Shown: positions 1 through 64,000 of the stretch, piece after piece | How the letters are laid out: every line of letters begins with the position of its first letter | Numbering within the stretch: the first letter of the stretch is position 1 | From: Owenweeksia sp. | GTDB lineage: Bacteria > Bacteroidota > Bacteroidia > Flavobacteriales > Schleiferiaceae | NCBI GenBank assembly: GCA_002695025.1 | Contig: NZNV01000028.1 | Coordinates: 62,001 to 126,000, forward strand | Reading direction: 5' to 3' | Length of the DNA stretch: 64,000 nucleotides | Translations under genes and position numbers: made by a program | The notes under the pieces: model-generated | Database searches by the model: none | The model's input: only the letters and a program-made list of their open reading frames with translations | What the model was told of the DNA's origin: nothing

Positions 1-1035
1 CATTACTGCAGATTTTGGGATGACCAGGGCATCTTCATTATACTCCAGGCTGGCATCCACCACGCCACTCGCAAACATCTCAGGCTTTAGCTTATTATTG
101 GCGTTTCGCATTTCCACTCTGGCCTTGGCCACTCTTGTTTTGGGGTTTAATACCGGATCAAGAAATGTAATCTTACCGCTGAATTGCTCACCGGGGAGGG
201 ATTGTACTGTGAAGTTTACCCGGTCGCCCTCATCAATCCATGGAAGGTCAGATTCATACACATCAAAAAGTACCCACACCTTACTGAGATCGGCAATTTC
301 ATAAATGGGTTCGCCTTTTCGGATATAGTCACCCAGGTTCACTTTTTTGCTAATAACATAGCCGGAAACATCAGCTACAATCGGGAAATTTTCAATCGTT
401 TCATCAGCATTCAATATCTGATCTATCTGGGATTCTGATAATTTCCAGTTGCGCAATTTTTCAATGGCCGAACGGTAGAGGGCCGGTTGGCTTTCCTTGA
501 TTTTGCGAGCTTCAAAAACTTCTTCCTGGGCGGTTACCAGGTCAGGTGAATAGATGTGTGCCAGTAACTCGCCTTTTTTTACAAACTCACCGGTGAAGTT
601 CACATTTAGTTTTTCGATACGACCGGGGATGTGGCTGGTTTGGGAAAAAACGAGCCGTTCGTCTTCCTGCACTTTCCCGTTGAGGCGAACTTTTTTCAGC
701 GGCTCCATAGCACCTGCTGTAGCCGTACGTACGTTGGCCAATTGCATGGCTGTAGGCGACATGGATATTGCCATAGGATCCATCTCCGAACCGGCTTCAT
801 CCTCAAGCGGAATGAGATCCATGCCGCAGATGGGGCAATCACCGGGTTCACTTTGCCGGATCTGAGGATGCATGGAGCAAGTCCAGATGGTTTCTTCCCC
901 AGCGGCCATTTCGGTGTGTTCATGTACTTCTTCAGTGGGCGTATCCTTGCCAGGAAAAATCAGCCAGCCCGCCAGCATACCGACAACAAGTGTGGCGGCA
1001 AGGCTTATCCAGAATGTTTTTTTATTGATAGTCAT
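1..1035 (-). CDS. cusB: CusB-type efflux RND periplasmic adaptor, 3' end outside window
   Basis: Periplasmic adaptor that joins an inner-membrane RND pump to an outer-membrane TolC-like channel. The frame is open from the ATG at 1035 to the window edge (345 codons), so the C-terminus is missing. Residues 1-30 form an N-terminal membrane anchor. Around residues 50-77 lies a heavy-metal-binding domain with the pattern WTCSMHP...CPICGMDLIP, in which two Cys-Met/Cys-x-x-Cys clusters can bind Cu(I) or Ag(I). After this come barrel-sandwich sequences of the membrane-fusion type (GRIEKLNVNFTGEFVKKGELL). The gene starts 4 bp after the TolC-like gene ends, as in Cus/Czc operons. Substrate by family knowledge is copper or silver; this is inference. 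Confidence 0.88.
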   Translation of the reverse strand, partial: MTINKKTFWISLAATLVVGMLAGWLIFPGKDTPTEEVHEHTEMAAGEETIWTCSMHPQIRQSEPGDCPICGMDLIPLEDEAGSEMDPMAISMSPTAMQLANVRTATAGAMEPLKKVRLNGKVQEDERLVFSQTSHIPGRIEKLNVNFTGEFVKKGELLAHIYSPDLVTAQEEVFEARKIKESQPALYRSAIEKLRNWKLSESQIDQILNADETIENFPIVADVSGYVISKKVNLGDYIRKGEPIYEIADLSKVWVLFDVYESDLPWIDEGDRVNFTVQSLPGEQFSGKITFLDPVLNPKTRVAKARVEMRNANNKLKPEMFASGVVDASLEYNEDALVIPKSAVM

Positions 1036-1039
1036 TGTC

Positions 1040-2272
1040 TTAATTTTTAGAAGTGATGTAATTCAGTTTTGCTTCCGCTATTTTGTATTCGGAAAGGCTG
1101 GTAGCCTTCATCATTTGGTATTTCAGCAACTGTTGTTGCATGCGAAGCACTTCTTCAAAATCATTTCCGTTATTGGAGTAGGAAGTGAACAATAGGTTAA
1201 GTGCCTGGCTCGTTTCATCGATCTGCTCACGGTACAAGTCGAGGTTCTGACGCTGCTTTTCCATCTCAAACCAGACCATTTCGTAAGCACTTCCCAGGTT
1301 GTTGGCCATTTCCTGCCGCATATCCCTGTACGCTTCCTGCATGATTCGCGCTTCCTCTTTGGCTGCCTTATACTTACCCCTGAAAATGGGCAGGCTCACG
1401 GTCACCATAGGCATCAATGCATCCTGCCCATTGTCCGCAAGATCCATATCTGTCCGTTCACCTACCAACACATAATCGAGACCAAGGCCAAAACTGGGGA
1501 GGCCTTTGCGAATGGCCGCTTTTTCCTGTTCCTTCATTGCTTCCTCCTTGAGACTCAGCTCTTCAAGCAAGGGGTGGTTTATCAACAAGCTGTCCCTGCG
1601 ATAGCCATCTGGTAAAGGAGATACATTTATAGTATCCACAATGCTGACGGTTTCCGAAGCATCACGGTTCAACTGGTTGTTGAAACGGGTCAGCAGCGGT
1701 TGGCGCTTATCCTCCAGGATATCGATGTTAGTGCGGGCATCCTTAATCATGATATCTACCCGCAGCACATCTACCATACTGCTCTGGTTGTTTTCGTATT
1801 TGCTTTGGGCCAAAGTCATAAATGACTCCAGTATTTCAAGGTTTTCCCGCTGCAGGCGCAACTGCTCGTCTAATTCGTAGAGCGGATAGTAGGCATCTGC
1901 AACATGGTAATAGAGCTTGTTGCGGGCATCGATGAAACTCTGGTATTTGGCTTGTGCCATAAGGGCAGCGGCATTACCTTGTGCTTCAAGCGTACCGAAC
2001 CACGGAAACATCTGGCTCAGCGAAAACTTAGCTTGCTGAGGTCCTACCCGTGTTTCTACCGGTGATATAAAATACCCGAAAGACAAAGTAGGGTCCGGCA
2101 GACTGCTCACCTGCGGGACCTTTTCAAGGGCAGCTTTGAACTCTTTGTACCTGCCCTGCAGGCCGGGGTTGTTCTCTGCCGCTATTTTCTGGTAATCCTC
2201 AAGGTCCTGGCCCCATGCCCAAAGTGGCAGGGCCATTACCAGGAGTATTATGACATTCTTTATCAGTTTCAT
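1040..2272 (-). CDS. TolC family outer-membrane efflux protein (CusC/CzcC role)
   Basis: Outer-membrane channel component of the metal efflux system, 410 residues. A signal peptide (MKLIKNVIILLVMALPLWAWG) is followed by DLEDYQKIAAENNPGLQ, the usual start of Bacteroidota TolC-like proteins, and then long alpha-helical repeats rich in Glu, Gln and Leu (LRLQRENLEILESF; EMEKQRQNLDLYREQ). It lies 6 bp after cusA and 4 bp before cusB on the same strand, so the three are surely co-transcribed. Its length is typical of CzcC-like proteins in this phylum. No odd features. Confidence 0.88.
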   Translation of the reverse strand: MKLIKNVIILLVMALPLWAWGQDLEDYQKIAAENNPGLQGRYKEFKAALEKVPQVSSLPDPTLSFGYFISPVETRVGPQQAKFSLSQMFPWFGTLEAQGNAAALMAQAKYQSFIDARNKLYYHVADAYYPLYELDEQLRLQRENLEILESFMTLAQSKYENNQSSMVDVLRVDIMIKDARTNIDILEDKRQPLLTRFNNQLNRDASETVSIVDTINVSPLPDGYRRDSLLINHPLLEELSLKEEAMKEQEKAAIRKGLPSFGLGLDYVLVGERTDMDLADNGQDALMPMVTVSLPIFRGKYKAAKEEARIMQEAYRDMRQEMANNLGSAYEMVWFEMEKQRQNLDLYREQIDETSQALNLLFTSYSNNGNDFEEVLRMQQQLLKYQMMKATSLSEYKIAEAKLNYITSKN

Positions 2273-2278
2273 ATTTCT

Positions 2279-5200
2279 TTAGCTTTTTGCTTCTAATTTT
2301 TTCACCTTTCTTTCTTCCCGTATAGAGTAGAGCACCGGCACAATGAAAATGCTCACCAGGGCAAAGGCCATTCCACCAAATGTGGGTATTGCCATAGGGA
2401 TCATGATGTCTGCCCCGCGTCCGGTAGAAGTCAATACCGGCAGCAGCGCGATCATGGTGGTGGAAACTGTCATTAGTGCCGGACGAATTCTCCGCAAACC
2501 GGCCTCTAAAACGGCCGCCCTTACCTCATCATGGCTTGTGGGTTTATTGCGCTTAAAGCTCTGGTCGAGATAGGTGGCTATCAGTACGCCATCATCCGTG
2601 GCAATACCGAAGAGCGCGATAAAACCTACCCATACTGCCACACTCAGGTTAATGGTGTGCATCTGGAACAAATCCCTGAAGTTGGTATCAAACACACTGA
2701 AATCGGCAAACCATCCCTGCCCATAGAGCCATATCATGATAAAGCCACCACTGAAAGCCATGGCAATACCACTGAACACCATTAGGGAGGTAGTAACCGA
2801 CTTGAACTGGAAATAAAGAATAAGGAAGACAATGACCAGCACCAGAGGAACAATGATAGAGAGCCTTTTCTCTGCCCGTACCTGGTTTTCGTAGCTGCCG
2901 GAAAATTTATAGCTGATACCGGCAGGCACTTCCAGGTTACCTGCATCGATTTCCGCTAGAATAGCCTCCTGGGCATCATTGACTACTTCTACTTCGGCAA
3001 ACCCATCGCGCTTGTCAAAAAGTACATAACCCACCAGGAAAGTTTCCTCACTTTTGATGGCCTGGGGCCCCCTTACGTATTCAATATCCACTACCTGGCC
3101 GATGGGTATTTGTGCACCCGTGGGAGTGGGAAGAAGAATATTGCTCAAGGCCTCAGGATCATCGCGTAATTCGCGTGGGTATCTCACCCTTACGGGGAAG
3201 CGTTCCCTGCCTTCCACGGTAGAGGTGATTTTCATACCACCAATCGCAGTCTCAATGGTTTGCTGAACATCTTCTACATTGAGGCCATAGCGCGAAATTT
3301 CGTCACGGTCAATATTCAGGTGAACGTATGGTTTGCCCACAATACGATCCGCAAAAACGGCTTCTTTCTTCACAGAAGGCACGCCTTTTAATATTTCCTC
3401 AAGTTTCAACCCAAAGTTTTCGATAGTAGGCAGGTCAGGACCGTAAACCTTAATACCCATGGGGGCTCTCATGCCGGTTTGCAGCATCACCAACCGGGTT
3501 TCGATAGGTTGAAGCTTTGGAGCTGAGGTGACTCCAGGTATCTTGGTCACCTTTACAATTTCGTCCCAGATGTCATCAGGGGAGTGAATGTGATCTCTCC
3601 AGTTTCTGAAGAATTGCCCACCATCATCAGGAATAAGCTGTTCCTTATTAACCCCCGCCTCAAGAGCCGCACTATTGCTAAGCGTATCGCCTGAAGTAAG
3701 GATAAAACGGTCTTCATCATCTACTTTATAGCGTTGCCTGAAGCCCTTATCATTGACCATGTACTCAGGCTTATAATTAATGATGTTTTCATACATGGAA
3801 ATAGGTGCGGGATCCAGCGCAGATTCTACACGGCCCAGCTTGCCAACGGTGAGGTCCACTTCTGGTATATTGGTAAGCAACATATCCAGTTGGCCCACTA
3901 CCTTTTTATTGAACTCAATACCTGAATGAGGCATGGAGGTGGGCATCAACAGAAAACTGCCTTCATCAAGTGAGGGCATAAACTCTTTACCTACGCCAGG
4001 GAATGTGTGAGTTAATCCGCTCCAAACGCTCGTGGAACGGATGTCCACACCTAAGGTGTCAAAACCTTTGGCTACAAAACCAAACACAGAATTGAAACCC
4101 ATCCAGATCATTACCCCCAAGAGCATAAGTGCGGTGGGTATGGCAAGAAACTTCGCTTTGTTATTGAGGCACCACTTGAGAATGGATTCGTAATAGCGTT
4201 GCAAGAGGGAAAAGCCTCCAAGAATGATGCTCACCAATAAGCCAACGAAAACGAAATTGAGCAACAAGCTTTTCTGGGCTCCAAGAGGCAACCAGTACTT
4301 CCCAAGCAGCCAGGTGACGACCAGCACCACCACAATGACACTCATATTGCTGGTAAACCAGTTTTGTTTGGGGCTGTAACGTTTTACAAACCATGCTGCT
4401 CCAAAAGCTATCAGGGCAATGCCTGCCCACAACACTTGAAAGATGGCCACTATCAGCCCTACAACTATAAGGCTTGCATTGAGAAGGCGGGCTGTTTTTT
4501 CACGCTTTACGCGTATTCCGAAAAACCAATGAGCCAATGCCGGGAGTATAAGCAGCGAAACTATGAGCGCTGCTATCAGTGCAAAAGTCTTGGTAAATGC
4601 CAGCGGCCCAAACAGTTTTCCCTCGGCAGCCTGCATGGTGAAAACAGGGATAAAACTTACAATAGTGGTAGATACGGCAGTAACTATAGCCGTTGCTACT
4701 TCAGCACTTCCACGATAAATGGTTTCAATCAACTTATCCCCGGGTGAGGCTTCATCAACGTGCTTGATGATGTTTTCCGAGAGTATGACCCCAAGATCTA
4801 CCATTGTACCAATGGCAATGGCGATGCCGGAGAGCGCCACAATATTGGCATCCACACCAAAGTAGCGCATAGCAATAAAGACCATGAGCACTGATATGGG
4901 CAGCAAGCTGGATATAAGCAGGGAGGCCCTGAGGTTAAAGACTGAAACAATTACCACCAAAATGGTAATTAGCACCTCCAGTGAAAGTGCCTCCTCCAAT
5001 GTTCCCAGGGTTTCGTGGATCAGGGTGGAACGGTCGTAAAATGGAACAATGGTTAATTGGCTTTCCACTCCATTGTCTAGAATTTTCTTGGGCAGACCGG
5101 GCGCAATCTCCTTGATTTTATCTTTCACATTGTTAATCACCTGCAAAGGATTGGAACCGTAACGGGCTACCACCACGCCACCAACCACTTCCGCTCCATC

Positions 5201-6085
5201 CTTATCGAGCATACCTCTTCTGGTGGCCGGGCCCAAGGTTACCACGCCAATATCTTTTATCCGGATTGGCACATTGTCCTCAACCGCTACCACGGCTTTT
5301 TCTATATCCTCCAGTTTCTTTATATAACCAAGGCCACGTACCAGATATTCCGCCTGGTTTATTTCAATGGTTTTAGCCCCTACATCTTTATTGGACTTAC
5401 GGACGGCCTGCATGACCTTGTGCAAGGGGATATCATAAGCCTTGAGGGCATCGGGGTTCACATCTATCTGGTACTCCTGCACGTAGCCTCCTATAGAGGC
5501 TACCTCTGAAACACCACCAGTAGCGTTGAGGGCATATTTCACGTAAAAATCCTGCACCGTACGGATTTCATGTAAATCCCACCCTCCGGTTGGGTTGCCC
5601 TCTTTGTCCCGGCCTTCGAGCGTATACCAATACACCTGCCCAAGCGCTGTCGCATCAGGGCCCAGGGCAGGTTGTACATCTTCTGGGAGCAGATCGGTAG
5701 GCAAAGAGTTGAGTTTCTCTAAAATTCTGGAGCGGCTCCAGTAAAACTCAATATCCTCTTCAAAAATGATGAAGATGCTGGAGAACCCGAAGATGGAGGA
5801 ACTACGGATAGATTTTACCCCGGGAATACCCAGGAGGTAAGTGGTTAAGGGATAGGATATCTGATCTTCGATGTCCTGTGGTGAGCGGCCCGGCCACTCG
5901 GTAAAAACGATTTGCTGGTTTTCGCCAATATCAGGAATGGCATCTACGGGCACCGGGTCGGAGGGTAACGCTCCTATTTGCCAGCCAAAGGGTGCGGTAA
6001 CGATACCCCAGGTTATAAGCCCTATGAGGAGTAAAGAAGTAACTAACTTATTCTCCAGAAAATATCTGATGATTTTATTAAGCAT
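2279..6085 (-). CDS. cusA: CusA/CzcA family heavy-metal RND efflux pump
   Basis: Proton-driven inner-membrane pump that expels monovalent metal ions (Cu+/Ag+ by family) through the tripartite complex. The start chosen is the ATG giving MLNKIIRYFLENKLVTS, the usual CusA N-terminus; an ATG 27 bp upstream would only add nine atypical residues. The motif GIAIAIGTMVDLGVILSENI in TM4 holds the conserved Asp of the proton relay. FTEWPGRSPQDIEDQISYP and GKEFMPSLDEGSF are typical of the HME-RND group. At 1268 residues it exceeds the about 1050 of E. coli CusA. The excess is an extra membrane segment block near residues 540-660 and a periplasmic insert near 800-870, both common in Bacteroidota members. 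First large gene after the HYC_CC_PP gene. Confidence 0.93.
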   Translation of the reverse strand: MLNKIIRYFLENKLVTSLLLIGLITWGIVTAPFGWQIGALPSDPVPVDAIPDIGENQQIVFTEWPGRSPQDIEDQISYPLTTYLLGIPGVKSIRSSSIFGFSSIFIIFEEDIEFYWSRSRILEKLNSLPTDLLPEDVQPALGPDATALGQVYWYTLEGRDKEGNPTGGWDLHEIRTVQDFYVKYALNATGGVSEVASIGGYVQEYQIDVNPDALKAYDIPLHKVMQAVRKSNKDVGAKTIEINQAEYLVRGLGYIKKLEDIEKAVVAVEDNVPIRIKDIGVVTLGPATRRGMLDKDGAEVVGGVVVARYGSNPLQVINNVKDKIKEIAPGLPKKILDNGVESQLTIVPFYDRSTLIHETLGTLEEALSLEVLITILVVIVSVFNLRASLLISSLLPISVLMVFIAMRYFGVDANIVALSGIAIAIGTMVDLGVILSENIIKHVDEASPGDKLIETIYRGSAEVATAIVTAVSTTIVSFIPVFTMQAAEGKLFGPLAFTKTFALIAALIVSLLILPALAHWFFGIRVKREKTARLLNASLIVVGLIVAIFQVLWAGIALIAFGAAWFVKRYSPKQNWFTSNMSVIVVVLVVTWLLGKYWLPLGAQKSLLLNFVFVGLLVSIILGGFSLLQRYYESILKWCLNNKAKFLAIPTALMLLGVMIWMGFNSVFGFVAKGFDTLGVDIRSTSVWSGLTHTFPGVGKEFMPSLDEGSFLLMPTSMPHSGIEFNKKVVGQLDMLLTNIPEVDLTVGKLGRVESALDPAPISMYENIINYKPEYMVNDKGFRQRYKVDDEDRFILTSGDTLSNSAALEAGVNKEQLIPDDGGQFFRNWRDHIHSPDDIWDEIVKVTKIPGVTSAPKLQPIETRLVMLQTGMRAPMGIKVYGPDLPTIENFGLKLEEILKGVPSVKKEAVFADRIVGKPYVHLNIDRDEISRYGLNVEDVQQTIETAIGGMKITSTVEGRERFPVRVRYPRELRDDPEALSNILLPTPTGAQIPIGQVVDIEYVRGPQAIKSEETFLVGYVLFDKRDGFAEVEVVNDAQEAILAEIDAGNLEVPAGISYKFSGSYENQVRAEKRLSIIVPLVLVIVFLILYFQFKSVTTSLMVFSGIAMAFSGGFIMIWLYGQGWFADFSVFDTNFRDLFQMHTINLSVAVWVGFIALFGIATDDGVLIATYLDQSFKRNKPTSHDEVRAAVLEAGLRRIRPALMTVSTTMIALLPVLTSTGRGADIMIPMAIPTFGGMAFALVSIFIVPVLYSIREERKVKKLEAKS

Positions 6086-6191
6086 AATGCAATTAATGTT
6101 TTTGTTGAACAAAAAGGTGTTCGAGAGCGCAAACAGGCGCTTTTACCCGCGGCTCAAATTCTGAGGCGGGTGCTAATAGACATTATGCTTT

Positions 6192-6608
6192 CTAAATCAG
6201 GAAGGACTGAAACAGTACCTGTATATCCTGTTTCAGTAAGGGAGGGAAGTAATTAAGGTAAAAGGACTCTTTCTTTTCAAAAGAGAAAACTTGAACTACA
6301 AAGGTGTGAATGAAGGCAGCAATGAAGGTCTTATTGATCTCGGGAGCTTGCTGTAAAAGGGTTGCATCTTCATCAAGTTGCAACAGTTCATGTTGATTAT
6401 CACAACACGGTTTTGCGTTTAGCTGGTCGTGACCATCTTCTGAAGAACAAGACTGCTCCGTTTCTGCCATACCACAATCCAAATGCTCAATACCTAATGA
6501 AAGGGTATGCTCCGCGGCCTCACCACCACAGAAGTGAGTGTTTGAAGCTATTCCGATGTTGGAAGCCAACATAAGAATCGCGAGGAATATGGAGAATGCT
6601 TTTTTCAT
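6192..6608 (-). CDS. HYC_CC_PP family small exported protein
   Basis: Small Sec-exported protein of 138 residues that heads the metal efflux operon. A signal peptide (MKKAFSIFLAILMLASNIGIA) is followed by the family's three landmarks: a His-aromatic-Cys motif (THFCGG), a Cys-Cys pair (KPCCDNQH) and a C-terminal Pro-Pro (YFPPLL). The mature part is rich in Cys, His, Asp and Glu, which suits binding of soft metals in the periplasm. HYC_CC_PP proteins are found next to metal efflux genes in Bacteroidota; their exact job is not established. It lies about 105 bp upstream of cusA on the same strand. The family motif normally reads H-Y-C; here Phe replaces Tyr. Confidence 0.8.
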   Translation of the reverse strand: MKKAFSIFLAILMLASNIGIASNTHFCGGEAAEHTLSLGIEHLDCGMAETEQSCSSEDGHDQLNAKPCCDNQHELLQLDEDATLLQQAPEINKTFIAAFIHTFVVQVFSFEKKESFYLNYFPPLLKQDIQVLFQSFLI

Positions 6609-6735
6609 TAACGTTACAAAGATAGCTAATTGGATAAATGCTAAAAAATGACTTTTGTCATGTTGTAATATGATCTGAACCTGCTACATTTGACCGGACA
6701 CTAAGTTGAGGCGCAGCTGCCATTTATTAAATTTG

Positions 6736-6927
6736 AAATTATGGCAAAATGCTTCTGTAGAAATAACCAATTTATCTAGCCGGGTGGTTAAAAGGATAAA
6801 AGGCCTGCAGGACAGTGAGGTGATATTGTTCCGGGAAAATTTACTGTGCGGAATATACTATGTAAGTCTTTATCAAGATAATCTTTTTGTTTCCAGGTCA
6901 TTATCGAAGATTAATGGCTACTTCTAA
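6736..6927 (+). pseudogene. Orphan fragment of a T9SS C-terminal sorting domain
   Basis: The frame reads SVEITNLSSRVVKRIKGLQD, then EVILFRENLLCGIYYVSLYQ and a short end with stop at 6925-6927. This follows the pattern of type A T9SS sorting domains (a strand ending in V-K-x-I, then the x-L-x-x-G-I-Y-x-V motif). No export signal or cargo domain lies upstream and no good start codon is visible; the only in-frame start is a TTG at 6706. I read it as the 3' remnant of a lost secreted protein. It is the only thing seen in the 360-bp gap between the metal operon and the next gene. Confidence 0.42.
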
Positions 6928-6970
6928 AGAAATATTAACGAAAACGCTTATTATTCAGTAAGCCTTCCTT

Positions 6971-8419
6971 TTACTCAATGATGAGTTTGCGGACAGCAAA
7001 AGTTCCTGCGCCATCCTGAAGCCGGATAAAATAAACGCCCGCTGGCAGGGAGGAAACATCCAGCCTCAATGGAGTTTCGGTGTGGAGGCCGGAAAGCACT
7101 TCAGCCCCCAAACTGGTGTAAATGCTGAATTCAGCATCCGGGGTCAGATTTGCACTGCTGACATTCACATAACCCATAGCAGGATTGGGATACAACTTCA
7201 AGTCAGCTTTCTGCTTTGGCCCCTCGGCTATCCCTATACCTGAGCTTATCTGGGCGCTGCGATAGGCCACGGCCTGTGAAACATTGTCCTGCCACACGAT
7301 GTGGAATATCCCGTTTTTATAAATCATGTCAGGGTTTAGCTTTGCGCCCGAGGAAACAGGGTTTACTATGGTGGGTGTATTGTTCAGTAAGCCGGAAATA
7401 CCTGTGGTGGACCACGCAAACATAATATTGGTTTTTCCGGCAGCACTTTCCTGCCACACCACGGCCAGGGTATCTCCCCGGCCGGCAATTTTGGGGTAGT
7501 TTTGGTTGGCCGTGGAGCCTGGCGTCAGTTCTGTGCTAATGCCCGTGTTCATTGTGTTGAGGTCGGCCTTGCCCAGGTTGATCCTTGAATAACCAGAGGC
7601 CCCGCTCATCCACACCGCCAGCAAACTGTCGCCATTGGTAATGGCATTGGGCCCGGTGGAAGGGCAGGAGTTGATCATCCAGTTATTGTTGTCAATATCC
7701 GTCCCCTGCGGAAAGCTGTTGCCGCCATCGGTGGAGACGGTGGCCCATATATCGCGCAGGTTATTGTCATTGTTTCTAAACATAAGGATGGTACGCTGAG
7801 GCTGGGCCAGGATAAAGCCCGGGCAACAGTCACACACTTCGCCCGGGGCCGTGAGGCTGCCATCCACCGGGGTGGAAAAAGAAGCCCCGGCATCGGCAGA
7901 GGTGGCCACTACATAGCGTGGGTCCACAAAGTTGGAATCAAATTCCATATATGTTACCACCGGGTTTCCTCCGGGCATTACCGATACTTCGGCAAAGCGC
8001 GACCAGTTTTCGGAAGACACCCGCACCGTATCGCCAAAGGTGGCGCCCCCATCCAGGGAGCGCACCACATATACCAGGCCTTCATCTTCGGGCTGGGCCT
8101 TAAAGGCCACAAATACGGTATCACCCGAGGCGTCCATGCTCGGTCCGGCCCAGTTTTGCACAAAAGCAGTAACGCCACTGGGGGTGATATTTACGGGGCT
8201 GTTAAAACCGCTACTGCCCTGCCGGGCCACATACACCTCTTTGTTATTGGCCTTTCCCCACATTACCACTGCTTTATTGGCTTTTGTAAGTGTCACTTTT
8301 GGGCGGGTATAGCCCAGTGTGGGATCAGAATTGACTATCGTGGCCGAGTTCCAATTAAGTGATTGAGCCGCAGCTATAAAGGGGCAACAGGCCAATGTAA
8401 ACAGTATGATTTTTTTCAT
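6971..8419 (-). CDS. Secreted BNR/sialidase-fold protein with T9SS sorting domain
   Basis: Exported protein of 482 residues. A signal peptide (MKKIILFTLACCPFIAAAQ) leads into repeated beta-propeller blades with Asp-box-like pieces (SLDGGATFGDT, STDGGNSFPQG, SADAGASFSTP), the S-x-D-x-G-x-x-W/F pattern of BNR repeats. The C-terminus (LKLYPNPAMGYVNVSS ... GVYFIRLQDG ... RKLIIE) is a type A T9SS sorting domain, so it should cross the outer membrane and be released or anchored on the surface. A Cys-Cys near residue 197 (EVCDCCPGF) is unusual. It starts 5 bp after the redoxin gene ends. Enzymatic sialidase activity is not supported, since the catalytic Arg triad was not identified. Confidence 0.82.
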   Translation of the reverse strand: MKKIILFTLACCPFIAAAQSLNWNSATIVNSDPTLGYTRPKVTLTKANKAVVMWGKANNKEVYVARQGSSGFNSPVNITPSGVTAFVQNWAGPSMDASGDTVFVAFKAQPEDEGLVYVVRSLDGGATFGDTVRVSSENWSRFAEVSVMPGGNPVVTYMEFDSNFVDPRYVVATSADAGASFSTPVDGSLTAPGEVCDCCPGFILAQPQRTILMFRNNDNNLRDIWATVSTDGGNSFPQGTDIDNNNWMINSCPSTGPNAITNGDSLLAVWMSGASGYSRINLGKADLNTMNTGISTELTPGSTANQNYPKIAGRGDTLAVVWQESAAGKTNIMFAWSTTGISGLLNNTPTIVNPVSSGAKLNPDMIYKNGIFHIVWQDNVSQAVAYRSAQISSGIGIAEGPKQKADLKLYPNPAMGYVNVSSANLTPDAEFSIYTSLGAEVLSGLHTETPLRLDVSSLPAGVYFIRLQDGAGTFAVRKLIIE

Positions 8420-8424
8420 GATTA

Positions 8425-9180
8425 TTATTTTATAACTAATAGGTGTTGGGCTTTTTGTTCCCCAAGTTTTATTTCAAAGATGTAAGTGCCTGCCCTTAAG
8501 TGGGGGAGCCAGACATCCAAGCGGTAATCTTCTTTTTCTACCGCCCAATTACGCAACAAGCTGCCCTGTAGGCTCATTATTTTCAGGTCAACATTTCCCT
8601 TCCACGAATTTTCAAAATGGACTACATCTCGGGCTGGATTGGGGTATAGCTGTAAGGTTACGGATTTTTTCAAGTCAGGGAGGCTGAATTTTGCAAGGCA
8701 CACATCAAGGCTATCCCTAAGTTCTGGAAAATTGGCATTGCGAGGAAGGTTCCAAAATACACTGCTATCAGGACAAACAACCGCATAGGTGGGGAAACCG
8801 ACAAAGGGAAACCAACTTTGATACAGGCTGGTGATAGTATCGCCTCCGCCTTCATTGCCGGCCGAGGGGTAGGTGGCCCCATAATTTTGTTCAAATTGTA
8901 AAAGCCGGGCATTGTTGTCTGTAAAGCTTATACCAAATACCATCACATTTGCAGCGCCTGCACCATAATCCTGGTACACCTGCTCCATCATGGGGGTCAA
9001 AGTCTGGCATGGGGTACAGTTGGCAAAAAAGAAGTCCAGCACCACGGTTTTTCCTTTTGCTAGCTCATCATAAAGGCTCCACTGGTTATTGTGAATATCG
9101 GTCATGGTGAAGTCAGGGGCCTTTTGAGCTTGTGCAAAAATGCTAAGGGAGAGGAATAAAAGGCCAAATAAATTTTTCAT
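8425..9180 (-). CDS. Secreted TlpA/redoxin-like protein with T9SS sorting domain
   Basis: Thioredoxin-fold protein of 251 residues destined for the cell surface. I chose the ATG that begins MKNLFGLLFLSLSIFAQAQ, a good signal peptide; an earlier in-frame ATG at 9252 adds 24 residues that would bury it. The sequence KAPDFTMTDI...GKTVVLDFFFANCTPCQ is a redoxin core whose active site is C-T-P-C rather than C-G-P-C. Residues near 175-251 (LQLYPNPARDVVHFENSW ... RAGTYIFEIKLG) form a type A sorting domain. It lies between the NHL and BNR genes, all on the minus strand, and shares the secretion route with both. Most TlpA-like proteins stay in the periplasm, so surface export is notable. Confidence 0.85.
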   Translation of the reverse strand: MKNLFGLLFLSLSIFAQAQKAPDFTMTDIHNNQWSLYDELAKGKTVVLDFFFANCTPCQTLTPMMEQVYQDYGAGAANVMVFGISFTDNNARLLQFEQNYGATYPSAGNEGGGDTITSLYQSWFPFVGFPTYAVVCPDSSVFWNLPRNANFPELRDSLDVCLAKFSLPDLKKSVTLQLYPNPARDVVHFENSWKGNVDLKIMSLQGSLLRNWAVEKEDYRLDVWLPHLRAGTYIFEIKLGEQKAQHLLVIK

Positions 9181-9230
9181 GATACCGGGGTTTATAAAGA
9201 CTTTGTTAAGGAAAACTGCCCATTGCCCTA

Positions 9231-9238
9231 CAAAAGTA
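9231..9238 (-). promoter_or_regulatory. Bacteroidota -7 box for the redoxin gene
   Basis: The minus strand reads TACTTTTG, a perfect match to the TAnnTTTG box of the Bacteroidota primary sigma factor, about 50 bp upstream of the redoxin start. No good TTG was seen at the -33 position, so this is a half-supported call. Confidence 0.4.
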
Positions 9239-9263
9239 AAGGCAATGGACAAGCTTATAAACC

Positions 9264-11318
9264 TTACTTGGAAATAATCAATGGTTTGGCACCAATTTGT
9301 TTGCCACTTCCACTACTGAGGGATAGGGTATATATTCCGGCAGGCAAAAAGCCTAATTGGAGCTTTTGGTCCTGCTGGTATAATACTTGGGTAAAGAGGA
9401 GTTGGCCGGTGGCTGAGTAGATCTTCACTTTCTGATTCTTCAGGTTATTTCCGATGAGGGTCAGCTCTCCATTGGAGGGATTGGGATAGAAGTCAAAAGT
9501 GGAAGCCATTTCTTCTTTGAGGCCAATGCTGCTCAGGTCAATCCTGTTTACTGTATTGGCATCATAGTCCACGTACCAAATAGCTCCATCGGGGCCTATT
9601 TTAATGCCCATAATTCCTTGAGCAGCGGTTGCCAATCTGCCAAGCTCTACCGCAGGCATGGTAGTAATATCGTAAATGATGACATCGCCTGTGGCATAAT
9701 CGCTTACCAGCATCCTGTTATCAATCAAATCAATGCCGGCAGGTTCCATCAAACCAGAATCCACTACGGTCTCCCAGGTATAGTTGACAATGTTTTTATA
9801 CTCAGCCACAGGCTCATGGGGGCCAAAGGTCGGAGCACCGCCTTTTGTTCCGGTGGTGGCGTCAATCCTTATTACCCGCTTGTTTCCATAATCCACCACA
9901 TATACCCAATCGGTTGCCTTGTCATACACCAAGTGGCTGACCACTTTATTTAGAGGGTCTTTATCCACGTTCACTTCGCTGTACCTCCATATGATGCCAT
10001 CAGCATGGTCATTTCCTCCAGGCACATGTTCTTTGGCAAAATCATACCGAACTATGTCATCATTGTAACCGTCAAAAACCCAAAACACATTATCCTTTTC
10101 GTGGGCAATGCCTTGGCATTCGGGACTTTCATGAAGCATATCGTAGTGACTGCCGTTTCCACCCGAAGGCTGCGCATATATGGCCGGGTCGCTGGACCAA
10201 AGTGCCGGGCCTGTAAAGGGCGCCCCCCCGTTGTGGTTAGCGTCATATACCCCGGGAGAGGTGCCGAAATTCCCGTTTTCACTGAAGGCAATTCCGGTAG
10301 GTAATGACATAAAGTGCCAGGAGTTACCATCTTTTTTATGGACATCGGTTTGGGTGGGGGTACCTGCATTGGAGTAGGTTACCGTAGATCCGCCCGAGGT
10401 CTCCGTGCGCTTGTTCACTACCCACAGTTCCTTTCGGCTAAGTGTAGGATGAAAGTCGAGGTCAGTAGGGCCATTTAGCAAGTCGCTGGCATTCCCAATC
10501 TCGGTAACTTTATTGAGTCCCGCCAGGTAGCTGTCAATGATATTGGCCGTGCCTGGGCCTATTTCAACTTGCTTTAAAATGGTGTCGTTGCTGGCATCCA
10601 TATCCGCATTGCCGTTAATCTGGCCTACCCATAGTTTTATAGTGTACAGGCCATTTGCCGCAGGTGTCCAGCTGGTAGGGTGGTTTAAATGTCCATCCTC
10701 ATAATTGGCTATGGAAAGTCCGCTGAGGGTGGCACTCATTACTGTGTTGTTGTTAACCTGATAAGCAAAGGTGACGGAGTTAACCGTATCCTTGCCAAGG
10801 TTGAAGAAGTGGGCTTCTATAGGGGCGGGGCTCTGTTGGGCATAGCCATAGGGTTTATCAATTTCGAGCACCTCCAGGTTGTACTGCAAAGGTTCTTCGG
10901 CAACAAATGAAAAGCTTTGGGAAGCACTTGTTCCCTTAAAGGTTTTAATGGTATATCCATTAATGGCCACCTCAAATTCAAAGCCCCCATCACCCCAGTC
11001 ATCACGGTATTGTATCGTGTAGGTATTTCCCTGAACAATGCATTGGAGAGGAACGCTGATGGTCTGGTTGCTGGCATAGCCCCCGCTTTGTACCGTTTTA
11101 GCACCGCCACCATTGCAGCCCACGGCATTGTTTCCGCCTGAAACGAGGGTGCCGGTCCCACAAGTGTTGTTTCCTGGCACTAATTCCCAGTAACCCTCAT
11201 AGGCGTATGAACCGCTGTGAACCGTTAGCTGTAGTTCTACTTCCCCTGGGTTGCATTGGCCGTTGGTTTGGTAAAAACCAATTCCACAGGCGACAATCAT
11301 TAAGTAAATCTGTTTCAT
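9264..11318 (-). CDS. Secreted NHL-repeat/beta-propeller protein with T9SS sorting domain
   Basis: Exported protein of 684 residues. A short signal peptide ends at TNGQ; next is a Cys-rich beta domain (residues 20-140, with Cys at CNPG, NNTCGTG, VGCNGG, QCIV). A CARDB-like segment follows (NLEVLEIDKP, then VNSVTFAYQVNN), then NHL/SMP-30-like propeller repeats (WVYVVDYGNKRVIRIDATTG; MLVSDYATGDVIIYD; AIWYVDYDANTVNRID). The end (FDFYPNPSNGELTLIGN ... AGIYTLSLSSG) is a type A sorting domain. It starts 6 bp after the peroxidase remnant and probably belonged to the same operon. Ligand or enzyme activity is not visible. Confidence 0.83.
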   Translation of the reverse strand: MKQIYLMIVACGIGFYQTNGQCNPGEVELQLTVHSGSYAYEGYWELVPGNNTCGTGTLVSGGNNAVGCNGGGAKTVQSGGYASNQTISVPLQCIVQGNTYTIQYRDDWGDGGFEFEVAINGYTIKTFKGTSASQSFSFVAEEPLQYNLEVLEIDKPYGYAQQSPAPIEAHFFNLGKDTVNSVTFAYQVNNNTVMSATLSGLSIANYEDGHLNHPTSWTPAANGLYTIKLWVGQINGNADMDASNDTILKQVEIGPGTANIIDSYLAGLNKVTEIGNASDLLNGPTDLDFHPTLSRKELWVVNKRTETSGGSTVTYSNAGTPTQTDVHKKDGNSWHFMSLPTGIAFSENGNFGTSPGVYDANHNGGAPFTGPALWSSDPAIYAQPSGGNGSHYDMLHESPECQGIAHEKDNVFWVFDGYNDDIVRYDFAKEHVPGGNDHADGIIWRYSEVNVDKDPLNKVVSHLVYDKATDWVYVVDYGNKRVIRIDATTGTKGGAPTFGPHEPVAEYKNIVNYTWETVVDSGLMEPAGIDLIDNRMLVSDYATGDVIIYDITTMPAVELGRLATAAQGIMGIKIGPDGAIWYVDYDANTVNRIDLSSIGLKEEMASTFDFYPNPSNGELTLIGNNLKNQKVKIYSATGQLLFTQVLYQQDQKLQLGFLPAGIYTLSLSSGSGKQIGAKPLIISK

Positions 11319-11324
11319 TTTAGT

Positions 11325-11851
11325 TTAATTTTTAAAAAGTCCATTAGTATTAAATTCCTCATCGGTTAAGCTTTTTAAGAAAGCCACTAATAAAACTGGT
11401 CATAGCTGCTGCTTCCACTTATCAAACTGCGCTGAAACGTGGCCCGTGCCCTGGTGATTACATACGGATCAACCTCACGGGTATAGGCTTCCTGAGCCAT
11501 ATTTTGATAGTCTTCTCTCTTACCAAGTAGCTCTGCAATCAGCAGCATCTCATGGGCAAACTCATTCTCTTCCTGCACAGGCACAAGCACCTGCATTTCA
11601 AAGGTAGGCACACTTCCTTCTCGTAAAAAATAGGGGTGGTAGCCAATATTAGCTAAGGATGGTGCATTTCGTACTCCCGGCCTGTTTTCCACTCCCGGGC
11701 TGAAGGCTTTATTATCTGCAAAAGCAAGATTTGCTGTATGGCAACTGGCGCAACTGATGCTGCCATCTACCGAAAGAATTGGATCGTAAAACCGCTTCTT
11801 GCCCAGTTCCCATCGGGCCTTAGTAAATTGATTATCCTCGGAAAATGGCAT
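11325..11851 (-). pseudogene. Cytochrome-c peroxidase with internal deletion
   Basis: The first 154 codons match the N-terminal haem domain of the di-haem cytochrome-c peroxidase/MauG family: LGKKRFYDPILSVDGSISC, then the haem site C-A-S-C-H, a GVENRPGVRNAPSLANIG segment and ATFQRSLISGSSSYDQF. The frame then hits TAG (11387-11389). Directly after, in another frame, comes AFLKSLTDEEFNTNGLFKN and a stop, which is the normal extreme C-terminus of this family. The second haem domain, about 150 residues, is gone: an internal deletion joined the two ends out of frame. An in-frame stop also lies 12 bp before the ATG, and the signal peptide is missing. The 62-codon frame at 11875-12063 could be its lost N-terminus, but this is weak. 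Confidence 0.8.
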
Positions 11852-12194
11852 TTCAGAGAAACCTTAATTCGCAACTACAGAAATGAGCCCCTACCTGAAA
11901 GCTCATCGTGCTTAGGGGCAAATTTAAAATGACTGTTATGGAAAGAATAAATCTCACGGCCACTAAAATAAGCTTTTTGATCGCATTTAGATAGAAGATT
12001 TGCCTTGCGAATATTTTCTACCCACACGATGGCAAAAAATATTACCAGGGTTGAAGTTTTCAAAGGAGTTAGTGATCGATCATAGTTGGGATTGGTCTCG
12101 GCTTAGCCGAGGCGGCTAGTTTTGCAAATTTTTCCTCAGGTTTGCTTGGGAGCGAACTTTACCAGCATCAAAGGGATATTTTTCTGACACGTTC

Positions 12195-12460
12195 TCCAAG
12201 AAAATGACTATTGCCATGGGCTTTGAATCTCACTGCCGGCCTCGCCAACTTTTAGCGCCAATGGAATCAGAGCCAGCCTGTGGTGAAAGCGGTCATCAAA
12301 ATCGGGTTTAGACGGCCCCAGGCTCCTTTCTGCAAAAGCTCTTTTCCTTTTACCCCTTCTTTTGCGCGGGTCTTCATAGCCGAAACCACTAAAATACCGT
12401 TGCGGGCAGCTATGCGAAACAGGCTAGTAAAGTCAATGGTGGCTGTATTGCAGATAACCT
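12195..12460 (-). pseudogene. Remnant of a second heavy-metal RND pump (C-terminal part)
   Basis: Reading the minus strand gives SLFRIAARNGILVVSAMK, then LLQKGAWGRLNPILMTAFTT, and after a frame change LALIPLALKVGEAGSEIQSP, and after another MAIVIFLENV. In this order these match the last transmembrane block of CzcA-type pumps (FGIAxxNGIxLxS; ERLxPxLMTA; LxxIPLAL; GxEIQxPMAxVIxG). At least two frameshifts and stops break it, and nothing recognisable of the pump lies on either side. It differs from the intact cusA at 2279-6085, so it is a separate lost pump. The plus-strand frame at 12280-12561 is only its antisense. The rest of 11867-12557 holds nothing I can name. Confidence 0.72.
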
Positions 12461-12557
12461 CAGTATATTTCCCTCAAGTAAAAGAAGGGTTCAACACCTG
12501 CCTGGCTAAAGTTGAGCGAGAATCACCGAGACCCTGTAACGTCCCGGTGGTATTTTT

Positions 12558-12878
12558 TTAGCCTAAGTAAGCTTCACATGCTTTCTCACATTCACGGCAC
12601 GCTTCTCCACAGCGTTTGCAGTGGTCCATTTCGTGCTTTTCACACTCATCAGCACACTTGCTGCAAATATCCTTACAAAGCTGCACCATTTCCCTGGCGT
12701 TGGTTGCATTAATGGCTAATAGATTAGCACCGGCCTGGCAGGTTTCAGCACAAGCACGGTCAAGCCTTACACAAGGCACCATCTTCTTAATATTGTCCTC
12801 ATCCAGGCAGGAATCGGCACAGTTGAGACATTCGCGGATGCATTTCTGAAGTGATTCTATAAGTTGTACATTTTGCAT
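12558..12878 (-). CDS. Four-helix bundle copper-binding (Csp/DUF326-like) protein
   Basis: Small cytosolic Cys-rich protein of 106 residues with no signal peptide. Fourteen Cys occur at helix spacing (C-x3-C-x2-C and C-x2-C-x3-C patterns: KCIRECLNCADSC; LCKDICSKCADECEK; HCKRCGEACRECEKACEA), the layout of copper-storage proteins that fill a four-helix core with Cu(I). By family it buffers or stores cytosolic copper. It stands next to the RND-pump remnant and a few kb from the cus operon, which fits a copper-handling neighbourhood. The gene is intact, unlike its neighbours. Confidence 0.88.
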   Translation of the reverse strand: MQNVQLIESLQKCIRECLNCADSCLDEDNIKKMVPCVRLDRACAETCQAGANLLAINATNAREMVQLCKDICSKCADECEKHEMDHCKRCGEACRECEKACEAYLG

Positions 12879-13015
12879 GACGGGTGTATTTAAATTGATT
12901 TGTTAGCACCAACATAGAGTAGGGGCAAAAGTTTGGAGAATGCCTTCTTGTTTGGAAACTTTTACAGTCCTGAAGTATTTAATACCTGGGGGTTACCTAA
13001 ATTGAAAAAAGAGCT

Positions 13016-13969
13016 ATGGCATTAAACGTTGTTATCACAGGCGCATCTGCCGGAGTAGGCCGTGCAATAGCGAAGGAGTTTGCTAAAGATGGCGCAAACA
13101 TACTTCTGATAGCCCGGGGCAAGGAAGCTTTGCAGGGGGCTAAAAATGAAGTGGAGTCATTGGGTGGTAACGCCTGGATTTTTGAAGCAGATGTGGCTGA
13201 TGCGGCAAAGTTAAATGAAGCGGCTGATTACGGGGAAAAGAACATCGGGCCCATTGATATTTGGGTCAATAATGCCATGACCAGTGTTTTTAGCCGTGTG
13301 GTAGATATGGAACCCGAAGAATTCAAGCGGGTTACCGAGGTGACATACCTCGGTCAGGTGTATGGTACCCTTGCAGCATTGCGTAAAATGAAAGAGCGTA
13401 ACAGGGGTAAAATTATTTTGATAGGTTCCGCACTATCTTATCGGGGCATTCCTTTACAATCTGCATACTGCGCCTGTAAGCACGCCATTGTGGGCTTCTT
13501 TGAGTCTCTGCAAGCGGAACTTTTGCATGATAATTTAGATGTTGACTTATCCATTGTTCACCTTCCAGCTATGAATACCCCACAATTTGGGTGGGTAAAA
13601 ACGCGCTTTGATAAAAAGCCAAAACCTATGGGTAAGATATTTCAGCCCGAAGTGGCAGCACGTGCTGTGGTGGATGTAGCAAAAACAGGGCAACGAGAGC
13701 GAATGGTAGGATTTTCCACATTCAAAACGGTATGGGGCAATAAACTCGCCCCCGCTTATCTGGATAAGTTCATGGCAAAGAAGGGCTTTAGTGGTCAACT
13801 TACAGATAAAACCGAAAGCCCAAACAGGGAATATAACCTATGGAAACCTGTGCCGGGTGATCATGGCTCTCATGGTGACTTTGATGATGAGGCATCAGAC
13901 TTCAGCCTATTTGAAAAAATAAACGAAAAGTTCAATCGACTCTCGGCTTACCTAAAGCTACGTTCTTAG
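13016..13969 (+). CDS. SDR family oxidoreductase
   Basis: NAD(P)-dependent short-chain dehydrogenase/reductase of 317 residues. The cofactor motif TGASAGVG is at residues 8-15, the NNAG-like motif reads NNAM near residue 90, and the catalytic Ser and Tyr-x3-Lys lie in IGSALSYRGIPLQSAYCACK near residues 140-158. The C-terminal 60 residues beyond the usual 250-residue core resemble the longer Bacteroidota SDRs found near stress genes. Substrate cannot be told. It is divergent from the copper-storage gene and about 60 bp from the end of the convergent glycosidase gene. Confidence 0.88.
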   Translation: MALNVVITGASAGVGRAIAKEFAKDGANILLIARGKEALQGAKNEVESLGGNAWIFEADVADAAKLNEAADYGEKNIGPIDIWVNNAMTSVFSRVVDMEPEEFKRVTEVTYLGQVYGTLAALRKMKERNRGKIILIGSALSYRGIPLQSAYCACKHAIVGFFESLQAELLHDNLDVDLSIVHLPAMNTPQFGWVKTRFDKKPKPMGKIFQPEVAARAVVDVAKTGQRERMVGFSTFKTVWGNKLAPAYLDKFMAKKGFSGQLTDKTESPNREYNLWKPVPGDHGSHGDFDDEASDFSLFEKINEKFNRLSAYLKLRS

Positions 13970-14026
13970 TATGCCAGTCCAAAACGCTGGCAAGTTAGCC
14001 GTTTGAAGAAATGCCACGGATGGACT

Positions 14027-15448
14027 TTAACCGGAAAACTCTGTTTCACCAGTGTTTTTTTTCCCTTCTTCCATTTGCATCATATCCACCACTAATCCGG
14101 CCCAGGTAAAGTCTGCGGCCCCGTAACCCTCGCCTGTGAAGGGATTGTAGTATTCGCAAAAGCCGCTTTTTTTAATCAATTCCTTTATGCTGCTTATCAG
14201 CTTTCCGGATTCCTTGTAGTAGCCCTTTTCCATTAAAAACTGATGCATAAACCAGTTGTTTACGATCCAGGTGGGTCCACGCCAGATATACATAGACGGC
14301 CCCGGATCAAAGGACGGGCTGTTTTTAGCTACAGAGGGTATCGGAAAAGGCACACCAAATTCGTCCTCATTAAAAAAGTGCCTCTTCACCACTTTTTGGG
14401 TCACATCATCAGGCATGTCTTCAATGACTACAGGATAAAATATGGTAGGAGTCAGCACCTTTATCTTTGTATTGTCTTTGCCGTACAGGTCGTAAAAAGC
14501 CGCGTCCTCTTCGTCATACATTAGCCTGAGCATGCTCTTCCTTACTTCTTCGCTCAGATTTCTATACCTCTCCGCAGCAGAATCACCTGTTGCCTCGCAA
14601 AGCCTGCTCAGCGCCCGTAGGTTTTGGGCATACACGGTATTCAATCCGGCATCTTTCACCACAAAATAGTTTTTGCGATATATTTTCCTCAAGTTAAAAT
14701 CGTGTAGAAAATTTCTGATATCTACTCCTACCACGTTGAGGAACAACCTGCGGCTGGCCTTTTTCTCCTTCAACCCCAGGACAACATCATAGGTGGGCTT
14801 CCAGTCCATGCCCGATTCAAAAGGCGATATAATGCTCAACAAATGGTCTCCCTCAAAGTCGCGGTTATTGGCCAGCCAATCATAGTAGGCCTTGAGCTTT
14901 GGCATCATTTCGGTCAAAAAAACTTTATCCCCGGAGGCTTTGTAAAGGCGCTCTGTGGCTTGTGCTACAAGTGGTGGCTGTATCAGGGCACTCATGTGGC
15001 TGCGGAATAAATTTTGAAAGCGTGGCTCTGACTGGAAAAAGTCGGTAAGCCTGCCCGGCCTGAGCCGGTTCCAGTAGATCATATGCCCCACAAACCCATT
15101 GGGGCGTTGTAAAGCAAAAAGGCTTCGCAAATGCTCCTTTGCCATATCCTGTTCGCCCAGTGCCGAGAAAATGTAAATATGAAAACACGTATCCCAGAAA
15201 AACTGGAAAGGGTAACGTGTGGGGGATGGTTTGGTGTAATGGAATTTCCGTCCATCTTTCAGACGGCCCTTCACCATGTTTTCGTGCATTACCTTCTTTA
15301 CCTTTTCGTAAAGTTCCTGAGCGGTCATAGTGTGGAGTGTTACTTTCTTTCGCAAGGGAGTTTGCAAAGCTTCTTCCAACGGCTTTGTGATATCGGCTCC
15401 TATGCAATTAACCTGATATTTTCCCGGATGGTTTAATTCCTGAACCAT
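14027..15448 (-). CDS. MGH1-like (alpha/alpha)6 glycoside hydrolase
   Basis: Cytosolic protein of 473 residues, no signal peptide. It has the (alpha/alpha)6 landmarks of the MGH1/GH63/trehalase group: YPFQFFWDTCFHIYIFSALG (an Asp in the first catalytic region), RPNGFVGHMIYWN, SPFESGMDW and WRGPTWIVNNWFMHQFL, then PFTGEGYGAADFTWAG near the end. Family members cleave mannosylglycerate, glucosylglycerate or other alpha-glucosides, so a compatible-solute or alpha-glucoside role is likely but the substrate is open. It is divergent from the SPW/VKOR gene and convergent with the SDR gene. Confidence 0.83.
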   Translation of the reverse strand: MVQELNHPGKYQVNCIGADITKPLEEALQTPLRKKVTLHTMTAQELYEKVKKVMHENMVKGRLKDGRKFHYTKPSPTRYPFQFFWDTCFHIYIFSALGEQDMAKEHLRSLFALQRPNGFVGHMIYWNRLRPGRLTDFFQSEPRFQNLFRSHMSALIQPPLVAQATERLYKASGDKVFLTEMMPKLKAYYDWLANNRDFEGDHLLSIISPFESGMDWKPTYDVVLGLKEKKASRRLFLNVVGVDIRNFLHDFNLRKIYRKNYFVVKDAGLNTVYAQNLRALSRLCEATGDSAAERYRNLSEEVRKSMLRLMYDEEDAAFYDLYGKDNTKIKVLTPTIFYPVVIEDMPDDVTQKVVKRHFFNEDEFGVPFPIPSVAKNSPSFDPGPSMYIWRGPTWIVNNWFMHQFLMEKGYYKESGKLISSIKELIKKSGFCEYYNPFTGEGYGAADFTWAGLVVDMMQMEEGKKNTGETEFSG

Positions 15449-15484
15449 TATAGAAGTCCAGGGTTTAGGCTAAAAAATAATCCC

Positions 15485-16957
15485 ATGAGCGACCAACCAA
15501 TGGCTTCAAGAGGAGTATCCCGCCCCATGGCCGAAAAACAGATGAAAAAGAAATCTGAGCAGGATTCTGATTCAATGGAAATGCTCAGGTCCCACCATAA
15601 GCAAACACTTTGGGTTTATTGGACTCTGATTATTCTGGGCGTCTGGCTCATCCTGGCCCCGTTTACCTTTGGCTATGGAAAAGACACCGTAATGCCTTCA
15701 GGTGGTCGCGACCTTTGGCTTACGCTGGATCAACGGATTTCCCTTTCCATCTGGAATGATGTTGTTTGCGGTATTCTCCTGATCATATTTGGGTGGCGTT
15801 CGCTGCAACCTAACCGGCCAATAAGTCTTTGGGCCGCCTGTTTTGTTGGTATATATATCAGCATGGCGCCTCTCGTTTTTTGGGCTCCCACAGCAGTGGC
15901 CTATTATAACGATACCATTGTAGGGGCTATGGTCATTGCCCTTACCATACTGATTCCGGGAATGCCCAATATGATTGCCTATATGAAAAAAGGGCCGCAG
16001 GTACCCCCGGGCTGGAGTTACAATCCTTCCAGTTGGCCCCAACGGTGGATCATGATAGTTACAGGGTTCCTCGGATGGATTGTTAGCCGCTATCTCGCTA
16101 CTTTTCAGCTGGGATATATCAACAGCGTCTGGGATCCCTTTTTTGGTCGCAGTTCTGAATTGGTACTCAATTCCAGCATGTCGCACAGCCTGCCGATTTC
16201 TGATGCCGGATTAGGTGCCCTGGCCTATACTTTTGAGTTTTTAATGGGCTGGATGGGCAGTCCGGCCCGCTGGCGTACTATGCCCTGGATGGTCACCTTT
16301 TTCGGTATACTGGTAATTCCGTTAGGTTTGGTTCACATTGCCCTGGTCATTTCCCAACCCATTGTAGTAGGACATTGGTGTACTTTCTGCCTTATGGCTG
16401 CAGCTATCATGCTTCCGATGATTCCATTGGAAATTGATGAAGTCTTTGCCATGTTCGATTTTCTTCGCGATGCCAAAAAACGTAAGCTCAACATGTGGCG
16501 GGCGTTCTGGAAAGGAGGCACAATGGAGGCTGAGGGCATGGATGAACGGTCGCCAGAGCTTATGGAGCTCTCTAAAAAACCCGGTCCCGTATTGCGTGCA
16601 GCCTTTTGGGGCATGAATCTTCCATGGACGCTTGGCCTCTCCACGTGCATAGGGATATATCTGATGTTTTCCCCTGCCATCTTCAATCTCAGCCAATGGG
16701 GAGCCCACATCTTCCACCTTGGAGGTGCCTTGGTAGTAGTGGCTTCGGTTATTGCCATGGGTGAAATTGTCCGTATCGGAAGGTACTTGAACCTACTTAT
16801 CGGCCTGGCATTAGCCGCCTTGCCGTGGTTCCTGGCAGGTTCATCCACAGCCGGCAACATCAATGGACTCATTGCTGCCATCTGCGTTATGGCTTTATCC
16901 ATTCCTGTAGGTAAAAGGCAAGAAAAGTTTGGGTATTGGGAGCGATGGATCAAGTAG
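15485..16957 (+). CDS. SPW-repeat membrane protein fused to vitamin K epoxide reductase domain
   Basis: Integral membrane protein of 490 residues. Residues 45-165 and about 370-480 carry SPW-type segments (WVYWTLIILGVWLILAPFTF; LWAACFVGIYISMAPLVFW; LGLSTCIGIYLMFSPAIFN). Between them lies a VKOR-like core whose redox motif is C299-T-F-C302 in GHWCTFCLMAA, the quinone-linked disulfide-forming site. Another semi-conserved piece is DAGLGALAYTFEFLMGWMGS. VKOR domains make disulfides by passing electrons to quinone; here they may serve exported Cys-rich proteins, which is inference. The first about 40 residues are hydrophilic. The broken membrane-protein gene follows 28 bp downstream and was probably in the same operon. 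Confidence 0.85.
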   Translation: MSDQPMASRGVSRPMAEKQMKKKSEQDSDSMEMLRSHHKQTLWVYWTLIILGVWLILAPFTFGYGKDTVMPSGGRDLWLTLDQRISLSIWNDVVCGILLIIFGWRSLQPNRPISLWAACFVGIYISMAPLVFWAPTAVAYYNDTIVGAMVIALTILIPGMPNMIAYMKKGPQVPPGWSYNPSSWPQRWIMIVTGFLGWIVSRYLATFQLGYINSVWDPFFGRSSELVLNSSMSHSLPISDAGLGALAYTFEFLMGWMGSPARWRTMPWMVTFFGILVIPLGLVHIALVISQPIVVGHWCTFCLMAAAIMLPMIPLEIDEVFAMFDFLRDAKKRKLNMWRAFWKGGTMEAEGMDERSPELMELSKKPGPVLRAAFWGMNLPWTLGLSTCIGIYLMFSPAIFNLSQWGAHIFHLGGALVVVASVIAMGEIVRIGRYLNLLIGLALAALPWFLAGSSTAGNINGLIAAICVMALSIPVGKRQEKFGYWERWIK

Positions 16958-16985
16958 AAATTTCTTACAAATTATCGGAGTAGCG

Positions 16986-17437
16986 ATGAATACATTTGGT
17001 AAAATTCTGATCTCGGCCTTTACCGGCACCGCCTTTATGACCCTTTACAGCTATAGCATTTCCCGTAAGGAAAAGCAGCAGTTTCGCGAGCCGGAGTTGT
17101 AGAATGAACTTACTCCTGGTATTCACGAAAAATTTCCATCTTCCTGAGCGCAAGCCGGCCGTGGGTTTTGTACTTCACTATCTTACAGGCGTTGGTTTTG
17201 CTTTATCCTACATGCCTGTTTGGAAAAAACCAAGCTCAAACCTTCATTTAAAAGTGGAGCGGCATTGGGTTTCTTAGTGGTCTGGTGGGGATTGGTATAT
17301 GGGAAACAGCCTTTAGGCTGCATCCCAACCCTCCAAAAGTGGATAAGAAAGACTATTACTCTCAGCTCCTGGTGGCACATAGCATTTTTGGCGCGGGTGC
17401 AAGTGAGCAGTGGCAACTGATGGAGGAACAGCATTAA
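16986..17437 (+). pseudogene. Frameshifted small multi-pass membrane protein gene
   Basis: The ATG at 16986 opens MNTFGKILISAFTGTAFM and reads to FREPEL, where a TAG stands in place of a sense codon (the frame goes on as NEL). Then the coding signal jumps: VGFVLHYLTGVGFALSYMPV, next KTKLKPSFKSGAALGF in a new frame, then LSGLVGIGIWETAFRLHP, and in the same frame QLLVAHSIFGAGASEQWQL with stop TAA at 17435-17437. One nonsense and about three frameshifts break what was a protein of about 150 residues with three or four membrane helices. Function is unknown. Its remains cover the whole gap to the next gene. Confidence 0.78.
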
Positions 17438-17510
17438 TTCCCCGGATGCATGGTCCTGAATGGATCAGATACTTTACGCGGATTCCGAAGCTAATTTGCC
17501 AACTGCTTGA

Positions 17511-18284
17511 TCACGGAATTTGAGTCACCACCACAAAACTCCCGGAAGTATTCTCCCATGGTAGCAATCTTTTAACCGGCCCGTCCTTGAAAACGTCATC
17601 TCCTTTCCGCCACCGCGCTCGCCATTCAGGGGCAGCCGGGTGAACGATGGGCTTCACCAGCTCTCTGGTACCTTTATTAAACTGCAGTTTCCAAACCCAG
17701 CTTGGTTCTGTATCTCTCATCAAATGCGCCTCGTCATTCCACAGCTCAAAAACCTCATCATCAGGACTTATGACAGTTGTTGGCTCCGAAGTGGCAATCA
17801 CGGTTTTATAGAGCCTTTTATGCCCGCTTATTTGAAACCCCCATCCGCGGGAACTTTCCGGAAACTCCTGAAAACCCATCTTTTTCCAGAAGCCTTCAGA
17901 ACTGGCAGGGGCGCATTCCAGGTCAACAATAAAAAAGCCCTTCTCTCTGAGAAACTGAAACACATCTTTTACCAGGCTCTTGCCCAGGCCACAACCCTGC
18001 AAGTCCGGGCGGATTTCAGAAATGTTGATGTAAACCCCAAAATCACTGTTCTGATGCTAGGTCAGAAATCCAATTGTTTCTCCATTCAGAATGCCCACCG
18101 CCATTTCTCCTTTGGCAAAAGACGCCTTCAAAAGATGCAGGTTACAATAAAACCCGTCACCTGTTTTCTGCTCCTCCTGCAAAAGCCAGTTCTCCAGTTC
18201 CTCAAGCTGGCGATGGCCTGGCCGAAAAGACACCTGAAAACCGGATGTATCATAGGTTCTCATATCTGTAGAACTTCCTTTCAC
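17511..18284 (-). pseudogene. GNAT-like acetyltransferase gene interrupted by one amber codon
   Basis: Two pieces lie in the same frame: 75 codons (18284-18060) ending GEMAVGILNGETIGFLT, then TAG at 18057-18059, then an open frame to 17511. Reading through gives ETIGFLT-stop-HQNSDFGVYINISEIR, then QGCGLGKSLVKDVFQFLRE and APASSEGFWKKMGF, which is the normal GNAT order: beta4 with -xIGF-, then the acetyl-CoA loop Q-G-x-G-x-G/L-G-K. No base needs to be added or lost, so one substitution separates it from a 257-residue protein. The second half has an extra C-terminal domain of about 90 residues. Either it is a recent pseudogene, or the strain carries a suppressor. The substrate is unknown. Confidence 0.75.
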
Positions 18285-18334
18285 CTCCTTTATAGCCCTA
18301 TTTGATTATTTACTCCTAATTCTTTAGAACCCCA

Positions 18335-18365
18335 TTGCGAACACATCCAAAATTTGATATATTTC
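18335..18365 (+). promoter_or_regulatory. Bacteroidota-type promoter of the abiE genes
   Basis: TTG at 18335-18337, a 20-bp spacer and TATATTTC at 18358-18365 (one mismatch to TAnnTTTG) lie 19 bp before the ATG of the AbiEi gene. Spacing and position fit the Bacteroidota consensus. Confidence 0.55.
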
Positions 18366-18384
18366 GCAAACAAAAACTAAAGCC

Positions 18385-19179
18385 ATGGGAGCGGTTTCAG
18401 AGTTTATCCGTGAACTGCAATCTTACGAAGAGTATGCCTTTTCCCTCCAGGAGTTGAAGCGCACCACCAAAGCTCCGGAATCTTCCTTGCGCAAAGAACT
18501 CTCGCGCCTGGCAAATGATCAGCAAATACTCAATCTAAGAAAGGGCTTTTACCTCATTTTGCCACCACGGTACCAGTCCTATGCCAAATTACCGGTAGGC
18601 CTGTATGTGGATAAACTGTTCAACTTCCTCAACAAACCTTATTATGTTGGCTTTTATTCGGCAGCGGCTCAGCATGGGGCATCCCATCAGCAAATTCAAC
18701 AGGATTATATCATTACCACACCTCCGGCTTTACGAGATATTTCCAAAGGAAATATGCAGTTGCGTTTCTTCAATAGCAGCAGGTGGCCATCAAAGAATAT
18801 CCTAAAAAGAAAATCGGATGCCGGTTATTTCAATATCTCATCTCCGGCCCTGACTTTTGCAGACCTCCTGGAAAATCAGCAACAACTCGGAGGCCTGAAC
18901 CGCATGATGGCCATACTGGAAGAATTGGCCGAAAATCTGGATGAGAAAGATGTGGAAGACCTGCTAAGTTGGTACCGAAATAAAAGTGTTCTGCAACGCA
19001 TGGGTTTCCTGCTGGAAGTAATATCAGGAAATGAAAACATTCAGGGCCTCCTTATTAAATTCCTTCAGGAAGCCTCATTTTATCCCACATTATTGAACCC
19101 GACTAAAGGGCAAAAGCCTGGGAGCACGGGCAACCGCTGGAAAGTAGATGTAAACCTCCAAATAGAAAGTGATCTGTGA
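18385..19179 (+). CDS. abiEi: Type IV toxin-antitoxin AbiEi family antitoxin
   Basis: Protein of 264 residues, antitoxin and autorepressor of an AbiE-type system. Residues 1-60 form a winged helix (YAFSLQELKRTTKAPESSLR; LRKGFYLILPPRY), followed by the AbiEi antitoxin domain with YVDKLFNFLNKPYYVGFYSA near residue 80 and FADLLENQQQLGGLNRMMAI near 155. By family the N-terminal domain binds the promoter and the C-terminal domain counters AbiEii. Its stop overlaps the next start by 4 bp, showing translational coupling with the toxin. It has its own promoter 19 bp upstream. Confidence 0.88.
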   Translation: MGAVSEFIRELQSYEEYAFSLQELKRTTKAPESSLRKELSRLANDQQILNLRKGFYLILPPRYQSYAKLPVGLYVDKLFNFLNKPYYVGFYSAAAQHGASHQQIQQDYIITTPPALRDISKGNMQLRFFNSSRWPSKNILKRKSDAGYFNISSPALTFADLLENQQQLGGLNRMMAILEELAENLDEKDVEDLLSWYRNKSVLQRMGFLLEVISGNENIQGLLIKFLQEASFYPTLLNPTKGQKPGSTGNRWKVDVNLQIESDL

Positions 19180-19967
19180 TACCGAAACCCTACATCGCCC
19201 GCTGGAAAGAACATGTTTCCTGGACCACAAATGAGCAGGTGGAACAAGACCTGATCATTTCAAGAGCTTTGGTGGAACTCTTCTCTGATGACTTCCTCAG
19301 GGAAAACCTGGCCTTCAGAGGCGGTACCGCCTTACATAAACTTTACCTGCATCCCGCACCCCGTTATTCGGAAGACATTGATCTGGTGCAGATCAAAGAA
19401 GATCCCATCAAGCCAATCCTGCAAAGAATTGGAGAAGTAATCACCTTCTTTGAAGAAGAGCGGGTGGTAAAGCAAAAGGCCAGTAATAACAGCATTCTCT
19501 ACCGCTTCACTTCTGAATATAATCCTGATATCCGGCTCCGCCTGAAAATTGAGATCAACTGCCGCGAGCATTTTAACCTGCTGGGCTGGAAAGCTTTCCC
19601 GTTTGAGGTAAAAAGTGATTGGTTTTCGGGAAGCTGTGAAATCACCACCTATCACCTCAACGAACTTTTAGGTACCAAACTCCGCGCTTTGTATCAGCGC
19701 AAAAAAGGACGCGACCTCTTTGATATGTATTATGCTGGCCAAAATGCAACTTTGGATTATGACCTGATTTTGAAGTGCTATCATCAATACATGAATTTTG
19801 CCGTAGGCAAACCACCAAGCCAGAAAGAATTCCTGCGGAACATGGAAGAGAAAAAGACTTCAGCACCTTTCCTTGGGGATATGGAAGCGCTTCTGAAACC
19901 GGGAGTAATTTACGATCAGGATGAGGCTTTTACCTGGCTTGAAGAAAAACTTACAAGCAAGATGTAG
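19176..19967 (+). CDS. abiEii: AbiEii/AbiGii nucleotidyltransferase toxin
   Basis: Protein of 263 residues with the AbiEii nucleotidyltransferase core: FRGGTALHKLY at residues 48-57 (the GG-T motif) and YSEDIDL at 64-70, holding the two metal-binding acidic residues. A later conserved piece is LLGTKLRALYQRKKGRDLFD. Family members transfer nucleotides to tRNA or similar targets and stop growth, which gives abortive infection. It starts with GTG inside the end of the antitoxin gene (4-bp overlap). Length and motifs look complete, so the pair should be functional. Confidence 0.9.
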   Translation: MIPKPYIARWKEHVSWTTNEQVEQDLIISRALVELFSDDFLRENLAFRGGTALHKLYLHPAPRYSEDIDLVQIKEDPIKPILQRIGEVITFFEEERVVKQKASNNSILYRFTSEYNPDIRLRLKIEINCREHFNLLGWKAFPFEVKSDWFSGSCEITTYHLNELLGTKLRALYQRKKGRDLFDMYYAGQNATLDYDLILKCYHQYMNFAVGKPPSQKEFLRNMEEKKTSAPFLGDMEALLKPGVIYDQDEAFTWLEEKLTSKM

Positions 19968-19996
19968 CCTTCCATTTCCCGATCACCGTCAATCCT

Positions 19997-20076
19997 GTTC
20001 AAAACTTGTGAACATCTTCATTCGCAAATTCCCGATGTGTTGACTAAATTTGTCCTGACTAATACTTTCAACACAT
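19997..20076 (+). promoter_or_regulatory. Operator and promoter region of the XRE-led defence operon
   Basis: Two inverted repeats lie in the 107 bp before the XRE gene: GTTCA (19997-20001) with TGAAC (20009-20013), and ATGTGTTGA (20035-20043) with a perfect partner TCAACACAT (20068-20076) that runs into the ATG at 20075. Between the second pair sits a TTG (20040) and TAATACTTT (20060), a weak promoter with near-leaderless start. The layout suits autoregulation by the XRE protein, as in restriction-modification controllers. Confidence 0.5.
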
Positions 20077-20386
20077 GCATAGCCTTGGAAGCCTCATCCG
20101 TAAACTGCGGGAAGAAAAGGAGGAGCCGCTACGTAAAACGGCCGCCTTTCTTGAAATGGACCCCGCCTTGCTCAGCAAGATTGAGCGTGGGCAGCGCAAG
20201 CCCAGTAGGGAGCAGGTAGAAAAGCTTGCAGATTACCTTGGTGGGGACAAAAAAGAATTTCTCGTGGCCTGGCTTAGTGACCGTATTTACTACGAAGTAC
20301 AAGGCGAAAGCTTTGCCGAAGAAGCATTGCGTGTGGCGGAGGACCGAATTAAGTATGAAACCAAAAAACCAAACAAAGACAAATGA
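20075..20386 (+). CDS. XRE family helix-turn-helix regulator
   Basis: DNA-binding protein of 103 residues. The XRE/Cro fold is clear: LGSLIRKLREEKEEPLRKTA, then LEMDPALLSKIERGQRKPSR, with the recognition helix near residues 33-45 (LLSKIERG). The C-terminal 40 residues are charged and helical. It overlaps the next gene by 4 bp (ATGA), so it is the first gene of the five-gene operon and its probable controller, much like a C protein of restriction systems. The inverted repeats just upstream are its likely operator. Confidence 0.88.
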   Translation: MHSLGSLIRKLREEKEEPLRKTAAFLEMDPALLSKIERGQRKPSREQVEKLADYLGGDKKEFLVAWLSDRIYYEVQGESFAEEALRVAEDRIKYETKKPNKDK

Positions 20387-22218
20387 TTCTGAAGAAAGCT
20401 GTTATTTCAAATTTTAGAAGCATCAGTGGCACCGTGGAAGTAAGCTTCAACCATTTCAATTGTATCGTAGGTCAGAATGATGCAGGTAAGTCTACCATCC
20501 TTAAAGCCTTGGACGCTTTTCTCAATGAACCTCCTTTGGATAAAGCAGAGCACAACGTCAACGCGACAGAGGACTCAATATCTGTAGAGCTGCATTTTGA
20601 TCCTCAAAACTTCAGCTTTTCACTAGGTGAGCAGATTGACACAACCTTTGAGGCCGAAGAAATCGTAAACGAAGCCGGGCTACTCGTAATAAAAAAAGTT
20701 TGGAATGTCACGGCTTCCGTGGGAAAGCCAAAATTGTCGATAGTGCGAAAGCAGTATGAAGGAGACAATGACTTTTTACTCAAGTCAGAAAAGCAACTAA
20801 TATCACAGTGCAAGGAGAAAGAGATTCCCACCACTAAAGGAAACGGAGAAGAGTTCAACAACGTAGAAAAACGCCAGAAGCTCAGAGCGCATAATGATTC
20901 TACGCATGTTGCTTTCGAGTACGCTTATGAAGACATGCCCACCTCTGGCACAAGTAAGGCAAAAATGATTGCAGATGCCATAAAGCAGGCGCTACCAGCT
21001 TTTCAATACTTCAAAGCTGACACTTCTCTTTCTGACACTGACGCTGCCATTCAGAGGTATTTCAAGAAAATGGCTTTTGATCTAATCAAAACGGAGATTG
21101 ATACTGATGAAATCGAAACCCAAGTTAGAGATCAACTACAGGAGGCCTTGGCCAAAATTACTTCCAAAATAAACGAGGTTGTAAAATCCACAGACACCGT
21201 ACGGGCTAATGTCGATTTCGACTGGAACAAGCTGATCTCTACTTCATTTGTTAGCGATAACACAGGAACAGATCTTCCTTTGAGTTCGCGTGGGGATGGC
21301 TTCAGAAGAATTACCATGATGTCATACTTTGAGTATTTGGCCGAAACTGAAAGGAAGGATGAAAACCAACAGATCATTTTTGGTTTTGAAGAACCCGAAA
21401 CTTTTCTGCACCCTTCAGCACAAGAAGACCTTTTTGAAAAACTGGTGGGACTAACTGAGAACGGTTATCAGGTAGTTTTATCAACCCATTCTTCCACAAT
21501 TGTGGGGAATAGCCAGAAAGAACACCTGATTCACATTTCCAGGCCAGATAATGTATATTCCATTGAGCAAACGGAGGTGAATTACAAAGCCATTGCTCAA
21601 GATCTCGGAATAAAGCCAGATAACACATTTACTCCGCTTTTTTCTACGGCAAGAGGACTTCTACTTGTTGAAGGAGTAAGCGATGTTATTGCTTTAAATC
21701 ATAACTCATTGGCATATAAGGAGGCTGATGCTGTATCAAACACATTTGAAGAACTTGGAATTCTCATTGTGCCTTTAGGCAGTTGTGGTGCGGTTAAGCA
21801 TTGGGTTAACTTGGAGCTTTTCACAAAACTAGAAAAACCCTTCCATATATTTTTAGATAGTGATAAGGAAGAATTAGCTGCACAATCACTAAATGAAAGG
21901 TTAATGTCCAAATACGGACTGGAACCTGGTCAGCATTACACGCTCACCAAAAAACGACTTCTTGAGAATTATATCCATCCTGATGCTTTAAAACGACTTG
22001 TCCCAGGTTTAGAGATCCAATATGGGGACTTTGATCATGCAAAAAACTGTTGTGGCAAACATCCAAATAACGAAATGAGGACTGCTCTTGGAGGATATGA
22101 CGTAGCCGAAAAGCACTATAGAAGTCTCACTTTTGACGAACTACGCATGAGCTGGTTCGATGGTGAAGAAGATGAATTTATCAACCTGTTCAACACGATA
22201 AAAGCAAAACTAAACTAA
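20383..22218 (+). CDS. OLD family ATP-dependent endonuclease (AAA ATPase plus TOPRIM)
   Basis: Protein of 611 residues. Walker A is GQNDAGKST (residues 30-38), an ABC-type signature lies in LSSRGDGFRRITMM (about 305), Walker B is FGFEEPETFLHP (about 333) and the switch His is in VVLSTHSS (about 368). The TOPRIM nuclease follows: LLLVEGVSDVIAL with the catalytic Glu near 429, and IFLDSDKEEL near 490. OLD proteins are ATP-regulated DNases, several of them anti-phage. There is no UvrD-like partner, so it is not a Gabija pair. It overlaps the XRE gene by 4 bp and the methylase by 1 bp. It looks more AT-rich than the restriction gene downstream, judged by eye. Confidence 0.87.
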   Translation: MILKKAVISNFRSISGTVEVSFNHFNCIVGQNDAGKSTILKALDAFLNEPPLDKAEHNVNATEDSISVELHFDPQNFSFSLGEQIDTTFEAEEIVNEAGLLVIKKVWNVTASVGKPKLSIVRKQYEGDNDFLLKSEKQLISQCKEKEIPTTKGNGEEFNNVEKRQKLRAHNDSTHVAFEYAYEDMPTSGTSKAKMIADAIKQALPAFQYFKADTSLSDTDAAIQRYFKKMAFDLIKTEIDTDEIETQVRDQLQEALAKITSKINEVVKSTDTVRANVDFDWNKLISTSFVSDNTGTDLPLSSRGDGFRRITMMSYFEYLAETERKDENQQIIFGFEEPETFLHPSAQEDLFEKLVGLTENGYQVVLSTHSSTIVGNSQKEHLIHISRPDNVYSIEQTEVNYKAIAQDLGIKPDNTFTPLFSTARGLLLVEGVSDVIALNHNSLAYKEADAVSNTFEELGILIVPLGSCGAVKHWVNLELFTKLEKPFHIFLDSDKEELAAQSLNERLMSKYGLEPGQHYTLTKKRLLENYIHPDALKRLVPGLEIQYGDFDHAKNCCGKHPNNEMRTALGGYDVAEKHYRSLTFDELRMSWFDGEEDEFINLFNTIKAKLN

Positions 22219-23873
22219 TGCCAACCCTCAACTTCAAAGGAAAATCTTTCGTGCAAAACCATCACCTGGCGGTGAAGTACCACCAGTTGGTGCCCATGAA
22301 GGAAAAGAGCCTTACGGAAAAAGTCTCCCTGCACGACAACCTGGTAATACAAGGCGATAACCTGAAAGCCCTAAAGGCCCTGCTGCCAAATTATGGCGGT
22401 AAAGTAAAAGTAGTGTTTATCGACCCTCCATATAATACCGGAAATGAAGGCTGGATTTATAATGATCGGGTTAACAGCCCCATGATTACAGAGTGGCTTG
22501 GTAAAACTGTCGATAAGGATGACTTGACGCGGCATGATAAATGGCTTTGCATGATGACTCCACGATTGAAACTTATTAAGGAGTTGATGGCTCCAGATGG
22601 CATTATTGCAGTTGCGATTGACGATAATGAAATATTTCATTTAGGAAGTTTGATGGATGAGGTTTTTGGCCCACTTAACAAACTTGCTTGTGCTCCATGG
22701 CAGGCTGAGCCTAGTGGAGGCAAAGAAAAAACGAGGCTTCGCAGTGGCCATGAGTATGTTATGATTTATCACAATGGTGACATTAGTTCCTTAAGCCAAG
22801 AAGAAAGATCTACAGGTAAACTTGATCGGCAGGACAAGTGGGGGAAATATCGAAAAGGTAGAGAGCTAAGAAAGTGGGGCGGCACATCCTCAAGAGAAGA
22901 TAGGCAAGGTCAGTGGTATCCGCTAAAGACGCCTACTGGAGCAACGGTCTATCCATATAAAAATGATGGTTCAGAAGGACATTGGCGTTGGGGGAAAAAT
23001 CAAAAGATGAAAGCCATTATTGAAGAACCTGAAGTGGCACATTGGGAACTGAGTCCATATGATGAAGGAGTTTTGGTTAATGGTGAAAGGGAACGATGGG
23101 TACCGTTCGAGAAAATAAGAGATGCGAAAAAAAGTGTAGGATGGAGTACATGGTTAGATTCTTATGGTTTCAATGCCGATGCGACACGAACATTAAAAGA
23201 GCTTTTCGGAAAGAAGATATTCGATACTCCAAAGCCGATTCAACTAGTCGAATGGATCATCTCTCTTCACGAAGATGAGAATGCTCTTGTACTGGATAGC
23301 TTTTCTGGATCAGGTAGTACAGCCCATGCTGTGTTGAACCTCAACTATGAGGATGAAGGGGATCGTAAGTTTATTCTAGTAGAGATGGAGCCTGACATCG
23401 CTGATATCACGAGAGAAAGGGTACACCGTGTAATTCAAGGTGAGCCAAAATTCGGGTCAAAAGATCAGAGAATTATCAATGGAGTAGGCGGTACTTTCAG
23501 CTACTTTGAGCTGGGCGATCCTATTGAAATGGAAAGCATCCTGCACGGTGAAAACTTTCCTTCTTATGCCGACCTGGCGCGCTACCTTTTCTACACGGCC
23601 ACGGGCGAGGAGTTTGATCCCAACCAACTGAACGAGGAAGAAAATTTCATTGGTAGCAGTAAAGACTATGATGCCTACCTTCTGTATAAGCCCGATGTAG
23701 AGTATCTGAAAAACACCGCACTTACCCTGGAACGGGCAAGGAAATTTGCTGCCAAGAGCGGAAAGAAAAGCCTGGTGTTTGCCCCTGCCAAATTTGTGGA
23801 TACGCATACCCTGCTGGAGCTTCGGGTGGATTACTGCCAGTTGCCTTTTGAAATCTATAAACTAAAAGGTTAA
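22218..23873 (+). CDS. mod: Type III restriction-modification methyltransferase (Mod)
   Basis: Adenine-specific DNA methylase of 551 residues. The catalytic motif DPPY is at residues 69-72 in VFIDPPYNTGNEGW and the AdoMet-binding motif follows late, at about 360 (DSFSGSGSTAHAVL), the order of beta-class Mod subunits. The part between is the target-recognition region. Both ends (about codons 1-90 and 430-551) look GC-richer than the middle, which suggests an exchanged recognition domain. It starts on the last base of the OLD gene stop (TAATG) and ends the same way on the restriction gene, so it is translationally coupled on both sides. No simple repeat tract that would give phase variation was seen. 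Confidence 0.93.
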   Translation: MPTLNFKGKSFVQNHHLAVKYHQLVPMKEKSLTEKVSLHDNLVIQGDNLKALKALLPNYGGKVKVVFIDPPYNTGNEGWIYNDRVNSPMITEWLGKTVDKDDLTRHDKWLCMMTPRLKLIKELMAPDGIIAVAIDDNEIFHLGSLMDEVFGPLNKLACAPWQAEPSGGKEKTRLRSGHEYVMIYHNGDISSLSQEERSTGKLDRQDKWGKYRKGRELRKWGGTSSREDRQGQWYPLKTPTGATVYPYKNDGSEGHWRWGKNQKMKAIIEEPEVAHWELSPYDEGVLVNGERERWVPFEKIRDAKKSVGWSTWLDSYGFNADATRTLKELFGKKIFDTPKPIQLVEWIISLHEDENALVLDSFSGSGSTAHAVLNLNYEDEGDRKFILVEMEPDIADITRERVHRVIQGEPKFGSKDQRIINGVGGTFSYFELGDPIEMESILHGENFPSYADLARYLFYTATGEEFDPNQLNEEENFIGSSKDYDAYLLYKPDVEYLKNTALTLERARKFAAKSGKKSLVFAPAKFVDTHTLLELRVDYCQLPFEIYKLKG

Positions 23874-26389
23874 TGGAACTCAAGGATTATCAGAAAAAGG
23901 TTACATCCAAGCTGAAGGAATACCTCCTGGCACTTTCGGAGTTCAAGGACAAGTACGAAAAGGCCATTGAGTTTGACCCCGATATGGCCAAAGACTACAA
24001 CTTTCCGCGTAAGGCCTGGGAGAAAGCCGTAGGCAATATTTACCATTCCAGTTCCAACGGTATTGATGAACCCTTGCCCGAGCTTTACCTGAAAGTACCT
24101 ACGGGTGGAGGGAAAACCATTTTGGCCTGCCATAGCATCGACCACATCAACAAAACCTACCTGAAGAAGCAAACAGGATTGGTGTTATGGATCGTGCCCA
24201 CCTCCCAGATCTATCGGCAAACCCTTACTAATCTGCGCAACCGCGAGCATCCTTACCGCCAGGTTCTGGACATTTCGAGCGGGGGCCGCACACTGATAAA
24301 AGAAAAGACGGAGCATTTCAGCCGATTGGATACCGAGGAAAACCTGGTGATCCTATTGTTGATGCTTCCATCGGCAAACCGCCAGAACAAAGACACACTG
24401 AAAATTTTTCAGGATTCAGGAGCCTTTACGGATTTCTTCCCGCCCGAAGACAATTACAAGGCCAATGAAGCCCTGTTGGAGAAAATCCCCAACCTGGATT
24501 ATTTCGGGGAGGAAAACGAAGCCTTTGGCCGCACCCTTAAAACCTCTATGGGCAATACGTTAAAAGTGTTGCAACCTATCGTAATTGTGGACGAAGGCCA
24601 CAAAGCCTACAGCGAAAATGCGCGGAACACCATCCGCAATTTCAATCCATGTTTTATCCTGGAGCTTTCGGCCACACCCCCCAAAAACACCAACAAACTG
24701 GTGGAGATCACGGGCCGTGAATTGAACGAAGAGGAAATGATCAAACTGGACATTCACCTCACCAACAAAACCAGTCTGGATTGGAAAGATACCATGCTCA
24801 GTTCGGTGGAGAAGCGGGATGAACTGGAGAAAAGAGCCGTGGAGTACGAACAGAACACGGGGGAAAACATCAGGCCGATCAACCTTATCCAGGTAGAGCG
24901 AACGGGCAAAGATCAGCGCGAAGGAAAGTTCATCCATTCAGAAGATGTAAAGGAATTTTTGATCAAGCAGTGCAACATTCCTGAAGATCATATCGCCATC
25001 AAAAGCAGCGAGAAGGATGATATTGAAGGAATCAACCTCTTTGACAGGGATTGCCCTATCCGTTACATTATCACCAAACAGGCGCTTCAGGAAGGTTGGG
25101 ACTGTTCCTTTGCATACATCCTTACAATACTCACCAATCCCAGTTCCCAAACGGGTATTACACAGTTGATCGGACGCATTCTGCGTCAGCCCAATGCCCG
25201 CAAAACCAAGGTGCGTGAATTGGATGAATGCTACGTTTATACCTTCAGACAAAATGCTGCCAGTCTCGTGAAAGGCATCAAGAGCAGTCTGGAAAGTGAA
25301 GGCTTGGGCGATATAGCAGGAAGAGTTTCCGTAGATAGCGGTGATGAAACCGAAGGTAATGTGTTAAAGGAGCGGATAATGAAGCATCGCCCTCGCTTCA
25401 AAGAATTTGAAGGTAAGATATACCTACCCAAGTTTGTAATACAGGAAAAAGAGAGTTGGCGTGATATCATCTATGAGGTGGATATTCTTGGGAACATCGA
25501 TTACGAGAAGATCGACCTGGATGAGCTGAGAGATGTTTCGCTATCCAAAAACCGCAAACAGGAGCAGGAGCTGATCCTTGGCCTTTCGGAGGAAGAGCGG
25601 GCTTTGCTGAAGGAAAAAGGGCGCACCGAGAAAGACATTCGCCTGGAAATTGATGATGTGTTTATGACCCGCCAGATTGTGGATCTTGTACCGAATCCCT
25701 GGATCGGCTATGAGCTTGGTAAAAAGGCCCTGGAAATCTTCAGGGAGGAATATGAGGAAGATATTATAGCAGCCAACTTCGTTTTCATTATCGAGGAACT
25801 GAAAAAGGTTTTGGAAAAAGAGCGTAACCGCCTGGCCGAGGCGGTTTTCAGAAATCTGGTGGAAGACAAAACCCTTTGCTTCTTTTTGATAACGGGTGAG
25901 GGCGGATTTAAGATCCCGCCTCACATTCGGGTAAGGAGCAATAAGCAACTGATCCGTGAGGATAACACTGAGGTTCAGAAAAGCCTCTTCGACTATGTGC
26001 CCGAAGAAAATGTAAACGAACTGGAGCGTTCGGTGGCCATTTACCTGGATGAGCAGGAAAACCTGCTGTGGTGGTACCGCAACATGTCGAAGCAGGACTA
26101 CCACATCCAGGGCTGGAAAAAAGGAAAGATCTACCCTGACTTTATTGCTTCGGACGTGGGTTCTGAAGATTCAGAAAAGTACGGCAGCGTTTACGTGATT
26201 GAAACCAAAGGCCTACACCTCAAGAATGATGATACAAAGTATAAGCAGGATGTATTTGCCCTGTGCAATGAATTGGGCACCCGCAAAGCCTGGAAGGAGC
26301 TCGACCTTGATTTTCCCGATGAGAAAATTGAGTTCCAGGTGATTTTTGAAGATGAGTGGAAAAGCAGGATTAATGGGATATTCAGTTAA
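23873..26389 (+). CDS. res: Type III restriction subunit (Res), DEAD-like helicase plus nuclease
   Basis: Protein of 838 residues that partners Mod. Walker A is PTGGGKT (residues 76-82), motif II reads DEGH (about 240), motif III SATPP (about 267), and motif VI-like ITQLIGRILRQPNARK lies near 425. The C-terminal PD-(D/E)xK nuclease is IYPDFIAS (about 755) with VIETKG (about 775). It would translocate or signal along DNA from unmethylated sites and cut. It begins on the last base of the mod stop codon (TAATG). Base composition is GC-richer than the OLD and SIR2 genes on each side. Length is somewhat shorter than the 950-1000 of classic EcoP1I-type Res. Confidence 0.92.
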   Translation: MELKDYQKKVTSKLKEYLLALSEFKDKYEKAIEFDPDMAKDYNFPRKAWEKAVGNIYHSSSNGIDEPLPELYLKVPTGGGKTILACHSIDHINKTYLKKQTGLVLWIVPTSQIYRQTLTNLRNREHPYRQVLDISSGGRTLIKEKTEHFSRLDTEENLVILLLMLPSANRQNKDTLKIFQDSGAFTDFFPPEDNYKANEALLEKIPNLDYFGEENEAFGRTLKTSMGNTLKVLQPIVIVDEGHKAYSENARNTIRNFNPCFILELSATPPKNTNKLVEITGRELNEEEMIKLDIHLTNKTSLDWKDTMLSSVEKRDELEKRAVEYEQNTGENIRPINLIQVERTGKDQREGKFIHSEDVKEFLIKQCNIPEDHIAIKSSEKDDIEGINLFDRDCPIRYIITKQALQEGWDCSFAYILTILTNPSSQTGITQLIGRILRQPNARKTKVRELDECYVYTFRQNAASLVKGIKSSLESEGLGDIAGRVSVDSGDETEGNVLKERIMKHRPRFKEFEGKIYLPKFVIQEKESWRDIIYEVDILGNIDYEKIDLDELRDVSLSKNRKQEQELILGLSEEERALLKEKGRTEKDIRLEIDDVFMTRQIVDLVPNPWIGYELGKKALEIFREEYEEDIIAANFVFIIEELKKVLEKERNRLAEAVFRNLVEDKTLCFFLITGEGGFKIPPHIRVRSNKQLIREDNTEVQKSLFDYVPEENVNELERSVAIYLDEQENLLWWYRNMSKQDYHIQGWKKGKIYPDFIASDVGSEDSEKYGSVYVIETKGLHLKNDDTKYKQDVFALCNELGTRKAWKELDLDFPDEKIEFQVIFEDEWKSRINGIFS

Positions 26390-26424
26390 TATTCCGAAAA
26401 AATTCAGACTTTAACTGTATACGT

Positions 26425-27468
26425 ATGGCGAGAGAATTAAGTCGAACTGTGACTTACTATTTAGGGGCTGGGGCCAGCTATAATGCGCTTCCTATAGTGA
26501 ATGAGATGAAAAACGGCCTGAACAAGATTAGCCGTAATTTCGGAAAATATCAGGCAATAGGAGATCCTTTCGCAAAAAAAATGTGGGAGGATTTTAACTG
26601 GCTTTCCGATCAACATACTAAGTATTACTCGATAGATACCGCAGCAAATGTTTTCTTCAGGAGAGGAGGAGGCTCAAGGAGCACAGACCTTCATCGCCTG
26701 AAAAATGCGGTTTCACTTTATTTTTTACTTGAACAACTCGAATGTGTTAGTGAAAAGATGGAAAGTATTAAAGATGAACCTATAGATAATAGGTATTTCC
26801 GTTTGTTGGCTTATTTCTTTGGTGACTCTCCTTCTTATAATCTTCCACCAAATCTGAACTTTATATCATGGAACTACGACATCCAGATTGAGCTAGCTTA
26901 TCATCATTTTACAGGGAATGACAGGTTCTCAGAATCGACTAATGACCTGAACAGTCTTCCAAGAGGTGGTAAATACAATTTTGTAAAGAAGGATATTGAT
27001 ACAGGCAAATTGGTTCATCTAAATGGCATTGCGGGTCTAAGTGAACACCACGAACAGAATGGCGAGGTTCTTTACAGCCTTTATGATAGGATTGAAAGAA
27101 ATTCTATAGAGGACATTTTTAACAGCTTGAACAAAACAGATTTTTTCAACAAGTACAGCAGTGAGTATATGTTGAGTTTTGCTTGGGAGAAGGGGTTAAG
27201 CAGGGAGTATCAGAACAGAGCTATGGAAATAATGAAGGCCACTGATGACCTCGTAATTATCGGGTACTCTTTTCCCAACTTTAATAGAGACACCGATAGA
27301 ACATTGATAAAAGCTTTCCTGGAGAACAATAGACAAGAAAAGCATATCTATTTGCAGGATCCAAAGGAGGATGTGAAGCGGAAGTTTGAAAATTTGTTCC
27401 AGCCTAAGAATATTCCTGTAACTCAAGAAAAGGACAAGGAAGAGTTTTTTATTCCTCCGTACATATAA
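26425..27468 (+). CDS. SIR2-like protein, probable defence effector
   Basis: Protein of 347 residues. The N-terminus TVTYYLGAGASYNALPIVNE has the Rossmann GAGAS motif (14-18); NFISWNYDIQIELAY (about 150) carries the Asn and Asp of the SIR2 NAD pocket; LVHLNGIAG (about 195) holds the probable catalytic His; and DDLVIIGYSFPNFNRDTDRT (about 275) is the GYSFP motif seen in defence SIR2 proteins. By family it would bind and perhaps destroy NAD on infection; whether this one does is inference. It follows the restriction gene by 35 bp, same strand, and is the last gene of the operon. It is AT-richer than res. Confidence 0.82.
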   Translation: MARELSRTVTYYLGAGASYNALPIVNEMKNGLNKISRNFGKYQAIGDPFAKKMWEDFNWLSDQHTKYYSIDTAANVFFRRGGGSRSTDLHRLKNAVSLYFLLEQLECVSEKMESIKDEPIDNRYFRLLAYFFGDSPSYNLPPNLNFISWNYDIQIELAYHHFTGNDRFSESTNDLNSLPRGGKYNFVKKDIDTGKLVHLNGIAGLSEHHEQNGEVLYSLYDRIERNSIEDIFNSLNKTDFFNKYSSEYMLSFAWEKGLSREYQNRAMEIMKATDDLVIIGYSFPNFNRDTDRTLIKAFLENNRQEKHIYLQDPKEDVKRKFENLFQPKNIPVTQEKDKEEFFIPPYI

Positions 27469-27526
27469 GTCGGAGTATTAGGCTTAAACCGGAGCTTGCG
27501 ACACAAAATTTAGGATAGTCCCATGT

Positions 27527-28336
27527 TCAGTCTTGGCCGCTTCGTATGTCTTCCGAAAAGTTGCTTAGACTATTAGCTAAAGCTTCATAGGAATTTACGT
27601 TGGGCTTATTGATCCTTTTCACCAGATCACCCAATTTGTCGTACCAGCCTTCGGTTTTCATCTGCTTTTGAAACCTGATCTTAATTTTGTCAAAAACATC
27701 ATTATCAGTTGCGTAAGCCACCATGATTCCCTTCATGACCTCTTGAATTGTTATTAGTCGCTTTCGAACCACATGATATTCTTGTTCATTAATTGGTACA
27801 TTCTGCGCAGCATCTGTATAAAATCCAATCTGCCGCATAGTATCCATTCTTTCGAAGAACTTAATCTCCCCTTGAAACTGTTCGATCTTCATAAAGAGGT
27901 ACCGTTTAACTATTACTTCCATTGCTCTTGGATTCTTAAAGAGCCTCATTAACCTCGGGAGATCTTTCTGTGCCTCAAGAGTAACGGTCTTTAAATCTTC
28001 TGAAAGTAGGCCAAACATTGCAAAAATCAGTGCTACAAGATATCTGAGCCTGTGATTCTTAAATAGATTATCCATCCCCGCTACCTCTCGAAATTTGAAG
28101 CCATTGGAATCCAAGGTCAGGATAAGAGCTTTTACCATCTCCTCGGTGCTAATGATCAAAAAGCCAACGGCTCCACCAGGGTCTGAAGTAGCTATGGCTT
28201 CCGCAGAACGTGCTTTTTTCTCTGCGTTTGCGATTATGAGTTTCGCTTCACTGAGGCACTCTTTCTTTGGTAGTGTAATAAAATTTCGTTGAGACATTTT
28301 TCGGTACTTTCTAGATTCAGTTTTGTCAACCTTCAA
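27527..28336 (-). CDS. AbiV-like abortive infection protein
   Basis: Protein of 269 residues; a second ATG 39 bp in (MSQRNFITLPKKECLSEA) is an equally good start. Residues about 25-90 show the AbiV pattern: LIIANAEKKARSAEAIA, then GGAVGFLIISTEEMVKALIL (cf. the L-S-x-E-E-x-x-K-A-L core) and LFKNHRLRYLVALIFA, an all-helical HEPN-like fold. AbiV of lactococci stops phage late gene expression. It is convergent with the SIR2-like gene and overlaps the upstream gene by 11 bp, so the two are one transcription unit. I am moderately sure of the family. Confidence 0.65.
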   Translation of the reverse strand: MKVDKTESRKYRKMSQRNFITLPKKECLSEAKLIIANAEKKARSAEAIATSDPGGAVGFLIISTEEMVKALILTLDSNGFKFREVAGMDNLFKNHRLRYLVALIFAMFGLLSEDLKTVTLEAQKDLPRLMRLFKNPRAMEVIVKRYLFMKIEQFQGEIKFFERMDTMRQIGFYTDAAQNVPINEQEYHVVRKRLITIQEVMKGIMVAYATDNDVFDKIKIRFQKQMKTEGWYDKLGDLVKRINKPNVNSYEALANSLSNFSEDIRSGQD

Positions 28337-28733
28337 CTTCTTTAATAGATGCGGCTTTGAATTGCCTCAGTCGTGATTCCAGAGCTTTTATCCTCATTAC
28401 CTTCTCATTATTGGTATGGGACGGAAACTCAGTAATGGTTAGGTATAGGTCCTTTATATCATCACCCTTAAGTTTTACCCAGGCATCATGAAATTTTACT
28501 CCATCCTCCAGGCTGCAAAGGCCATTATGCTCCTCCTTAATCTGAAAATCATTTTTGTGAAAAGCATTTAAAATCTCCTCCGGGGAATACTTCTCCTGCT
28601 TGCCCATGTGCTTTGCAAAAACACGGTTAATCGTTTTGTGGATATAGTAAATGTGATTTTTCTCACCCTTACGGAGGCCGTATCCCGGTTGTATAAACTT
28701 CGTGATGAATTCACTCAAATGCTCCTTGGTCAT
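28326..28733 (-). CDS. Hypothetical protein paired with the AbiV-like gene
   Basis: Protein of 135 residues not recognised. It is charged, all-helix in look, and has no signal peptide or membrane segment. Notable pieces are YGLRKGEKNHIYYIHKTINR near residue 20 and SPEEILNAFHKNDFQIKEEH near 50; the latter could be a small helical DNA- or protein-binding unit. It overlaps the AbiV-like gene by 11 bp and is upstream in the same unit, so it may be a partner, sensor or neutraliser of it. No other gene on the minus strand joins the pair. Confidence 0.6.
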   Translation of the reverse strand: MTKEHLSEFITKFIQPGYGLRKGEKNHIYYIHKTINRVFAKHMGKQEKYSPEEILNAFHKNDFQIKEEHNGLCSLEDGVKFHDAWVKLKGDDIKDLYLTITEFPSHTNNEKVMRIKALESRLRQFKAASIKEVEG

Positions 28734-29656
28734 TTTCTGTTTTCGTGCGAAAATAGAAATTCACAGAATTTAACCATCTCCCCACCTCCAGCAGGTTCAT
28801 TCCGGTCGTCTTTCCGCTAACGCAGAAAACCTCCCTCCATTCACCCGCTTCCGGTTCCGCGCATAAGCCGAGCCCTTCATTTCGTCCTGCCGCTGCGCAA
28901 CAGACCTTCATTACAGGCTCAGCTTATTTGGCCAGCGCGCGTTTCGTTGCTATTAACCGTCTTTCGTTAACCTCAATAGTTTCATTTTAAAAATCCGTCT
29001 CCGGCAGGGCATATATCTTAAAAAGATGTTCAGCAGGTAAAGCGGTATTCCTCCTTCGGTCGCGGCAACAAATGCTGCCAGGTTCCGGTAAGTGCCGCCT
29101 GTGGCGGCACACACCTCCAGGCTTTGCCCCCCGCTTATTGCGGGGCCTGTCACCATTTGTGCATTCGCTCGGTCAGTCGTCATTCGCAGCTTCCCCCTGG
29201 GCGTTGGCCGCTTCATTCCTTCACTCCATTCCGCAGCAAAGCGTGCGGCAATCTCGCTCTCTCATTTCAGCCACCACCACCCCGGCCGCTGCTTCATGTT
29301 TTGCGAGCCTGCTACTCCTTCGGGCTGCGGGCTGTCATGGTTTTTGCATTCCCTGCGGTCGCAAAAAACCACGCCAGCCCTTGTGTCGCTGCATTTCATT
29401 CTGGTAAGGCGTGTTAAAATAAATTACGCCTTACCGGCATTCCATTCCGCACAGGGGTCGCTACCCATATTTCATATTCCCGTAGCTTCCACCCTCAGTC
29501 AACTCGCGGACGGCTCGCGGTACCCGTAGATGTTTTAAGTAAAAACACATCACTATCCCCGCTTAGGTCATCCGTTCAGCTCAAGGCTGTTTTACCTGCT
29601 GTCAGTTTGGTAAATATTCCCCCGTTTTGGTTATTTGCTCGGATCAGTGAAAAATT
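28734..29656. other. Non-coding, hairpin-rich, GC-rich stretch
   Basis: About 920 bp with no credible gene: the open frames here have odd composition and no known motif on either strand. It is plainly GC-richer than its flanks. Three strong hairpins stand out: GTGCCGCC/GGCGGCAC with a 3-nt loop (29092-29110), CCCCGC/GCGGGG with a 5-nt loop (29129-29145), and GGTAAGGCGT/ACGCCTTACC with a 13-nt loop (29403-29435). Such structure suggests a long structured RNA or the end region of a mobile element. The HEPN gene starts right after it. Confidence 0.5.
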
Positions 29657-31108
29657 ATGGAAGAAATCTTTAAACCCCGATTTTACAAACCTTCGCTCAA
29701 TCTAATTGAGAGTCTTAATCAGTCTAAAGTTGGTGTATTGCCATCGGAAGGTTCTCAAATTAAACCTGCTGCAATAGAAATCAATCTATCCCCGAAGGGA
29801 TACGCTATTGATTTTGACCCCTCCGCATTTGAGATAAACTTTGGCGGCTTTGATTTAGGAAAGTTTCCGGCAGATGTGCCGGTACTTATTGATAATACTC
29901 CTTATGAATTGACCAGTCTCTTTATTACTAACCGCTCAACTCGAATTAAAAAAAATTTTCTCTCACGTTCAATATCTGGATTTGTTACATCCCTTCAATC
30001 TCCAGGATTTAATAAATCGTTATCTTGTTTCTATCGCATGGTAATCCCATTGCAAAAGAAGATGAGTTTTTTATCCTGCATCGAGGATGTAACGGTAAGC
30101 ACTGATATTACAGGTAAATCCAGAAATGCTTTATGCGTTAGGTTCAATGATGAAACTATAGTATGTATTGTTTTAGAATATAATGATGCTACTTACCTGG
30201 TCATTGATGCTGAGCAGCCTATTTCGTTTGACCCTTTTTCCGACTATGCCTTTTCCATCATCAATTCTTTGGGCTATGTTACTGGCCATTTGGCAGGTAC
30301 TCACGGATATTTTTTCTCTTACCGCAACTTTGATATGGCCGTCCCGGATTTTTTGTACTACCATTCCATTCGGCCGGAAATCATCAGTCTCTATGAACCA
30401 CTTTGTACAATGCCACGGGACTATTTGCATAACATGCCAGAACAGCCGGATTACTATGAATCTGAGGTCATCTTAAGTCCACTGTCATTGGATCAGTTAT
30501 CACGCCTTAGTCAGGCACTTTACGATTCTGTTGAGCTTACCTCCGTAATTCACCTCATTTTAGAATCCAGTGCTGCCAGCTTAATTTTTAGACCTGGCGG
30601 ATACGCTATAGCTCTTGAAACCTTGGCCAATATTTTAAAACCACCTCAAAAGCAAAAACTAAATCCGCTTAGTCCCTCTAATTGGAAGCATTTAAGGAAG
30701 ACGATTATTGAAGTGCTGGAATCATTGCCAAACAAATCGGATGTGGTAGAGGATAGGGGTCTTATAGAAAGGCGTATAAATGACTTGAATAAACCTACCA
30801 ACCATGCCCGGTTAAAAGCAGCTTTTGAGAATTTGAACATTGAGCTGACAAACGCAGAGGTGTCAATCCTTAACGCACGCAATGATCTTTTGCATGGCCG
30901 CATCCCAGATATAACCAATCAGAAAAAATCACGTTCCCTTGAACGCATGAACGGGGATATGTTTTACTCCGCACTACGTCTTTACGACATGCTAAATATG
31001 CTGATTCTTAAAAGTGTGGGTTATAATAGTTACATTTTGAACCATGTAAAACTTGAAGAGGAAAACTGTCAGATGACGTTTGAGGAAGAACCCTACCGAA
31101 AGATATGA
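29657..31108 (+). CDS. HEPN-domain protein of ApeA-like layout
   Basis: Protein of 483 residues. The C-terminal third is helical and contains ILNARNDLLHGRIPD, where R408-N-D-L-L-H413 is the RX4H catalytic motif of HEPN ribonucleases. The N-terminal about 300 residues are beta-rich, with pieces such as VRFNDETIVCIVLEYN; they give no clear family but match the size and order of ApeA-type anti-phage proteins (N-terminal sensor domain, C-terminal HEPN). Likely role: RNA cleavage on infection, leading to growth arrest. It stands alone between two structured non-coding stretches. ApeA identity is inference; the HEPN call is firm. Confidence 0.68.
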   Translation: MEEIFKPRFYKPSLNLIESLNQSKVGVLPSEGSQIKPAAIEINLSPKGYAIDFDPSAFEINFGGFDLGKFPADVPVLIDNTPYELTSLFITNRSTRIKKNFLSRSISGFVTSLQSPGFNKSLSCFYRMVIPLQKKMSFLSCIEDVTVSTDITGKSRNALCVRFNDETIVCIVLEYNDATYLVIDAEQPISFDPFSDYAFSIINSLGYVTGHLAGTHGYFFSYRNFDMAVPDFLYYHSIRPEIISLYEPLCTMPRDYLHNMPEQPDYYESEVILSPLSLDQLSRLSQALYDSVELTSVIHLILESSAASLIFRPGGYAIALETLANILKPPQKQKLNPLSPSNWKHLRKTIIEVLESLPNKSDVVEDRGLIERRINDLNKPTNHARLKAAFENLNIELTNAEVSILNARNDLLHGRIPDITNQKKSRSLERMNGDMFYSALRLYDMLNMLILKSVGYNSYILNHVKLEEENCQMTFEEEPYRKI

Positions 31109-31182
31109 TCCTTTGATAAAAATTAAAGATCGGCAGCAAAGGTAGTCGGGCTGTATCTTCTGTTAGCTATAACCCTCCGTTG

Positions 31183-31276
31183 CCGCTTTTCAAGGTCAGG
31201 CCTCCGGTTTTGAGGCAAAATCTCCAATCCCGCCTTCTGCGGGATAGTATTTTCCCTCAAAAACCTTGACAAGCGG
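31183..31276. repeat. Nested inverted repeat, candidate structured RNA or cruciform
   Basis: Three stacked helices can form. Outer: 31183-31196 with 31263-31276 (14 bp, one mismatch). Middle: 31208-31215 (TTTTGAGG) with 31255-31262 (CCTCAAAA), adjoining the outer helix on its 3' side with an 11-nt bulge opposite. Inner hairpin: ATCCCGC/GCGGGAT, 31227-31233 with 31239-31245. It lies in the 277-bp gap before the DUF6943 gene. Nothing else is seen in that gap. Confidence 0.6.
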
Positions 31277-31385
31277 AGTCGCCCGCCTTAAGGAAAGGCT
31301 TTCTCTTTTCTTTTTTCCCTTTTTGTTTTCTCTTTTGGATAATTGTGTGCGAAGCGCAGCGGAGCATAACTTTAAATCCCCAGTT

Positions 31386-31823
31386 ATGTCTGATTTTGTT
31401 CTCAAGGGCTATTCAGCCCAAACTACACCTCGGAAGCCACATTTTTTCATTCTCTCCAGGGGCCTTAACAGTGGTAAGCCACTTTTGCAACCTTGCCCGA
31501 ACTGCTTTGTCCTTTCCGCTGAGGTGGAGGAGAGGAAGCAAACCCTCTACTGGATTGCTTACAGCCTCTGGAAAACCCGGGCCTACCGTCCACACCTGGT
31601 GGGCTCGGTAATCCCGTTTCTCAGGAAAGACCAATGCCGGAAGCTGATTTCGGAGGCCTATTCATCTGTGTGTACGTATCCTGGAGCACTTTCAAAGTCC
31701 ATTGCCCTGCTCACTGATATCGAGCAGAAGCGTCAGCACTTTCAAGCGGTGTCAGATCATATCGGCATCCTGCACGAAGCAATACTTTTTCGGCTTCTAC
31801 ATTCATCAAAAAAGGCCCGCTAA
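31386..31823 (+). CDS. DUF6943 family protein
   Basis: Protein of 145 residues of a Bacteroidota family of unknown function. I chose the ATG giving MSDFVLKGYSAQTTPRKPHF; longer frames upstream run into the structured non-coding stretch. The hallmark is PHFFILSRGLNSGKPLLQP followed by C-P-N-C-F-V, a possible zinc or redox C-x2-C. Then come a Trp/Tyr-rich piece (LYWIAYSLWKTRAYRPHLVG) and VIPFLRKDQCRKLI. Family members, as I recall, are spread over mobile regions of the phylum. It ends on a terminator hairpin shared with the convergent membrane-protein genes. Confidence 0.72.
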   Translation: MSDFVLKGYSAQTTPRKPHFFILSRGLNSGKPLLQPCPNCFVLSAEVEERKQTLYWIAYSLWKTRAYRPHLVGSVIPFLRKDQCRKLISEAYSSVCTYPGALSKSIALLTDIEQKRQHFQAVSDHIGILHEAILFRLLHSSKKAR

Positions 31824-31831
31824 GGGCCTTT
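31811..31831. terminator. Bidirectional terminator hairpin
   Basis: AAAGGCCC (31811-31818), loop GCTAA, GGGCCTTT (31824-31831), then CTTT. It overlaps the end of the DUF6943 gene and ends just before the convergent small membrane-protein gene, so it can serve both. Confidence 0.72.
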
Positions 31832-31833
31832 CT

Positions 31834-32034
31834 TTAGTTTCGATTCCATTTTTTCCGGAGAAACTCCAGCAGCCTTCTACAAATAAAGGTGGCAACAAAA
31901 CTGGCGACAGCTCCTACCGCTGCCAGGATTATAGCGTTGACGATTTCGGTCCCCGGTATATTGACAATAACACTTAAAAGGGTACCCCCGGCCATGCCAA
32001 CTTTGGACTCAAGATTTCCAGTCGCATTCATCAT
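31834..32034 (-). CDS. Tiny membrane protein, distal gene of a pair
   Basis: Protein of 66 residues, not recognised. The start chosen is the ATG that overlaps the upstream stop as ATGA. Residues about 20-55 make one or two membrane helices (GTLLSVIVNIPG; VNAIILAAVGAVASFVATF) followed by a basic tail RRLLEFLRKKW. Size and topology recall holins, spanin-like or viral membrane proteins, but nothing proves it. It is coupled to the 72-residue gene upstream. Confidence 0.6.
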   Translation of the reverse strand: MMNATGNLESKVGMAGGTLLSVIVNIPGTEIVNAIILAAVGAVASFVATFICRRLLEFLRKKWNRN

Positions 32035-32249
32035 TGCCAATTTTGGTCGTCTTTGGTAATCTGGCTTACTGCGGACAGTATGCCTCCGGCTACGATAACA
32101 TATCCTGCCACGGTCACAGCCTCAGCCGGCAAAGCTATAGGAGCAGCAAGCAAGGCTCCGCCTGCGGCTGCCAGCGTCAAACCCACCTTACGGAGCTTTT
32201 TGAAAAAAGGTGGAGTGGGGGCTTTCGCCCGTTCAATTATCTTTTTCAT
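32031..32249 (-). CDS. Tiny membrane protein, proximal gene of a pair
   Basis: Protein of 72 residues. A basic, Pro-containing start (MKKIIERAKAPTPPFFKKLR) leads into two hydrophobic, Ala/Gly-rich helices (VGLTLAAAGGALLAAPIALP; VTVAGYVIVAGGILSAVS) and an acidic end. I recall close relatives in many Bacteroidota genomes, always small and unnamed. The next gene starts within its stop codon. About 235 bp with no gene separate it from the 251-residue protein upstream on the same strand. Confidence 0.6.
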   Translation of the reverse strand: MKKIIERAKAPTPPFFKKLRKVGLTLAAAGGALLAAPIALPAEAVTVAGYVIVAGGILSAVSQITKDDQNWQ

Positions 32250-32485
32250 CAGTTCAGGTATCGGATATTCAGAAATACAGTTTCAGCCTAAGCCGGGACA
32301 ATCCCGGTAATCAACCTTACCGGAAAACTACATCCACAATTCTTTCGGCCAATTTTTCAAAAAGCAGGACCTGTAACCAGGCTGTCGCACCACGACAATT
32401 CAATGCGGTGGCCCACAATTTTCCTCTGGTGACAGATCGCTGCATTTGTTTCCTCAATGAGAGGTCGATTAACTACGTTCAGTAG

Positions 32486-33241
32486 CTATACCTGATCAAC
32501 TTCAACAAGTGCCAGGGCATTATACGCACCGTTTTTCAGGCTGTACATCTGGCCGTTTACCTCCTGGTAAAACTCCACACCAAACACCACGAACACCGGA
32601 AGCACAGAAGCAGCTGTGAAATTCAGAACAATGTTCTGAGCAGCTTCATTCTGGCTTCCCAGGGCAATATCAGCCGAAGCTGCGCTGTCGCTAACAAAGC
32701 TCTGGGCATCAAAGTCAATCTCCGCACTGCCTGTTACCATCCTGGCGTGGGTTGCCCCTGAAGGAATTGCAATGGCCTGGTTGGGTACCATGGCATCAAT
32801 GGCAAGGGTCGCTTCACCCGCTACGCGGTCAACAGTAGCGGTCCAGCCAAAGAAAACAGTGCTCCCAATGCGTGCTTTGTTATTGAAATTGAAGCCTCTC
32901 AAAATGGTGGCGTCACCTGCCAGCATATTCCTTTGCCCGCGGGCATTCACGGTGTCAGCCTGAATAGCCTTGAGCATTTCACGTGTAATACGTCCTGTGA
33001 TCCGCTTATCTGCTGTGTTCAGCAGGAGACTGCGCAGGGCAGTCCTCAACAGCTTGCCGGCACGGCCGGCTGCGCCAAACTCGGCACCATTTTCTCGCGT
33101 CCTTTCAAACGCTGGGTCATTTTGGATCCGGCTGGCATCCACTCCACCTTTGGTGCGGGCCAGGTCTTCACCGTTACTTCGATAAAAGGAAAGGTCTCCG
33201 ATCTTTCCCCTGAGTTTAATAATTCCTGTCTGTCTAGCCAT
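32486..33241 (-). CDS. Conserved Bacteroidota protein, beta-rich, function unknown
   Basis: Protein of 251 residues. The start giving MARQTGIIKLRGKIGDLSFY is chosen because this N-terminus is, as I recall, shared by many Bacteroidota proteins; the frame is open 96 bp further up but with poor composition. Residues 1-110 are basic and partly helical (FERTRENGAEFGAAGRAGKL; RITGRITREMLKAIQADT). Residues 130-251 are strand-rich with a hydrophobic end (VLPVFVVFGVEFYQEVNG). No enzyme motif, signal peptide or membrane helix is seen. A virion-like or nucleic-acid-bound structural role is possible and untested. Confidence 0.62.
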   Translation of the reverse strand: MARQTGIIKLRGKIGDLSFYRSNGEDLARTKGGVDASRIQNDPAFERTRENGAEFGAAGRAGKLLRTALRSLLLNTADKRITGRITREMLKAIQADTVNARGQRNMLAGDATILRGFNFNNKARIGSTVFFGWTATVDRVAGEATLAIDAMVPNQAIAIPSGATHARMVTGSAEIDFDAQSFVSDSAASADIALGSQNEAAQNIVLNFTAASVLPVFVVFGVEFYQEVNGQMYSLKNGAYNALALVEVDQV

Positions 33242-33404
33242 ATCACTAAATTTTTGATTAGGCTCCAAACCTATCCCGGTAAGAAAAAAAGTCGCGTCAA
33301 TCATACCGTTTGTGCCGCTTTCAGCGCATTTAGCCAAAATATTCCATTTCTGCCTTGGCTACCTTTATAGGCCTGATAGAGTATAGATGAAGTATGGATA
33401 AAGT

Positions 33405-33605
33405 ATGCCTGCCACTAAACGAATATGTATTTACCCAAAAGATATTCAATTGGTCACCGGTCGTAGTGAACGCTATGCCAGAAGCTACTATCGGCAACTA
33501 AAAGATGCTCTGGCCAAGGAAGATCACCAGTTCATCACCGTGGAAGAATTCTGCGCCTATGCCGACCTTCCTGTTGATCAAGTGATGGCCATCCTCCAAC
33601 CTTAA
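33405..33605 (+). CDS. Small HTH-like DNA-binding protein
   Basis: Protein of 66 residues. IYPKDIQLVTGRSERYARSY resembles the start of excisionase/MerR-like winged helices (a first helix that says which site is bound), and ITVEEFCAYADLPVDQVMAI forms a second helical unit. Relatives I recall sit beside the MARQTG-type protein in other Bacteroidota. Likely a regulator or excision factor of the module. It diverges from the 251-residue gene and is followed by a strong terminator. Confidence 0.6.
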   Translation: MPATKRICIYPKDIQLVTGRSERYARSYYRQLKDALAKEDHQFITVEEFCAYADLPVDQVMAILQP

Positions 33606-33680
33606 GTTCATCTATTAATTTTTCAGCTTTCCTATATTCGCAGCTAATTAGGTTAAGGTTTGGTTAATTGGTTGACCAGA

Positions 33681-33706
33681 AGGCCCCGGTGGTTCGGGGC
33701 CTTTTT
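33681..33706 (+). terminator. Rho-independent terminator
   Basis: AGGCCCCG (33681-33688), loop GTGGTT, CGGGGCCT (33695-33702), then TTTT. It lies 76 bp after the small HTH-like gene and closes the module on its right side. Confidence 0.82.
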
Positions 33707-33797
33707 CAGTTTTAGAAGCGGCTCTATTTAGCACCATTTGCTTTCATTTACCGCCTGATCTTCGTATATTTATTGGAGTACTAATCCGCAGTATAGC

Positions 33798-33840
33798 GGT
33801 TCAACAAAGTGGTGAACCATTGGGTGAACTGGTTCTTTGA
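33798..33840. repeat. Repeats next to the candidate attachment site
   Basis: GGTTCA (33798-33803) and TGAACC (33813-33818) form an inverted repeat, and GGTGAAC occurs twice 12 bp apart (33811 and 33823), with a further GAAC-TG-GTTC dyad (33826-33835). Clustered short repeats beside a tRNA fragment are what recombinase arm sites look like. Inference only. Confidence 0.35.
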
Positions 33841-33876
33841 TAGCTTATAAATGATTGATAATCATACGTGTGTGCC

Positions 33877-33904
33877 GCAGGTTCAAGTCCTGTCATCCCG
33901 ACCA
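33877..33904 (+). other. 3' fragment of a tRNA-Pro-like gene, candidate att site
   Basis: A full T arm (stem GCAGG/CCTGT around TTCAAGT, 33877-33893), a 3' acceptor strand CATCCCG, discriminator A and CCA (33894-33904) are present. The matching 5' acceptor strand CGGGATG is not found upstream, so it is not a working tRNA. A C1-G72 pair, implied here, is typical of tRNA-Pro. The fragment keeps the tRNA's own terminator at 33911. Site-specific integrases use tRNA 3' ends this way, with the intact tRNA at the far (left) end of the element. Confidence 0.72.
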
Positions 33905-33910
33905 ATCCAA

Positions 33911-33934
33911 AGCCGGCCATGTGCCGGTTTTTTT
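33911..33934 (+). terminator. Terminator of the tRNA locus
   Basis: AGCCGGC and GCCGGTT pair around a short CATGT loop and are followed by a T run. It comes 6 bp after the CCA of the tRNA fragment, as expected for the original tRNA gene. Confidence 0.75.
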
Positions 33935-34481
33935 GTATCGGGTGGAGGGGATCAGACTTTGAGAAAAGGCTGCTGTTGAGTATGGTATTTATACTTACTC
34001 CTCCATAATAGCTTTTCTGTGAAGCTTTAAAGGATACAATGTATCTCTGATAACAATAAGTGAGAAGTGTGTAAGGTTTTTCAGAGCCATTCAAAATTGT
34101 CATTTCGTTTGTTTGATTTCGTGCCTCAAAAATGCTGATGCACACCTCAGGGAAAAGACAGGGATAATTGAGGATTAAGTCCTGATAGCGGTCAGCTTTG
34201 GAGTTGCTAGATCGAAAAGCCGAGTATTAATCTGGAATATATCAGGAATGGCATTCAATTGGCAGAACATCCTGGAACCCAAACAACATTTCCCTTTATA
34301 TACCTGACTTCTTAATTTGACCCTCCCACACTTGCCATTGCCAAGGAAACCCGGCCAGAAAACAAGGTCCGGGCTGGTTACCCTTTGTTTGTAATAAATA
34401 CCCACCTCGTTTGGTGCAATTGCCAGCTTAAAAAGATAGAACAAGCTGAGATATTGATCCCTGAATTAAAATTGCACTCAC
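33935..34481. other. Intergenic region without recognisable gene
   Basis: About 550 bp to the right of the tRNA fragment. Minus-strand frames at 33801-34145 and 34175-34444 exist, but the first runs antisense through the tRNA fragment and neither has a family motif. No promoter of standard form was seen before the GH5 gene. Confidence 0.4.
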
Positions 34482-35717
34482 TTGAAGAAATTTCTGACCC
34501 TAGGAGCAATGTTGGGCATGTTATTGAACACCGCCATTTACCCGCTCTATGCACAACATAATACCTCATATTTTCACACGGAGGGCAAGAAGTTGATAGA
34601 CCCTAAAGGAAACCCTATACTTTTAAAAGGCACCAACCTGGGTAATTGGCTGGTGCCCGAAGGTTATATGTTTAAGCTGGACCAGGTAAATGCTCCACGA
34701 CTTATTGATGAGTTGCTTCATGAAATGGTAGGCCCCGATAGTTTAGAGGCCTTTTGGGATACTTACCTGGAGAATTATATTACCCATGATGATATCAGGT
34801 ATCTAAAATCAATAGGATGTAACCATTTGCGGGTCCCTTTTCATTACCGGCTTTTTACCGATGATCTGTATATGGGTAAGCGCAATGCGGGCTTTAAATA
34901 CCTGGACCGGGTAGTGGCGTGGTGCAGGGAGGAAGGGCTCTACGTTTTGCTGGACATGCACTGTGCCCCTGGCGGACAAACCGGTGACAATATAGATGAT
35001 AGCTACGGGTATCCTTACTTATTCAGCAGCAAGGCTTCACAGGATCTGATGAGTGAAATCTGGGTAAAAATAGCCCAACACTATAAAGAGGAGCCAATCA
35101 TAATAGGTTACGACCTTATGAATGAACCGGTAGCGCATTATTTTAAGGGTAATATTGAATGGTTTAATGCGCGGCTATATGAGCTTTACAAGCGTTTGAT
35201 TGAAGATATCAGGTCCGTAGATTCCAGCCATTCCATATTCCTGAATGGCTCCCTCTGGGCTACGAATTTTGATGTTTTCAAAGAGCCCATGGGAGAAAAT
35301 ATCGTGTATGAATTCCATAAATACTGGTTTGATGTGGAACAGGGCGCGGTGCAGCCCTATGTTGATTTCAGCGAGAAGTACCAGGTTCCCATTTACATCG
35401 GGGAAACCGGTGAGAATACCGATAAATGGGTGGAAGATTTCAGGATTTTGTTGGATGAGAATACTATCAGCTGGTGCTTTTGGCCTTATAAAAAGATGAA
35501 CAACACCAAGGGTATTATGAATTTTAAAGAACCTGAAGGCTGGAAAAAGATCAGTAATTACGCCAGGAGTAATAGAAGCTCCTACAAGGAGATACGTAAT
35601 AACCTTCCTGACCGGCAGTTGGTGCAAAAGGCTCTTCATGAATACCTGGTCAATTGTCGTTTTGAAGAGTGCTTTGAAAATACATCCTATAGTAAAGCCC
35701 TGGGCTTTCATCAATAG
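34482..35717 (+). CDS. Glycoside hydrolase family 5 (cellulase-like) protein
   Basis: Exported (alpha/beta)8 glycosidase of 411 residues. The start is a TTG giving a KKFLTLGAMLGMLLNTAIY signal peptide; no in-frame ATG fits it. GH5 landmarks: GNPILLKGTNLGNWLVPEG, HLRVPFHYRLF, YVLLDMHCAPGGQ, the acid/base Glu in YDLMNEPVAHYF (about residue 212) and the nucleophile Glu in PIYIGETGEN (about 308). Substrate is probably a beta-glucan such as beta-1,3 or beta-1,4; subfamily not resolved. It is the first chromosomal gene right of the candidate att site and stands alone. Confidence 0.88.
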   Translation: MKKFLTLGAMLGMLLNTAIYPLYAQHNTSYFHTEGKKLIDPKGNPILLKGTNLGNWLVPEGYMFKLDQVNAPRLIDELLHEMVGPDSLEAFWDTYLENYITHDDIRYLKSIGCNHLRVPFHYRLFTDDLYMGKRNAGFKYLDRVVAWCREEGLYVLLDMHCAPGGQTGDNIDDSYGYPYLFSSKASQDLMSEIWVKIAQHYKEEPIIIGYDLMNEPVAHYFKGNIEWFNARLYELYKRLIEDIRSVDSSHSIFLNGSLWATNFDVFKEPMGENIVYEFHKYWFDVEQGAVQPYVDFSEKYQVPIYIGETGENTDKWVEDFRILLDENTISWCFWPYKKMNNTKGIMNFKEPEGWKKISNYARSNRSSYKEIRNNLPDRQLVQKALHEYLVNCRFEECFENTSYSKALGFHQ

Positions 35718-35924
35718 GTGCTTGATATGGGCTTTCGGCAAATTTTTAAACCGTAATCATCGTGAAGATTAACCCTGGGGCTATCCTAATTAGTAAACAT
35801 GGGTGTTTTGTAAGGCCTGTGCTGGCTAAACATTCTCTTTCCTGGAATCATTCAGGCTAAAGAGTGCTCTAAAAAAGATAGGTACTCTAAGGATGCTTAT
35901 TTGCCTGGCCACCTAGACAAAACA

Positions 35925-35956
35925 AAATGCCGCCACGCGGAAACGTGGCGGCATTT
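35925..35956. terminator. Strong bidirectional terminator
   Basis: A perfect 13-bp stem, AAATGCCGCCACG (35925-35937) with CGTGGCGGCATTT (35944-35956), around CGGAAA. It lies 21 bp beyond the stop of the minus-strand T9SS gene, between it and the GH5 gene, and can end both. Confidence 0.85.
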
Positions 35957-35977
35957 CTTACTCAAGAATTATCAGCA

Positions 35978-38917
35978 CTACTTGATCATCAGTTTGTCGG
36001 AATGAACAACTGCGTCATTATAATACACCTGATAGAGATACATACCTGGTATCAGGCCACTCAGGTCAATGCGATTCTCGCTATTGATAGTACAGGGGCC
36101 GCTATACACTGTGTGACCAGCCACATCCACAATATGCAATAAAGCCTGGCCATGGTGCTCGGGAGCCTGTTCCATGCGCACATTTAAGAGCGCAAAAGAA
36201 TGGGCGGGGTTGGGAACCAATGAAACTTCACTGATATGGAAGCTTCCAGCTTCGTCCAGGCTTGTTGGATCTCCGTTTTCGCTTGCATCGGTTTTTGATG
36301 TCCTTCTGGGTTTACAGGCACAAATAGGGTCCGACCATGCGGAGGCGGAACCGTTTCCGCAAACAGCCCGTACCCTCCAGGAGAAACAGGAGGAAAAACC
36401 AATTGTATCAATGGTATTGGTGGTTTGTACAATAACTTCACCAGGCAGGAAAGGTGTACTACAGCAATTGGGGTCGCTTTGATAGACGGCTATTTCATAA
36501 TATGCTGTATAAGGTACTGCTTGCCATCCTAAACGGTGTCCAAAAGGAGTAATCGAACACTTGAGTTGTTCCGGGGGATTTGGATTACACGGCTGACAAG
36601 AGCAAACGGATGCACTCCAGGGAGATACTTTACCATTTGCACAGATGGCTCTTACCTGCCAGGAAAAGCATTTTGTACTTCGGAGGGTATAGGAAGGGGT
36701 AAGCGAACTGTCCATAAAAGACTGAAAAAGGTTATCCGGACCACAGCAGCTTTCATCTCCTATGAAAAAACGTATTTCGTAGCTCACCGCATTGGCTACC
36801 GGGCTCCAGGTCATCATCTGGTTACGGCTGGATAAAACACATTGCAAATCCTGAGGAGCGCTAAGCTCACAGGGTGGGGCACAAGTGAAGGTATAGGTCA
36901 CACTATCGCTGCAACCGGTGGCATTATCGGTAACCACCACACTTATGGGCAGTTGATTGAAAGAAACGGAAGCGGCATCACCGGTAGTATTGTTACTCCA
37001 GGCAAAAGAATGCGTAGCCGTAGTCAGTACCGTACCGTTACTCAATACCCGGATGGGGAATTGCGTATCCGGGAACTTACAGGGGTCAAAACTACAGAGA
37101 GAATCTACATCCAGGCCGAAATCGGTATTGTCACAACAAGAGCCGTTAAGGCCGGGATTCTCGCAACAGCTAAAATTATAGGTATAGGACCATACACAGC
37201 TTCCGGGGCCGCTTACCGTAACCACCACTGTGGAATCGGGGTAAGTGGAGGAGATAGCGGAATGATTCCCGGGTTCATGGCTCCAGGAGATGTTGTAAAT
37301 ATTATTATCCACCAGTGAGCCATCTTCATTGTATACAAATATCGGGAAGGCTTCATCCGGATGCTCACAATAATCGCAGCAGGGATCACCGCCACCGCCA
37401 CGCTGGGCCATACCGGAAGAAACCCGCTTTTTATAATCATCTATTTCAGCTTGTACGGCTGCAGGTATACGGTAGCTGGCGTTGGGAGCGTAGAGGTCGC
37501 AGCAGGTAAATACATTAAATTCAGGGCAGCACACCTCCTGGTAGACGTAATCGTTGTTCTGCCCGGGATTGGTGTGGTAGTCATTTTCCCAGCGGATTTG
37601 CCCCGGGCCGAAGGAGAACATCACATCCACGCGAAAATCAAAGCCATCTCCGGGGTTCACATTGGCGGGTAGGTTAGCCGGGGTTACAGTAAAGGAGAAA
37701 TAGTTATTGCTGAGATTGACCGGGATAAACCCTACGGTTACATCCGCACCGTTCTGGAGAATAGAGAGTTTTACACTATCAATCAAAGCGGTATCGCAAT
37801 TCAGGATAGCGTAGTCAATGGTACCATTAACAGTAAGCGTATCGCCCTGGCAAGGTTTGGTGGAGTTCAATTCTACCGCTCCCTGGAAATTACAGGAGTC
37901 CCTTTCCTCGGTACAGGTATCACAAATGTTGTCAACATAAGCGTATCCCCAGTGTCCCCCCCAGCCGCAATCGGTAGCAATAAATTCGAGGGTTACCGTA
38001 TCACCGGGTTGGCCACAAGCGTCTACAAAACCACATTTCCAGTCACGGTATCTGATAGGGGAATTCTGGCTTGTACTGTTAGGAGGCGCTTCAAAAAGAA
38101 AAGGGTCAGATGAGTAAGCGCTATGACAAAGCCTGTCACATTCTATTCCATTAGTATTCAGTACCCTGGCTAAAAAAGTGGGTTTTTCACCATCATGACT
38201 AAATCCAGGGTCCACCAGTACAGGTGCATAATGGAAGAAGATGCGTTCGTCTACTTCCGAAAGTACCACATGCTTAATCAACTTGCTTACACTATTCTCA
38301 GGCCGTGTACGATTAGGAGCGTCTTGATCGGAATTGATACGTGCTGCATGTTGTCCGTCAAAAACCCTTTGGATAGGTACGTTAGAGTCGGCTCCCGTAT
38401 CTACTATCGCAAAATCCCCGGTATACGTCATAGGACTACTGGTAAAGTTCAGGGTACTGACGGTTGGTGAGGCGGTAAGTATATCACAGTCGCCTTGAGT
38501 GTATTCAAAGTACGATACTTCTCCACTGTAATTGCTGAAATCATTGCTCTCAAAACCACCGTTATCGCAGGAGCCGGCTATAAATTGCGGGATAAAAATG
38601 TCCTTAGCCCAGGGGTTGTTGAGGAAATACTGGGTACGCCAGTACTGTTCTTTAAATTGCTGAAGAAGAATGGCTTCCTCGGCCTGGCTGATGGGCTCTT
38701 CAGAATGAATAAGATATTGATCAAATCTTTGAGTTTCGGATGGAGGCAGGCTTTTATGGATGTTATCATCAATAAAGCTGGCTATTTTCTGCTCTTCAGC
38801 TTTCATAAGTACCAGGCGATTGGCATACTGGCTGCTGGTCTCCTGGGCCAGAACATAGGATGTTAGCATACAGACCATAAGGACTATGGCCCAACACGAG
38901 TTGAGTTTTCGGATCAT
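35978..38917 (-). CDS. Large secreted T9SS protein with fibronectin-III-like domains
   Basis: Exported protein of 979 residues. Signal peptide to about residue 24 (LMVCMLTSYVLAQ). Residues 120-320 form a jelly-roll-like domain starting CDNGGFESNDFSNYSG, with a Cys pattern ending DNICDTCTEERDSC. Two matching FnIII-like repeats follow: PQDLQCVLSSRNQMMTWSPV and PEQLKCSITPFGHRLGWQAV, each with a Cys-Cys and ending W-x-V-R-A-x-C. The tail (EVSLVPNPAHSFALLNVR ... PGMYLYQVYYND) is a type A sorting domain. Unusually rich in Cys (several CC pairs), so it needs oxidative folding. It probably serves adhesion or binding; no enzyme motif is seen. Confidence 0.84.
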   Translation of the reverse strand: MIRKLNSCWAIVLMVCMLTSYVLAQETSSQYANRLVLMKAEEQKIASFIDDNIHKSLPPSETQRFDQYLIHSEEPISQAEEAILLQQFKEQYWRTQYFLNNPWAKDIFIPQFIAGSCDNGGFESNDFSNYSGEVSYFEYTQGDCDILTASPTVSTLNFTSSPMTYTGDFAIVDTGADSNVPIQRVFDGQHAARINSDQDAPNRTRPENSVSKLIKHVVLSEVDERIFFHYAPVLVDPGFSHDGEKPTFLARVLNTNGIECDRLCHSAYSSDPFLFEAPPNSTSQNSPIRYRDWKCGFVDACGQPGDTVTLEFIATDCGWGGHWGYAYVDNICDTCTEERDSCNFQGAVELNSTKPCQGDTLTVNGTIDYAILNCDTALIDSVKLSILQNGADVTVGFIPVNLSNNYFSFTVTPANLPANVNPGDGFDFRVDVMFSFGPGQIRWENDYHTNPGQNNDYVYQEVCCPEFNVFTCCDLYAPNASYRIPAAVQAEIDDYKKRVSSGMAQRGGGGDPCCDYCEHPDEAFPIFVYNEDGSLVDNNIYNISWSHEPGNHSAISSTYPDSTVVVTVSGPGSCVWSYTYNFSCCENPGLNGSCCDNTDFGLDVDSLCSFDPCKFPDTQFPIRVLSNGTVLTTATHSFAWSNNTTGDAASVSFNQLPISVVVTDNATGCSDSVTYTFTCAPPCELSAPQDLQCVLSSRNQMMTWSPVANAVSYEIRFFIGDESCCGPDNLFQSFMDSSLTPSYTLRSTKCFSWQVRAICANGKVSPWSASVCSCQPCNPNPPEQLKCSITPFGHRLGWQAVPYTAYYEIAVYQSDPNCCSTPFLPGEVIVQTTNTIDTIGFSSCFSWRVRAVCGNGSASAWSDPICACKPRRTSKTDASENGDPTSLDEAGSFHISEVSLVPNPAHSFALLNVRMEQAPEHHGQALLHIVDVAGHTVYSGPCTINSENRIDLSGLIPGMYLYQVYYNDAVVHSDKLMIK

Positions 38918-39253
38918 GTAATTTTAAATTAAAATAGGTTGCTTCCTACTCTTTTATGGATTTTCGGAATCCTCCATTGGAATCTTGGCCACGAAAATAT
39001 TTATTGTCCGTAGCCGGGAATTATGGAACTAGTAAAGCGTTTTCTTTAAAGAGAATGGCCAGGCCAAAAAAGAGTTTTTCAAGGTTTTGATTACGAACTA
39101 ACCAAGCCTTCTGCTTTGTTAAAAAGCTAATAGTTGACCGGTGTCTGATAAATTAGTTATAGAGATTCCAAATGCTGGAGGAGTTCGAGTCTTTTAAAGT
39201 GAAAGCCTCTCATATAAGGACGACTTTTCCCTGCGTGTCATAAACCTGAAATC

Positions 39254-39342
39254 AAATAATAGAAAGCCACCTTCAAATAATAAAGTCCCGGACGTAAATA
39301 ATAGAGTTGCACCCCGGAGCTTCAAAGGGCATGGTATGTTTG
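39254..39342 (+). promoter_or_regulatory. Three direct repeats at 21-bp spacing upstream of a -7 box
   Basis: AAATAATA begins at 39254, 39275 and 39296, exactly 21 bp (two helical turns) apart. After the third comes TTG (39307) and then TATGTTTG at 39335-39342, a perfect TAnnTTTG box, 38 bp before the SPFH-like gene. The repeats sit where activator sites normally lie. The rest of the 460-bp gap 38918-39379 shows nothing else. Confidence 0.55.
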
Positions 39343-39379
39343 AGCAGAATTAATAACAAACCCGCTTAAAACGCACCCC

Positions 39380-40408
39380 ATGGAAACAAAAACAAAATTC
39401 ATCACCTTACTAAGCTTAACCTTTTTTCTAACGCTTACTTCCTGCCAGAAAAAGCAAACCCAACAAGAGCCGGTGCGCCAGCAAATGGTCAGCCAGTCCG
39501 TTTTGAACGGTGTGCGCCTGGCGGATGGCATGCCACTCAGCATTAAACTATCTACCCGCTGGGAAATTGCGGACAGTAAACACTTTGAAAAACAGTTTGG
39601 CAGTACCGGCCGCTACGATACCCTGGTGTTAACCCCCAAACAACTGGAACTGGCCAACCAGGTCTCCAATCGCTTTGAGCATGTGGATTCCGTTTTCACC
39701 ACCCAGCGCCAGGCTTTTATCCTGCAACTGAAGCAACACCTGCTCAACAAGTTGGGAGAAGAGGGAGTAGAGGTCAATGACGTGATCGTGTCCAAAATAG
39801 AATTCCCTGCTTCCTACACCAATGTGAAAGAGCGCCTGGCCTTACAGGAGCAGGAGTTGAAGAGCATCCGTAAACAAAGCGTTATTGACCTGGAAAATGC
39901 GGAAGCGCAAAAGAAAAAGGCCATAGCCCAGGGCGTAGTAAATGTGGAACAGGCGCAGATAGACGCCCGCCTGGAAAAAATACAAGCCGAGATGGAGCAG
40001 AGCCGCAGGGCTTCCATGCTGGCCAAGGCTGAAACGGACAAGCAGGTGGCTGAACGCAGGGCGCAGGCCGAAGCGCGCAGGCAGGTTTTACTGGCTGAAG
40101 CTGATGCCAGGCAGAGAGAACTGTACGCTGATGTGGAGGTAGAGCGCAGCCGTAAACTCAACAACGTAGAAGTAAAGAAACAAGAGGAACTGGCGCAGGT
40201 AGAGCTTAAAAAGGAAGAGCAAAACAATGAGCTGGCCTACCAGCATAACGTAAAAATGGCCAGCCTCTGTGAGCAGCGCCCGGCTTATGCCAGCTACCTG
40301 ATCAATAAGCAGATGGCCGAAAAAGTGCAGATAGCTGTACTGCCCAACGATAAAAATGCCACGGTATTCAGCGGCTTACTCAACCAGGAAATGACCTTTG
40401 CCAAATAA
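39380..40408 (+). CDS. SPFH/band-7-like lipoprotein with long coiled coil
   Basis: Protein of 342 residues. A lipoprotein signal ends at LTLTSC (Cys 22). Residues 45-155 look like the prohibitin/band-7 fold (LADGMPLSIKLSTRWEIAD; LVLTPKQLELANQVSNRF; VEVNDVIVSKIEFP). Residues 155-295 form a charged coiled coil rich in Ala, Glu, Gln and Arg (AQIDARLEKIQAEMEQSRR). SPFH proteins build ring assemblies on membranes; a lipid-anchored periplasmic form is less usual than the common TM-anchored one. It is monocistronic, with the 21-bp repeat array and a perfect -7 box upstream. Confidence 0.75.
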   Translation: METKTKFITLLSLTFFLTLTSCQKKQTQQEPVRQQMVSQSVLNGVRLADGMPLSIKLSTRWEIADSKHFEKQFGSTGRYDTLVLTPKQLELANQVSNRFEHVDSVFTTQRQAFILQLKQHLLNKLGEEGVEVNDVIVSKIEFPASYTNVKERLALQEQELKSIRKQSVIDLENAEAQKKKAIAQGVVNVEQAQIDARLEKIQAEMEQSRRASMLAKAETDKQVAERRAQAEARRQVLLAEADARQRELYADVEVERSRKLNNVEVKKQEELAQVELKKEEQNNELAYQHNVKMASLCEQRPAYASYLINKQMAEKVQIAVLPNDKNATVFSGLLNQEMTFAK

Positions 40409-40440
40409 CAGCTTTGTTTCCATGCCTTAACCAGGCCCGG

Positions 40441-40470
40441 CCACCGGTTGCTTTGCAGTCGGTGGTTTTT
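40441..40470 (+). terminator. Terminator after the SPFH-like gene
   Basis: CCACCG (40441-40446) pairs with CGGTGG (40460-40465) around a 13-nt loop, then TTTTT. Weak stem but well placed, 33 bp after the stop codon. Confidence 0.5.
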
Positions 40471-40474
40471 GGGT

Positions 40475-41329
40475 TTAGGAAGCGGCTCGTTCCGCCATTT
40501 GGCGGGCCATCCTTTTTTTCCAGTCGGCCCATTTTTCCTCGTAATAGGTGCTGATGAGGTCATCCACCTTTTTCATGATAAATACATTATAGGCTCCCTT
40601 CAGCTGTTTAAGGATGGAGCTGTTTACGGTACGCAGCGCCATTCCAAAGCCGGTGGTGATGTATTCATTGTAATGCCACCATCCGCTGGGCATAAATACG
40701 GTATCACCGTGTTTCAACACTGCGGTAAAGCCTTCTGCTTTGGCCAGGGCCGGGAATTCATTATAATCCGGATTGCGGAGATCTACATTACTATGCGACC
40801 CCATGGGCTGCTTGTAGAGGAAGGGCGACATTTCGGGGCTGAAAAGCGTTACGCGTTTTTCACCCGAGAACTGGGTGAGGAATACGTTGGACAGGTCAAT
40901 GTCATAGTGCAGCCTTACTTCTGAGCCTTCTCCGCCAAAAAACATTACGGGCACCGATTTTACCCAGCCATCGGCAATATCCGGGAAGGTGAAATCCTGT
41001 TTCAGTTGCGGGGCATATTTGAAGATGTTAAAAAGGAACAGCCTGAAATCATTGGGGCCTTGTTGAATAAGATCAATGTAATCCGAGAAGCTCATTACCT
41101 GTTCCGGGGGCATTTTGATGCGCGTAGGTTGGTTGGTTTTCCAGCTTCCGAACACTTGCACCTTTTCATGGCCCACCAGGGTCTTAAAGCGCTCGTAGGT
41201 CCAGTTTTGCATGGATGGCCAATTCTCACCAAAGCTCCGGAAGATCAAGGGTTTTTGAGGAAGGTAATACTCTTTTTGAAACTCTTCGCGAGTAATACTT
41301 TCTCTGAATTCTATAGGCTGTAAATCCAT
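40475..41329 (-). CDS. Cupin-like / JmjC-type Fe(II)-oxygenase
   Basis: Cytosolic protein of 284 residues of the cupin_8/JmjC group. QKPLIFRSFGENWPSMQNW is the typical start of the domain. The iron site is H-x-D in VRLHYDIDLSNVFLTQ (about residue 152) and a distal His in VFMPSGWWHYNEY (about 233). FSGEKRVTLFSPEMSPFLY matches the strand between them. These enzymes use 2-oxoglutarate and hydroxylate proteins or small molecules; the target is unknown. A second, longer JmjC gene lies at 56180-57367 with a different arrangement. A palindrome and -7 box are upstream. Confidence 0.85.
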   Translation of the reverse strand: MDLQPIEFRESITREEFQKEYYLPQKPLIFRSFGENWPSMQNWTYERFKTLVGHEKVQVFGSWKTNQPTRIKMPPEQVMSFSDYIDLIQQGPNDFRLFLFNIFKYAPQLKQDFTFPDIADGWVKSVPVMFFGGEGSEVRLHYDIDLSNVFLTQFSGEKRVTLFSPEMSPFLYKQPMGSHSNVDLRNPDYNEFPALAKAEGFTAVLKHGDTVFMPSGWWHYNEYITTGFGMALRTVNSSILKQLKGAYNVFIMKKVDDLISTYYEEKWADWKKRMARQMAERAAS

Positions 41330-41353
41330 TTTAAACAGAATTAAATGAATTTA

Positions 41354-41386
41354 CAAAAATACGGACATATCTTCTTCAAAGAAGAT
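41354..41386 (-). promoter_or_regulatory. -7 box and palindromic operator for the cupin gene
   Basis: On the minus strand TATTTTTG (41354-41361) is a perfect TAnnTTTG box. Eight bases further up lies the palindrome ATCTTCTT-CA-AAGAAGAT (41369-41386), both arms perfect, covering the -33 area. A repressor bound there would block the promoter. Confidence 0.5.
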
Positions 41387-41418
41387 GATATTCGTCAATT
41401 CAAAGCTGAAGACGCAAT

Positions 41419-42165
41419 TTAATGGATCCGCGTGATCAGCTCCATCACCTCCGCCCGTTTGCGGTTGGATACCGGTACCCGGCCACGGTTGCTCATGACC
41501 AGGTAGCCCCCCTCCGTTTTTACAAATTCCTTTACTTCCTGCAGGTTGATGAGGTGGGATTGGTGGACCCGGCAAAAGCCAAGCGGGCTCAGCAACTGGT
41601 CAAAATGCTTCAGGGTTTTGGTAACCAGTATCTCCTGGCCGTCTTTCATGCAAAAAAGGGTGTAATTCACATCCGCTTCGCAGCGGATAATATCCGAAGT
41701 AAGGCAGATGTGGATCTTATCCGCAGTGTGCAGGGCCATTCTTTTAGCGGGAGTGCCTTCAGCCTGTAAATGTTCCTTCAGCAGGTCTACATTTTCGGCC
41801 GGCAAAGCAGGAGCGGCCGTAGCTTTTTGTACCGCTGCAATCAATTCCTCAATATCAATGGGTTTCAAAAGGTAATCAATGGCTGAGAACTTAAAAGCCT
41901 GGATGGCATGGGCATCCGAGGCGGTGGTAAAGATCACCTTAAAAGGTATTTCACCGCAAAGCTCCAGCACGTCAAAGCCGGTGCCATCTTCCATGTGGAT
42001 GTCCAGGAACACGATATCCGGCCGGTGCTTTTTAATGGCTTTTAAACCGCTGAGTACGCCATCCGCTTCACCCACCACTTTAAGTTGCGGGCAAAAACTC
42101 TGCAGGTCGCGCTTCAGGAAGTCGCGGGCCTTGCTGTTATCGTCTATGATGAGGGCGGTGTTCAT
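41419..42165 (-). CDS. LytTR-family response regulator
   Basis: Two-component regulator of 248 residues. The receiver domain has the acidic pair at the start (LIIDDNSKARDF), the phospho-acceptor Asp in DIVFLDIHMEDGTGFDVLE (about residue 56) and Lys in YLLKPIDIEEL. The LytTR DNA-binding domain covers about residues 140-245 (IIRCEADVNYTLFCMKDGQ; FDQLLSPLGFCRVHQSHLIN; VPVSNRKRAEVMELI). It binds direct repeats by family knowledge. The kinase gene ends 24 bp upstream on the same strand, so they form one signalling unit. Targets are unknown. Confidence 0.93.
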   Translation of the reverse strand: MNTALIIDDNSKARDFLKRDLQSFCPQLKVVGEADGVLSGLKAIKKHRPDIVFLDIHMEDGTGFDVLELCGEIPFKVIFTTASDAHAIQAFKFSAIDYLLKPIDIEELIAAVQKATAAPALPAENVDLLKEHLQAEGTPAKRMALHTADKIHICLTSDIIRCEADVNYTLFCMKDGQEILVTKTLKHFDQLLSPLGFCRVHQSHLINLQEVKEFVKTEGGYLVMSNRGRVPVSNRKRAEVMELITRIH

Positions 42166-42188
42166 ATCAGAGATCGGAAAGATAAGTT

Positions 42189-45164
42189 TTACAGATCATT
42201 CAGCACCGGTAGTTTAACCGTAACCTGGGTACCGGCTGCACGGCCATCTTCATTTATCAGGTCCTTTATCCTGATGCTGTTCTGGGATTGGTTAAGCAGA
42301 TTGAGACGCTCTTCGGTTACCTTAAGAGCCGTGCTATGATGGTCTTTTTGCCGGTTTTCAGCCGCTTGCTGGCGGCCCACACCATTGTCGGTAATCGTAC
42401 AAACCAGGGTGTGATCTTCTTCCGTAAAATGGAGTTTGATGTACCCCTGATCCTCCAGCGGACCAATGCCATGGATAATGGCGTTTTCCACGAAAGGTTG
42501 CAGGATCATGGGGGGAATGCTAATGAAAGCCGTTTCCAGTTCTTCATCCAGTTCAATAACATACTCGAATTTTTCATCGCGGCAAAAACGTTCAATGCTG
42601 AGGTAATTCTCCAGGGTATCCACCTCTGTTTCGAGACTGACCGAGTTGCTGCGCGAATTTTCCAGGATCTGCCGCATCAGTTTGGAGAAACGTGAAAGGT
42701 AGATGCGGGCCGTAGCTTCGTCCTTGGTAGCGATAAGCGCCTGTATGCTGTTGAGCGTATGAAAGATAAAGTGAGGATTCATCTGCAAACGCAGGGCTTT
42801 CTGCTCCAGGGAGATCAGGTCCCTTTCCATGCGCAGGCGCTGCTGGTTTTGGGCAGCTTTACGTTTAAGGCTACGAATGCGGTTAAGCACCAGGCCGGTG
42901 ATAACTAACAGGCCGGCCAAAATAGTGAGCAGGATAAACCAGGTGGTTTGCCACACGGGCGTTTGTATGCTGAAGGCAAAGGTGATAGCTTGTTCATTCC
43001 AGATGCCGTCCTCATTGGCGGAAAGCACCTCAAAGCGGTAGTTGCCCGGTGAAAGATTGGAATAGGTGACGGAGTTGCGGCTGGAGGGAGGCGACCAGTC
43101 CTTTTCCAGTCCCTGCAACCGCCAGCGGTACCGTACCTTTTTAGGCAGGGTTTGCGTAATGCCCAGGAAATCAAAGCTCAGGTGGTTCTCATCGTATTCA
43201 AAAGCCGGGTTTTCATCCGTATAAGCCGTATTTTCCAGGGGCGTATAGTTCAGGCTGATGGTGCTGAAATTCAGGATGGGAGGGGTGGTATTGGTTTTGT
43301 CGGCCTGCGAAAGAAAACGGTGCAGACCATTCACGGTACCGAACCAAAGGTTTTCGGAACGGTCTATACAAACAGCGTTGAGGTTGGTCTCCACTCCGCT
43401 GAAACCTTCATCCGGGCCAAAGTGCGCACTCTCCAAAATGGATAAGGAGGAATCTACGGTAAGGCGATCCAGACCTTTTTCGGTGCCTACCCAAAGATTG
43501 TTGCCCTGCCCGGTGAGCTGGTAGATATTGTGCGAAACCAGGGGTTCTCCCGCAATTTTATGAACCTTAAGACTGCCCTGGTAAAGGCGGATGGCGTTGA
43601 GACCGGCCGTACTGCCAATCCAGAGCGTTCCCAGGCTGTCTTCGGCCAGGGAGCGTACATCATGGGAAGCAAGCCCTTCGGGCACCGAAAAATGCCGGAT
43701 GATGCTGTCATGGGCAATGTAACCAATGCCACTGGTCTGGCTGGCAAACCAAACCCGGTCTTCCTTATCAATGTGCAGGTAAATAACCCGGTTACTTTCC
43801 AGGCCGTTACGGGTGGTGTATTTCACAATTACCAAACTGTCCGGCTTGTTCGTTTTGGTGATGCGGCTGATGCCGCCCCCGGCACTGGCTGCCCATATCT
43901 GCCCCCGGCTATCTTCACGGATGCACTTCACCCAGTTTCCGGCCAGCCCGTCATTCACATCAAAAAACCGGAAGGTATCACCGTCCCAAACGGCCAGTCC
44001 CTGGCCGTCCGTACCGATCCACAAGAGGCTGTCCGAATCCGCAAAGAGCGCCCGTACTTTTTCATCGGTAAAACCGGAGTCCTTTTGGTAGGCAACAAAG
44101 CCCTTTTCACTTTGCCGGGCAATGCCGCCCCCGGACGTGCTTACCCATACGTGGTTATGGTGATCCGCAGTAATGGCGTAAATGTAGCTTCCCGGCAGTC
44201 CGCTCTCGCGGCCGTAACGCTCAAATTGCTGTCCGGAATATTTGCTTACCCCACCTCCGGACGTGCCGAACCAGTAATTGCCCCAGCGATCATGCAGGAT
44301 ACTGCGCACATGGTTATTGGCCAGGCCATCGGCTTCACCCAGGAATACATACGAACTATCGGCCGGATTAAAACGGCAGATGCCTTTCTCCTGGGTGGCC
44401 ATCCATACCAGTCCATCCTCATCACAGGAAATGTCCAGTACAGCCGAGCGTTCTAACTCGCAAAGCGGCCCCATATTGTAAATGCCCCGGGCCGTGATCA
44501 GGTCAAAACCACGGCCGTAGTTCCCCACCCATATACGCCCGGCCGTATCAGTAGCCATACACCGGCTAAGGCGGTTGGTAAGTCCGTTGGAGGTGCTCAG
44601 GGTAGACAGGCTATCGTTCCGGTAAATGAAAATGCCCTTATCCGTGCCTATCCATACTGAATTATCTACAGCGGTTTGAATGAAGTTAATGGTGTGTTCC
44701 TGTATCCGTTCCGGGTAAAAAGCTTTCACAGCGGTATCCCTTAGCCGGTAAACACCATTGGGGGTGCCCAACCAGATGGTACCTTGCTGATCTTCATGAA
44801 TATGGTCAACGCTCAGGTTTTTTTCCGGGAGCTTAAGATCATGGAAAGCGGAGCCGGTTTTATACGAAAGCCCTTTGGCGCTGCCCACCCACAGTTTGCC
44901 CGTATGATCTTCCAGCAGGCAGTGTATGTAGGGACTGGGTAGCCCGTTGGCGCTGCTAAAGGTGCGGAATTCCAGCCCGTCAAAACGCGCCAGTCCCCCT
45001 CCGTTGGTGGCCATCCAGATGTAACCCCGGCTGTCTTCGCACATATCCATTACCTGCGATTGCGGTAAGCCGTCCGGAAGACTAAGGTTGGTAAAGTGGT
45101 ATTGCTGGGCGTGCAAACCCAGTGAAACGGACAGGATTATGAAAAAGACACGGAGTTTGAGCAA
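42189..45164 (-). CDS. Reg_prop sensor histidine kinase (LytS/YehU type)
   Basis: Membrane kinase of 991 residues. A signal peptide is followed by about 600 residues of two-component-regulator propeller repeats (GLPQSQVMDMCEDSRGYIWM; GLPSPYIHCLLEDHTGKLWV; GLAGNWVKCIREDSRGQIWA), which form two beta-propellers outside the membrane. Next are a Y_Y_Y domain (FDFLGITQTLPKKVRYRWRL), one TM helix (WFILLTILAGLLVITGLVL, about 750), the His_kinase box LQMNPHFIFHTLNSIQALIA (about 800) and an HATPase domain (MILQPFVENAIIHGIG; CTITDNGVGRQQAAEN). It partners the LytTR regulator just downstream. There is no fused AraC domain, unlike the hybrid HTCS systems. The signal is unknown. Confidence 0.94.
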   Translation of the reverse strand: MLKLRVFFIILSVSLGLHAQQYHFTNLSLPDGLPQSQVMDMCEDSRGYIWMATNGGGLARFDGLEFRTFSSANGLPSPYIHCLLEDHTGKLWVGSAKGLSYKTGSAFHDLKLPEKNLSVDHIHEDQQGTIWLGTPNGVYRLRDTAVKAFYPERIQEHTINFIQTAVDNSVWIGTDKGIFIYRNDSLSTLSTSNGLTNRLSRCMATDTAGRIWVGNYGRGFDLITARGIYNMGPLCELERSAVLDISCDEDGLVWMATQEKGICRFNPADSSYVFLGEADGLANNHVRSILHDRWGNYWFGTSGGGVSKYSGQQFERYGRESGLPGSYIYAITADHHNHVWVSTSGGGIARQSEKGFVAYQKDSGFTDEKVRALFADSDSLLWIGTDGQGLAVWDGDTFRFFDVNDGLAGNWVKCIREDSRGQIWAASAGGGISRITKTNKPDSLVIVKYTTRNGLESNRVIYLHIDKEDRVWFASQTSGIGYIAHDSIIRHFSVPEGLASHDVRSLAEDSLGTLWIGSTAGLNAIRLYQGSLKVHKIAGEPLVSHNIYQLTGQGNNLWVGTEKGLDRLTVDSSLSILESAHFGPDEGFSGVETNLNAVCIDRSENLWFGTVNGLHRFLSQADKTNTTPPILNFSTISLNYTPLENTAYTDENPAFEYDENHLSFDFLGITQTLPKKVRYRWRLQGLEKDWSPPSSRNSVTYSNLSPGNYRFEVLSANEDGIWNEQAITFAFSIQTPVWQTTWFILLTILAGLLVITGLVLNRIRSLKRKAAQNQQRLRMERDLISLEQKALRLQMNPHFIFHTLNSIQALIATKDEATARIYLSRFSKLMRQILENSRSNSVSLETEVDTLENYLSIERFCRDEKFEYVIELDEELETAFISIPPMILQPFVENAIIHGIGPLEDQGYIKLHFTEEDHTLVCTITDNGVGRQQAAENRQKDHHSTALKVTEERLNLLNQSQNSIRIKDLINEDGRAAGTQVTVKLPVLNDL

Positions 45165-45270
45165 GGTCTTACAAAGGTTTTAGGATGCTAAGTTAGGATA
45201 TGGTTGCAGAAGATGTTAATACAACTTGCCGTAGATTTAACACCACAAGATAACAAGCTTACCTGCTAAT

Positions 45271-45807
45271 ATGAGATTTGTATTTCTGCTTTTGTTTTTT
45301 GGGGTAGTAAATTCCAATGCTCAGAAGGTCGTTTGGGATAAAACAAACGCTTTCGGGTTAATTCCTTCCGAAGGTTGGCAAATTGATCGTGTAGAAGAGG
45401 AAGAGATTGCCTTAATCCAGAAAAAACAGAATCTCCTGGGTGAGGTTGAAGGCGGGCATTTTTCAGTTTCAACCGCTTCAACCCACAACTGGACTCTGGA
45501 TGAACTCTGGGAGGAGTATATTATAAAAGGCTTACCCTTAATGAGTGGCTACGAAAAAGTTAATTCAGGAACAGCTACTGTAGCGGGGGTGAAGGCAAAA
45601 TGGATTGTATATTATAGTGAAGATAGAGGCGTTAGGTTCAGGAATTTAAGCCTTATGGTAGTTAAACAAAATGTAATGTATGTAATTGCGGGCACATCTC
45701 TTCCAGAAAGCAATGAGAAGGTGGAGAAAGATTTTTGGAGCATGATTAATTCGTTGAGAATAAAAGAAAAAAAGGGCTACTTTGAACTTATGCCTCCTGG
45801 TCGGTAA
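45271..45807 (+). CDS. Exported DUF1795/PsbP-like small protein
   Basis: Protein of 178 residues. A signal peptide (MRFVFLLLFFGVVNSNAQ) is followed by a single alpha/beta domain with a pattern of the DUF1795/PsbP-like group: GLIPSEGWQIDRVEEEEIAL, then GGHFSVSTASTHNWTLDELW, then the repeated strand pair AGVKAKWIVYYSED and LMVVKQNVMYVIAGT. It is divergent from the sensor kinase gene. Function unknown; I only see a secreted one-domain protein. Confidence 0.6.
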   Translation: MRFVFLLLFFGVVNSNAQKVVWDKTNAFGLIPSEGWQIDRVEEEEIALIQKKQNLLGEVEGGHFSVSTASTHNWTLDELWEEYIIKGLPLMSGYEKVNSGTATVAGVKAKWIVYYSEDRGVRFRNLSLMVVKQNVMYVIAGTSLPESNEKVEKDFWSMINSLRIKEKKGYFELMPPGR

Positions 45808-45950
45808 ATAGATTTAAATGACCCAATTCATTCTATAGGACTCGAAAAACAATTTTTCAAGGTATACTAACATTTCTTGCGCTTTTAGGACAAAAATCAC
45901 AAAGCACAGCACGCAGCTTAAAAGGTATTTATCCAAAACAACAGAATAGG

Positions 45951-47435
45951 TCATGTCTTCTTAACAATCACCTGGAAGGGGTCGCCCTTTTCGTCAACCA
46001 CCTTTAAAATATAGATCCCCGCTTCCAATTGACGAATGTCAATCCTATCGCCTTTAACGCTGCCTCTGGCCATAAGCTGCCCCGTTTGTGAGAAGATGGA
46101 ATAGTCCACAGCTATACCGATCAGGCCCTCTACCTGGATATAATCCCGGGCGGGGTTTGGGTACAATTGTATTTTGCGGAAGCCCTGAGCTTCTTCCCGA
46201 TTGGAAATGGAATAGGAAGGAAGTTTGGTAAGCACGTAGAAGGTAGAATCCGTGGTCCAGGAATCCGTATAGGTAGACAGCATAAAGAGGTCACCCGCAG
46301 GATCAGGAAAAAGCTCCAGGGGTACGTGGTTTTTATTCCCAAACAGCAACAGGCTATCCGTACCAAATTGGGTAAAGCGGTAGATAAGGGCTTCACGGAA
46401 TTCCTGTCCGGAAATATTGGAATTGTCAAAAGGAATAGAACCTGCAATAAAACGGGTGCCCGAAGACCGTTCAATGGCAAAGGCGTATGCACCATTAGCA
46501 ATGTTTATCGGGCCAAACATACGTGGCTTGGCCGTGTCTGTACCCCAGTCTTTGGTAGCGTAAAAACACTGTTCATCATATTTGAAATTTCCATTTTCAA
46601 ATCTTCTATACGATCCAAACCCCGCACATTCTATGCCCTCCGGAACTACTTCAAATGCGGGCAAATAGAGAGGCACAATTGCCGAACGAGTGAAAAACTC
46701 AATATTTGAATGTACTACATCTAACGTATGGGGAGAAACTTCAGTATAATTGCAGGCCCGGGTATCACCAAACACCAGGTTGCCGGAAAGCGGATGCACT
46801 TTTGGATCTACGTTGATATTAACGCTGAGCGGACTACCATGTTGATTTATATGCAATTTATCCCGCTTCAGATTGCCCGAAAAGTCCCGCACCTGTATAT
46901 GACAGTGATCCAGCCATTCATTGGAAGTGTCACTACGTTCCTGTTTCAGGCTGATGAAAAACAATTCCCCGTTCAGGTATTTGAAGCCGGAAGCAAAAAA
47001 GCCGGCAAAGCTGAAACTATTGTAATTGGGGTTTAGGGTTCCGTTCTGGTACGTACGGATGGTAATATAGTTGGTATCATTTACATAATGGTTCACGTAA
47101 AAACATCTATCCCCATTATCATCCAGGAAGGTCCTGATCCTGGGAAAGCTCATCGGGTTTGATGAGCTAGTGACAAAGGATTGTAACAGATCCAGATTGG
47201 ATTTATCGTAAATTTTAATGACTTCTTCCCATTGCCCGGCTTTTTGTGCCAGGTAAAATACCCCTACTGTGGAATCGGACATTTCGAAAAGGCTGTATCC
47301 CTGTGTACTCCCATCTTGATTACTACCCAATTGACCACTTGGCAGGACAACATCAGTTTGTTGAGCCTTGCTTTGGACAGATAAAAGAAAGAAAACAAAC
47401 CCTAAATAATAAATAAATGCTCGATAGAAACTCAT
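45951..47435 (-). CDS. Secreted protein with T9SS sorting domain
   Basis: Protein of 494 residues. The start giving MSFYRAFIYYLGFVFFLLSV is chosen because it begins a clean signal peptide 2 bp after the upstream stop. The body (about 30-400) looks like a beta-propeller or concatenated beta-sheet repeats (IRTFLDDNGDRCFYVNHYVN; GNLVFGDTRACNYTEVS; DLFMLSTYTDSWTTDST). The tail (IQLYPNPARDYIQVEGL ... EAGIYILKVVDEKG) is a type A sorting domain. It follows the lipoprotein gene 47438-48472 and shares its direction, so the pair should be one operon. No enzyme motif. Confidence 0.8.
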   Translation of the reverse strand: MSFYRAFIYYLGFVFFLLSVQSKAQQTDVVLPSGQLGSNQDGSTQGYSLFEMSDSTVGVFYLAQKAGQWEEVIKIYDKSNLDLLQSFVTSSSNPMSFPRIRTFLDDNGDRCFYVNHYVNDTNYITIRTYQNGTLNPNYNSFSFAGFFASGFKYLNGELFFISLKQERSDTSNEWLDHCHIQVRDFSGNLKRDKLHINQHGSPLSVNINVDPKVHPLSGNLVFGDTRACNYTEVSPHTLDVVHSNIEFFTRSAIVPLYLPAFEVVPEGIECAGFGSYRRFENGNFKYDEQCFYATKDWGTDTAKPRMFGPINIANGAYAFAIERSSGTRFIAGSIPFDNSNISGQEFREALIYRFTQFGTDSLLLFGNKNHVPLELFPDPAGDLFMLSTYTDSWTTDSTFYVLTKLPSYSISNREEAQGFRKIQLYPNPARDYIQVEGLIGIAVDYSIFSQTGQLMARGSVKGDRIDIRQLEAGIYILKVVDEKGDPFQVIVKKT

Positions 47436-47437
47436 AA

Positions 47438-48472
47438 TTAATAACAAGTTGCAATCCCAAAGGTAAAATCCCCTTCATGGACAAATTTGAAATTTGGGTC
47501 AGTAATTTGTGACAAAGGTTTCTCTCTGCCAAAATATGATCCTCCGAGGAACTCATAATTAGGTTGAAAATAGCCTTGCGCAACCCCATAAGCTTTTTCA
47601 TCAGCTATTAAAAGGTCAATTTTGCTGTACCAATACTCCCACTCTTCATTATAATAGCCTATACAATCATTGGTGGCGCTATGCCAGTAATCATTTGAGT
47701 CACGAGGGGCACCCCATATACTATACCTATTATTAAAATAAGCACGATTGGTACAACGGATCTTCCAGGGCGCGGTGGCATTGGCGTAATAGCCAATAAA
47801 GTCGGCTGCATCCAGGCCTTGCCCTGCGGTGCCCTGGCAATTGCCCAGATCCTTAGCACCTCTGTAAGGCTCGGTAGGGGTGAGAAAGCCACTGGGAGAT
47901 AAAGGTGACCCTGCAGAGGGAACAGATTGTATTTCCAACCTGATAGATACATAACCTTCTTCGGCATGGATTCCATCTATGATCAGGTCGGTCAAAAAAC
48001 ATTCTTCATCCGTATGGGACTGGTAATAATCGCTCACAGAGGTATATAATTCGCTATAGGCATTATAATAGTCCGTTGAAGTTACAAATAATTCCCCGCC
48101 TTGCTCGTATACGGGAATAGTAATATTATCCGTGCTAATGATCAATTCCGGGATATAGTTTAATTCTACGGCAAATACATTGGAAAGTATCCCTTCCAGG
48201 GATAAAAATGCCTGATCCAGCGGTTCATCCTGGGTAGCGGTTTTGGATTTGCTGCCGCTGGCTATGGCATTCAGCTTTTCAATTTTTTCGCGGAATATGG
48301 CGGATCGCCTGGAGTCTTCAGTATGGGCCCATTCCGTATAGATCTTATCCGAAAAGTCTTTTACATCTGTATAGGGGATCAGCGAAACCTGGGTATTACT
48401 TTCTTTAACACAGGATGTGTACAGAAAAACGATCAGGAATAGGTTTACTAATAGAGTATATTTTAATTTCAT
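47438..48472 (-). CDS. Lipoprotein of unknown function
   Basis: Lipoprotein of 344 residues. The signal (MKLKYTLLVNLFLIVFLYTS) ends at Cys 21. The mature protein is rich in Tyr and Asp. About 100 residues of helical sequence (FREKIEKLNAIASGSKS ... SVSDYYQSHTDEECFLTD) come before a Cys-rich end (DLGNCQGTAGQGLDAADF; TNDCIGYYNEEWEYWYSKID). No family is recognised. It leads the unit with the T9SS protein and has the three-palindrome array in its upstream region, about 150-210 bp from the start. Confidence 0.6.
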   Translation of the reverse strand: MKLKYTLLVNLFLIVFLYTSCVKESNTQVSLIPYTDVKDFSDKIYTEWAHTEDSRRSAIFREKIEKLNAIASGSKSKTATQDEPLDQAFLSLEGILSNVFAVELNYIPELIISTDNITIPVYEQGGELFVTSTDYYNAYSELYTSVSDYYQSHTDEECFLTDLIIDGIHAEEGYVSIRLEIQSVPSAGSPLSPSGFLTPTEPYRGAKDLGNCQGTAGQGLDAADFIGYYANATAPWKIRCTNRAYFNNRYSIWGAPRDSNDYWHSATNDCIGYYNEEWEYWYSKIDLLIADEKAYGVAQGYFQPNYEFLGGSYFGREKPLSQITDPNFKFVHEGDFTFGIATCY

Positions 48473-48623
48473 AATGGATTGGATAGGATTGGTTTATTAA
48501 GGCTAAGTAAAAACTAAGATTATTCTTAAAGGATAATCGTTTAGTTAGATGGGTATAATTCTTAGTTAACGCAGGCTTTTCTTTAGCGTTAGAATTGAAA
48601 AAGCTAAACATTATGGATAATTT

Positions 48624-48684
48624 CAAACATCCTGATGTTTGCCTTTAAAGGTCAGGACCTTTTTGTTCAAATGTCCTGATGTTT
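48624..48684. promoter_or_regulatory. Array of three palindromes at exact 22-bp spacing
   Basis: CAAACATC-CT-GATGTTTG (48624-48641), AAAGGTC-AG-GACCTTT (48647-48662) and AAATGTC-CT-GATGTTT (48669-48684) have centres at 48632.5, 48654.5 and 48676.5, each 22 bp apart. They share AAAnnTCnnGAnnTTT. It lies between two divergent lipoprotein genes in a 475-bp gap. Nothing else is seen there but a -7 box at 48918. Confidence 0.55.
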
Positions 48685-48917
48685 TTGCTGAATCTTCAGC
48701 ACTTTTGGCCGTAACGATCACTATGTTTCGGGAACAGGATCAATTCATTAGCAATATGTTGACAATGATTGGTTTATGAGATGTTGTGGAATTGAGAAGC
48801 AACGGCATAGGCTAAACAAAATGGATATTGTCTTGGCGAGGTACAGGATGGTGCGTAAGGTCTTAAAAAGACCAGTCTGCTGCTTTTTGTCCCGCCACTT
48901 ATTAGATGGACTTATCC

Positions 48918-48925
48918 TATATTTG
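48918..48925 (+). promoter_or_regulatory. -7 box for the SUMF1-like gene
   Basis: TATATTTG is a perfect TAnnTTTG box, 22 bp before the start codon at 48948. No TTG of proper spacing is seen, so only the -7 half is firm. Confidence 0.45.
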
Positions 48926-48947
48926 GTACAATCTAATTTTTAACCCT

Positions 48948-49874
48948 ATGAATCCCAACCGTTTAATTTTAAAAGGACACTTCCTCCTTATAGTGATTGT
49001 TTTAGGCCTGTCTGCCTGTAAAACCGCACTGATTCCGGTTTGTGATATATCGAAATCACAAAACCCCCCGGGAACGGTGGAGTTGGCGCCCAACCTTTTT
49101 ATAGATAAAACCGAGATCACCAATGAGAATTACCGGGAATTTATCTACTGGACCAGGCAGGTATACGGTGAAAATGCGAAAGAAGTACACCAAATTTACC
49201 CGGATACTACGGTGTGGGATGAGCTGGAAGGCCACCTGGAGGCCATAGCTTCCAAATACCTGCATCATCCGGCCTATGGTAATTACCCGGTGGTAGGCGT
49301 TTCCTATGATCAGGCCCAGGCGTATGCCCAATGGCGGAGCGACCGGGTGATGCAGGTATACCTTATTGAAGGGGGTAAAATAGAGGCTTACCCTGATGAG
49401 TCGCCCGAAACAGCGTTTACCATTGCCCGCTATTTTAAGGGGGAATACCGCAATATTACTCCTGATCCGGAAGTGGTGCTCTACCCACACTACAGCCTGC
49501 CGGATGCTGAAACCTACCGGAAAACGGTGCGTTTTGCGGATTCCCTCAACGCCCTGAACTACGATAAATGCGTGGAAAAGAACTGTGGTGATTACCATTT
49601 AACCGGATGCGGGGAGGATGGTCCTCCCGAAAATTCATTCCTGCCCCGGCCCGTGCTCTGTGAAGCGTGTAAAGCCACTTTGGTTACCCAGCTGCAGGAC
49701 AACGTAAGGGAAATGATGGCTGAACCCGGTAAGGTGTTTGGCGGTAGTTTTGGCCGGCCCTGTTTCACGGAGGCTGCCGGGAAGGAAGGAACCGCCATTG
49801 CTGATGGATATACCGGTTTCCGTAACAGTTGTACCTATCAACCCTGGAAAAACACGGATGCGGCTACCCGCTAA
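48948..49874 (+). CDS. SUMF1/EgtB/PvdO-type lipoprotein (GldJ/K-like)
   Basis: Protein of 308 residues. I chose the start giving MNPNRLILKGHFLLIVIVLG, a lipoprotein signal that ends at LSAC; an ATG 42 bp upstream does not fit. The formylglycine-generating-enzyme fold is visible: LFIDKTEITNENYREFIYW, HPAYGNYPVVGVSYDQAQ, then AYAQWRSDRVM, and the conserved end DGYTGFRNSC. Two lone-Cys pairs occur (DKCVEKNC; VLCEACKATL). In Bacteroidota this group holds the gliding/T9SS lipoproteins GldJ and GldK and many paralogs without enzyme role. The catalytic Cys pair of true FGE was not located. It ends at a strong terminator facing the MBL-rhodanese gene. Confidence 0.78.
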   Translation: MNPNRLILKGHFLLIVIVLGLSACKTALIPVCDISKSQNPPGTVELAPNLFIDKTEITNENYREFIYWTRQVYGENAKEVHQIYPDTTVWDELEGHLEAIASKYLHHPAYGNYPVVGVSYDQAQAYAQWRSDRVMQVYLIEGGKIEAYPDESPETAFTIARYFKGEYRNITPDPEVVLYPHYSLPDAETYRKTVRFADSLNALNYDKCVEKNCGDYHLTGCGEDGPPENSFLPRPVLCEACKATLVTQLQDNVREMMAEPGKVFGGSFGRPCFTEAAGKEGTAIADGYTGFRNSCTYQPWKNTDAATR

Positions 49875-49876
49875 CT

Positions 49877-49908
49877 AAAAAAGCCCCGCTGCACAGCGGG
49901 GCTTTTTT
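49877..49908. terminator. Strong bidirectional terminator
   Basis: AAGCCCCGCT (49881-49890) pairs with AGCGGGGCTT (49895-49904) around GCAC, with A and T runs on the two sides. It serves the SUMF1-like gene and the convergent MBL-rhodanese gene. A second inverted repeat, AAATCCAAAA with TTTTGGATTT (49911-49938), overlaps the stop of the latter. Confidence 0.85.
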
Positions 49909-49936
49909 ATAAATCCAAAATCACGGGGTTTTGGAT

Positions 49937-51358
49937 TTATAACATAGTAGTGGGGGCTACGTAATCCGTTATCTCAAAATCACCGGTATTTTTCATGCCC
50001 ACAAAGCCTTCACTTACGTTGATCAGCTTGTCGTAGCCACGTGCCCTGAGGGTAGACACAAAAGCCATGGAACGGTAGCCGCTCTTGCAATGCACATAGT
50101 ACGTCTGGTTTTTGTCCAGCAATTTCATGCTGTCATTGATGTAATCCAGTGGGGCATTAAGCGCACCCTCAACGTGTTCACTGTCGTACTCGCTTTTCTT
50201 GCGGACGTCCAGGATGTTCAGGTCTTCATGCGCTTGTTTTTCCGCCAGTTCAGCAGGGCTGATATTCCGGATGGAATCGGTTTCAAAACCGGCTTTCTTC
50301 CACGCGTCCAGGCCTCCTTTAAGGTAGCCGGGTACCTGGTCAAAACCCACGCGGGCCAGGCGGGTCAAAACTTCTTCCACGCGGTCTTCATCCGCTACTA
50401 CCAGTATTTCCTGTTGTACGGAAGGTATCAGCGTACCTACCCAGGTGGCAAAGCTGCCGTCAATACCGATATTAATGGAGTTGGGAATAAACTCAGCCGA
50501 AAATACGGGCGCCTTGCGGGTATCCAGGATGAGGGTATCCGTTTTTTGGGCCAATGCGTTAAACTCCTGCGGTGAAAGGGGGTTGTTTCCTCTTTTCAGC
50601 ACTTTATCAATACTGTCGTAACCCTTGATGTTCATCATTACATTCTGGGGGAAGTAACCAGGAGGTGGGGTAAGGCCGCTCAGGATGGCCTTTTTGAATT
50701 CTTCCTTGCTCAGGCTGGGGTCCAGGGCATAATTGTTCTTTTTCTGGTGGCCCAGGGTATCCGAGGTCTCATTGCTCATCATCTTTCCACAGGCGGAGCC
50801 GGCTCCGTGGCCGGGGTATACCACGATGTGATCGGGCAGGGGCAGGATCTGGTTGCGCAGGGAGTCATACAGGTAACCGGCCAGTTTATCCTGGGTAAGA
50901 TCCTTGATCACTTTCTGCGCCAGGTCCGGGCGGCCTACATCCCCAATAAACAGGGTGTCACCGGTGAAGATGGATTGTTCTTTTCCATCCTCGTCATACA
51001 GCAGGTAGCAACTGCTCTCCATGGTGTGACCGGGGGTGTGCAACAGTTTTATCTCCGCATTCCCCAGTTTAAAGATCTCACCGTCCTGCGCCACATATTT
51101 TTCAAAACCGGTTTCCATAGTAGTGGGGCCATACACAATGGTGGCCCCGGTTTTTTCCGCCAGGTCAATGTGACCGCTCACAAAATCTGCGTGAAAGTGG
51201 GTTTCGAAAATGTATTTGATACGCGCTCCGCGTTCTTCCGCCATATCAATATAGGGTTGCACCTCGCGGAGGGGGTCAATAATGGCTGCTTCACCCTTGG
51301 ACTCTATATAATAAGCACCGTGGGCCAGGCAACCGGTATATATCTGTTCTACTTTCAT
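49937..51358 (-). CDS. MBL-fold persulfide dioxygenase-like protein with two rhodanese domains
   Basis: Protein of 473 residues of the ETHE1/CstB type. The metallo-beta-lactamase domain has H54-F-H56-A-D58 in FETHFHADFVSGH, HTPGHTMES near 110 and GDTLFIGDVGRPDL near 145. Two rhodanese domains follow. The first (about 255-355) lacks the catalytic Cys: VVADEDRVEE stands where C-x-x-G-x-R is expected. The second has it in YVHCKSGYRSMA (about 425). The likely role is oxidation or transfer of sulfane sulfur to sulfite or thiosulfate, as in CstB, in the cytosol. It is monocistronic and divergent from the LuxR-type gene. Confidence 0.9.
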   Translation of the reverse strand: MKVEQIYTGCLAHGAYYIESKGEAAIIDPLREVQPYIDMAEERGARIKYIFETHFHADFVSGHIDLAEKTGATIVYGPTTMETGFEKYVAQDGEIFKLGNAEIKLLHTPGHTMESSCYLLYDEDGKEQSIFTGDTLFIGDVGRPDLAQKVIKDLTQDKLAGYLYDSLRNQILPLPDHIVVYPGHGAGSACGKMMSNETSDTLGHQKKNNYALDPSLSKEEFKKAILSGLTPPPGYFPQNVMMNIKGYDSIDKVLKRGNNPLSPQEFNALAQKTDTLILDTRKAPVFSAEFIPNSINIGIDGSFATWVGTLIPSVQQEILVVADEDRVEEVLTRLARVGFDQVPGYLKGGLDAWKKAGFETDSIRNISPAELAEKQAHEDLNILDVRKKSEYDSEHVEGALNAPLDYINDSMKLLDKNQTYYVHCKSGYRSMAFVSTLRARGYDKLINVSEGFVGMKNTGDFEITDYVAPTTML

Positions 51359-51539
51359 GTTAACTGCATTTTTAATTCAACGATACAAAGATCGGGTTAG
51401 CAACCCAAACAGAAAGTTACAAATGTTACCGATCTCAAAATACCTTATAATAGCTGGCCTCTTTGCAAAGTTCACCACCGGGGCTCCTCTTTTTGGAATA
51501 AAGACTATTTTAGTTAACCCTATAAATAAGGTATAAAGG

Positions 51540-52319
51540 ATGTCGGTGCCTTTTAAGCTGTTACTGGAGGATGTATACAACGCCCGTGAAAATTACCTGG
51601 CCGAGAAATCTGCGGCACCGGTAAAAATCAATTTTGAGGAACTCGTGGCTTCTTTTTTTTGTCCGGGCCCTCATTATTACTACATCCTTGATTCGCCCAC
51701 CTTACATTTCGAATATGAGAGTAAGGACACTTCCCGTATTTTAGGTCAGTCCATTACCCATGAGCCTTTGGAGGTGTTGTTAAACAGGGTTCATCCCGAT
51801 GATATCCCTTTTATGGTGAAGTGCGAGGGTATTGTAGCCGATTTTCTCCGCACCCAGGTGGAGCCCGAAAAGATCACCAAATACAAGATCAATTATTGCA
51901 TACGGGAGCGGGTGGCGGATGGTAGTTACCGGCTTTTCCTGATGCAGAATACCACGCTTTCCACCACTACTGATGGGGCCTTGCTCAAGGTTTTAGGGGT
52001 ACATGCGGATATAACCCATATCAGCGCGATGAACAACCACAAGCTTTCCTTTATCGGCCTGGATGGGGAACCATCCTTTTTAGGTCTGGATGTATGGAGT
52101 GATGCTATCGATTTTAAGGCCAGGCCCCAGAAGGTAAGTGCAAGGGAAAGGCAGGTATTGCAATGGCTGGCCCACGGTTGTACAGCCCGCGAAACGGCTG
52201 CACAACTCCATATATCGGAAGAGACCGTTATCAGCCATAAAAAAAATCTGATGAACCGCTTTGAATGCCGCAATGCCGTGCAACTGGTAGCTTTTGCTAT
52301 CCGGAATGGCTTCATCTGA
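51540..52319 (+). CDS. PAS-LuxR-type transcriptional regulator
   Basis: Protein of 259 residues. Residues 40-165 form a PAS-like fold (YYILDSPTLHFEYESKDTSR; LLNRVHPDDIPFM; YRLFLMQNTTLSTTTDG, then LLKVLGVHADITHI), the layout of Bacteroidota PAS regulators. The C-terminal LuxR HTH is complete: SARERQVLQWLAHGCTARET, then AAQLHISEETVISHKKNLMN, with the recognition helix near 225-240. A small-molecule or redox cue may act through the PAS part. It is divergent from the MBL-rhodanese gene and lies 75 bp before the 907-residue protein, which it may control. Confidence 0.88.
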   Translation: MSVPFKLLLEDVYNARENYLAEKSAAPVKINFEELVASFFCPGPHYYYILDSPTLHFEYESKDTSRILGQSITHEPLEVLLNRVHPDDIPFMVKCEGIVADFLRTQVEPEKITKYKINYCIRERVADGSYRLFLMQNTTLSTTTDGALLKVLGVHADITHISAMNNHKLSFIGLDGEPSFLGLDVWSDAIDFKARPQKVSARERQVLQWLAHGCTARETAAQLHISEETVISHKKNLMNRFECRNAVQLVAFAIRNGFI

Positions 52320-52394
52320 TCTTGAAAAACCCCCATTTCTGGGGATTGGCCTTAAAGGGTGTGGTGCCGTAATTTGAATTATAAACCCTAAGCC

Positions 52395-55118
52395 ATGAAA
52401 GCCCTTAAGTGCATGCTGTGTCTAATGGTGATTACCCTCACAGCGCGAAGTCAGTCCAATAGGGTAATTCCTTTGGGCCATTCCCTGGAAGTTGAAGTGC
52501 CGCTGCAGTATAATTTTAAGGCAGGCACGGAAAGTATCAGTAAAACCGTGTATGTAGGGCTCAGGGTTGATGACCTCACTGCCTACCACAAGCCGTTGAA
52601 GGCCTATGCTGATGGCGGACTTATGGGGGGCTTTAGTGATGAGCAGAACGTTACCACCTGGTTTACTTATACTGAGCCCCGGGGATTGACGGTGGATGGT
52701 GAATTCATTGCCTTTTCACAGTTTGCAGGAGAAAAGATCCCCGGTGGTTTTACCGTAGAAAACGCGCGGTTTACATGGACCATTGGTGCAAGCCGTTATG
52801 CAAAACACCCACTGGGTTCCCCCACTTTCGGGTTCCTTAATAAACGTGAATTTCCGGGATATGAGTACAACATCATCAACATGAAGGATATCATTGGCAC
52901 GGAAACCAGTAAGGAGGCGATGAATATTGCGCGGGGGAGAGGTGCTATAGAGGGAGATTTCCTGGAAGTGGATGGTCTTACCTTTAACGTTCCGTATGAA
53001 TTAAAGCAGTTCCTGGTTGCCCGGGATGAGAAAAATGCAAAGGAAACAGGTTATTATACGGCCAATGGTTTCCGTAATAAGGTGAAAGAACCTGAAAATA
53101 CCTCGGCTGCTGAATATCAAACGTCAGGCTCGCAGGGTACAGGCACTACAAACAATACTGGTTCGCCCGGCCTAGCGTCATCCGGTACTTCCAATTCAGG
53201 TTCTTCAATGAGTAGCAATTCAGGAGGTTATACCAATTCCGGAGGGGTTTCCCAATCCTCGTATGCCAATGCTGAGGCATGGCAAAAGTATGAGGCGGCC
53301 CAGAAAAGTGTGGAGGAGTATAACCGCCAGCGCGAGATGGACATCCAGTATTACGAACAACAACGCCAGATCAAACAGCAAACGTATGAGCGTATTGGCG
53401 AAACGGTGGGTACCATTATAGGCAACTATCTCAACCACCTGGAACAGGAAAAGCAGCGGCAGGAATATTATAAGCAACTCAAAAAGATAAAGATTGCGGT
53501 GAATGATGCCTATGGAAGGGTGTGGAGCGATATTTCGTACTGGGATGATTACCAGTCCCGGCTGATCGAGCTGACCAAGCGGCATCGGCAGCACATGACT
53601 ACCGAAGGTCTGAAGAATGTGGAAAACGCCCTCAATAGCATCAACGGGCAAAAGGAAAGCCTGGCTGATGATATAAAGGAACTGGGCGAAAGGGAAGAAA
53701 GCGGGTGGAAGGCCGTGGAGATAAGCGGGAAAATTACCCGTTTCCCCGTATCCGAATGGAAATCCTATGTCGAGGATTATCGACCCTCCACCGCTTTGAT
53801 ACTATACGATCTCAATAATTTACTGGCTCAGAATAGGTATATCCGTACCCCAGCGGAGCGGGAAAGATTTACCAATGATGTGTCAGACTTGCTTACAGAG
53901 ACGGCTATCCGCAACCAGGACCACGGGGCTATATTAAGTGCGGAAGCTGCCTACCACCAGGGAGGTGGCAGCAACTACAGCTATGATGAGGCGCTGAAAG
54001 CCGCTAAGGCCATTAAGGAATACATGGCCAAACGGGATAGGCTGGCTGTGGAAATAAAGGCTGAGAAGGAGATGCTGGAAACCAGGTATGCGTTAATGGT
54101 CACCAACCAAAGCAAGGAATACATCTCCGTCAGTTCTGTAAGCCCTCAGGTGGAAGGTATCGGTGCCGGGCAGAAGGAATTGCGCCAGGCCTACAATAAC
54201 CTGGATCAGGACATTGGTGTATTTAAGGGTAAGTACCGCTCATTATCCCCATCCCGGGACAAGGATGTGCAGTTTGAAGGGTATTATGTTCACCCCGGAG
54301 AAGTGAAAGTGGAGCTTACCAAGGCCTATATGGACCCCGTAAGCTTAACCATGCCTGCCAAAGCGGGTGAAAGGATTGTTCTTAACCCTGATCAATACCT
54401 TGGACAATTTGAGAAAGTGGAGATATTTAAACCCTATTTCCGGTTGAATACCCGCAAAAACCAGTTTGAGCTATTGCGGCTGGGTGAGTTTTACGCTACC
54501 AATTACCATTTTGGGATCAATGAGTTTGGAATAGTAGGTCTTAAATACCAGACTAATTTTGGTTTAAGAACCTATCAGAAAACCAAAACCGCCTTTCACA
54601 TGGGTTTCGACTTTGGCGAATTTGCCTACGGTATGGGTAAGATACGCAGAGGTACCCAAAACAGTGACGGCAGCCAGTATGAAATTGACGTGCTGGATTT
54701 CAGTTATTGGAAGTACAGTTTAGGATCCGGTAATTTAGGGCTAAGCCGGGCAGTGTTTGCCGATCGTGGACAAATAAGCCTGAACCTGGGGGTGAAACTT
54801 CTGGAACAGCGTAACTTTTCAGCCGATATGGTTCATGAGGAGAAAGTGGGGCTAAGCAGCGAATCAAGTACGCAAACCGCTGAATTTGACCTGACGCATT
54901 ATATGCCGGTCTTTGGCTCCCTGGGGCTTAATTACCATATCGGAAAAACCCTGTTTAGCTGTAAGTATACGTACTTCTATTACCCGGAGTTTGCCTTTGA
55001 TGATGAAAACACATCAGAGCTCATTGATGAAGCCTACATGAATAAGTATAACCAATCCTATTTCGGCTTTCTGAAGGATTATTTCACCCATGCCGTAACC
55101 TTTTCAATTGTATTCTAA
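52395..55118 (+). CDS. Large envelope protein: N-terminal beta domain, coiled coil, C-terminal barrel-like domain
   Basis: Protein of 907 residues not recognised as a family. A signal peptide ends near ARSQ (residue 19). Residues 25-230 form a mixed domain (FKAGTESISKTVYVGLRVDD; GEFIAFSQFAGEKIPGGF). A Ser/Gly/Thr-rich linker spans about 235-295 (GTGTTNNTGSPGLASSGTSN). Residues 295-560 are charged and helical (YEAAQKSVEEYNRQREMDI; IKQQTYERIGETVGTIIG). Residues 690-907 alternate strands and aromatic turns and end in a hydrophobic Phe (YFTHAVTFSIVF), like an outer-membrane barrel. The next gene, a lipoprotein, follows 1 bp later in the same unit. Confidence 0.7.
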   Translation: MKALKCMLCLMVITLTARSQSNRVIPLGHSLEVEVPLQYNFKAGTESISKTVYVGLRVDDLTAYHKPLKAYADGGLMGGFSDEQNVTTWFTYTEPRGLTVDGEFIAFSQFAGEKIPGGFTVENARFTWTIGASRYAKHPLGSPTFGFLNKREFPGYEYNIINMKDIIGTETSKEAMNIARGRGAIEGDFLEVDGLTFNVPYELKQFLVARDEKNAKETGYYTANGFRNKVKEPENTSAAEYQTSGSQGTGTTNNTGSPGLASSGTSNSGSSMSSNSGGYTNSGGVSQSSYANAEAWQKYEAAQKSVEEYNRQREMDIQYYEQQRQIKQQTYERIGETVGTIIGNYLNHLEQEKQRQEYYKQLKKIKIAVNDAYGRVWSDISYWDDYQSRLIELTKRHRQHMTTEGLKNVENALNSINGQKESLADDIKELGEREESGWKAVEISGKITRFPVSEWKSYVEDYRPSTALILYDLNNLLAQNRYIRTPAERERFTNDVSDLLTETAIRNQDHGAILSAEAAYHQGGGSNYSYDEALKAAKAIKEYMAKRDRLAVEIKAEKEMLETRYALMVTNQSKEYISVSSVSPQVEGIGAGQKELRQAYNNLDQDIGVFKGKYRSLSPSRDKDVQFEGYYVHPGEVKVELTKAYMDPVSLTMPAKAGERIVLNPDQYLGQFEKVEIFKPYFRLNTRKNQFELLRLGEFYATNYHFGINEFGIVGLKYQTNFGLRTYQKTKTAFHMGFDFGEFAYGMGKIRRGTQNSDGSQYEIDVLDFSYWKYSLGSGNLGLSRAVFADRGQISLNLGVKLLEQRNFSADMVHEEKVGLSSESSTQTAEFDLTHYMPVFGSLGLNYHIGKTLFSCKYTYFYYPEFAFDDENTSELIDEAYMNKYNQSYFGFLKDYFTHAVTFSIVF

Positions 55119-55119
55119 T

Positions 55120-56175
55120 ATGAAAACCAGGATCATTAAACGGATGCTTTCGATTATCACCCTGGGTTTCTTTACCGTTTCCTGCGAAATTGACGAGGTG
55201 GAAGTAGTAGACACTTACCTGAACGTAAGTGATTCCACCTATTTGGAAATCCAGGATGAATCCATAGGTCCGCCTGATCAGGTATTCCAGCTGGAAGATG
55301 GTACCGTGGTTCTCAGGAGTTTTACCACCGTTATGGTTAAGCGGAATAATGGAAAAGAGATTATAGATACCCGTAGTTCGCGAGGGGCCATATTGGGCGT
55401 GCTGAAAAACAATTTTGTTACGGAAGATGGTGCTATCTGCAACAGCAAATTTGAGGTTGTGGATAACCTGGGTTCATATTATGACGATGTAAGCATTGGC
55501 GAGGATATCATTGCCTTCAAATCCAACTCTTCCGGGCAGGAACAACTCCTGGTCTGGTCTGAAACCAATGGTGTTAAAACCTATCAGGTGCCCAATAGCG
55601 GCAATGGAGATACCATCGTCAATTTATTGAACCCGGTTATTTTAAGAGGAACCGTATTTATAATTATGTGCCGCCATGATCGGTTAATCACCAATAAGCA
55701 GAGCTACCATCTGTTGCGTTTGGACCGCAATTTGAAACTTCTTTCCAGTCGTGAGCTTCCATTAAGGGGAACGAATGGCGTGCAATTGAACTACCAGCGG
55801 GCGTTATACGGCAATACGCGGGGATCTGAAATTTACCTGCGTTCGGACTCCCTATATACCCTGAATGAGGATGGGGAAATTATAAATAACCAACCTGCTG
55901 CCACCCCAGTCTGCGGGGTGATTATGAGCAATGATCGTGCTCTTTCTAAAGATGAAGCGGGTGGAACCGAGCCCAGGACTTTAAAGATCCGGGAAGACCT
56001 GCGATGTTCCAGTGCTGTATTGTGGAACTATACCCTTCCGGAAAGCTATCTTTATATGAGCGCCTTTAATGAAGGTATAAACGGCAGCGTACTTATTACC
56101 GCTACTAAAAGAGAAACGGTAAATGGTTTTAGCAAGGATAAACAGCTAGTGTACACCATTGATCCTGATTATTAA
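55120..56175 (+). CDS. Lipoprotein of unknown function, operon partner of the 907-residue protein
   Basis: Protein of 351 residues starting at the ATG one base after the upstream stop codon (TAATATG); an earlier start inside that gene is less likely. The signal (MKTRIIKRMLSIITLGFFTV) ends at Cys 22 in VSCEIDE. The mature part resembles a beta-propeller of about six blades (VFQLEDGTVVLRSFTTVMV; DIIAFKSNSSGQEQLLVW; SEIYLRSDSLYTLNEDGE). No known family. Tight coupling to the large envelope protein suggests they act as one complex in the outer membrane. Confidence 0.65.
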   Translation: MKTRIIKRMLSIITLGFFTVSCEIDEVEVVDTYLNVSDSTYLEIQDESIGPPDQVFQLEDGTVVLRSFTTVMVKRNNGKEIIDTRSSRGAILGVLKNNFVTEDGAICNSKFEVVDNLGSYYDDVSIGEDIIAFKSNSSGQEQLLVWSETNGVKTYQVPNSGNGDTIVNLLNPVILRGTVFIIMCRHDRLITNKQSYHLLRLDRNLKLLSSRELPLRGTNGVQLNYQRALYGNTRGSEIYLRSDSLYTLNEDGEIINNQPAATPVCGVIMSNDRALSKDEAGGTEPRTLKIREDLRCSSAVLWNYTLPESYLYMSAFNEGINGSVLITATKRETVNGFSKDKQLVYTIDPDY

Positions 56176-56179
56176 TGCT

Positions 56180-57367
56180 TCATCCGGCAATGGCTTTTTC
56201 AAGCCCACCCATACTCTGTAAATAACATAGCAACTGAAAGCCATTCAGCTCATCGGGAAAATCATCAAGCATAACCGATTTTCCCCGGTTCCAGTTTTCC
56301 AATATTTCAACCAGCTTGGGGTGATTGGTCCACTTGATACGGTGCCCGCGTACAAATGCTATCAGTGTCTCTTTGTAGGTATAGAATGGTATAGGAAAAG
56401 TGGGGGGTAGTTTCCATGAAGCAGCATGCACCTCAGCTATGGGATGGTCGGTGCGGGAGGGGGTGTAAAAGCCACCATTGCTTTCCAGTTTCATAAGGTG
56501 CTCACGGGCGGCCCTGCGCAAAGGTTCATCCAGGTTTACGTACTTAAGAAGTTCTTCCTCGGCCTCCGTAATCTTTTGGAAGGGCAAAGGCTGCATAGGG
56601 TTAAAGCTGGTGTCTTCTTCCATAAGTTCCTGTATGGTGGAGGCCATCTTTTGTTTCATTTGCCGGGTAGGGGAGTTCAGGAAGTCCAGCACCATACTAA
56701 TGGAAAAGTTTCCGGTATGGCCGATGTGGTAAACACTGGAAGGAATACACATCATATCACCCGGCTGTAATTCATGGGGAATTGCGCTATCCATTAACGG
56801 TTGCGGAGGGTGCGTAATGCTGCCCCTGGACACCCGGTCATAGTCTTCCGTTTTCCAGGTGTAAAAGGTTTTGGAACCCGGGCCGATGTGGAACAAAAAA
56901 CCTTCTTCTCCCACGTTCTCCTTGTGTACACCAAAAGGTGTAAAGCCATAATTGCCTACAAAAAAGAGTAGTCCCAGCCCTCCGCCTGGTATTCCTGCTG
57001 TTTGCAGGAGAGGACGAAGGAATCCGGCCATATAGGTCATCAGTTCAGGACTATAAGCTTGTATATCATTCAGGATGATGCCGAATTTTTTTCCTTTAAA
57101 AATGCGATTTCCCCATTCTTCCAGGCTTTCATGGTCAAAGGGAGGGTTGTCCACCAGAGCTTGTGTAGCTTCATAATCGCGTTGCTGATCAATAAATACT
57201 TTTAGCCCCAAATGACCTTGTCCCAACTTAGCAAAGCCCTGAAATACCTTGCGGTAACATTCGGTCAAAAAAGGTAGGTCTTCTTTAGGGATCATGGCTT
57301 TTTGCCGATGAGGCTTCGTCATGTGATCGGTCAGGTTCCACACCTCGTCCCAATGATTGGTATGCAT
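56180..57367 (-). CDS. JmjC/cupin_8-like protein, longer type
   Basis: Protein of 395 residues. The JmjC-type core reads GLLFFVGNYGFTPFGVHKEN (about residues 145-165), where an H-x-E pair (VHKEN) may replace the usual H-x-D, then FLFHIGPGSKTFYTWKTEDY and PGDMMCIPSSVYHIGHTGNF with the distal His (about 218-224). The C-terminal about 150 residues are helical and end in an HTH-like piece (LVEILENWNRGKSVMLDDFP). By family a 2-oxoglutarate oxygenase, perhaps acting on a peptide or protein. It is convergent with the lipoprotein gene, 4 bp from its stop. Confidence 0.72.
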   Translation of the reverse strand: MHTNHWDEVWNLTDHMTKPHRQKAMIPKEDLPFLTECYRKVFQGFAKLGQGHLGLKVFIDQQRDYEATQALVDNPPFDHESLEEWGNRIFKGKKFGIILNDIQAYSPELMTYMAGFLRPLLQTAGIPGGGLGLLFFVGNYGFTPFGVHKENVGEEGFLFHIGPGSKTFYTWKTEDYDRVSRGSITHPPQPLMDSAIPHELQPGDMMCIPSSVYHIGHTGNFSISMVLDFLNSPTRQMKQKMASTIQELMEEDTSFNPMQPLPFQKITEAEEELLKYVNLDEPLRRAAREHLMKLESNGGFYTPSRTDHPIAEVHAASWKLPPTFPIPFYTYKETLIAFVRGHRIKWTNHPKLVEILENWNRGKSVMLDDFPDELNGFQLLCYLQSMGGLEKAIAG

Positions 57368-57780
57368 AGTATTCCGTTAAAGCTTTAAATATAGATCAGC
57401 CTGTTTAGGAGTGTATGGAATACAGCTGGATTTTTTAATTAATTGAGTGAATCACCCTTTGGTACGATTGAGCAGGATTTCTGTGGTTACCTTATTAAAT
57501 ACATGGAGCCTTTCAAACTCCATCCTGCCATGGGTAAAATGATGGTTAGTCTGCGTACGCAAAACTTGTTCAGGCCAGTATAAACAGGCAGGAGATACGG
57601 GGTAGTTATTTTTTAGTTCCTGCCTTTTTAGATCCTGCGCGGTAAGAAAAATGAAATGAATAATTTGCAAGGGTTACTTGAAATTGGAAGGGCTGTACCA
57701 TTGTCATGGTTCAAGCTTGATTAAACCTGTGCCTCAATTTATTTTAGCTGCTACAGCTTTCACGAAAACTAAACTCACCC
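57368..57780. other. Intergenic region without recognisable gene
   Basis: About 410 bp between the JmjC-type gene and the DinB gene, which diverge. A 72-codon minus-strand frame at 57452-57670 shows no family motif. No repeat or strong hairpin was seen. Confidence 0.5.
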
Positions 57781-58311
57781 ATGAGCTTACCATTAGTAAA
57801 ACATTACTGTGACATTTTGGAGATCACTCCTTCCATGCTTAACACCTGGCTCATCGAGATGCCGGATGATGTGATACGGCAAAATGAAGGAGGTGATACC
57901 TGGAGGCCCATTGATATTGTAGGGCACCTGATCCATAATGAAGAAACGGACTGGTTGCCACGCATACAGATCATTATGGGATCCGGAGAAGATAAAAACT
58001 TTGAACCTTTTGACCGCATGGCGCAGTTTCAACGCTTTAAGGGCTTCAGCCTGGTGGAGCTCCTCAATATGTTCAGCAGCCTGCGCTTTCGCAATGTGCG
58101 GGAGATTCGTAAGCTCAACCTCACGGAACGTGACCTGGAGCAGGAGGGTATTCATCCCGCTTTTGGGCGGGTGACTTTGCGCCAGCTTTTAGCAGCCTAT
58201 GTAGTGCATGATCAAACCCATATTTACCAGATTGCCCGTTGTGTAAGTTATCCTCTGCGGGATGAGGTAGGGCCGTGGAACGACTATTTGAAGATCCTGA
58301 ATCAGAATTAA
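57781..58311 (+). CDS. DinB family protein
   Basis: Protein of 176 residues of the DinB/YfiT four-helix metalloprotein group. The first metal-binding His lies in WRPIDIVGHLIHNEETDW (about residue 48), and the other two lie in VVHDQTHIYQIARC (about 142-146), the D-x-x-H-x-x-Q pattern of the group. Members act as thiol-dependent transferases or stay uncharacterised. Length is typical. It stands alone, with a 210-bp gap before the next gene. Confidence 0.83.
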   Translation: MSLPLVKHYCDILEITPSMLNTWLIEMPDDVIRQNEGGDTWRPIDIVGHLIHNEETDWLPRIQIIMGSGEDKNFEPFDRMAQFQRFKGFSLVELLNMFSSLRFRNVREIRKLNLTERDLEQEGIHPAFGRVTLRQLLAAYVVHDQTHIYQIARCVSYPLRDEVGPWNDYLKILNQN

Positions 58312-58523
58312 TGAAGAGGCGAAAAAATCCGGCAGTCTTCCTCTTTTAGCCCTTTCATGAACTTTTCGTTCTGCGGAGTGGGAGAGCAGCAAAACAAACC
58401 GGCCTATATGTCTTAACCGTTAGGAGTTTAATTTCCCATACATTAGCCAACCGATAGAAACAGTTTTGTGCTTCTGTTTGGATTTTCAAGATGTATTTAT
58501 ATTCCATTAAAGCTTTAATCAGA

Positions 58524-60167
58524 ATGAACCTTATCAGATCTTTTGCCCTCTTTTTAAGCCTGACCTTGCTTTTCTCTGCTTGCGAAGACCCAATCAAAGA
58601 TATTAGTCTGCATATTTCCCCGCGCATGTACAATTACGTGATGGAAGTTGAAATGCACGATTTCGCCAATCCGGATGCACCCTATACCGGTGAAGTACAA
58701 ATTGAAATAACCGGTCCGGATGCCAATAAAATCTACAATGTGGATGGCACTAAAAACTACGAAGCTAAATTTGGTCGCCTGCTTTTGATTACCAATGCTG
58801 CCAACGAGCCAATAGACGGTGATCCATTAGAGTTTACGGTAAAGATAAGCTCCGGTGAGTATATGGATAAAGAATTGAATTTCCTGGTAGAGAATGGTCA
58901 AACCTACTCCAGTTTGGACGCTTTCCTGATCAACCGTACTAATTTACCGCAAGGTCTGGTGAGCTCCGGCACCAGTGCCAGCTTAAATGCAAATGGTCAA
59001 TTAGACCAGCCTTTGCAATTCAGTACCAATCCGGCTGGATCTGCTGAAGCACTGATCATTGATATCCCCACCGGGGTTAAATTTACCGATGCATCGGGTA
59101 ACGTAATATCTGGCTCCAACCTTAATGTGGAAGTAATTAGTTACGATCAATCCAGGCCAGCGGTTAACCTGGCCATGCCCAATAATGGAATAAATGCCGA
59201 GAAGGTAAATGGCGAGATTGTACTTTCCTTTATACCACCCGCAGGAAGCTTTGAAATAAACATGGATATTGACGGAACCGAAGTAAAGGGATTCAGCGGC
59301 AGCGGAATAAACCTGAGCATGCCTTTGGCACCCGGCCTGGAGAATCCACTTACCCAACAAGCCTACGCAGCCGGTGATGAGGTAAATTTGATCAGCTTCA
59401 GCACGGGCGATCCATTATGGCAAGCCGAAGGGAAGGCTACCGTAGTGGTAGAAAACGGCAAAGCCTTCGTGAAGCCCAATATCACCCACTTGAGTAATTA
59501 TGCCACCACTCCCGTTACTATTAATAATGATCAAGTTTTAGTAGTTGATAATGTAGGAGATGTACCTCTGGTTGAGCAATCATGGTGGATTAATGAACTC
59601 CTGGGAGGCGTAAACCTGAAATTTTTGATCATGATGGAAAACTTCTCGGGCAAAATTCTTGACTTAAGCGATAAAGATTATTTAGACGATGGTAGTGTTA
59701 CCTTGAATTTTTCGTATGAGCCGGGTTTAAAAGTAACCGACCAAATTGGGGATTTTATACTTGGTGGTGGTGCACAGGAGCCCTCCGCACCCGCCAGCTT
59801 TTTGGTGTCCGTAAGCGGTAATACGGTTACTTATGATCCTAAGCCTAATCCCGTTCATATAGGCTATACCTTACGTTGTAAGGGTGAAGAAGCTACCTAC
59901 ACACCGCCCTTTGGTTCTAAGGTGTCTTATCGCCCGGCTGGCAGCAGTGAAGAGTACAAGGATATTTACACCTTTACTTTTGAAAATGCTGTCAACCGTC
60001 TGCATACCCTAAATGGTTTGGAAGACGGAAAAACCTATGATTTCAAATTGAACTGGTCCACTATGGAACTATACCAAACTTCCCTGACCATGGAAGACGG
60101 TAAAATTTACGAGTTGGAACTCACAGAGAAGGAGTGTGATGATATTGGCTTTAAAGGCCAGAATTAA
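58524..60167 (+). CDS. Large lipoprotein of unknown function
   Basis: Protein of 547 residues; the ATG giving MNLIRSFALFLSLTLLFSAC is chosen because it begins a lipoprotein signal with Cys 20. An upstream in-frame start would add 11 residues and spoil it. Two repeated beta regions (about 30-150 and 190-330) recall carbohydrate-binding or Ig-like folds (DAPYTGEVQIEITGPDANK; SGSGINLSMPLAPGLENPLT). A Cys pair occurs near 440 and 530 (TLRCKGEEATY; TEKECDDIGF). No family recognised. It ends at a strong terminator. Confidence 0.7.
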   Translation: MNLIRSFALFLSLTLLFSACEDPIKDISLHISPRMYNYVMEVEMHDFANPDAPYTGEVQIEITGPDANKIYNVDGTKNYEAKFGRLLLITNAANEPIDGDPLEFTVKISSGEYMDKELNFLVENGQTYSSLDAFLINRTNLPQGLVSSGTSASLNANGQLDQPLQFSTNPAGSAEALIIDIPTGVKFTDASGNVISGSNLNVEVISYDQSRPAVNLAMPNNGINAEKVNGEIVLSFIPPAGSFEINMDIDGTEVKGFSGSGINLSMPLAPGLENPLTQQAYAAGDEVNLISFSTGDPLWQAEGKATVVVENGKAFVKPNITHLSNYATTPVTINNDQVLVVDNVGDVPLVEQSWWINELLGGVNLKFLIMMENFSGKILDLSDKDYLDDGSVTLNFSYEPGLKVTDQIGDFILGGGAQEPSAPASFLVSVSGNTVTYDPKPNPVHIGYTLRCKGEEATYTPPFGSKVSYRPAGSSEEYKDIYTFTFENAVNRLHTLNGLEDGKTYDFKLNWSTMELYQTSLTMEDGKIYELELTEKECDDIGFKGQN

Positions 60168-60202
60168 CATCAAAGCTTCAAACGAATAAAATCTAAACAA
60201 AG

Positions 60203-60233
60203 AAAAAGGCTGCCCTATCAGGGCAGCCTTTTT
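60203..60233 (+). terminator. Strong terminator after the lipoprotein
   Basis: Perfect 13-bp stem AAAAAGGCTGCCC (60203-60215) with GGGCAGCCTTTTT (60221-60233) around TATCA, 36 bp after the stop. Confidence 0.88.
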
Positions 60234-60295
60234 CTTTGCACCCATCATCAGTGGTGAGTAGGAAGTTGAGAAGGGAAGCTAACAAATATCATTTT

Positions 60296-60322
60296 TTGGC
60301 CGGGTAGAGACCAATACTTTTG
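60296..60322 (+). promoter_or_regulatory. Promoter of hemN
   Basis: TTG at 60296-60298 and TACTTTTG at 60315-60322, a perfect TAnnTTTG box, with a 16-bp spacer, 17 bp before the ATG. The spacer is slightly short. Confidence 0.45.
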
Positions 60323-60339
60323 AGATCAAATTAAAGCTT

Positions 60340-61686
60340 ATGAATCTCGATCTCCTCCGTAAATACGATGTGCCCGTTCCCCGTTATACCAGCTATCCCA
60401 CCGTGCCGCTTTGGGATACTTCTGAAACATCAGCCGGGCGCTGGATGCAGCATGTACAAATGAGCTTTAAGCGGAATAAAGAGATCAGCCTGTATATACA
60501 CCTGCCGTATTGTGAGGCTTTGTGTACCTATTGCGGTTGCAATAAGCACATTACCAAAAACCACCTGGTGGAGATACCCTACGTAAATGCGGTGTTGAAG
60601 GAATGGAAGATGTACACCGATCGGCTGCCGGAAAAACCGGTGATCCGCGAAATACACCTGGGGGGAGGCACACCCACCTTTTTTGCTCCTGAAAATCTGG
60701 AGTTGCTGGTCCGCGGGCTTTTAAAAGATGCGGAATTGGCTCCCGTACGCAGTCTGAGTTTTGAGGCACATCCTGCCAGTACCACTACCGAGCATTTAAA
60801 GACGTTGCGGCAACTTGGTTTTAACCGCATCAGCATTGGAGTACAGGATTTTGATGCCGAGGTGATGCGGGTGATCAACCGTTTCCAAACGGTGGAAGAA
60901 GTGCGAAAAGTAACGGAAGAGGCCAGGACTTTGGGTTATGAATCCATCAATTACGATTTGATCTATGGATTACCATTGCAAACTCCGGCTCATATTGAGC
61001 GTAACCTGGAGCAGATCGCCCAACTGAAACCGGATCGTATTGCTTTTTACAGCTATGCGCATATTCCGGAAGTGAAGAAGGCGCAACGCGCCTATTCCGA
61101 AAAGGACCTGCCCACGGGTATGGATAAGCTGAACCTGTATCAATTAGGCAAATCCGGACTGGAAAAACTGGGTTATAAGGAGATCGGGATGGATCACTTT
61201 GCGCTGCCTGGCGATGAATTGTATAGGGCTGCCAAACAGCAAAAGCTTCATCGTAATTTTATGGGCTACACTCCTTTTCATACCGAGTTATGCATTGCAT
61301 TAGGTGCCAGCTCCATCAGTGACAGCTGGACGGCTTACGCCCAGAATGAAAAAACGCTGAAGGAATACCTGCGCAGGATCCGGGAAGAGGACCTCCCACC
61401 CATCATCAAAACTCATTTCCTCACCGAAGAGGATCAAACCATTCGCAGGCAGATCCTGGACCTGATCTGCCATTACCAAGCCCATTGGCTGGACCGCAGG
61501 GCTGATTTCACTTTCTCCCTGCAACAGGCTTTCTCCAAACTGGAACAGGACGGTCTGATCAAGATCTTCCCCTACCAGGTGAAAGTAACGGCAAGGGGTA
61601 AGAGTTTTATCCGCAACATCTGCCGGGTGCTGGATAAACGGATGGATCGGGATGTGCAGGAAAGAATATTTAGTAAGGCGGTTTGA
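60340..61686 (+). CDS. hemN: Oxygen-independent coproporphyrinogen III oxidase
   Basis: Radical-SAM enzyme of 448 residues that decarboxylates two propionates of coproporphyrinogen III to give protoporphyrinogen IX in haem synthesis. The N-terminus YDVPVPRYTSYPTVPLWD is diagnostic of true HemN. The iron-sulfur motif is C-x3-C-x2-C in LPYCEALCTYCGCNKH (about residues 53-62), with GGGTPTFF near 108. FNRISIGVQDFDAEVMRVIN and YDLIYGLPLQTP are typical. Length is right, with no truncation. Own promoter; the lipoproteins downstream have their own. Confidence 0.95.
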   Translation: MNLDLLRKYDVPVPRYTSYPTVPLWDTSETSAGRWMQHVQMSFKRNKEISLYIHLPYCEALCTYCGCNKHITKNHLVEIPYVNAVLKEWKMYTDRLPEKPVIREIHLGGGTPTFFAPENLELLVRGLLKDAELAPVRSLSFEAHPASTTTEHLKTLRQLGFNRISIGVQDFDAEVMRVINRFQTVEEVRKVTEEARTLGYESINYDLIYGLPLQTPAHIERNLEQIAQLKPDRIAFYSYAHIPEVKKAQRAYSEKDLPTGMDKLNLYQLGKSGLEKLGYKEIGMDHFALPGDELYRAAKQQKLHRNFMGYTPFHTELCIALGASSISDSWTAYAQNEKTLKEYLRRIREEDLPPIIKTHFLTEEDQTIRRQILDLICHYQAHWLDRRADFTFSLQQAFSKLEQDGLIKIFPYQVKVTARGKSFIRNICRVLDKRMDRDVQERIFSKAV

Positions 61687-61692
61687 GAAAGG

Positions 61693-61721
61693 TTGAGCTA
61701 AATTTGCATAAATTATATTTG
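61693..61721 (+). promoter_or_regulatory. Promoter of the tandem lipoprotein pair
   Basis: TTG at 61693-61695, an 18-bp spacer and TATATTTG at 61714-61721, a perfect TAnnTTTG box, 20 bp before the ATG. This is one of the best matches to the Bacteroidota consensus in the window. Confidence 0.65.
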
Positions 61722-61741
61722 CAAAGTCTTAACCTGATCAA

Positions 61742-62530
61742 ATGAAGTTACATCACAGATTTATTGTTCTGCTGTCAAGCAGTTTTTTACTATTCCCATC
61801 TTGTAATAAGGAAGATATAGAGCAGGTAGCAGATACCTATAAAGCTCCGGAAAAAATAATCTTTGGTGAAACGGGGAATCTGGACGCTTTAGTTTACAAA
61901 TTCGATTTACCTCTAATACTAGAGCCTGACTCTGCAGATGGATTAATGACATTTGATATAGACCTTACCTCGGATGAGGTGGATGATATAGCGTTCAGTG
62001 TATCTGATAAGTTAGATCCATCCACTCACATTAGGCTTTCCGCAGTTTATGCATTAAATGACTCTTTACAAATACTACTGGCCGTTCAGGCAGATACAAA
62101 CTTTATAAGTTACGATTATCAGAATCCTGATATTCCGCCTCAATTTGAAAGTGTTTATTACAACCGTCTTTCCGGTTTTAATAGTTTATCCGGTAACGAT
62201 GAAGTAGCTTCTGTAAATAATGCTACATGGCCTGCTCCATTTGACAGATCCACTGAATTAAGCCTTGTAGATAATAACAATCTACAGTGGAGAGAGAGTA
62301 CCTCCTTCTCCATTTCAATGGTTTCAAGAAGTGATATCAATGGCCCTATGTATAGGATTATTCAGAGAGGAGAGTGGAACGAGCTTGAGGAGAAATACTT
62401 CCTTTATAGAATAAAAAATGGTAAGAAATCCAGGTACGGGTGGTTTAAGATAGGAAAGAGCAACTTTGGATACCTGGAAATCCTGGAATATTGCTACTTT
62501 GAAAAAATTCCGGTAACCAAATTTATTTAA
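61742..62530 (+). CDS. Lipoprotein, first of a tandem paralog pair
   Basis: Lipoprotein of 262 residues. The signal ends at FPSCNKED (Cys 21). The mature part (VADTYKAPEKIIFGETGNLD; FDIDLTSDEVDDIAFSV; VYYNRLSGFNSLSGNDEVAS; then RYGWFKI and EILEYCYFEKIPV) matches the next gene along its whole length. No family is recognised. A Cys near the C-terminus (LEYCYFEK) is shared with the paralog. Co-transcribed with it, 30 bp apart. Confidence 0.7.
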   Translation: MKLHHRFIVLLSSSFLLFPSCNKEDIEQVADTYKAPEKIIFGETGNLDALVYKFDLPLILEPDSADGLMTFDIDLTSDEVDDIAFSVSDKLDPSTHIRLSAVYALNDSLQILLAVQADTNFISYDYQNPDIPPQFESVYYNRLSGFNSLSGNDEVASVNNATWPAPFDRSTELSLVDNNNLQWRESTSFSISMVSRSDINGPMYRIIQRGEWNELEEKYFLYRIKNGKKSRYGWFKIGKSNFGYLEILEYCYFEKIPVTKFI

Positions 62531-62560
62531 CTCCAGGCTTTTACATCTCAATTGTATACG

Positions 62561-63346
62561 ATGAAGTTTAAGAGAAACCTTCTATTGGCAAGCAGTATTT
62601 TAATTCTTAATGTTTCTTGTAAGAAGGAGCAAATGAATGGTACTACCGATACGTATGAAGCCCCACAGAAAATGACTCTTGGGAAATCAAATAACCTTGG
62701 GGCGGAGGTACAACAGCTAAATCCGCCTTTGGTGATTAATCCTGGTCCGGGCGAGGGACTCAAGACTTGGGAAATTGATCTTACTTCCGATGGGAAGGAT
62801 GACATAGAATTGGGGGTTGGCGACTTTGTTAAAAATGAAGGTGGATTCAAAAATTCTTTTTGTTTTGCCTGGAATGATTCTGTAGAATTTCTTTCGGCTC
62901 TTTATACTGACACTTTTTTCTATAGTACCAACACTCAAAACCCGCTGATCCCTCCTGGTTATAATAGGGTTTATTACAATAGTTTTTCGGGGTTTGATAG
63001 TTTTTCAAATAATGACGAAATAGAATCCATAAAGGATCAATTCTATGTAGTTCCCTTTAATAAGGGGGATGAAATTGATCTGGGAAATGCTGATCTCTAC
63101 TGGGTTAAAACATCAGATTTTAGCGGTTTGGTTTCAGCAAGATCAGGTGGCACCCTTAGTACTACTTATGAATATGTAGGGAGAGGCTTTTGGCATGGTT
63201 TAAATGACAAATACCTGGTATTCAGAATTAGGAAAGGCCAGGAGTTTCGTTATGGCTGGATACTGATAAGTACAACGGAATATAGTAAACTTGAGGTGTT
63301 TGAATACTGTTACTTTAATAAGATCGCCTATAATACTTATTTGTAA
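62561..63346 (+). CDS. Lipoprotein, second of a tandem paralog pair
   Basis: Lipoprotein of 261 residues; the ATG giving MKFKRNLLLASSILILNVSC is chosen (Cys 20) over a TTG nine bases up. Shared segments with the upstream gene are TDTYEAPQKM, EIDLTSDGKDDIELGV, RVYYNSFSGFDSFSNNDEIE, then FRYGW and LEVFEYCYFNKI. The two arose by duplication and have since diverged well over half of their positions, judged by eye. Function unknown. Confidence 0.7.
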   Translation: MKFKRNLLLASSILILNVSCKKEQMNGTTDTYEAPQKMTLGKSNNLGAEVQQLNPPLVINPGPGEGLKTWEIDLTSDGKDDIELGVGDFVKNEGGFKNSFCFAWNDSVEFLSALYTDTFFYSTNTQNPLIPPGYNRVYYNSFSGFDSFSNNDEIESIKDQFYVVPFNKGDEIDLGNADLYWVKTSDFSGLVSARSGGTLSTTYEYVGRGFWHGLNDKYLVFRIRKGQEFRYGWILISTTEYSKLEVFEYCYFNKIAYNTYL

Positions 63347-63389
63347 AAGTAGTCTGTTTCAACCAAAGAATACCTTGCCTTAAAAGTTA

Positions 63390-63397
63390 TACCTTTG
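63390..63397 (+). promoter_or_regulatory. -7 box for the AraC-type regulator
   Basis: TACCTTTG is a perfect TAnnTTTG box, 25 bp before the ATG at 63423. No TTG lies at a good -33 distance. Confidence 0.4.
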
Positions 63398-63422
63398 AAT
63401 TTTGCAAATAAGAATTCGAAGG

Positions 63423-64000
63423 ATGAGCCTGTCCCACATAACTTCATTGGAAGAATTCTATAAGGATGCCGAAAAGTTTTCCGGCAAATCGGTAGAAGAG
63501 TTGCTGCCTCCCGGTATTACCAGGGACGTAGGGCATTTCAATGTTTTTGACCTGGCCGATACCATTCAAAAAGTAAGGCGTAATAACCAGATGCCCTACA
63601 ACCGCAGGGCCTATTACAAGATCAGTCTTATCCGGGGGCGAAACCGGGCGGAATATGCGGATAAGGTGGTTCAGGTGGAAAAGAACGCGCTGCTTTTTGG
63701 TACACCCCGGGTGCCCTATCATTGGATACCGCAGGACGAGAATCAATCGGGTTCCTTTTGTGTGTTCTCACCGGAATTTATGTTGAAGAATAAAAGCGGA
63801 GTAGTGCTGGATGATCTACCCATCTTCCAGGCGGGCGGATATCCCATATTTGAGATCTCCGATGAACAAGCCGAGGAACTGTCCCTGATCTACCGGAAGA
63901 TGGAGCGTGAAATTGCTTCGGATTACGAATTTAAATACGATCTGCTGCGCACCTATGTGCTGGAGCTTGTCCATCAGGGGCAGAAATTACAACCCGCTTC
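63423..64000 (+). CDS. AraC-family regulator, N-terminal part (cut by window)
   Basis: The open frame from ATG 63423 reaches the window edge (192 codons and two bases). It begins MSLSHITSLEEFYKDAEK and then follows the Bacteroidota AraC pattern: HFNVFDLADTIQKVRRNNQM, YNRRAYYKISLIRGRNRAEY, then FGTPRVPYHWIPQDENQSG and SFCVFSPEFM, which is the cupin-like sensor part. The HTH lies beyond the window edge. The next C-terminal residues (YEFKYDLLRTYVLELVHQG) are the usual linker helix. The target is unknown. Confidence 0.82.
   Translation, partial: MSLSHITSLEEFYKDAEKFSGKSVEELLPPGITRDVGHFNVFDLADTIQKVRRNNQMPYNRRAYYKISLIRGRNRAEYADKVVQVEKNALLFGTPRVPYHWIPQDENQSGSFCVFSPEFMLKNKSGVVLDDLPIFQAGGYPIFEISDEQAEELSLIYRKMEREIASDYEFKYDLLRTYVLELVHQGQKLQPA

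Follow-up and report, generated by a model that had tools for sequence, protein, structure and literature searches.

The window, a 64,000-nt stretch of an Owenweeksia sp. genome (contig NZNV01000028.1, here C32), contains a compact group of small genes that ends at the 3' part of a tRNA gene. The five genes, a nested hairpin and the tRNA fragment were found at the positions where the earlier note on this DNA had placed them, and the genes and their closest signals are arranged as follows.

31175-31286, plus strand: imperfect hairpin, conserved, upstream of the DUF6943 gene (covariation, 12 sequences)
31386-31823, plus strand: DUF6943 protein, convergent with the operon (PF22105, E=9.9e-41; alignment A6)
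31834-32034, minus strand: TM2, small membrane protein (alignment A5; present in 60 of 72 loci)
32031-32249, minus strand: TM1, small membrane protein (alignment A4; present in 68 of 74 loci)
32486-33241, minus strand: 251-aa protein, hallmark of the module (35-member alignment A1)
33405-33605, plus strand: 66-aa HTH-like protein, divergent from the operon (20-member alignment A3)
33678-33705, plus strand: terminator after the HTH gene (terminator scan)

The reading frames of TM1 and TM2 share the ATGA overlap that had been noticed before, and the assignment of the first protein to DUF6943 also holds (139.4 bits against a Pfam cut-off of 27); its conserved start lies near 31386, the listed open reading frame from 31266 being a 5' extension. 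Two families of the module are known to Pfam, both as DUFs, and the 251-aa, HTH, TM1 and TM2 proteins reach no Pfam cut-off. The terminator scan gave 11 terminator-like sites in the region against 4.2 expected by chance.

Conservation of these families spans genera; for the 251-aa protein at least 565 of at least 594 pattern matches were confirmed, on hundreds of Bacteroidota contigs. The HTH gene was found in 65 of the 70 loci with enough upstream DNA, and the HTH, 251-aa, TM1 and TM2 genes together with the convergent DUF6943 gene were present in 36 of the 53 loci with enough flank, so that the five genes do travel together in other genomes. Modules of relatives usually contain DUF5675 (PF18925) as well, with members that pass the curated Pfam cut-off, and the copy in the window, which lacks this gene, may be partly decayed. 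The end module is composed of the HTH gene, the 251-aa protein gene, usually DUF5675, TM1, TM2, and the hairpin with DUF6943. Open-access full-text literature yielded no paper on the module, which is weak evidence of absence, and none on DUF6943 or DUF6266; DUF5675 appears there in two phage papers.

The sequence on both sides of the module shows where it stands, and adds the following features.

1-33904, no strand: right part of the predicted island, entering from further left on contig C32 (sequence context)
18385-28336, no strand: cargo, namely AbiEi/AbiEii, an OLD/AriA-like ATPase, a type III methylase and restriction enzyme, and an AbiV-like HEPN protein (PADLOC, Pfam)
33811-33829, plus strand: tandem GGTGAAC repeats, candidate integrase arm-type sites (direct repeat)
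33867-33904, plus strand: attR core, 3' end of a tRNA-Pro gene and right boundary of the predicted island (tRNA-Pro identity)
33909-33931, plus strand: terminator of the former tRNA-Pro gene (terminator scan)

The tRNA fragment is the remnant of an attachment site, as had been suggested: positions 33867-33902 (36 nt) share 89% identity with the intact tRNA-Pro(GGG) gene of the same genome (G000:C36 57672-57745), and the core is 100% identical over 29 nt to the tRNA-Pro of a relative, G202. On contig C36 the intact tRNA-Pro is followed by genes for a tyrosine integrase, an excisionase-like HTH protein, a replication-like protein and a DnaC-like loader, and a repeat nearly identical to the GGTGAAC repeat adjoins the integrase, so that related repeats lie beside both att halves. 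Pfam names RteC (E=3.2e-86), HTH_17, the DnaC-like loader and Phage_integrase among the core genes of the islands; the name of the replication-like protein rests on weak matches (E=0.0028 to a PHROG replication initiation protein). No overlap between C36 and C32 was found. Very probably, the stretch under study belongs to an integrative genomic island inserted in a tRNA-Pro gene, of which it forms the right (attR) end, and is not a tiny element of its own. Because the integrase adjoins the intact tRNA at the opposite end (C36, and also G194 below), the island needs no borrowed integrase, contrary to the original proposal.

The layout can be followed over its whole length in the complete genome of G194, in which two tandem islands of 32 and 35 kb occupy one tRNA-Ser gene. 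The 3' core of this tRNA occurs there in three copies of one orientation (579502, 611374 and 645978; up to 2 mismatches), the first of them within the intact tRNA-Ser, and each island has the integrase at its start and the module at its end. A circular form with a joined att site was seen in one relative only, the Marivirga plasmid p1 (25,320 bp, circular), which contains the integrase, HTH, rep-like and DnaC-like genes and the module, with a 17-nt tRNA 3' core between integrase and HTH.

Loci were also surveyed in the genome_contigs set, in which 73 have at least 900 nt upstream of the module. An outward-reading tRNA-like 3' fragment lies upstream in 42 of them; within 1.7 kb, 38 match one of two tRNA cores (at most 3 mismatches; 33 are tRNA-Ser, 21 exact), and the others are L121, L145, L150 and L153. 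In the other 31 loci the stretch searched contained no such fragment, and four of these loci have an intact tRNA nearby. At most of 22 left ends inspected by eye, a tRNA 3' end with a hairpin on its outer side is readable. The opposite layout, with an intact tRNA up to 2.2 kb from the 251-aa gene and its 3' end facing the gene, was seen in 11 of 41 loci. No repeats of the intact tRNA end (at least 14 nt) were found within the examined locus stretches because the islands exceed those stretches; the whole-genome search of G194 settled the point.

Blocks shared between species are mostly 89-99% identical and end sharply in unrelated flanks, and the earlier view that DNA of this kind moves is well founded. 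The longest shared DNA among the matches listed is, for many locus pairs, the HTH-to-TM2 block (~2.2-2.35 kb), the genes are compact and coupled, and some copies lie beside tRNAs with other island genes out of view, all of which would suit the small virus or satellite remnant of the earlier note, here taken as an independent unit that has a beta-rich coat protein and lies at island ends by chance. However, the outer end of the module is the att site of the island and the other side runs into cargo, neither an integrase nor a replication gene lies within the module, and the fold search described below returned no capsid match, which makes this explanation very improbable. Nor is the module a self-contained mini element: the unit stops at attR, and the islands measure 32-35 kb in G194 and probably more than 100 kb here.

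The chromosomal site was compared with that of G199, a member of the same genus, where trxB and tRNA-Pro precede homologues of window 49.1-58.3 kb; the 19.9 kb examined contain neither core genes of the island nor genes of the module. The spacing there is ~2 kb from trxB to tRNA-Pro and 2.8 kb from tRNA-Pro to the first right-flank homologue. This site is not base-clean, and it lacks the initial 15 kb of the right flank of the window; since synteny resumes only at 49.1 kb, the interval 33.9-49.1 kb is unaccounted for and may stem from another insertion. Of six relatives examined, only one matched the right flank past the tRNA. The island does not stand out by base composition (GC 0.459 vs 0.460).

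If the island works as its gene content suggests, the tyrosine integrase would recombine attL and attR, both tRNA 3' ends, and free a circle, which would replicate through its own initiator and helicase loader and then enter another cell.

The cargo of such islands in Bacteroidota includes anti-phage defence and metal-resistance genes. The module could also belong to this cargo, as a system of defence or of toxin-antitoxin type, as it neighbours defence genes and its small membrane proteins, with what may be a cell-wall enzyme beside them, could kill infected cells. We consider this quite improbable, because the place of the module next to att is constant (both G194 islands and the 42 fragment-bearing loci above) whereas the neighbouring cargo varies between loci, and a constant att-side place with variable cargo suits a core gene better than cargo.

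A jelly-roll or other capsid fold had been considered for the 251-aa protein. Its AlphaFold2 model (mean pLDDT 90.4, pTM 0.81) predicts with confidence a helix and a beta-sandwich, and nothing matched it well: Foldseek gave no match at E<=0.001 in PDB or BFVD, and VIA-align returned only common beta-sandwiches of the C2/Ig-like type (best Z 5.5), mostly over residues 122-251. No capsid fold was recognised in these searches, and a jelly-roll capsid is unsupported. Sequence profiles of the 251-aa, DUF6943 and DUF5675 proteins found no convincing solved relative. Profile comparison of the 251-aa protein with DUF6266 (PF19781) gave Prob 32.8 and E 0.00046 over the N-terminal part, and DUF6266 adjoins DUF6943 in loci without the 251-aa protein.

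The sole viral clue for the tailless virus remnant or satellite of the earlier note is an indirect one, the DUF5675 of relatives, the gene missing from the window copy, and this family occurs in phages too: at E<=0.001 it matches 123 of 50,697 phage records, among them a 5 kb microvirus and crAss-like phages in which the protein is annotated as a transpeptidase catalytic domain protein. The island as a whole might still ride in the particles of a helper phage, with the 251-aa, DUF5675 and holin-like proteins redirecting packaging or triggering lysis. The integrase, the excisionase-like HTH, the replication-type genes and the tRNA target all suit such a satellite, its defence cargo fits, and DUF5675 points the same way. 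On the other hand, the scanned island proteins (Pfam, 27 of 76 G194 ORFs) included no recognisable packaging or capsid protein, the cargo is bulky, with two islands of 32-35 kb and one probably exceeding 100 kb, the 251-aa and DUF6943 proteins had no match in the phage collection, and two scans of IMG/VR gave no relative for the 251-aa protein; we regard helper-phage transport as unlikely.

The hairpin forms a long imperfect stem in a non-coding stretch. Covariation was examined in 12 sequences, the window and 11 relatives picked for short loops; 94.1% of the alignment cells pair, and in 16 of the 34 pairs both partners change. For four of the five measures 0 of 500 shuffles reached the observed value, but 186 of 500 did so for the remaining one (further pair types), and this control failed. 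The hairpin might be an origin, of replication or of transfer, that DUF6943 reads, and an attC/integron reading, taken from the architecture, is speculation. As an origin of transfer, it would fit an island mobilized by a resident conjugative element, with DUF6943 as an accessory and the small membrane proteins aiding mating or excluding it. The long covarying stem and the presence of RteC, which we take to be the CTnDOT regulator family, among the core genes favour such a route, but the PF03432 relaxase is absent from G194 and, within this one family, its sole copy in the window's genome lies on contig C29; PLSDB types the Marivirga circle as non-mobilizable, and no conjugation machinery was seen among 27 of the 76 ORFs (at least 50 aa) of the two G194 islands (Pfam). 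Mobilization by conjugation is possible but rather unlikely.

For the role of the module within the integrative island, the gene company suggests a tentative reading, one that we hold to be quite possible though less than probable: the HTH protein would activate a membrane and cell-wall cassette, with DUF5675 as a putative peptidoglycan enzyme and TM1 and TM2 as putative holin-like proteins, that releases island DNA or the particles of a helper from the cell. The HTH profile itself gave one short match (E 6.7e-06 over 20 residues), which was not trusted. A bolder version, which we think highly doubtful, would see Bacteroidota-wide, self-replicating tRNA islands with a minimal exit module of their own, in which island DNA would leave the cell, perhaps inside particles of a new sort, by means of a novel structural protein (251-aa/DUF6266 type), holin-like proteins and a cell-wall enzyme, and the hairpin with DUF6943 would be the signal for packaging or transfer.

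With the module as a marker, the att end of islands that contain anti-phage and metal-resistance genes can be located. Integrase and replication-type genes are present in these islands, yet no exit route from the cell was recognised, which makes their travel directly testable in ordinary Flavobacterium strains.

The CTnDOT and NBU elements of Bacteroides have tyrosine integrases and the RteC regulator, and NBUs target tRNAs. The present islands resemble them in the Bacteroidota tyrosine integrase, RteC and, for NBUs, the tRNA target, and differ in that no relaxase or conjugation genes were recognised; to our knowledge, the end module does not occur in CTnDOT/NBU elements.

Another Bacteroidota island in a tRNA gene, the 10K genomic island of Riemerella anatipestifer, likewise has a tyrosine integrase beside its tRNA (tRNA-Arg), with 53 bp direct repeats and excision detected by PCR, and in the sections of that report cited here its authors leave horizontal transfer open (PMC6764341). 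With 10 kb and 12 mostly hypothetical ORFs it is a different island, and the same sections do not mention the present end module (PMC6764341). PICI, P4-like elements, PICMI and Tycheposons are, in the cited sections of their description, helper-dependent, non-autonomous islands that contain cargo as well as genes for integration (PMC11389934). The present islands share the integration genes and cargo with these satellites and hitchers, but have no recognised packaging or capsid-remodelling gene, range from 32-35 kb to probably more than 100 kb, and are built from other protein families.

The group of small genes is the conserved att end, marked by a tRNA 3' end left as the boundary of an island integrated in a tRNA gene, of a widespread family of tRNA islands with defence and metal-resistance genes; a tRNA island family with this att end is probably undescribed. 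The earlier note's observation is sound and gains interest in this island context: its five genes, hairpin and tRNA fragment were all found in the window, arranged as follows.

31175-31286: hairpin, upstream of the DUF6943 gene
31386-31823, + strand: DUF6943 gene, preceded by the hairpin
left of the 251-aa gene, - strand: genes of the small membrane proteins TM1 and TM2, overlapping by ATGA
32486-33241, - strand: gene of the 251-aa protein, next leftward after the HTH gene
33405-33605, + strand: gene of the 66-aa HTH-like protein (HTH), rightmost of the module genes and divergent from the rest
33867-33904: tRNA fragment, followed by a terminator

DUF5675, usually a member of the module, was not found in the window copy among ORFs or with profiles. 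The sole Rfam match above the gathering score in the window is a DUF805b cis-regulatory RNA at 38943-38977 (- strand).

A scan of bacterial genome contigs for the 251-aa protein gave at least 565 confirmed cases among the 594 pattern matches listed. The 80 best loci retained are the closest by this protein and not a random sample; two end at a contig end without a complete ORF, and counts per gene refer to the remaining loci with enough flank. Within these best 80 of at least 565, from Flavobacterium, Chitinophaga, Marivirga, Cyclobacterium, Cecembia, Lacibacter, Solitalea and other hosts, the 251-aa gene is accompanied by HTH at 65/70 loci, DUF5675 at 61/75, TM1 at 68/74 and TM2 at 60/72, and a convergent DUF6943 lies within 5 kb at 43/60. 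HTH, 251-aa, TM1, TM2 and DUF6943 are all present at 36 of 53; the genes that the earlier note had grouped into one module do travel together. Among 198 genomes of the class, the 251-aa protein was matched in 28 including the own genome, which has six matches (three strong and full-length, three partial and weak, E 6e-11 to 7e-6); DUF6943 was above the cut-off in 16, 11 of which also have the 251-aa protein.

Several variants of the module were observed. At L067, L069, L070, L072 and L073 the HTH position is taken by a 163-167 aa protein, which at L072 belongs to the Staphylococcal nuclease family (PF00565, E=1.4e-14) and at L069, L070 and L073 is faced by a tRNA-Lys gene. A related repeat-rich protein (cluster n5) lies between 251-aa/DUF5675 and TM1/TM2 at L084, L092, L109, L121, L128 and L139. 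L055 (4920-10140) and L137 hold inverted, head-to-head module pairs, the L055 copies being 86% identical. In Flavobacterium gelidilacus (L134, L136, L140, L141) contigs break at either edge of the 251-aa gene, as would be expected if several near-identical copies were present.

Different Flavobacterium species and G194, a relative with a complete genome, share the block from HTH to TM2, mostly at 89-99% DNA identity (down to ~82% for some listed pairs), with sharp ends and unrelated flanks. On the outer side it finishes with an outward-reading tRNA 3' end, commonly that of tRNA-Ser (CAAATCCCTCTTTCTCCGC), beyond which a terminator-like hairpin was seen by eye in most of 22 block ends. When two cores were searched for within 1.7 kb, allowing up to 3 mismatches, at the 73 loci with at least 900 nt upstream, one of them was found at 38 (33 tRNA-Ser, 21 of these exact; 5 a second tRNA-like core), at distances of 594-1106 nt and, all except two, of 644-754. 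With a different tRNA-like T-arm at L121, L145, L150 and L153, a tRNA-like fragment is present at 42/73. Intact tRNAs read outward at L085 and L155 and inward at L112 and L148; the remaining loci of the 73 had no tRNA core, T-arm or intact tRNA in the searched stretch. An intact tRNA within 2.2 kb, its 3' end toward the module, was also seen at L038, L041, L045, L047, L048, L049, L057, L065, L069, L070 and L073, an orientation opposite to the attR layout.

The plan of whole islands is seen in G194, whose single contig contains the tRNA-Ser core three times (up to 2 mismatches) in identical orientation: the first copy belongs to an intact tRNA-Ser(TGA) (579435-579520), and the others are at 611374 and 645978. 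They delimit two intervals of 31.9 and 34.6 kb with the same gene plan, which begins with an integrase, accessory genes (efflux and regulators, by eye), RteC (E=3.2e-86 in the first island), HTH_17, a replication-like protein and then a DnaC-like loader (E=1.8e-17), and continues with genes of defence type (AbiEii, ABC-3C components, STAND NTPase, methylase, HNH), the hairpin with DUF6943, TM2, TM1, DUF5675, 251-aa, HTH and the att core. The replication-like protein matches a PHROG replication initiation family weakly (E=0.0028) and unnamed families more strongly. Since the integrase comes first and the module last in this tandem plan, an integrase just past the HTH gene at some loci is best interpreted as belonging to the next tandem island, as its first gene.

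In the own genome, the tRNA fragment of the window, which lies on contig C32, matches the 3' end of tRNA-Pro(GGG) on contig C36 (57672-57745). Next after this gene come an integrase (57980-59236) and proteins of the HTH, replication-like and DnaC-like loader kinds, homologues of those in G194. Similar short repeats, GGTGAACCATTGGGTGAACTG beside the window fragment and GTGAACTATTGGGTGAACTG beside the C36 integrase, look like candidate arm sites of the integrase. In G199, of the same genus, trxB (protein 94% identical) is ~2 kb from tRNA-Pro and a homologue of window 49.1-58.3 kb begins 2.8 kb past it (71-82% DNA identity), an arrangement suggesting that C36 and the right flank of the window were probably neighbours before insertion; no island core or module genes were found in the 19.9 kb examined there. 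For the 15 kb right of the att site (33905-49065), the equivalent position in G199 gave no DNA match, and this stretch is possibly another insertion. In five further relatives the right flank beyond the tRNA was unmatched. The island would measure ~109 kb if C36 abuts C32; a search for overlap between them found none, and further contigs may separate them. By eye, translations of the C36 tail and of the left 64 kb of C32 read as metal-resistance, redox and stress genes, almost all on one strand.

A circular relative is plasmid p1 of Marivirga sp. BKB1-2 (25,320 bp), typed as non-mobilizable in PLSDB, with the integrase, HTH, replication-like and DnaC-like genes and the module; DUF6943 was absent from the places searched, and frame changes interrupt the integrase and the 251-aa gene in the record. 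The 17-nt tRNA 3' core AGCCCAGGTGGGCCCAC sits between the integrase and HTH, with repeats on either side of it. The longer pattern GTTCRARYCCAGGTGGGCCCAC (up to 1 mismatch) is present in 30/99 class genomes; each of two one-mismatch matches checked forms the end of a tRNA-Met gene, and the single exact match checked is cut through by a contig end and has no tRNA call.

Cargo also lies in the gap that separates the operon's last gene from DUF6943, which measures 11 bp to 3.4 kb across 67 cases. Together these gaps hold 32 cargo ORFs of at least 100 aa, 28 of them opposite in strand to the operon. Twenty were run against Pfam, and 10 of these against PADLOC; defence-type matches included TIR, TIR-STAND, ABC-3C, AbiEi/AbiEii, DUF4365, NERD and SMEK, and the others were ordinary (DUF4476, metallo-beta-lactamase fold, CoiA) or had no match. 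TIR and DUF2971 genes lie between DUF6943 and TM2 in the first G194 island. Unlike this gap cargo, the defence genes of the window are on the far side of DUF6943.

Upstream of DUF6943, most loci have a long, imperfect stem that bears a side hairpin and has a loop whose length varies greatly; L105, L106, L107 and L116 have another conserved non-coding sequence in its place. In 12 sequences picked for short loops, 94.1% of cells were paired, dropping to 37-59% in slid controls, and 16/34 pairs were altered on both sides; the structure was derived from the same 12 sequences, which biases the test in its favour. The count of pair types, one of five measures, was not above shuffles (186/500).

In the model of the 251-aa protein (pLDDT 90.4), a hairpin and a helix make up the N-terminal part and a beta-sandwich the C-terminal part, and for this sandwich structure comparison gave weak C2/Ig-like matches. 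The N-terminal part of the protein weakly resembles DUF6266, and both proteins are present at L063. DUF6266 adjoins DUF6943 in G038, G060 and G194 and, on contig C28 of the own genome, a partial DUF6943 below the cut-off at the contig end; neither DUF6266 nor a 251-aa partner was found for DUF6943 of G084, G148 and G158. DUF5675 has conserved Cys and His residues, and its relatives occur in 123 of 50,697 phage records, including a 5 kb microvirus. From this company, in which DUF5675 of crAss-like phages carries the annotation of a transpeptidase catalytic domain protein and in two Vibrio phages a relative has a transmembrane protein as its neighbour, our guess is a role of the module in the cell wall or lysis.
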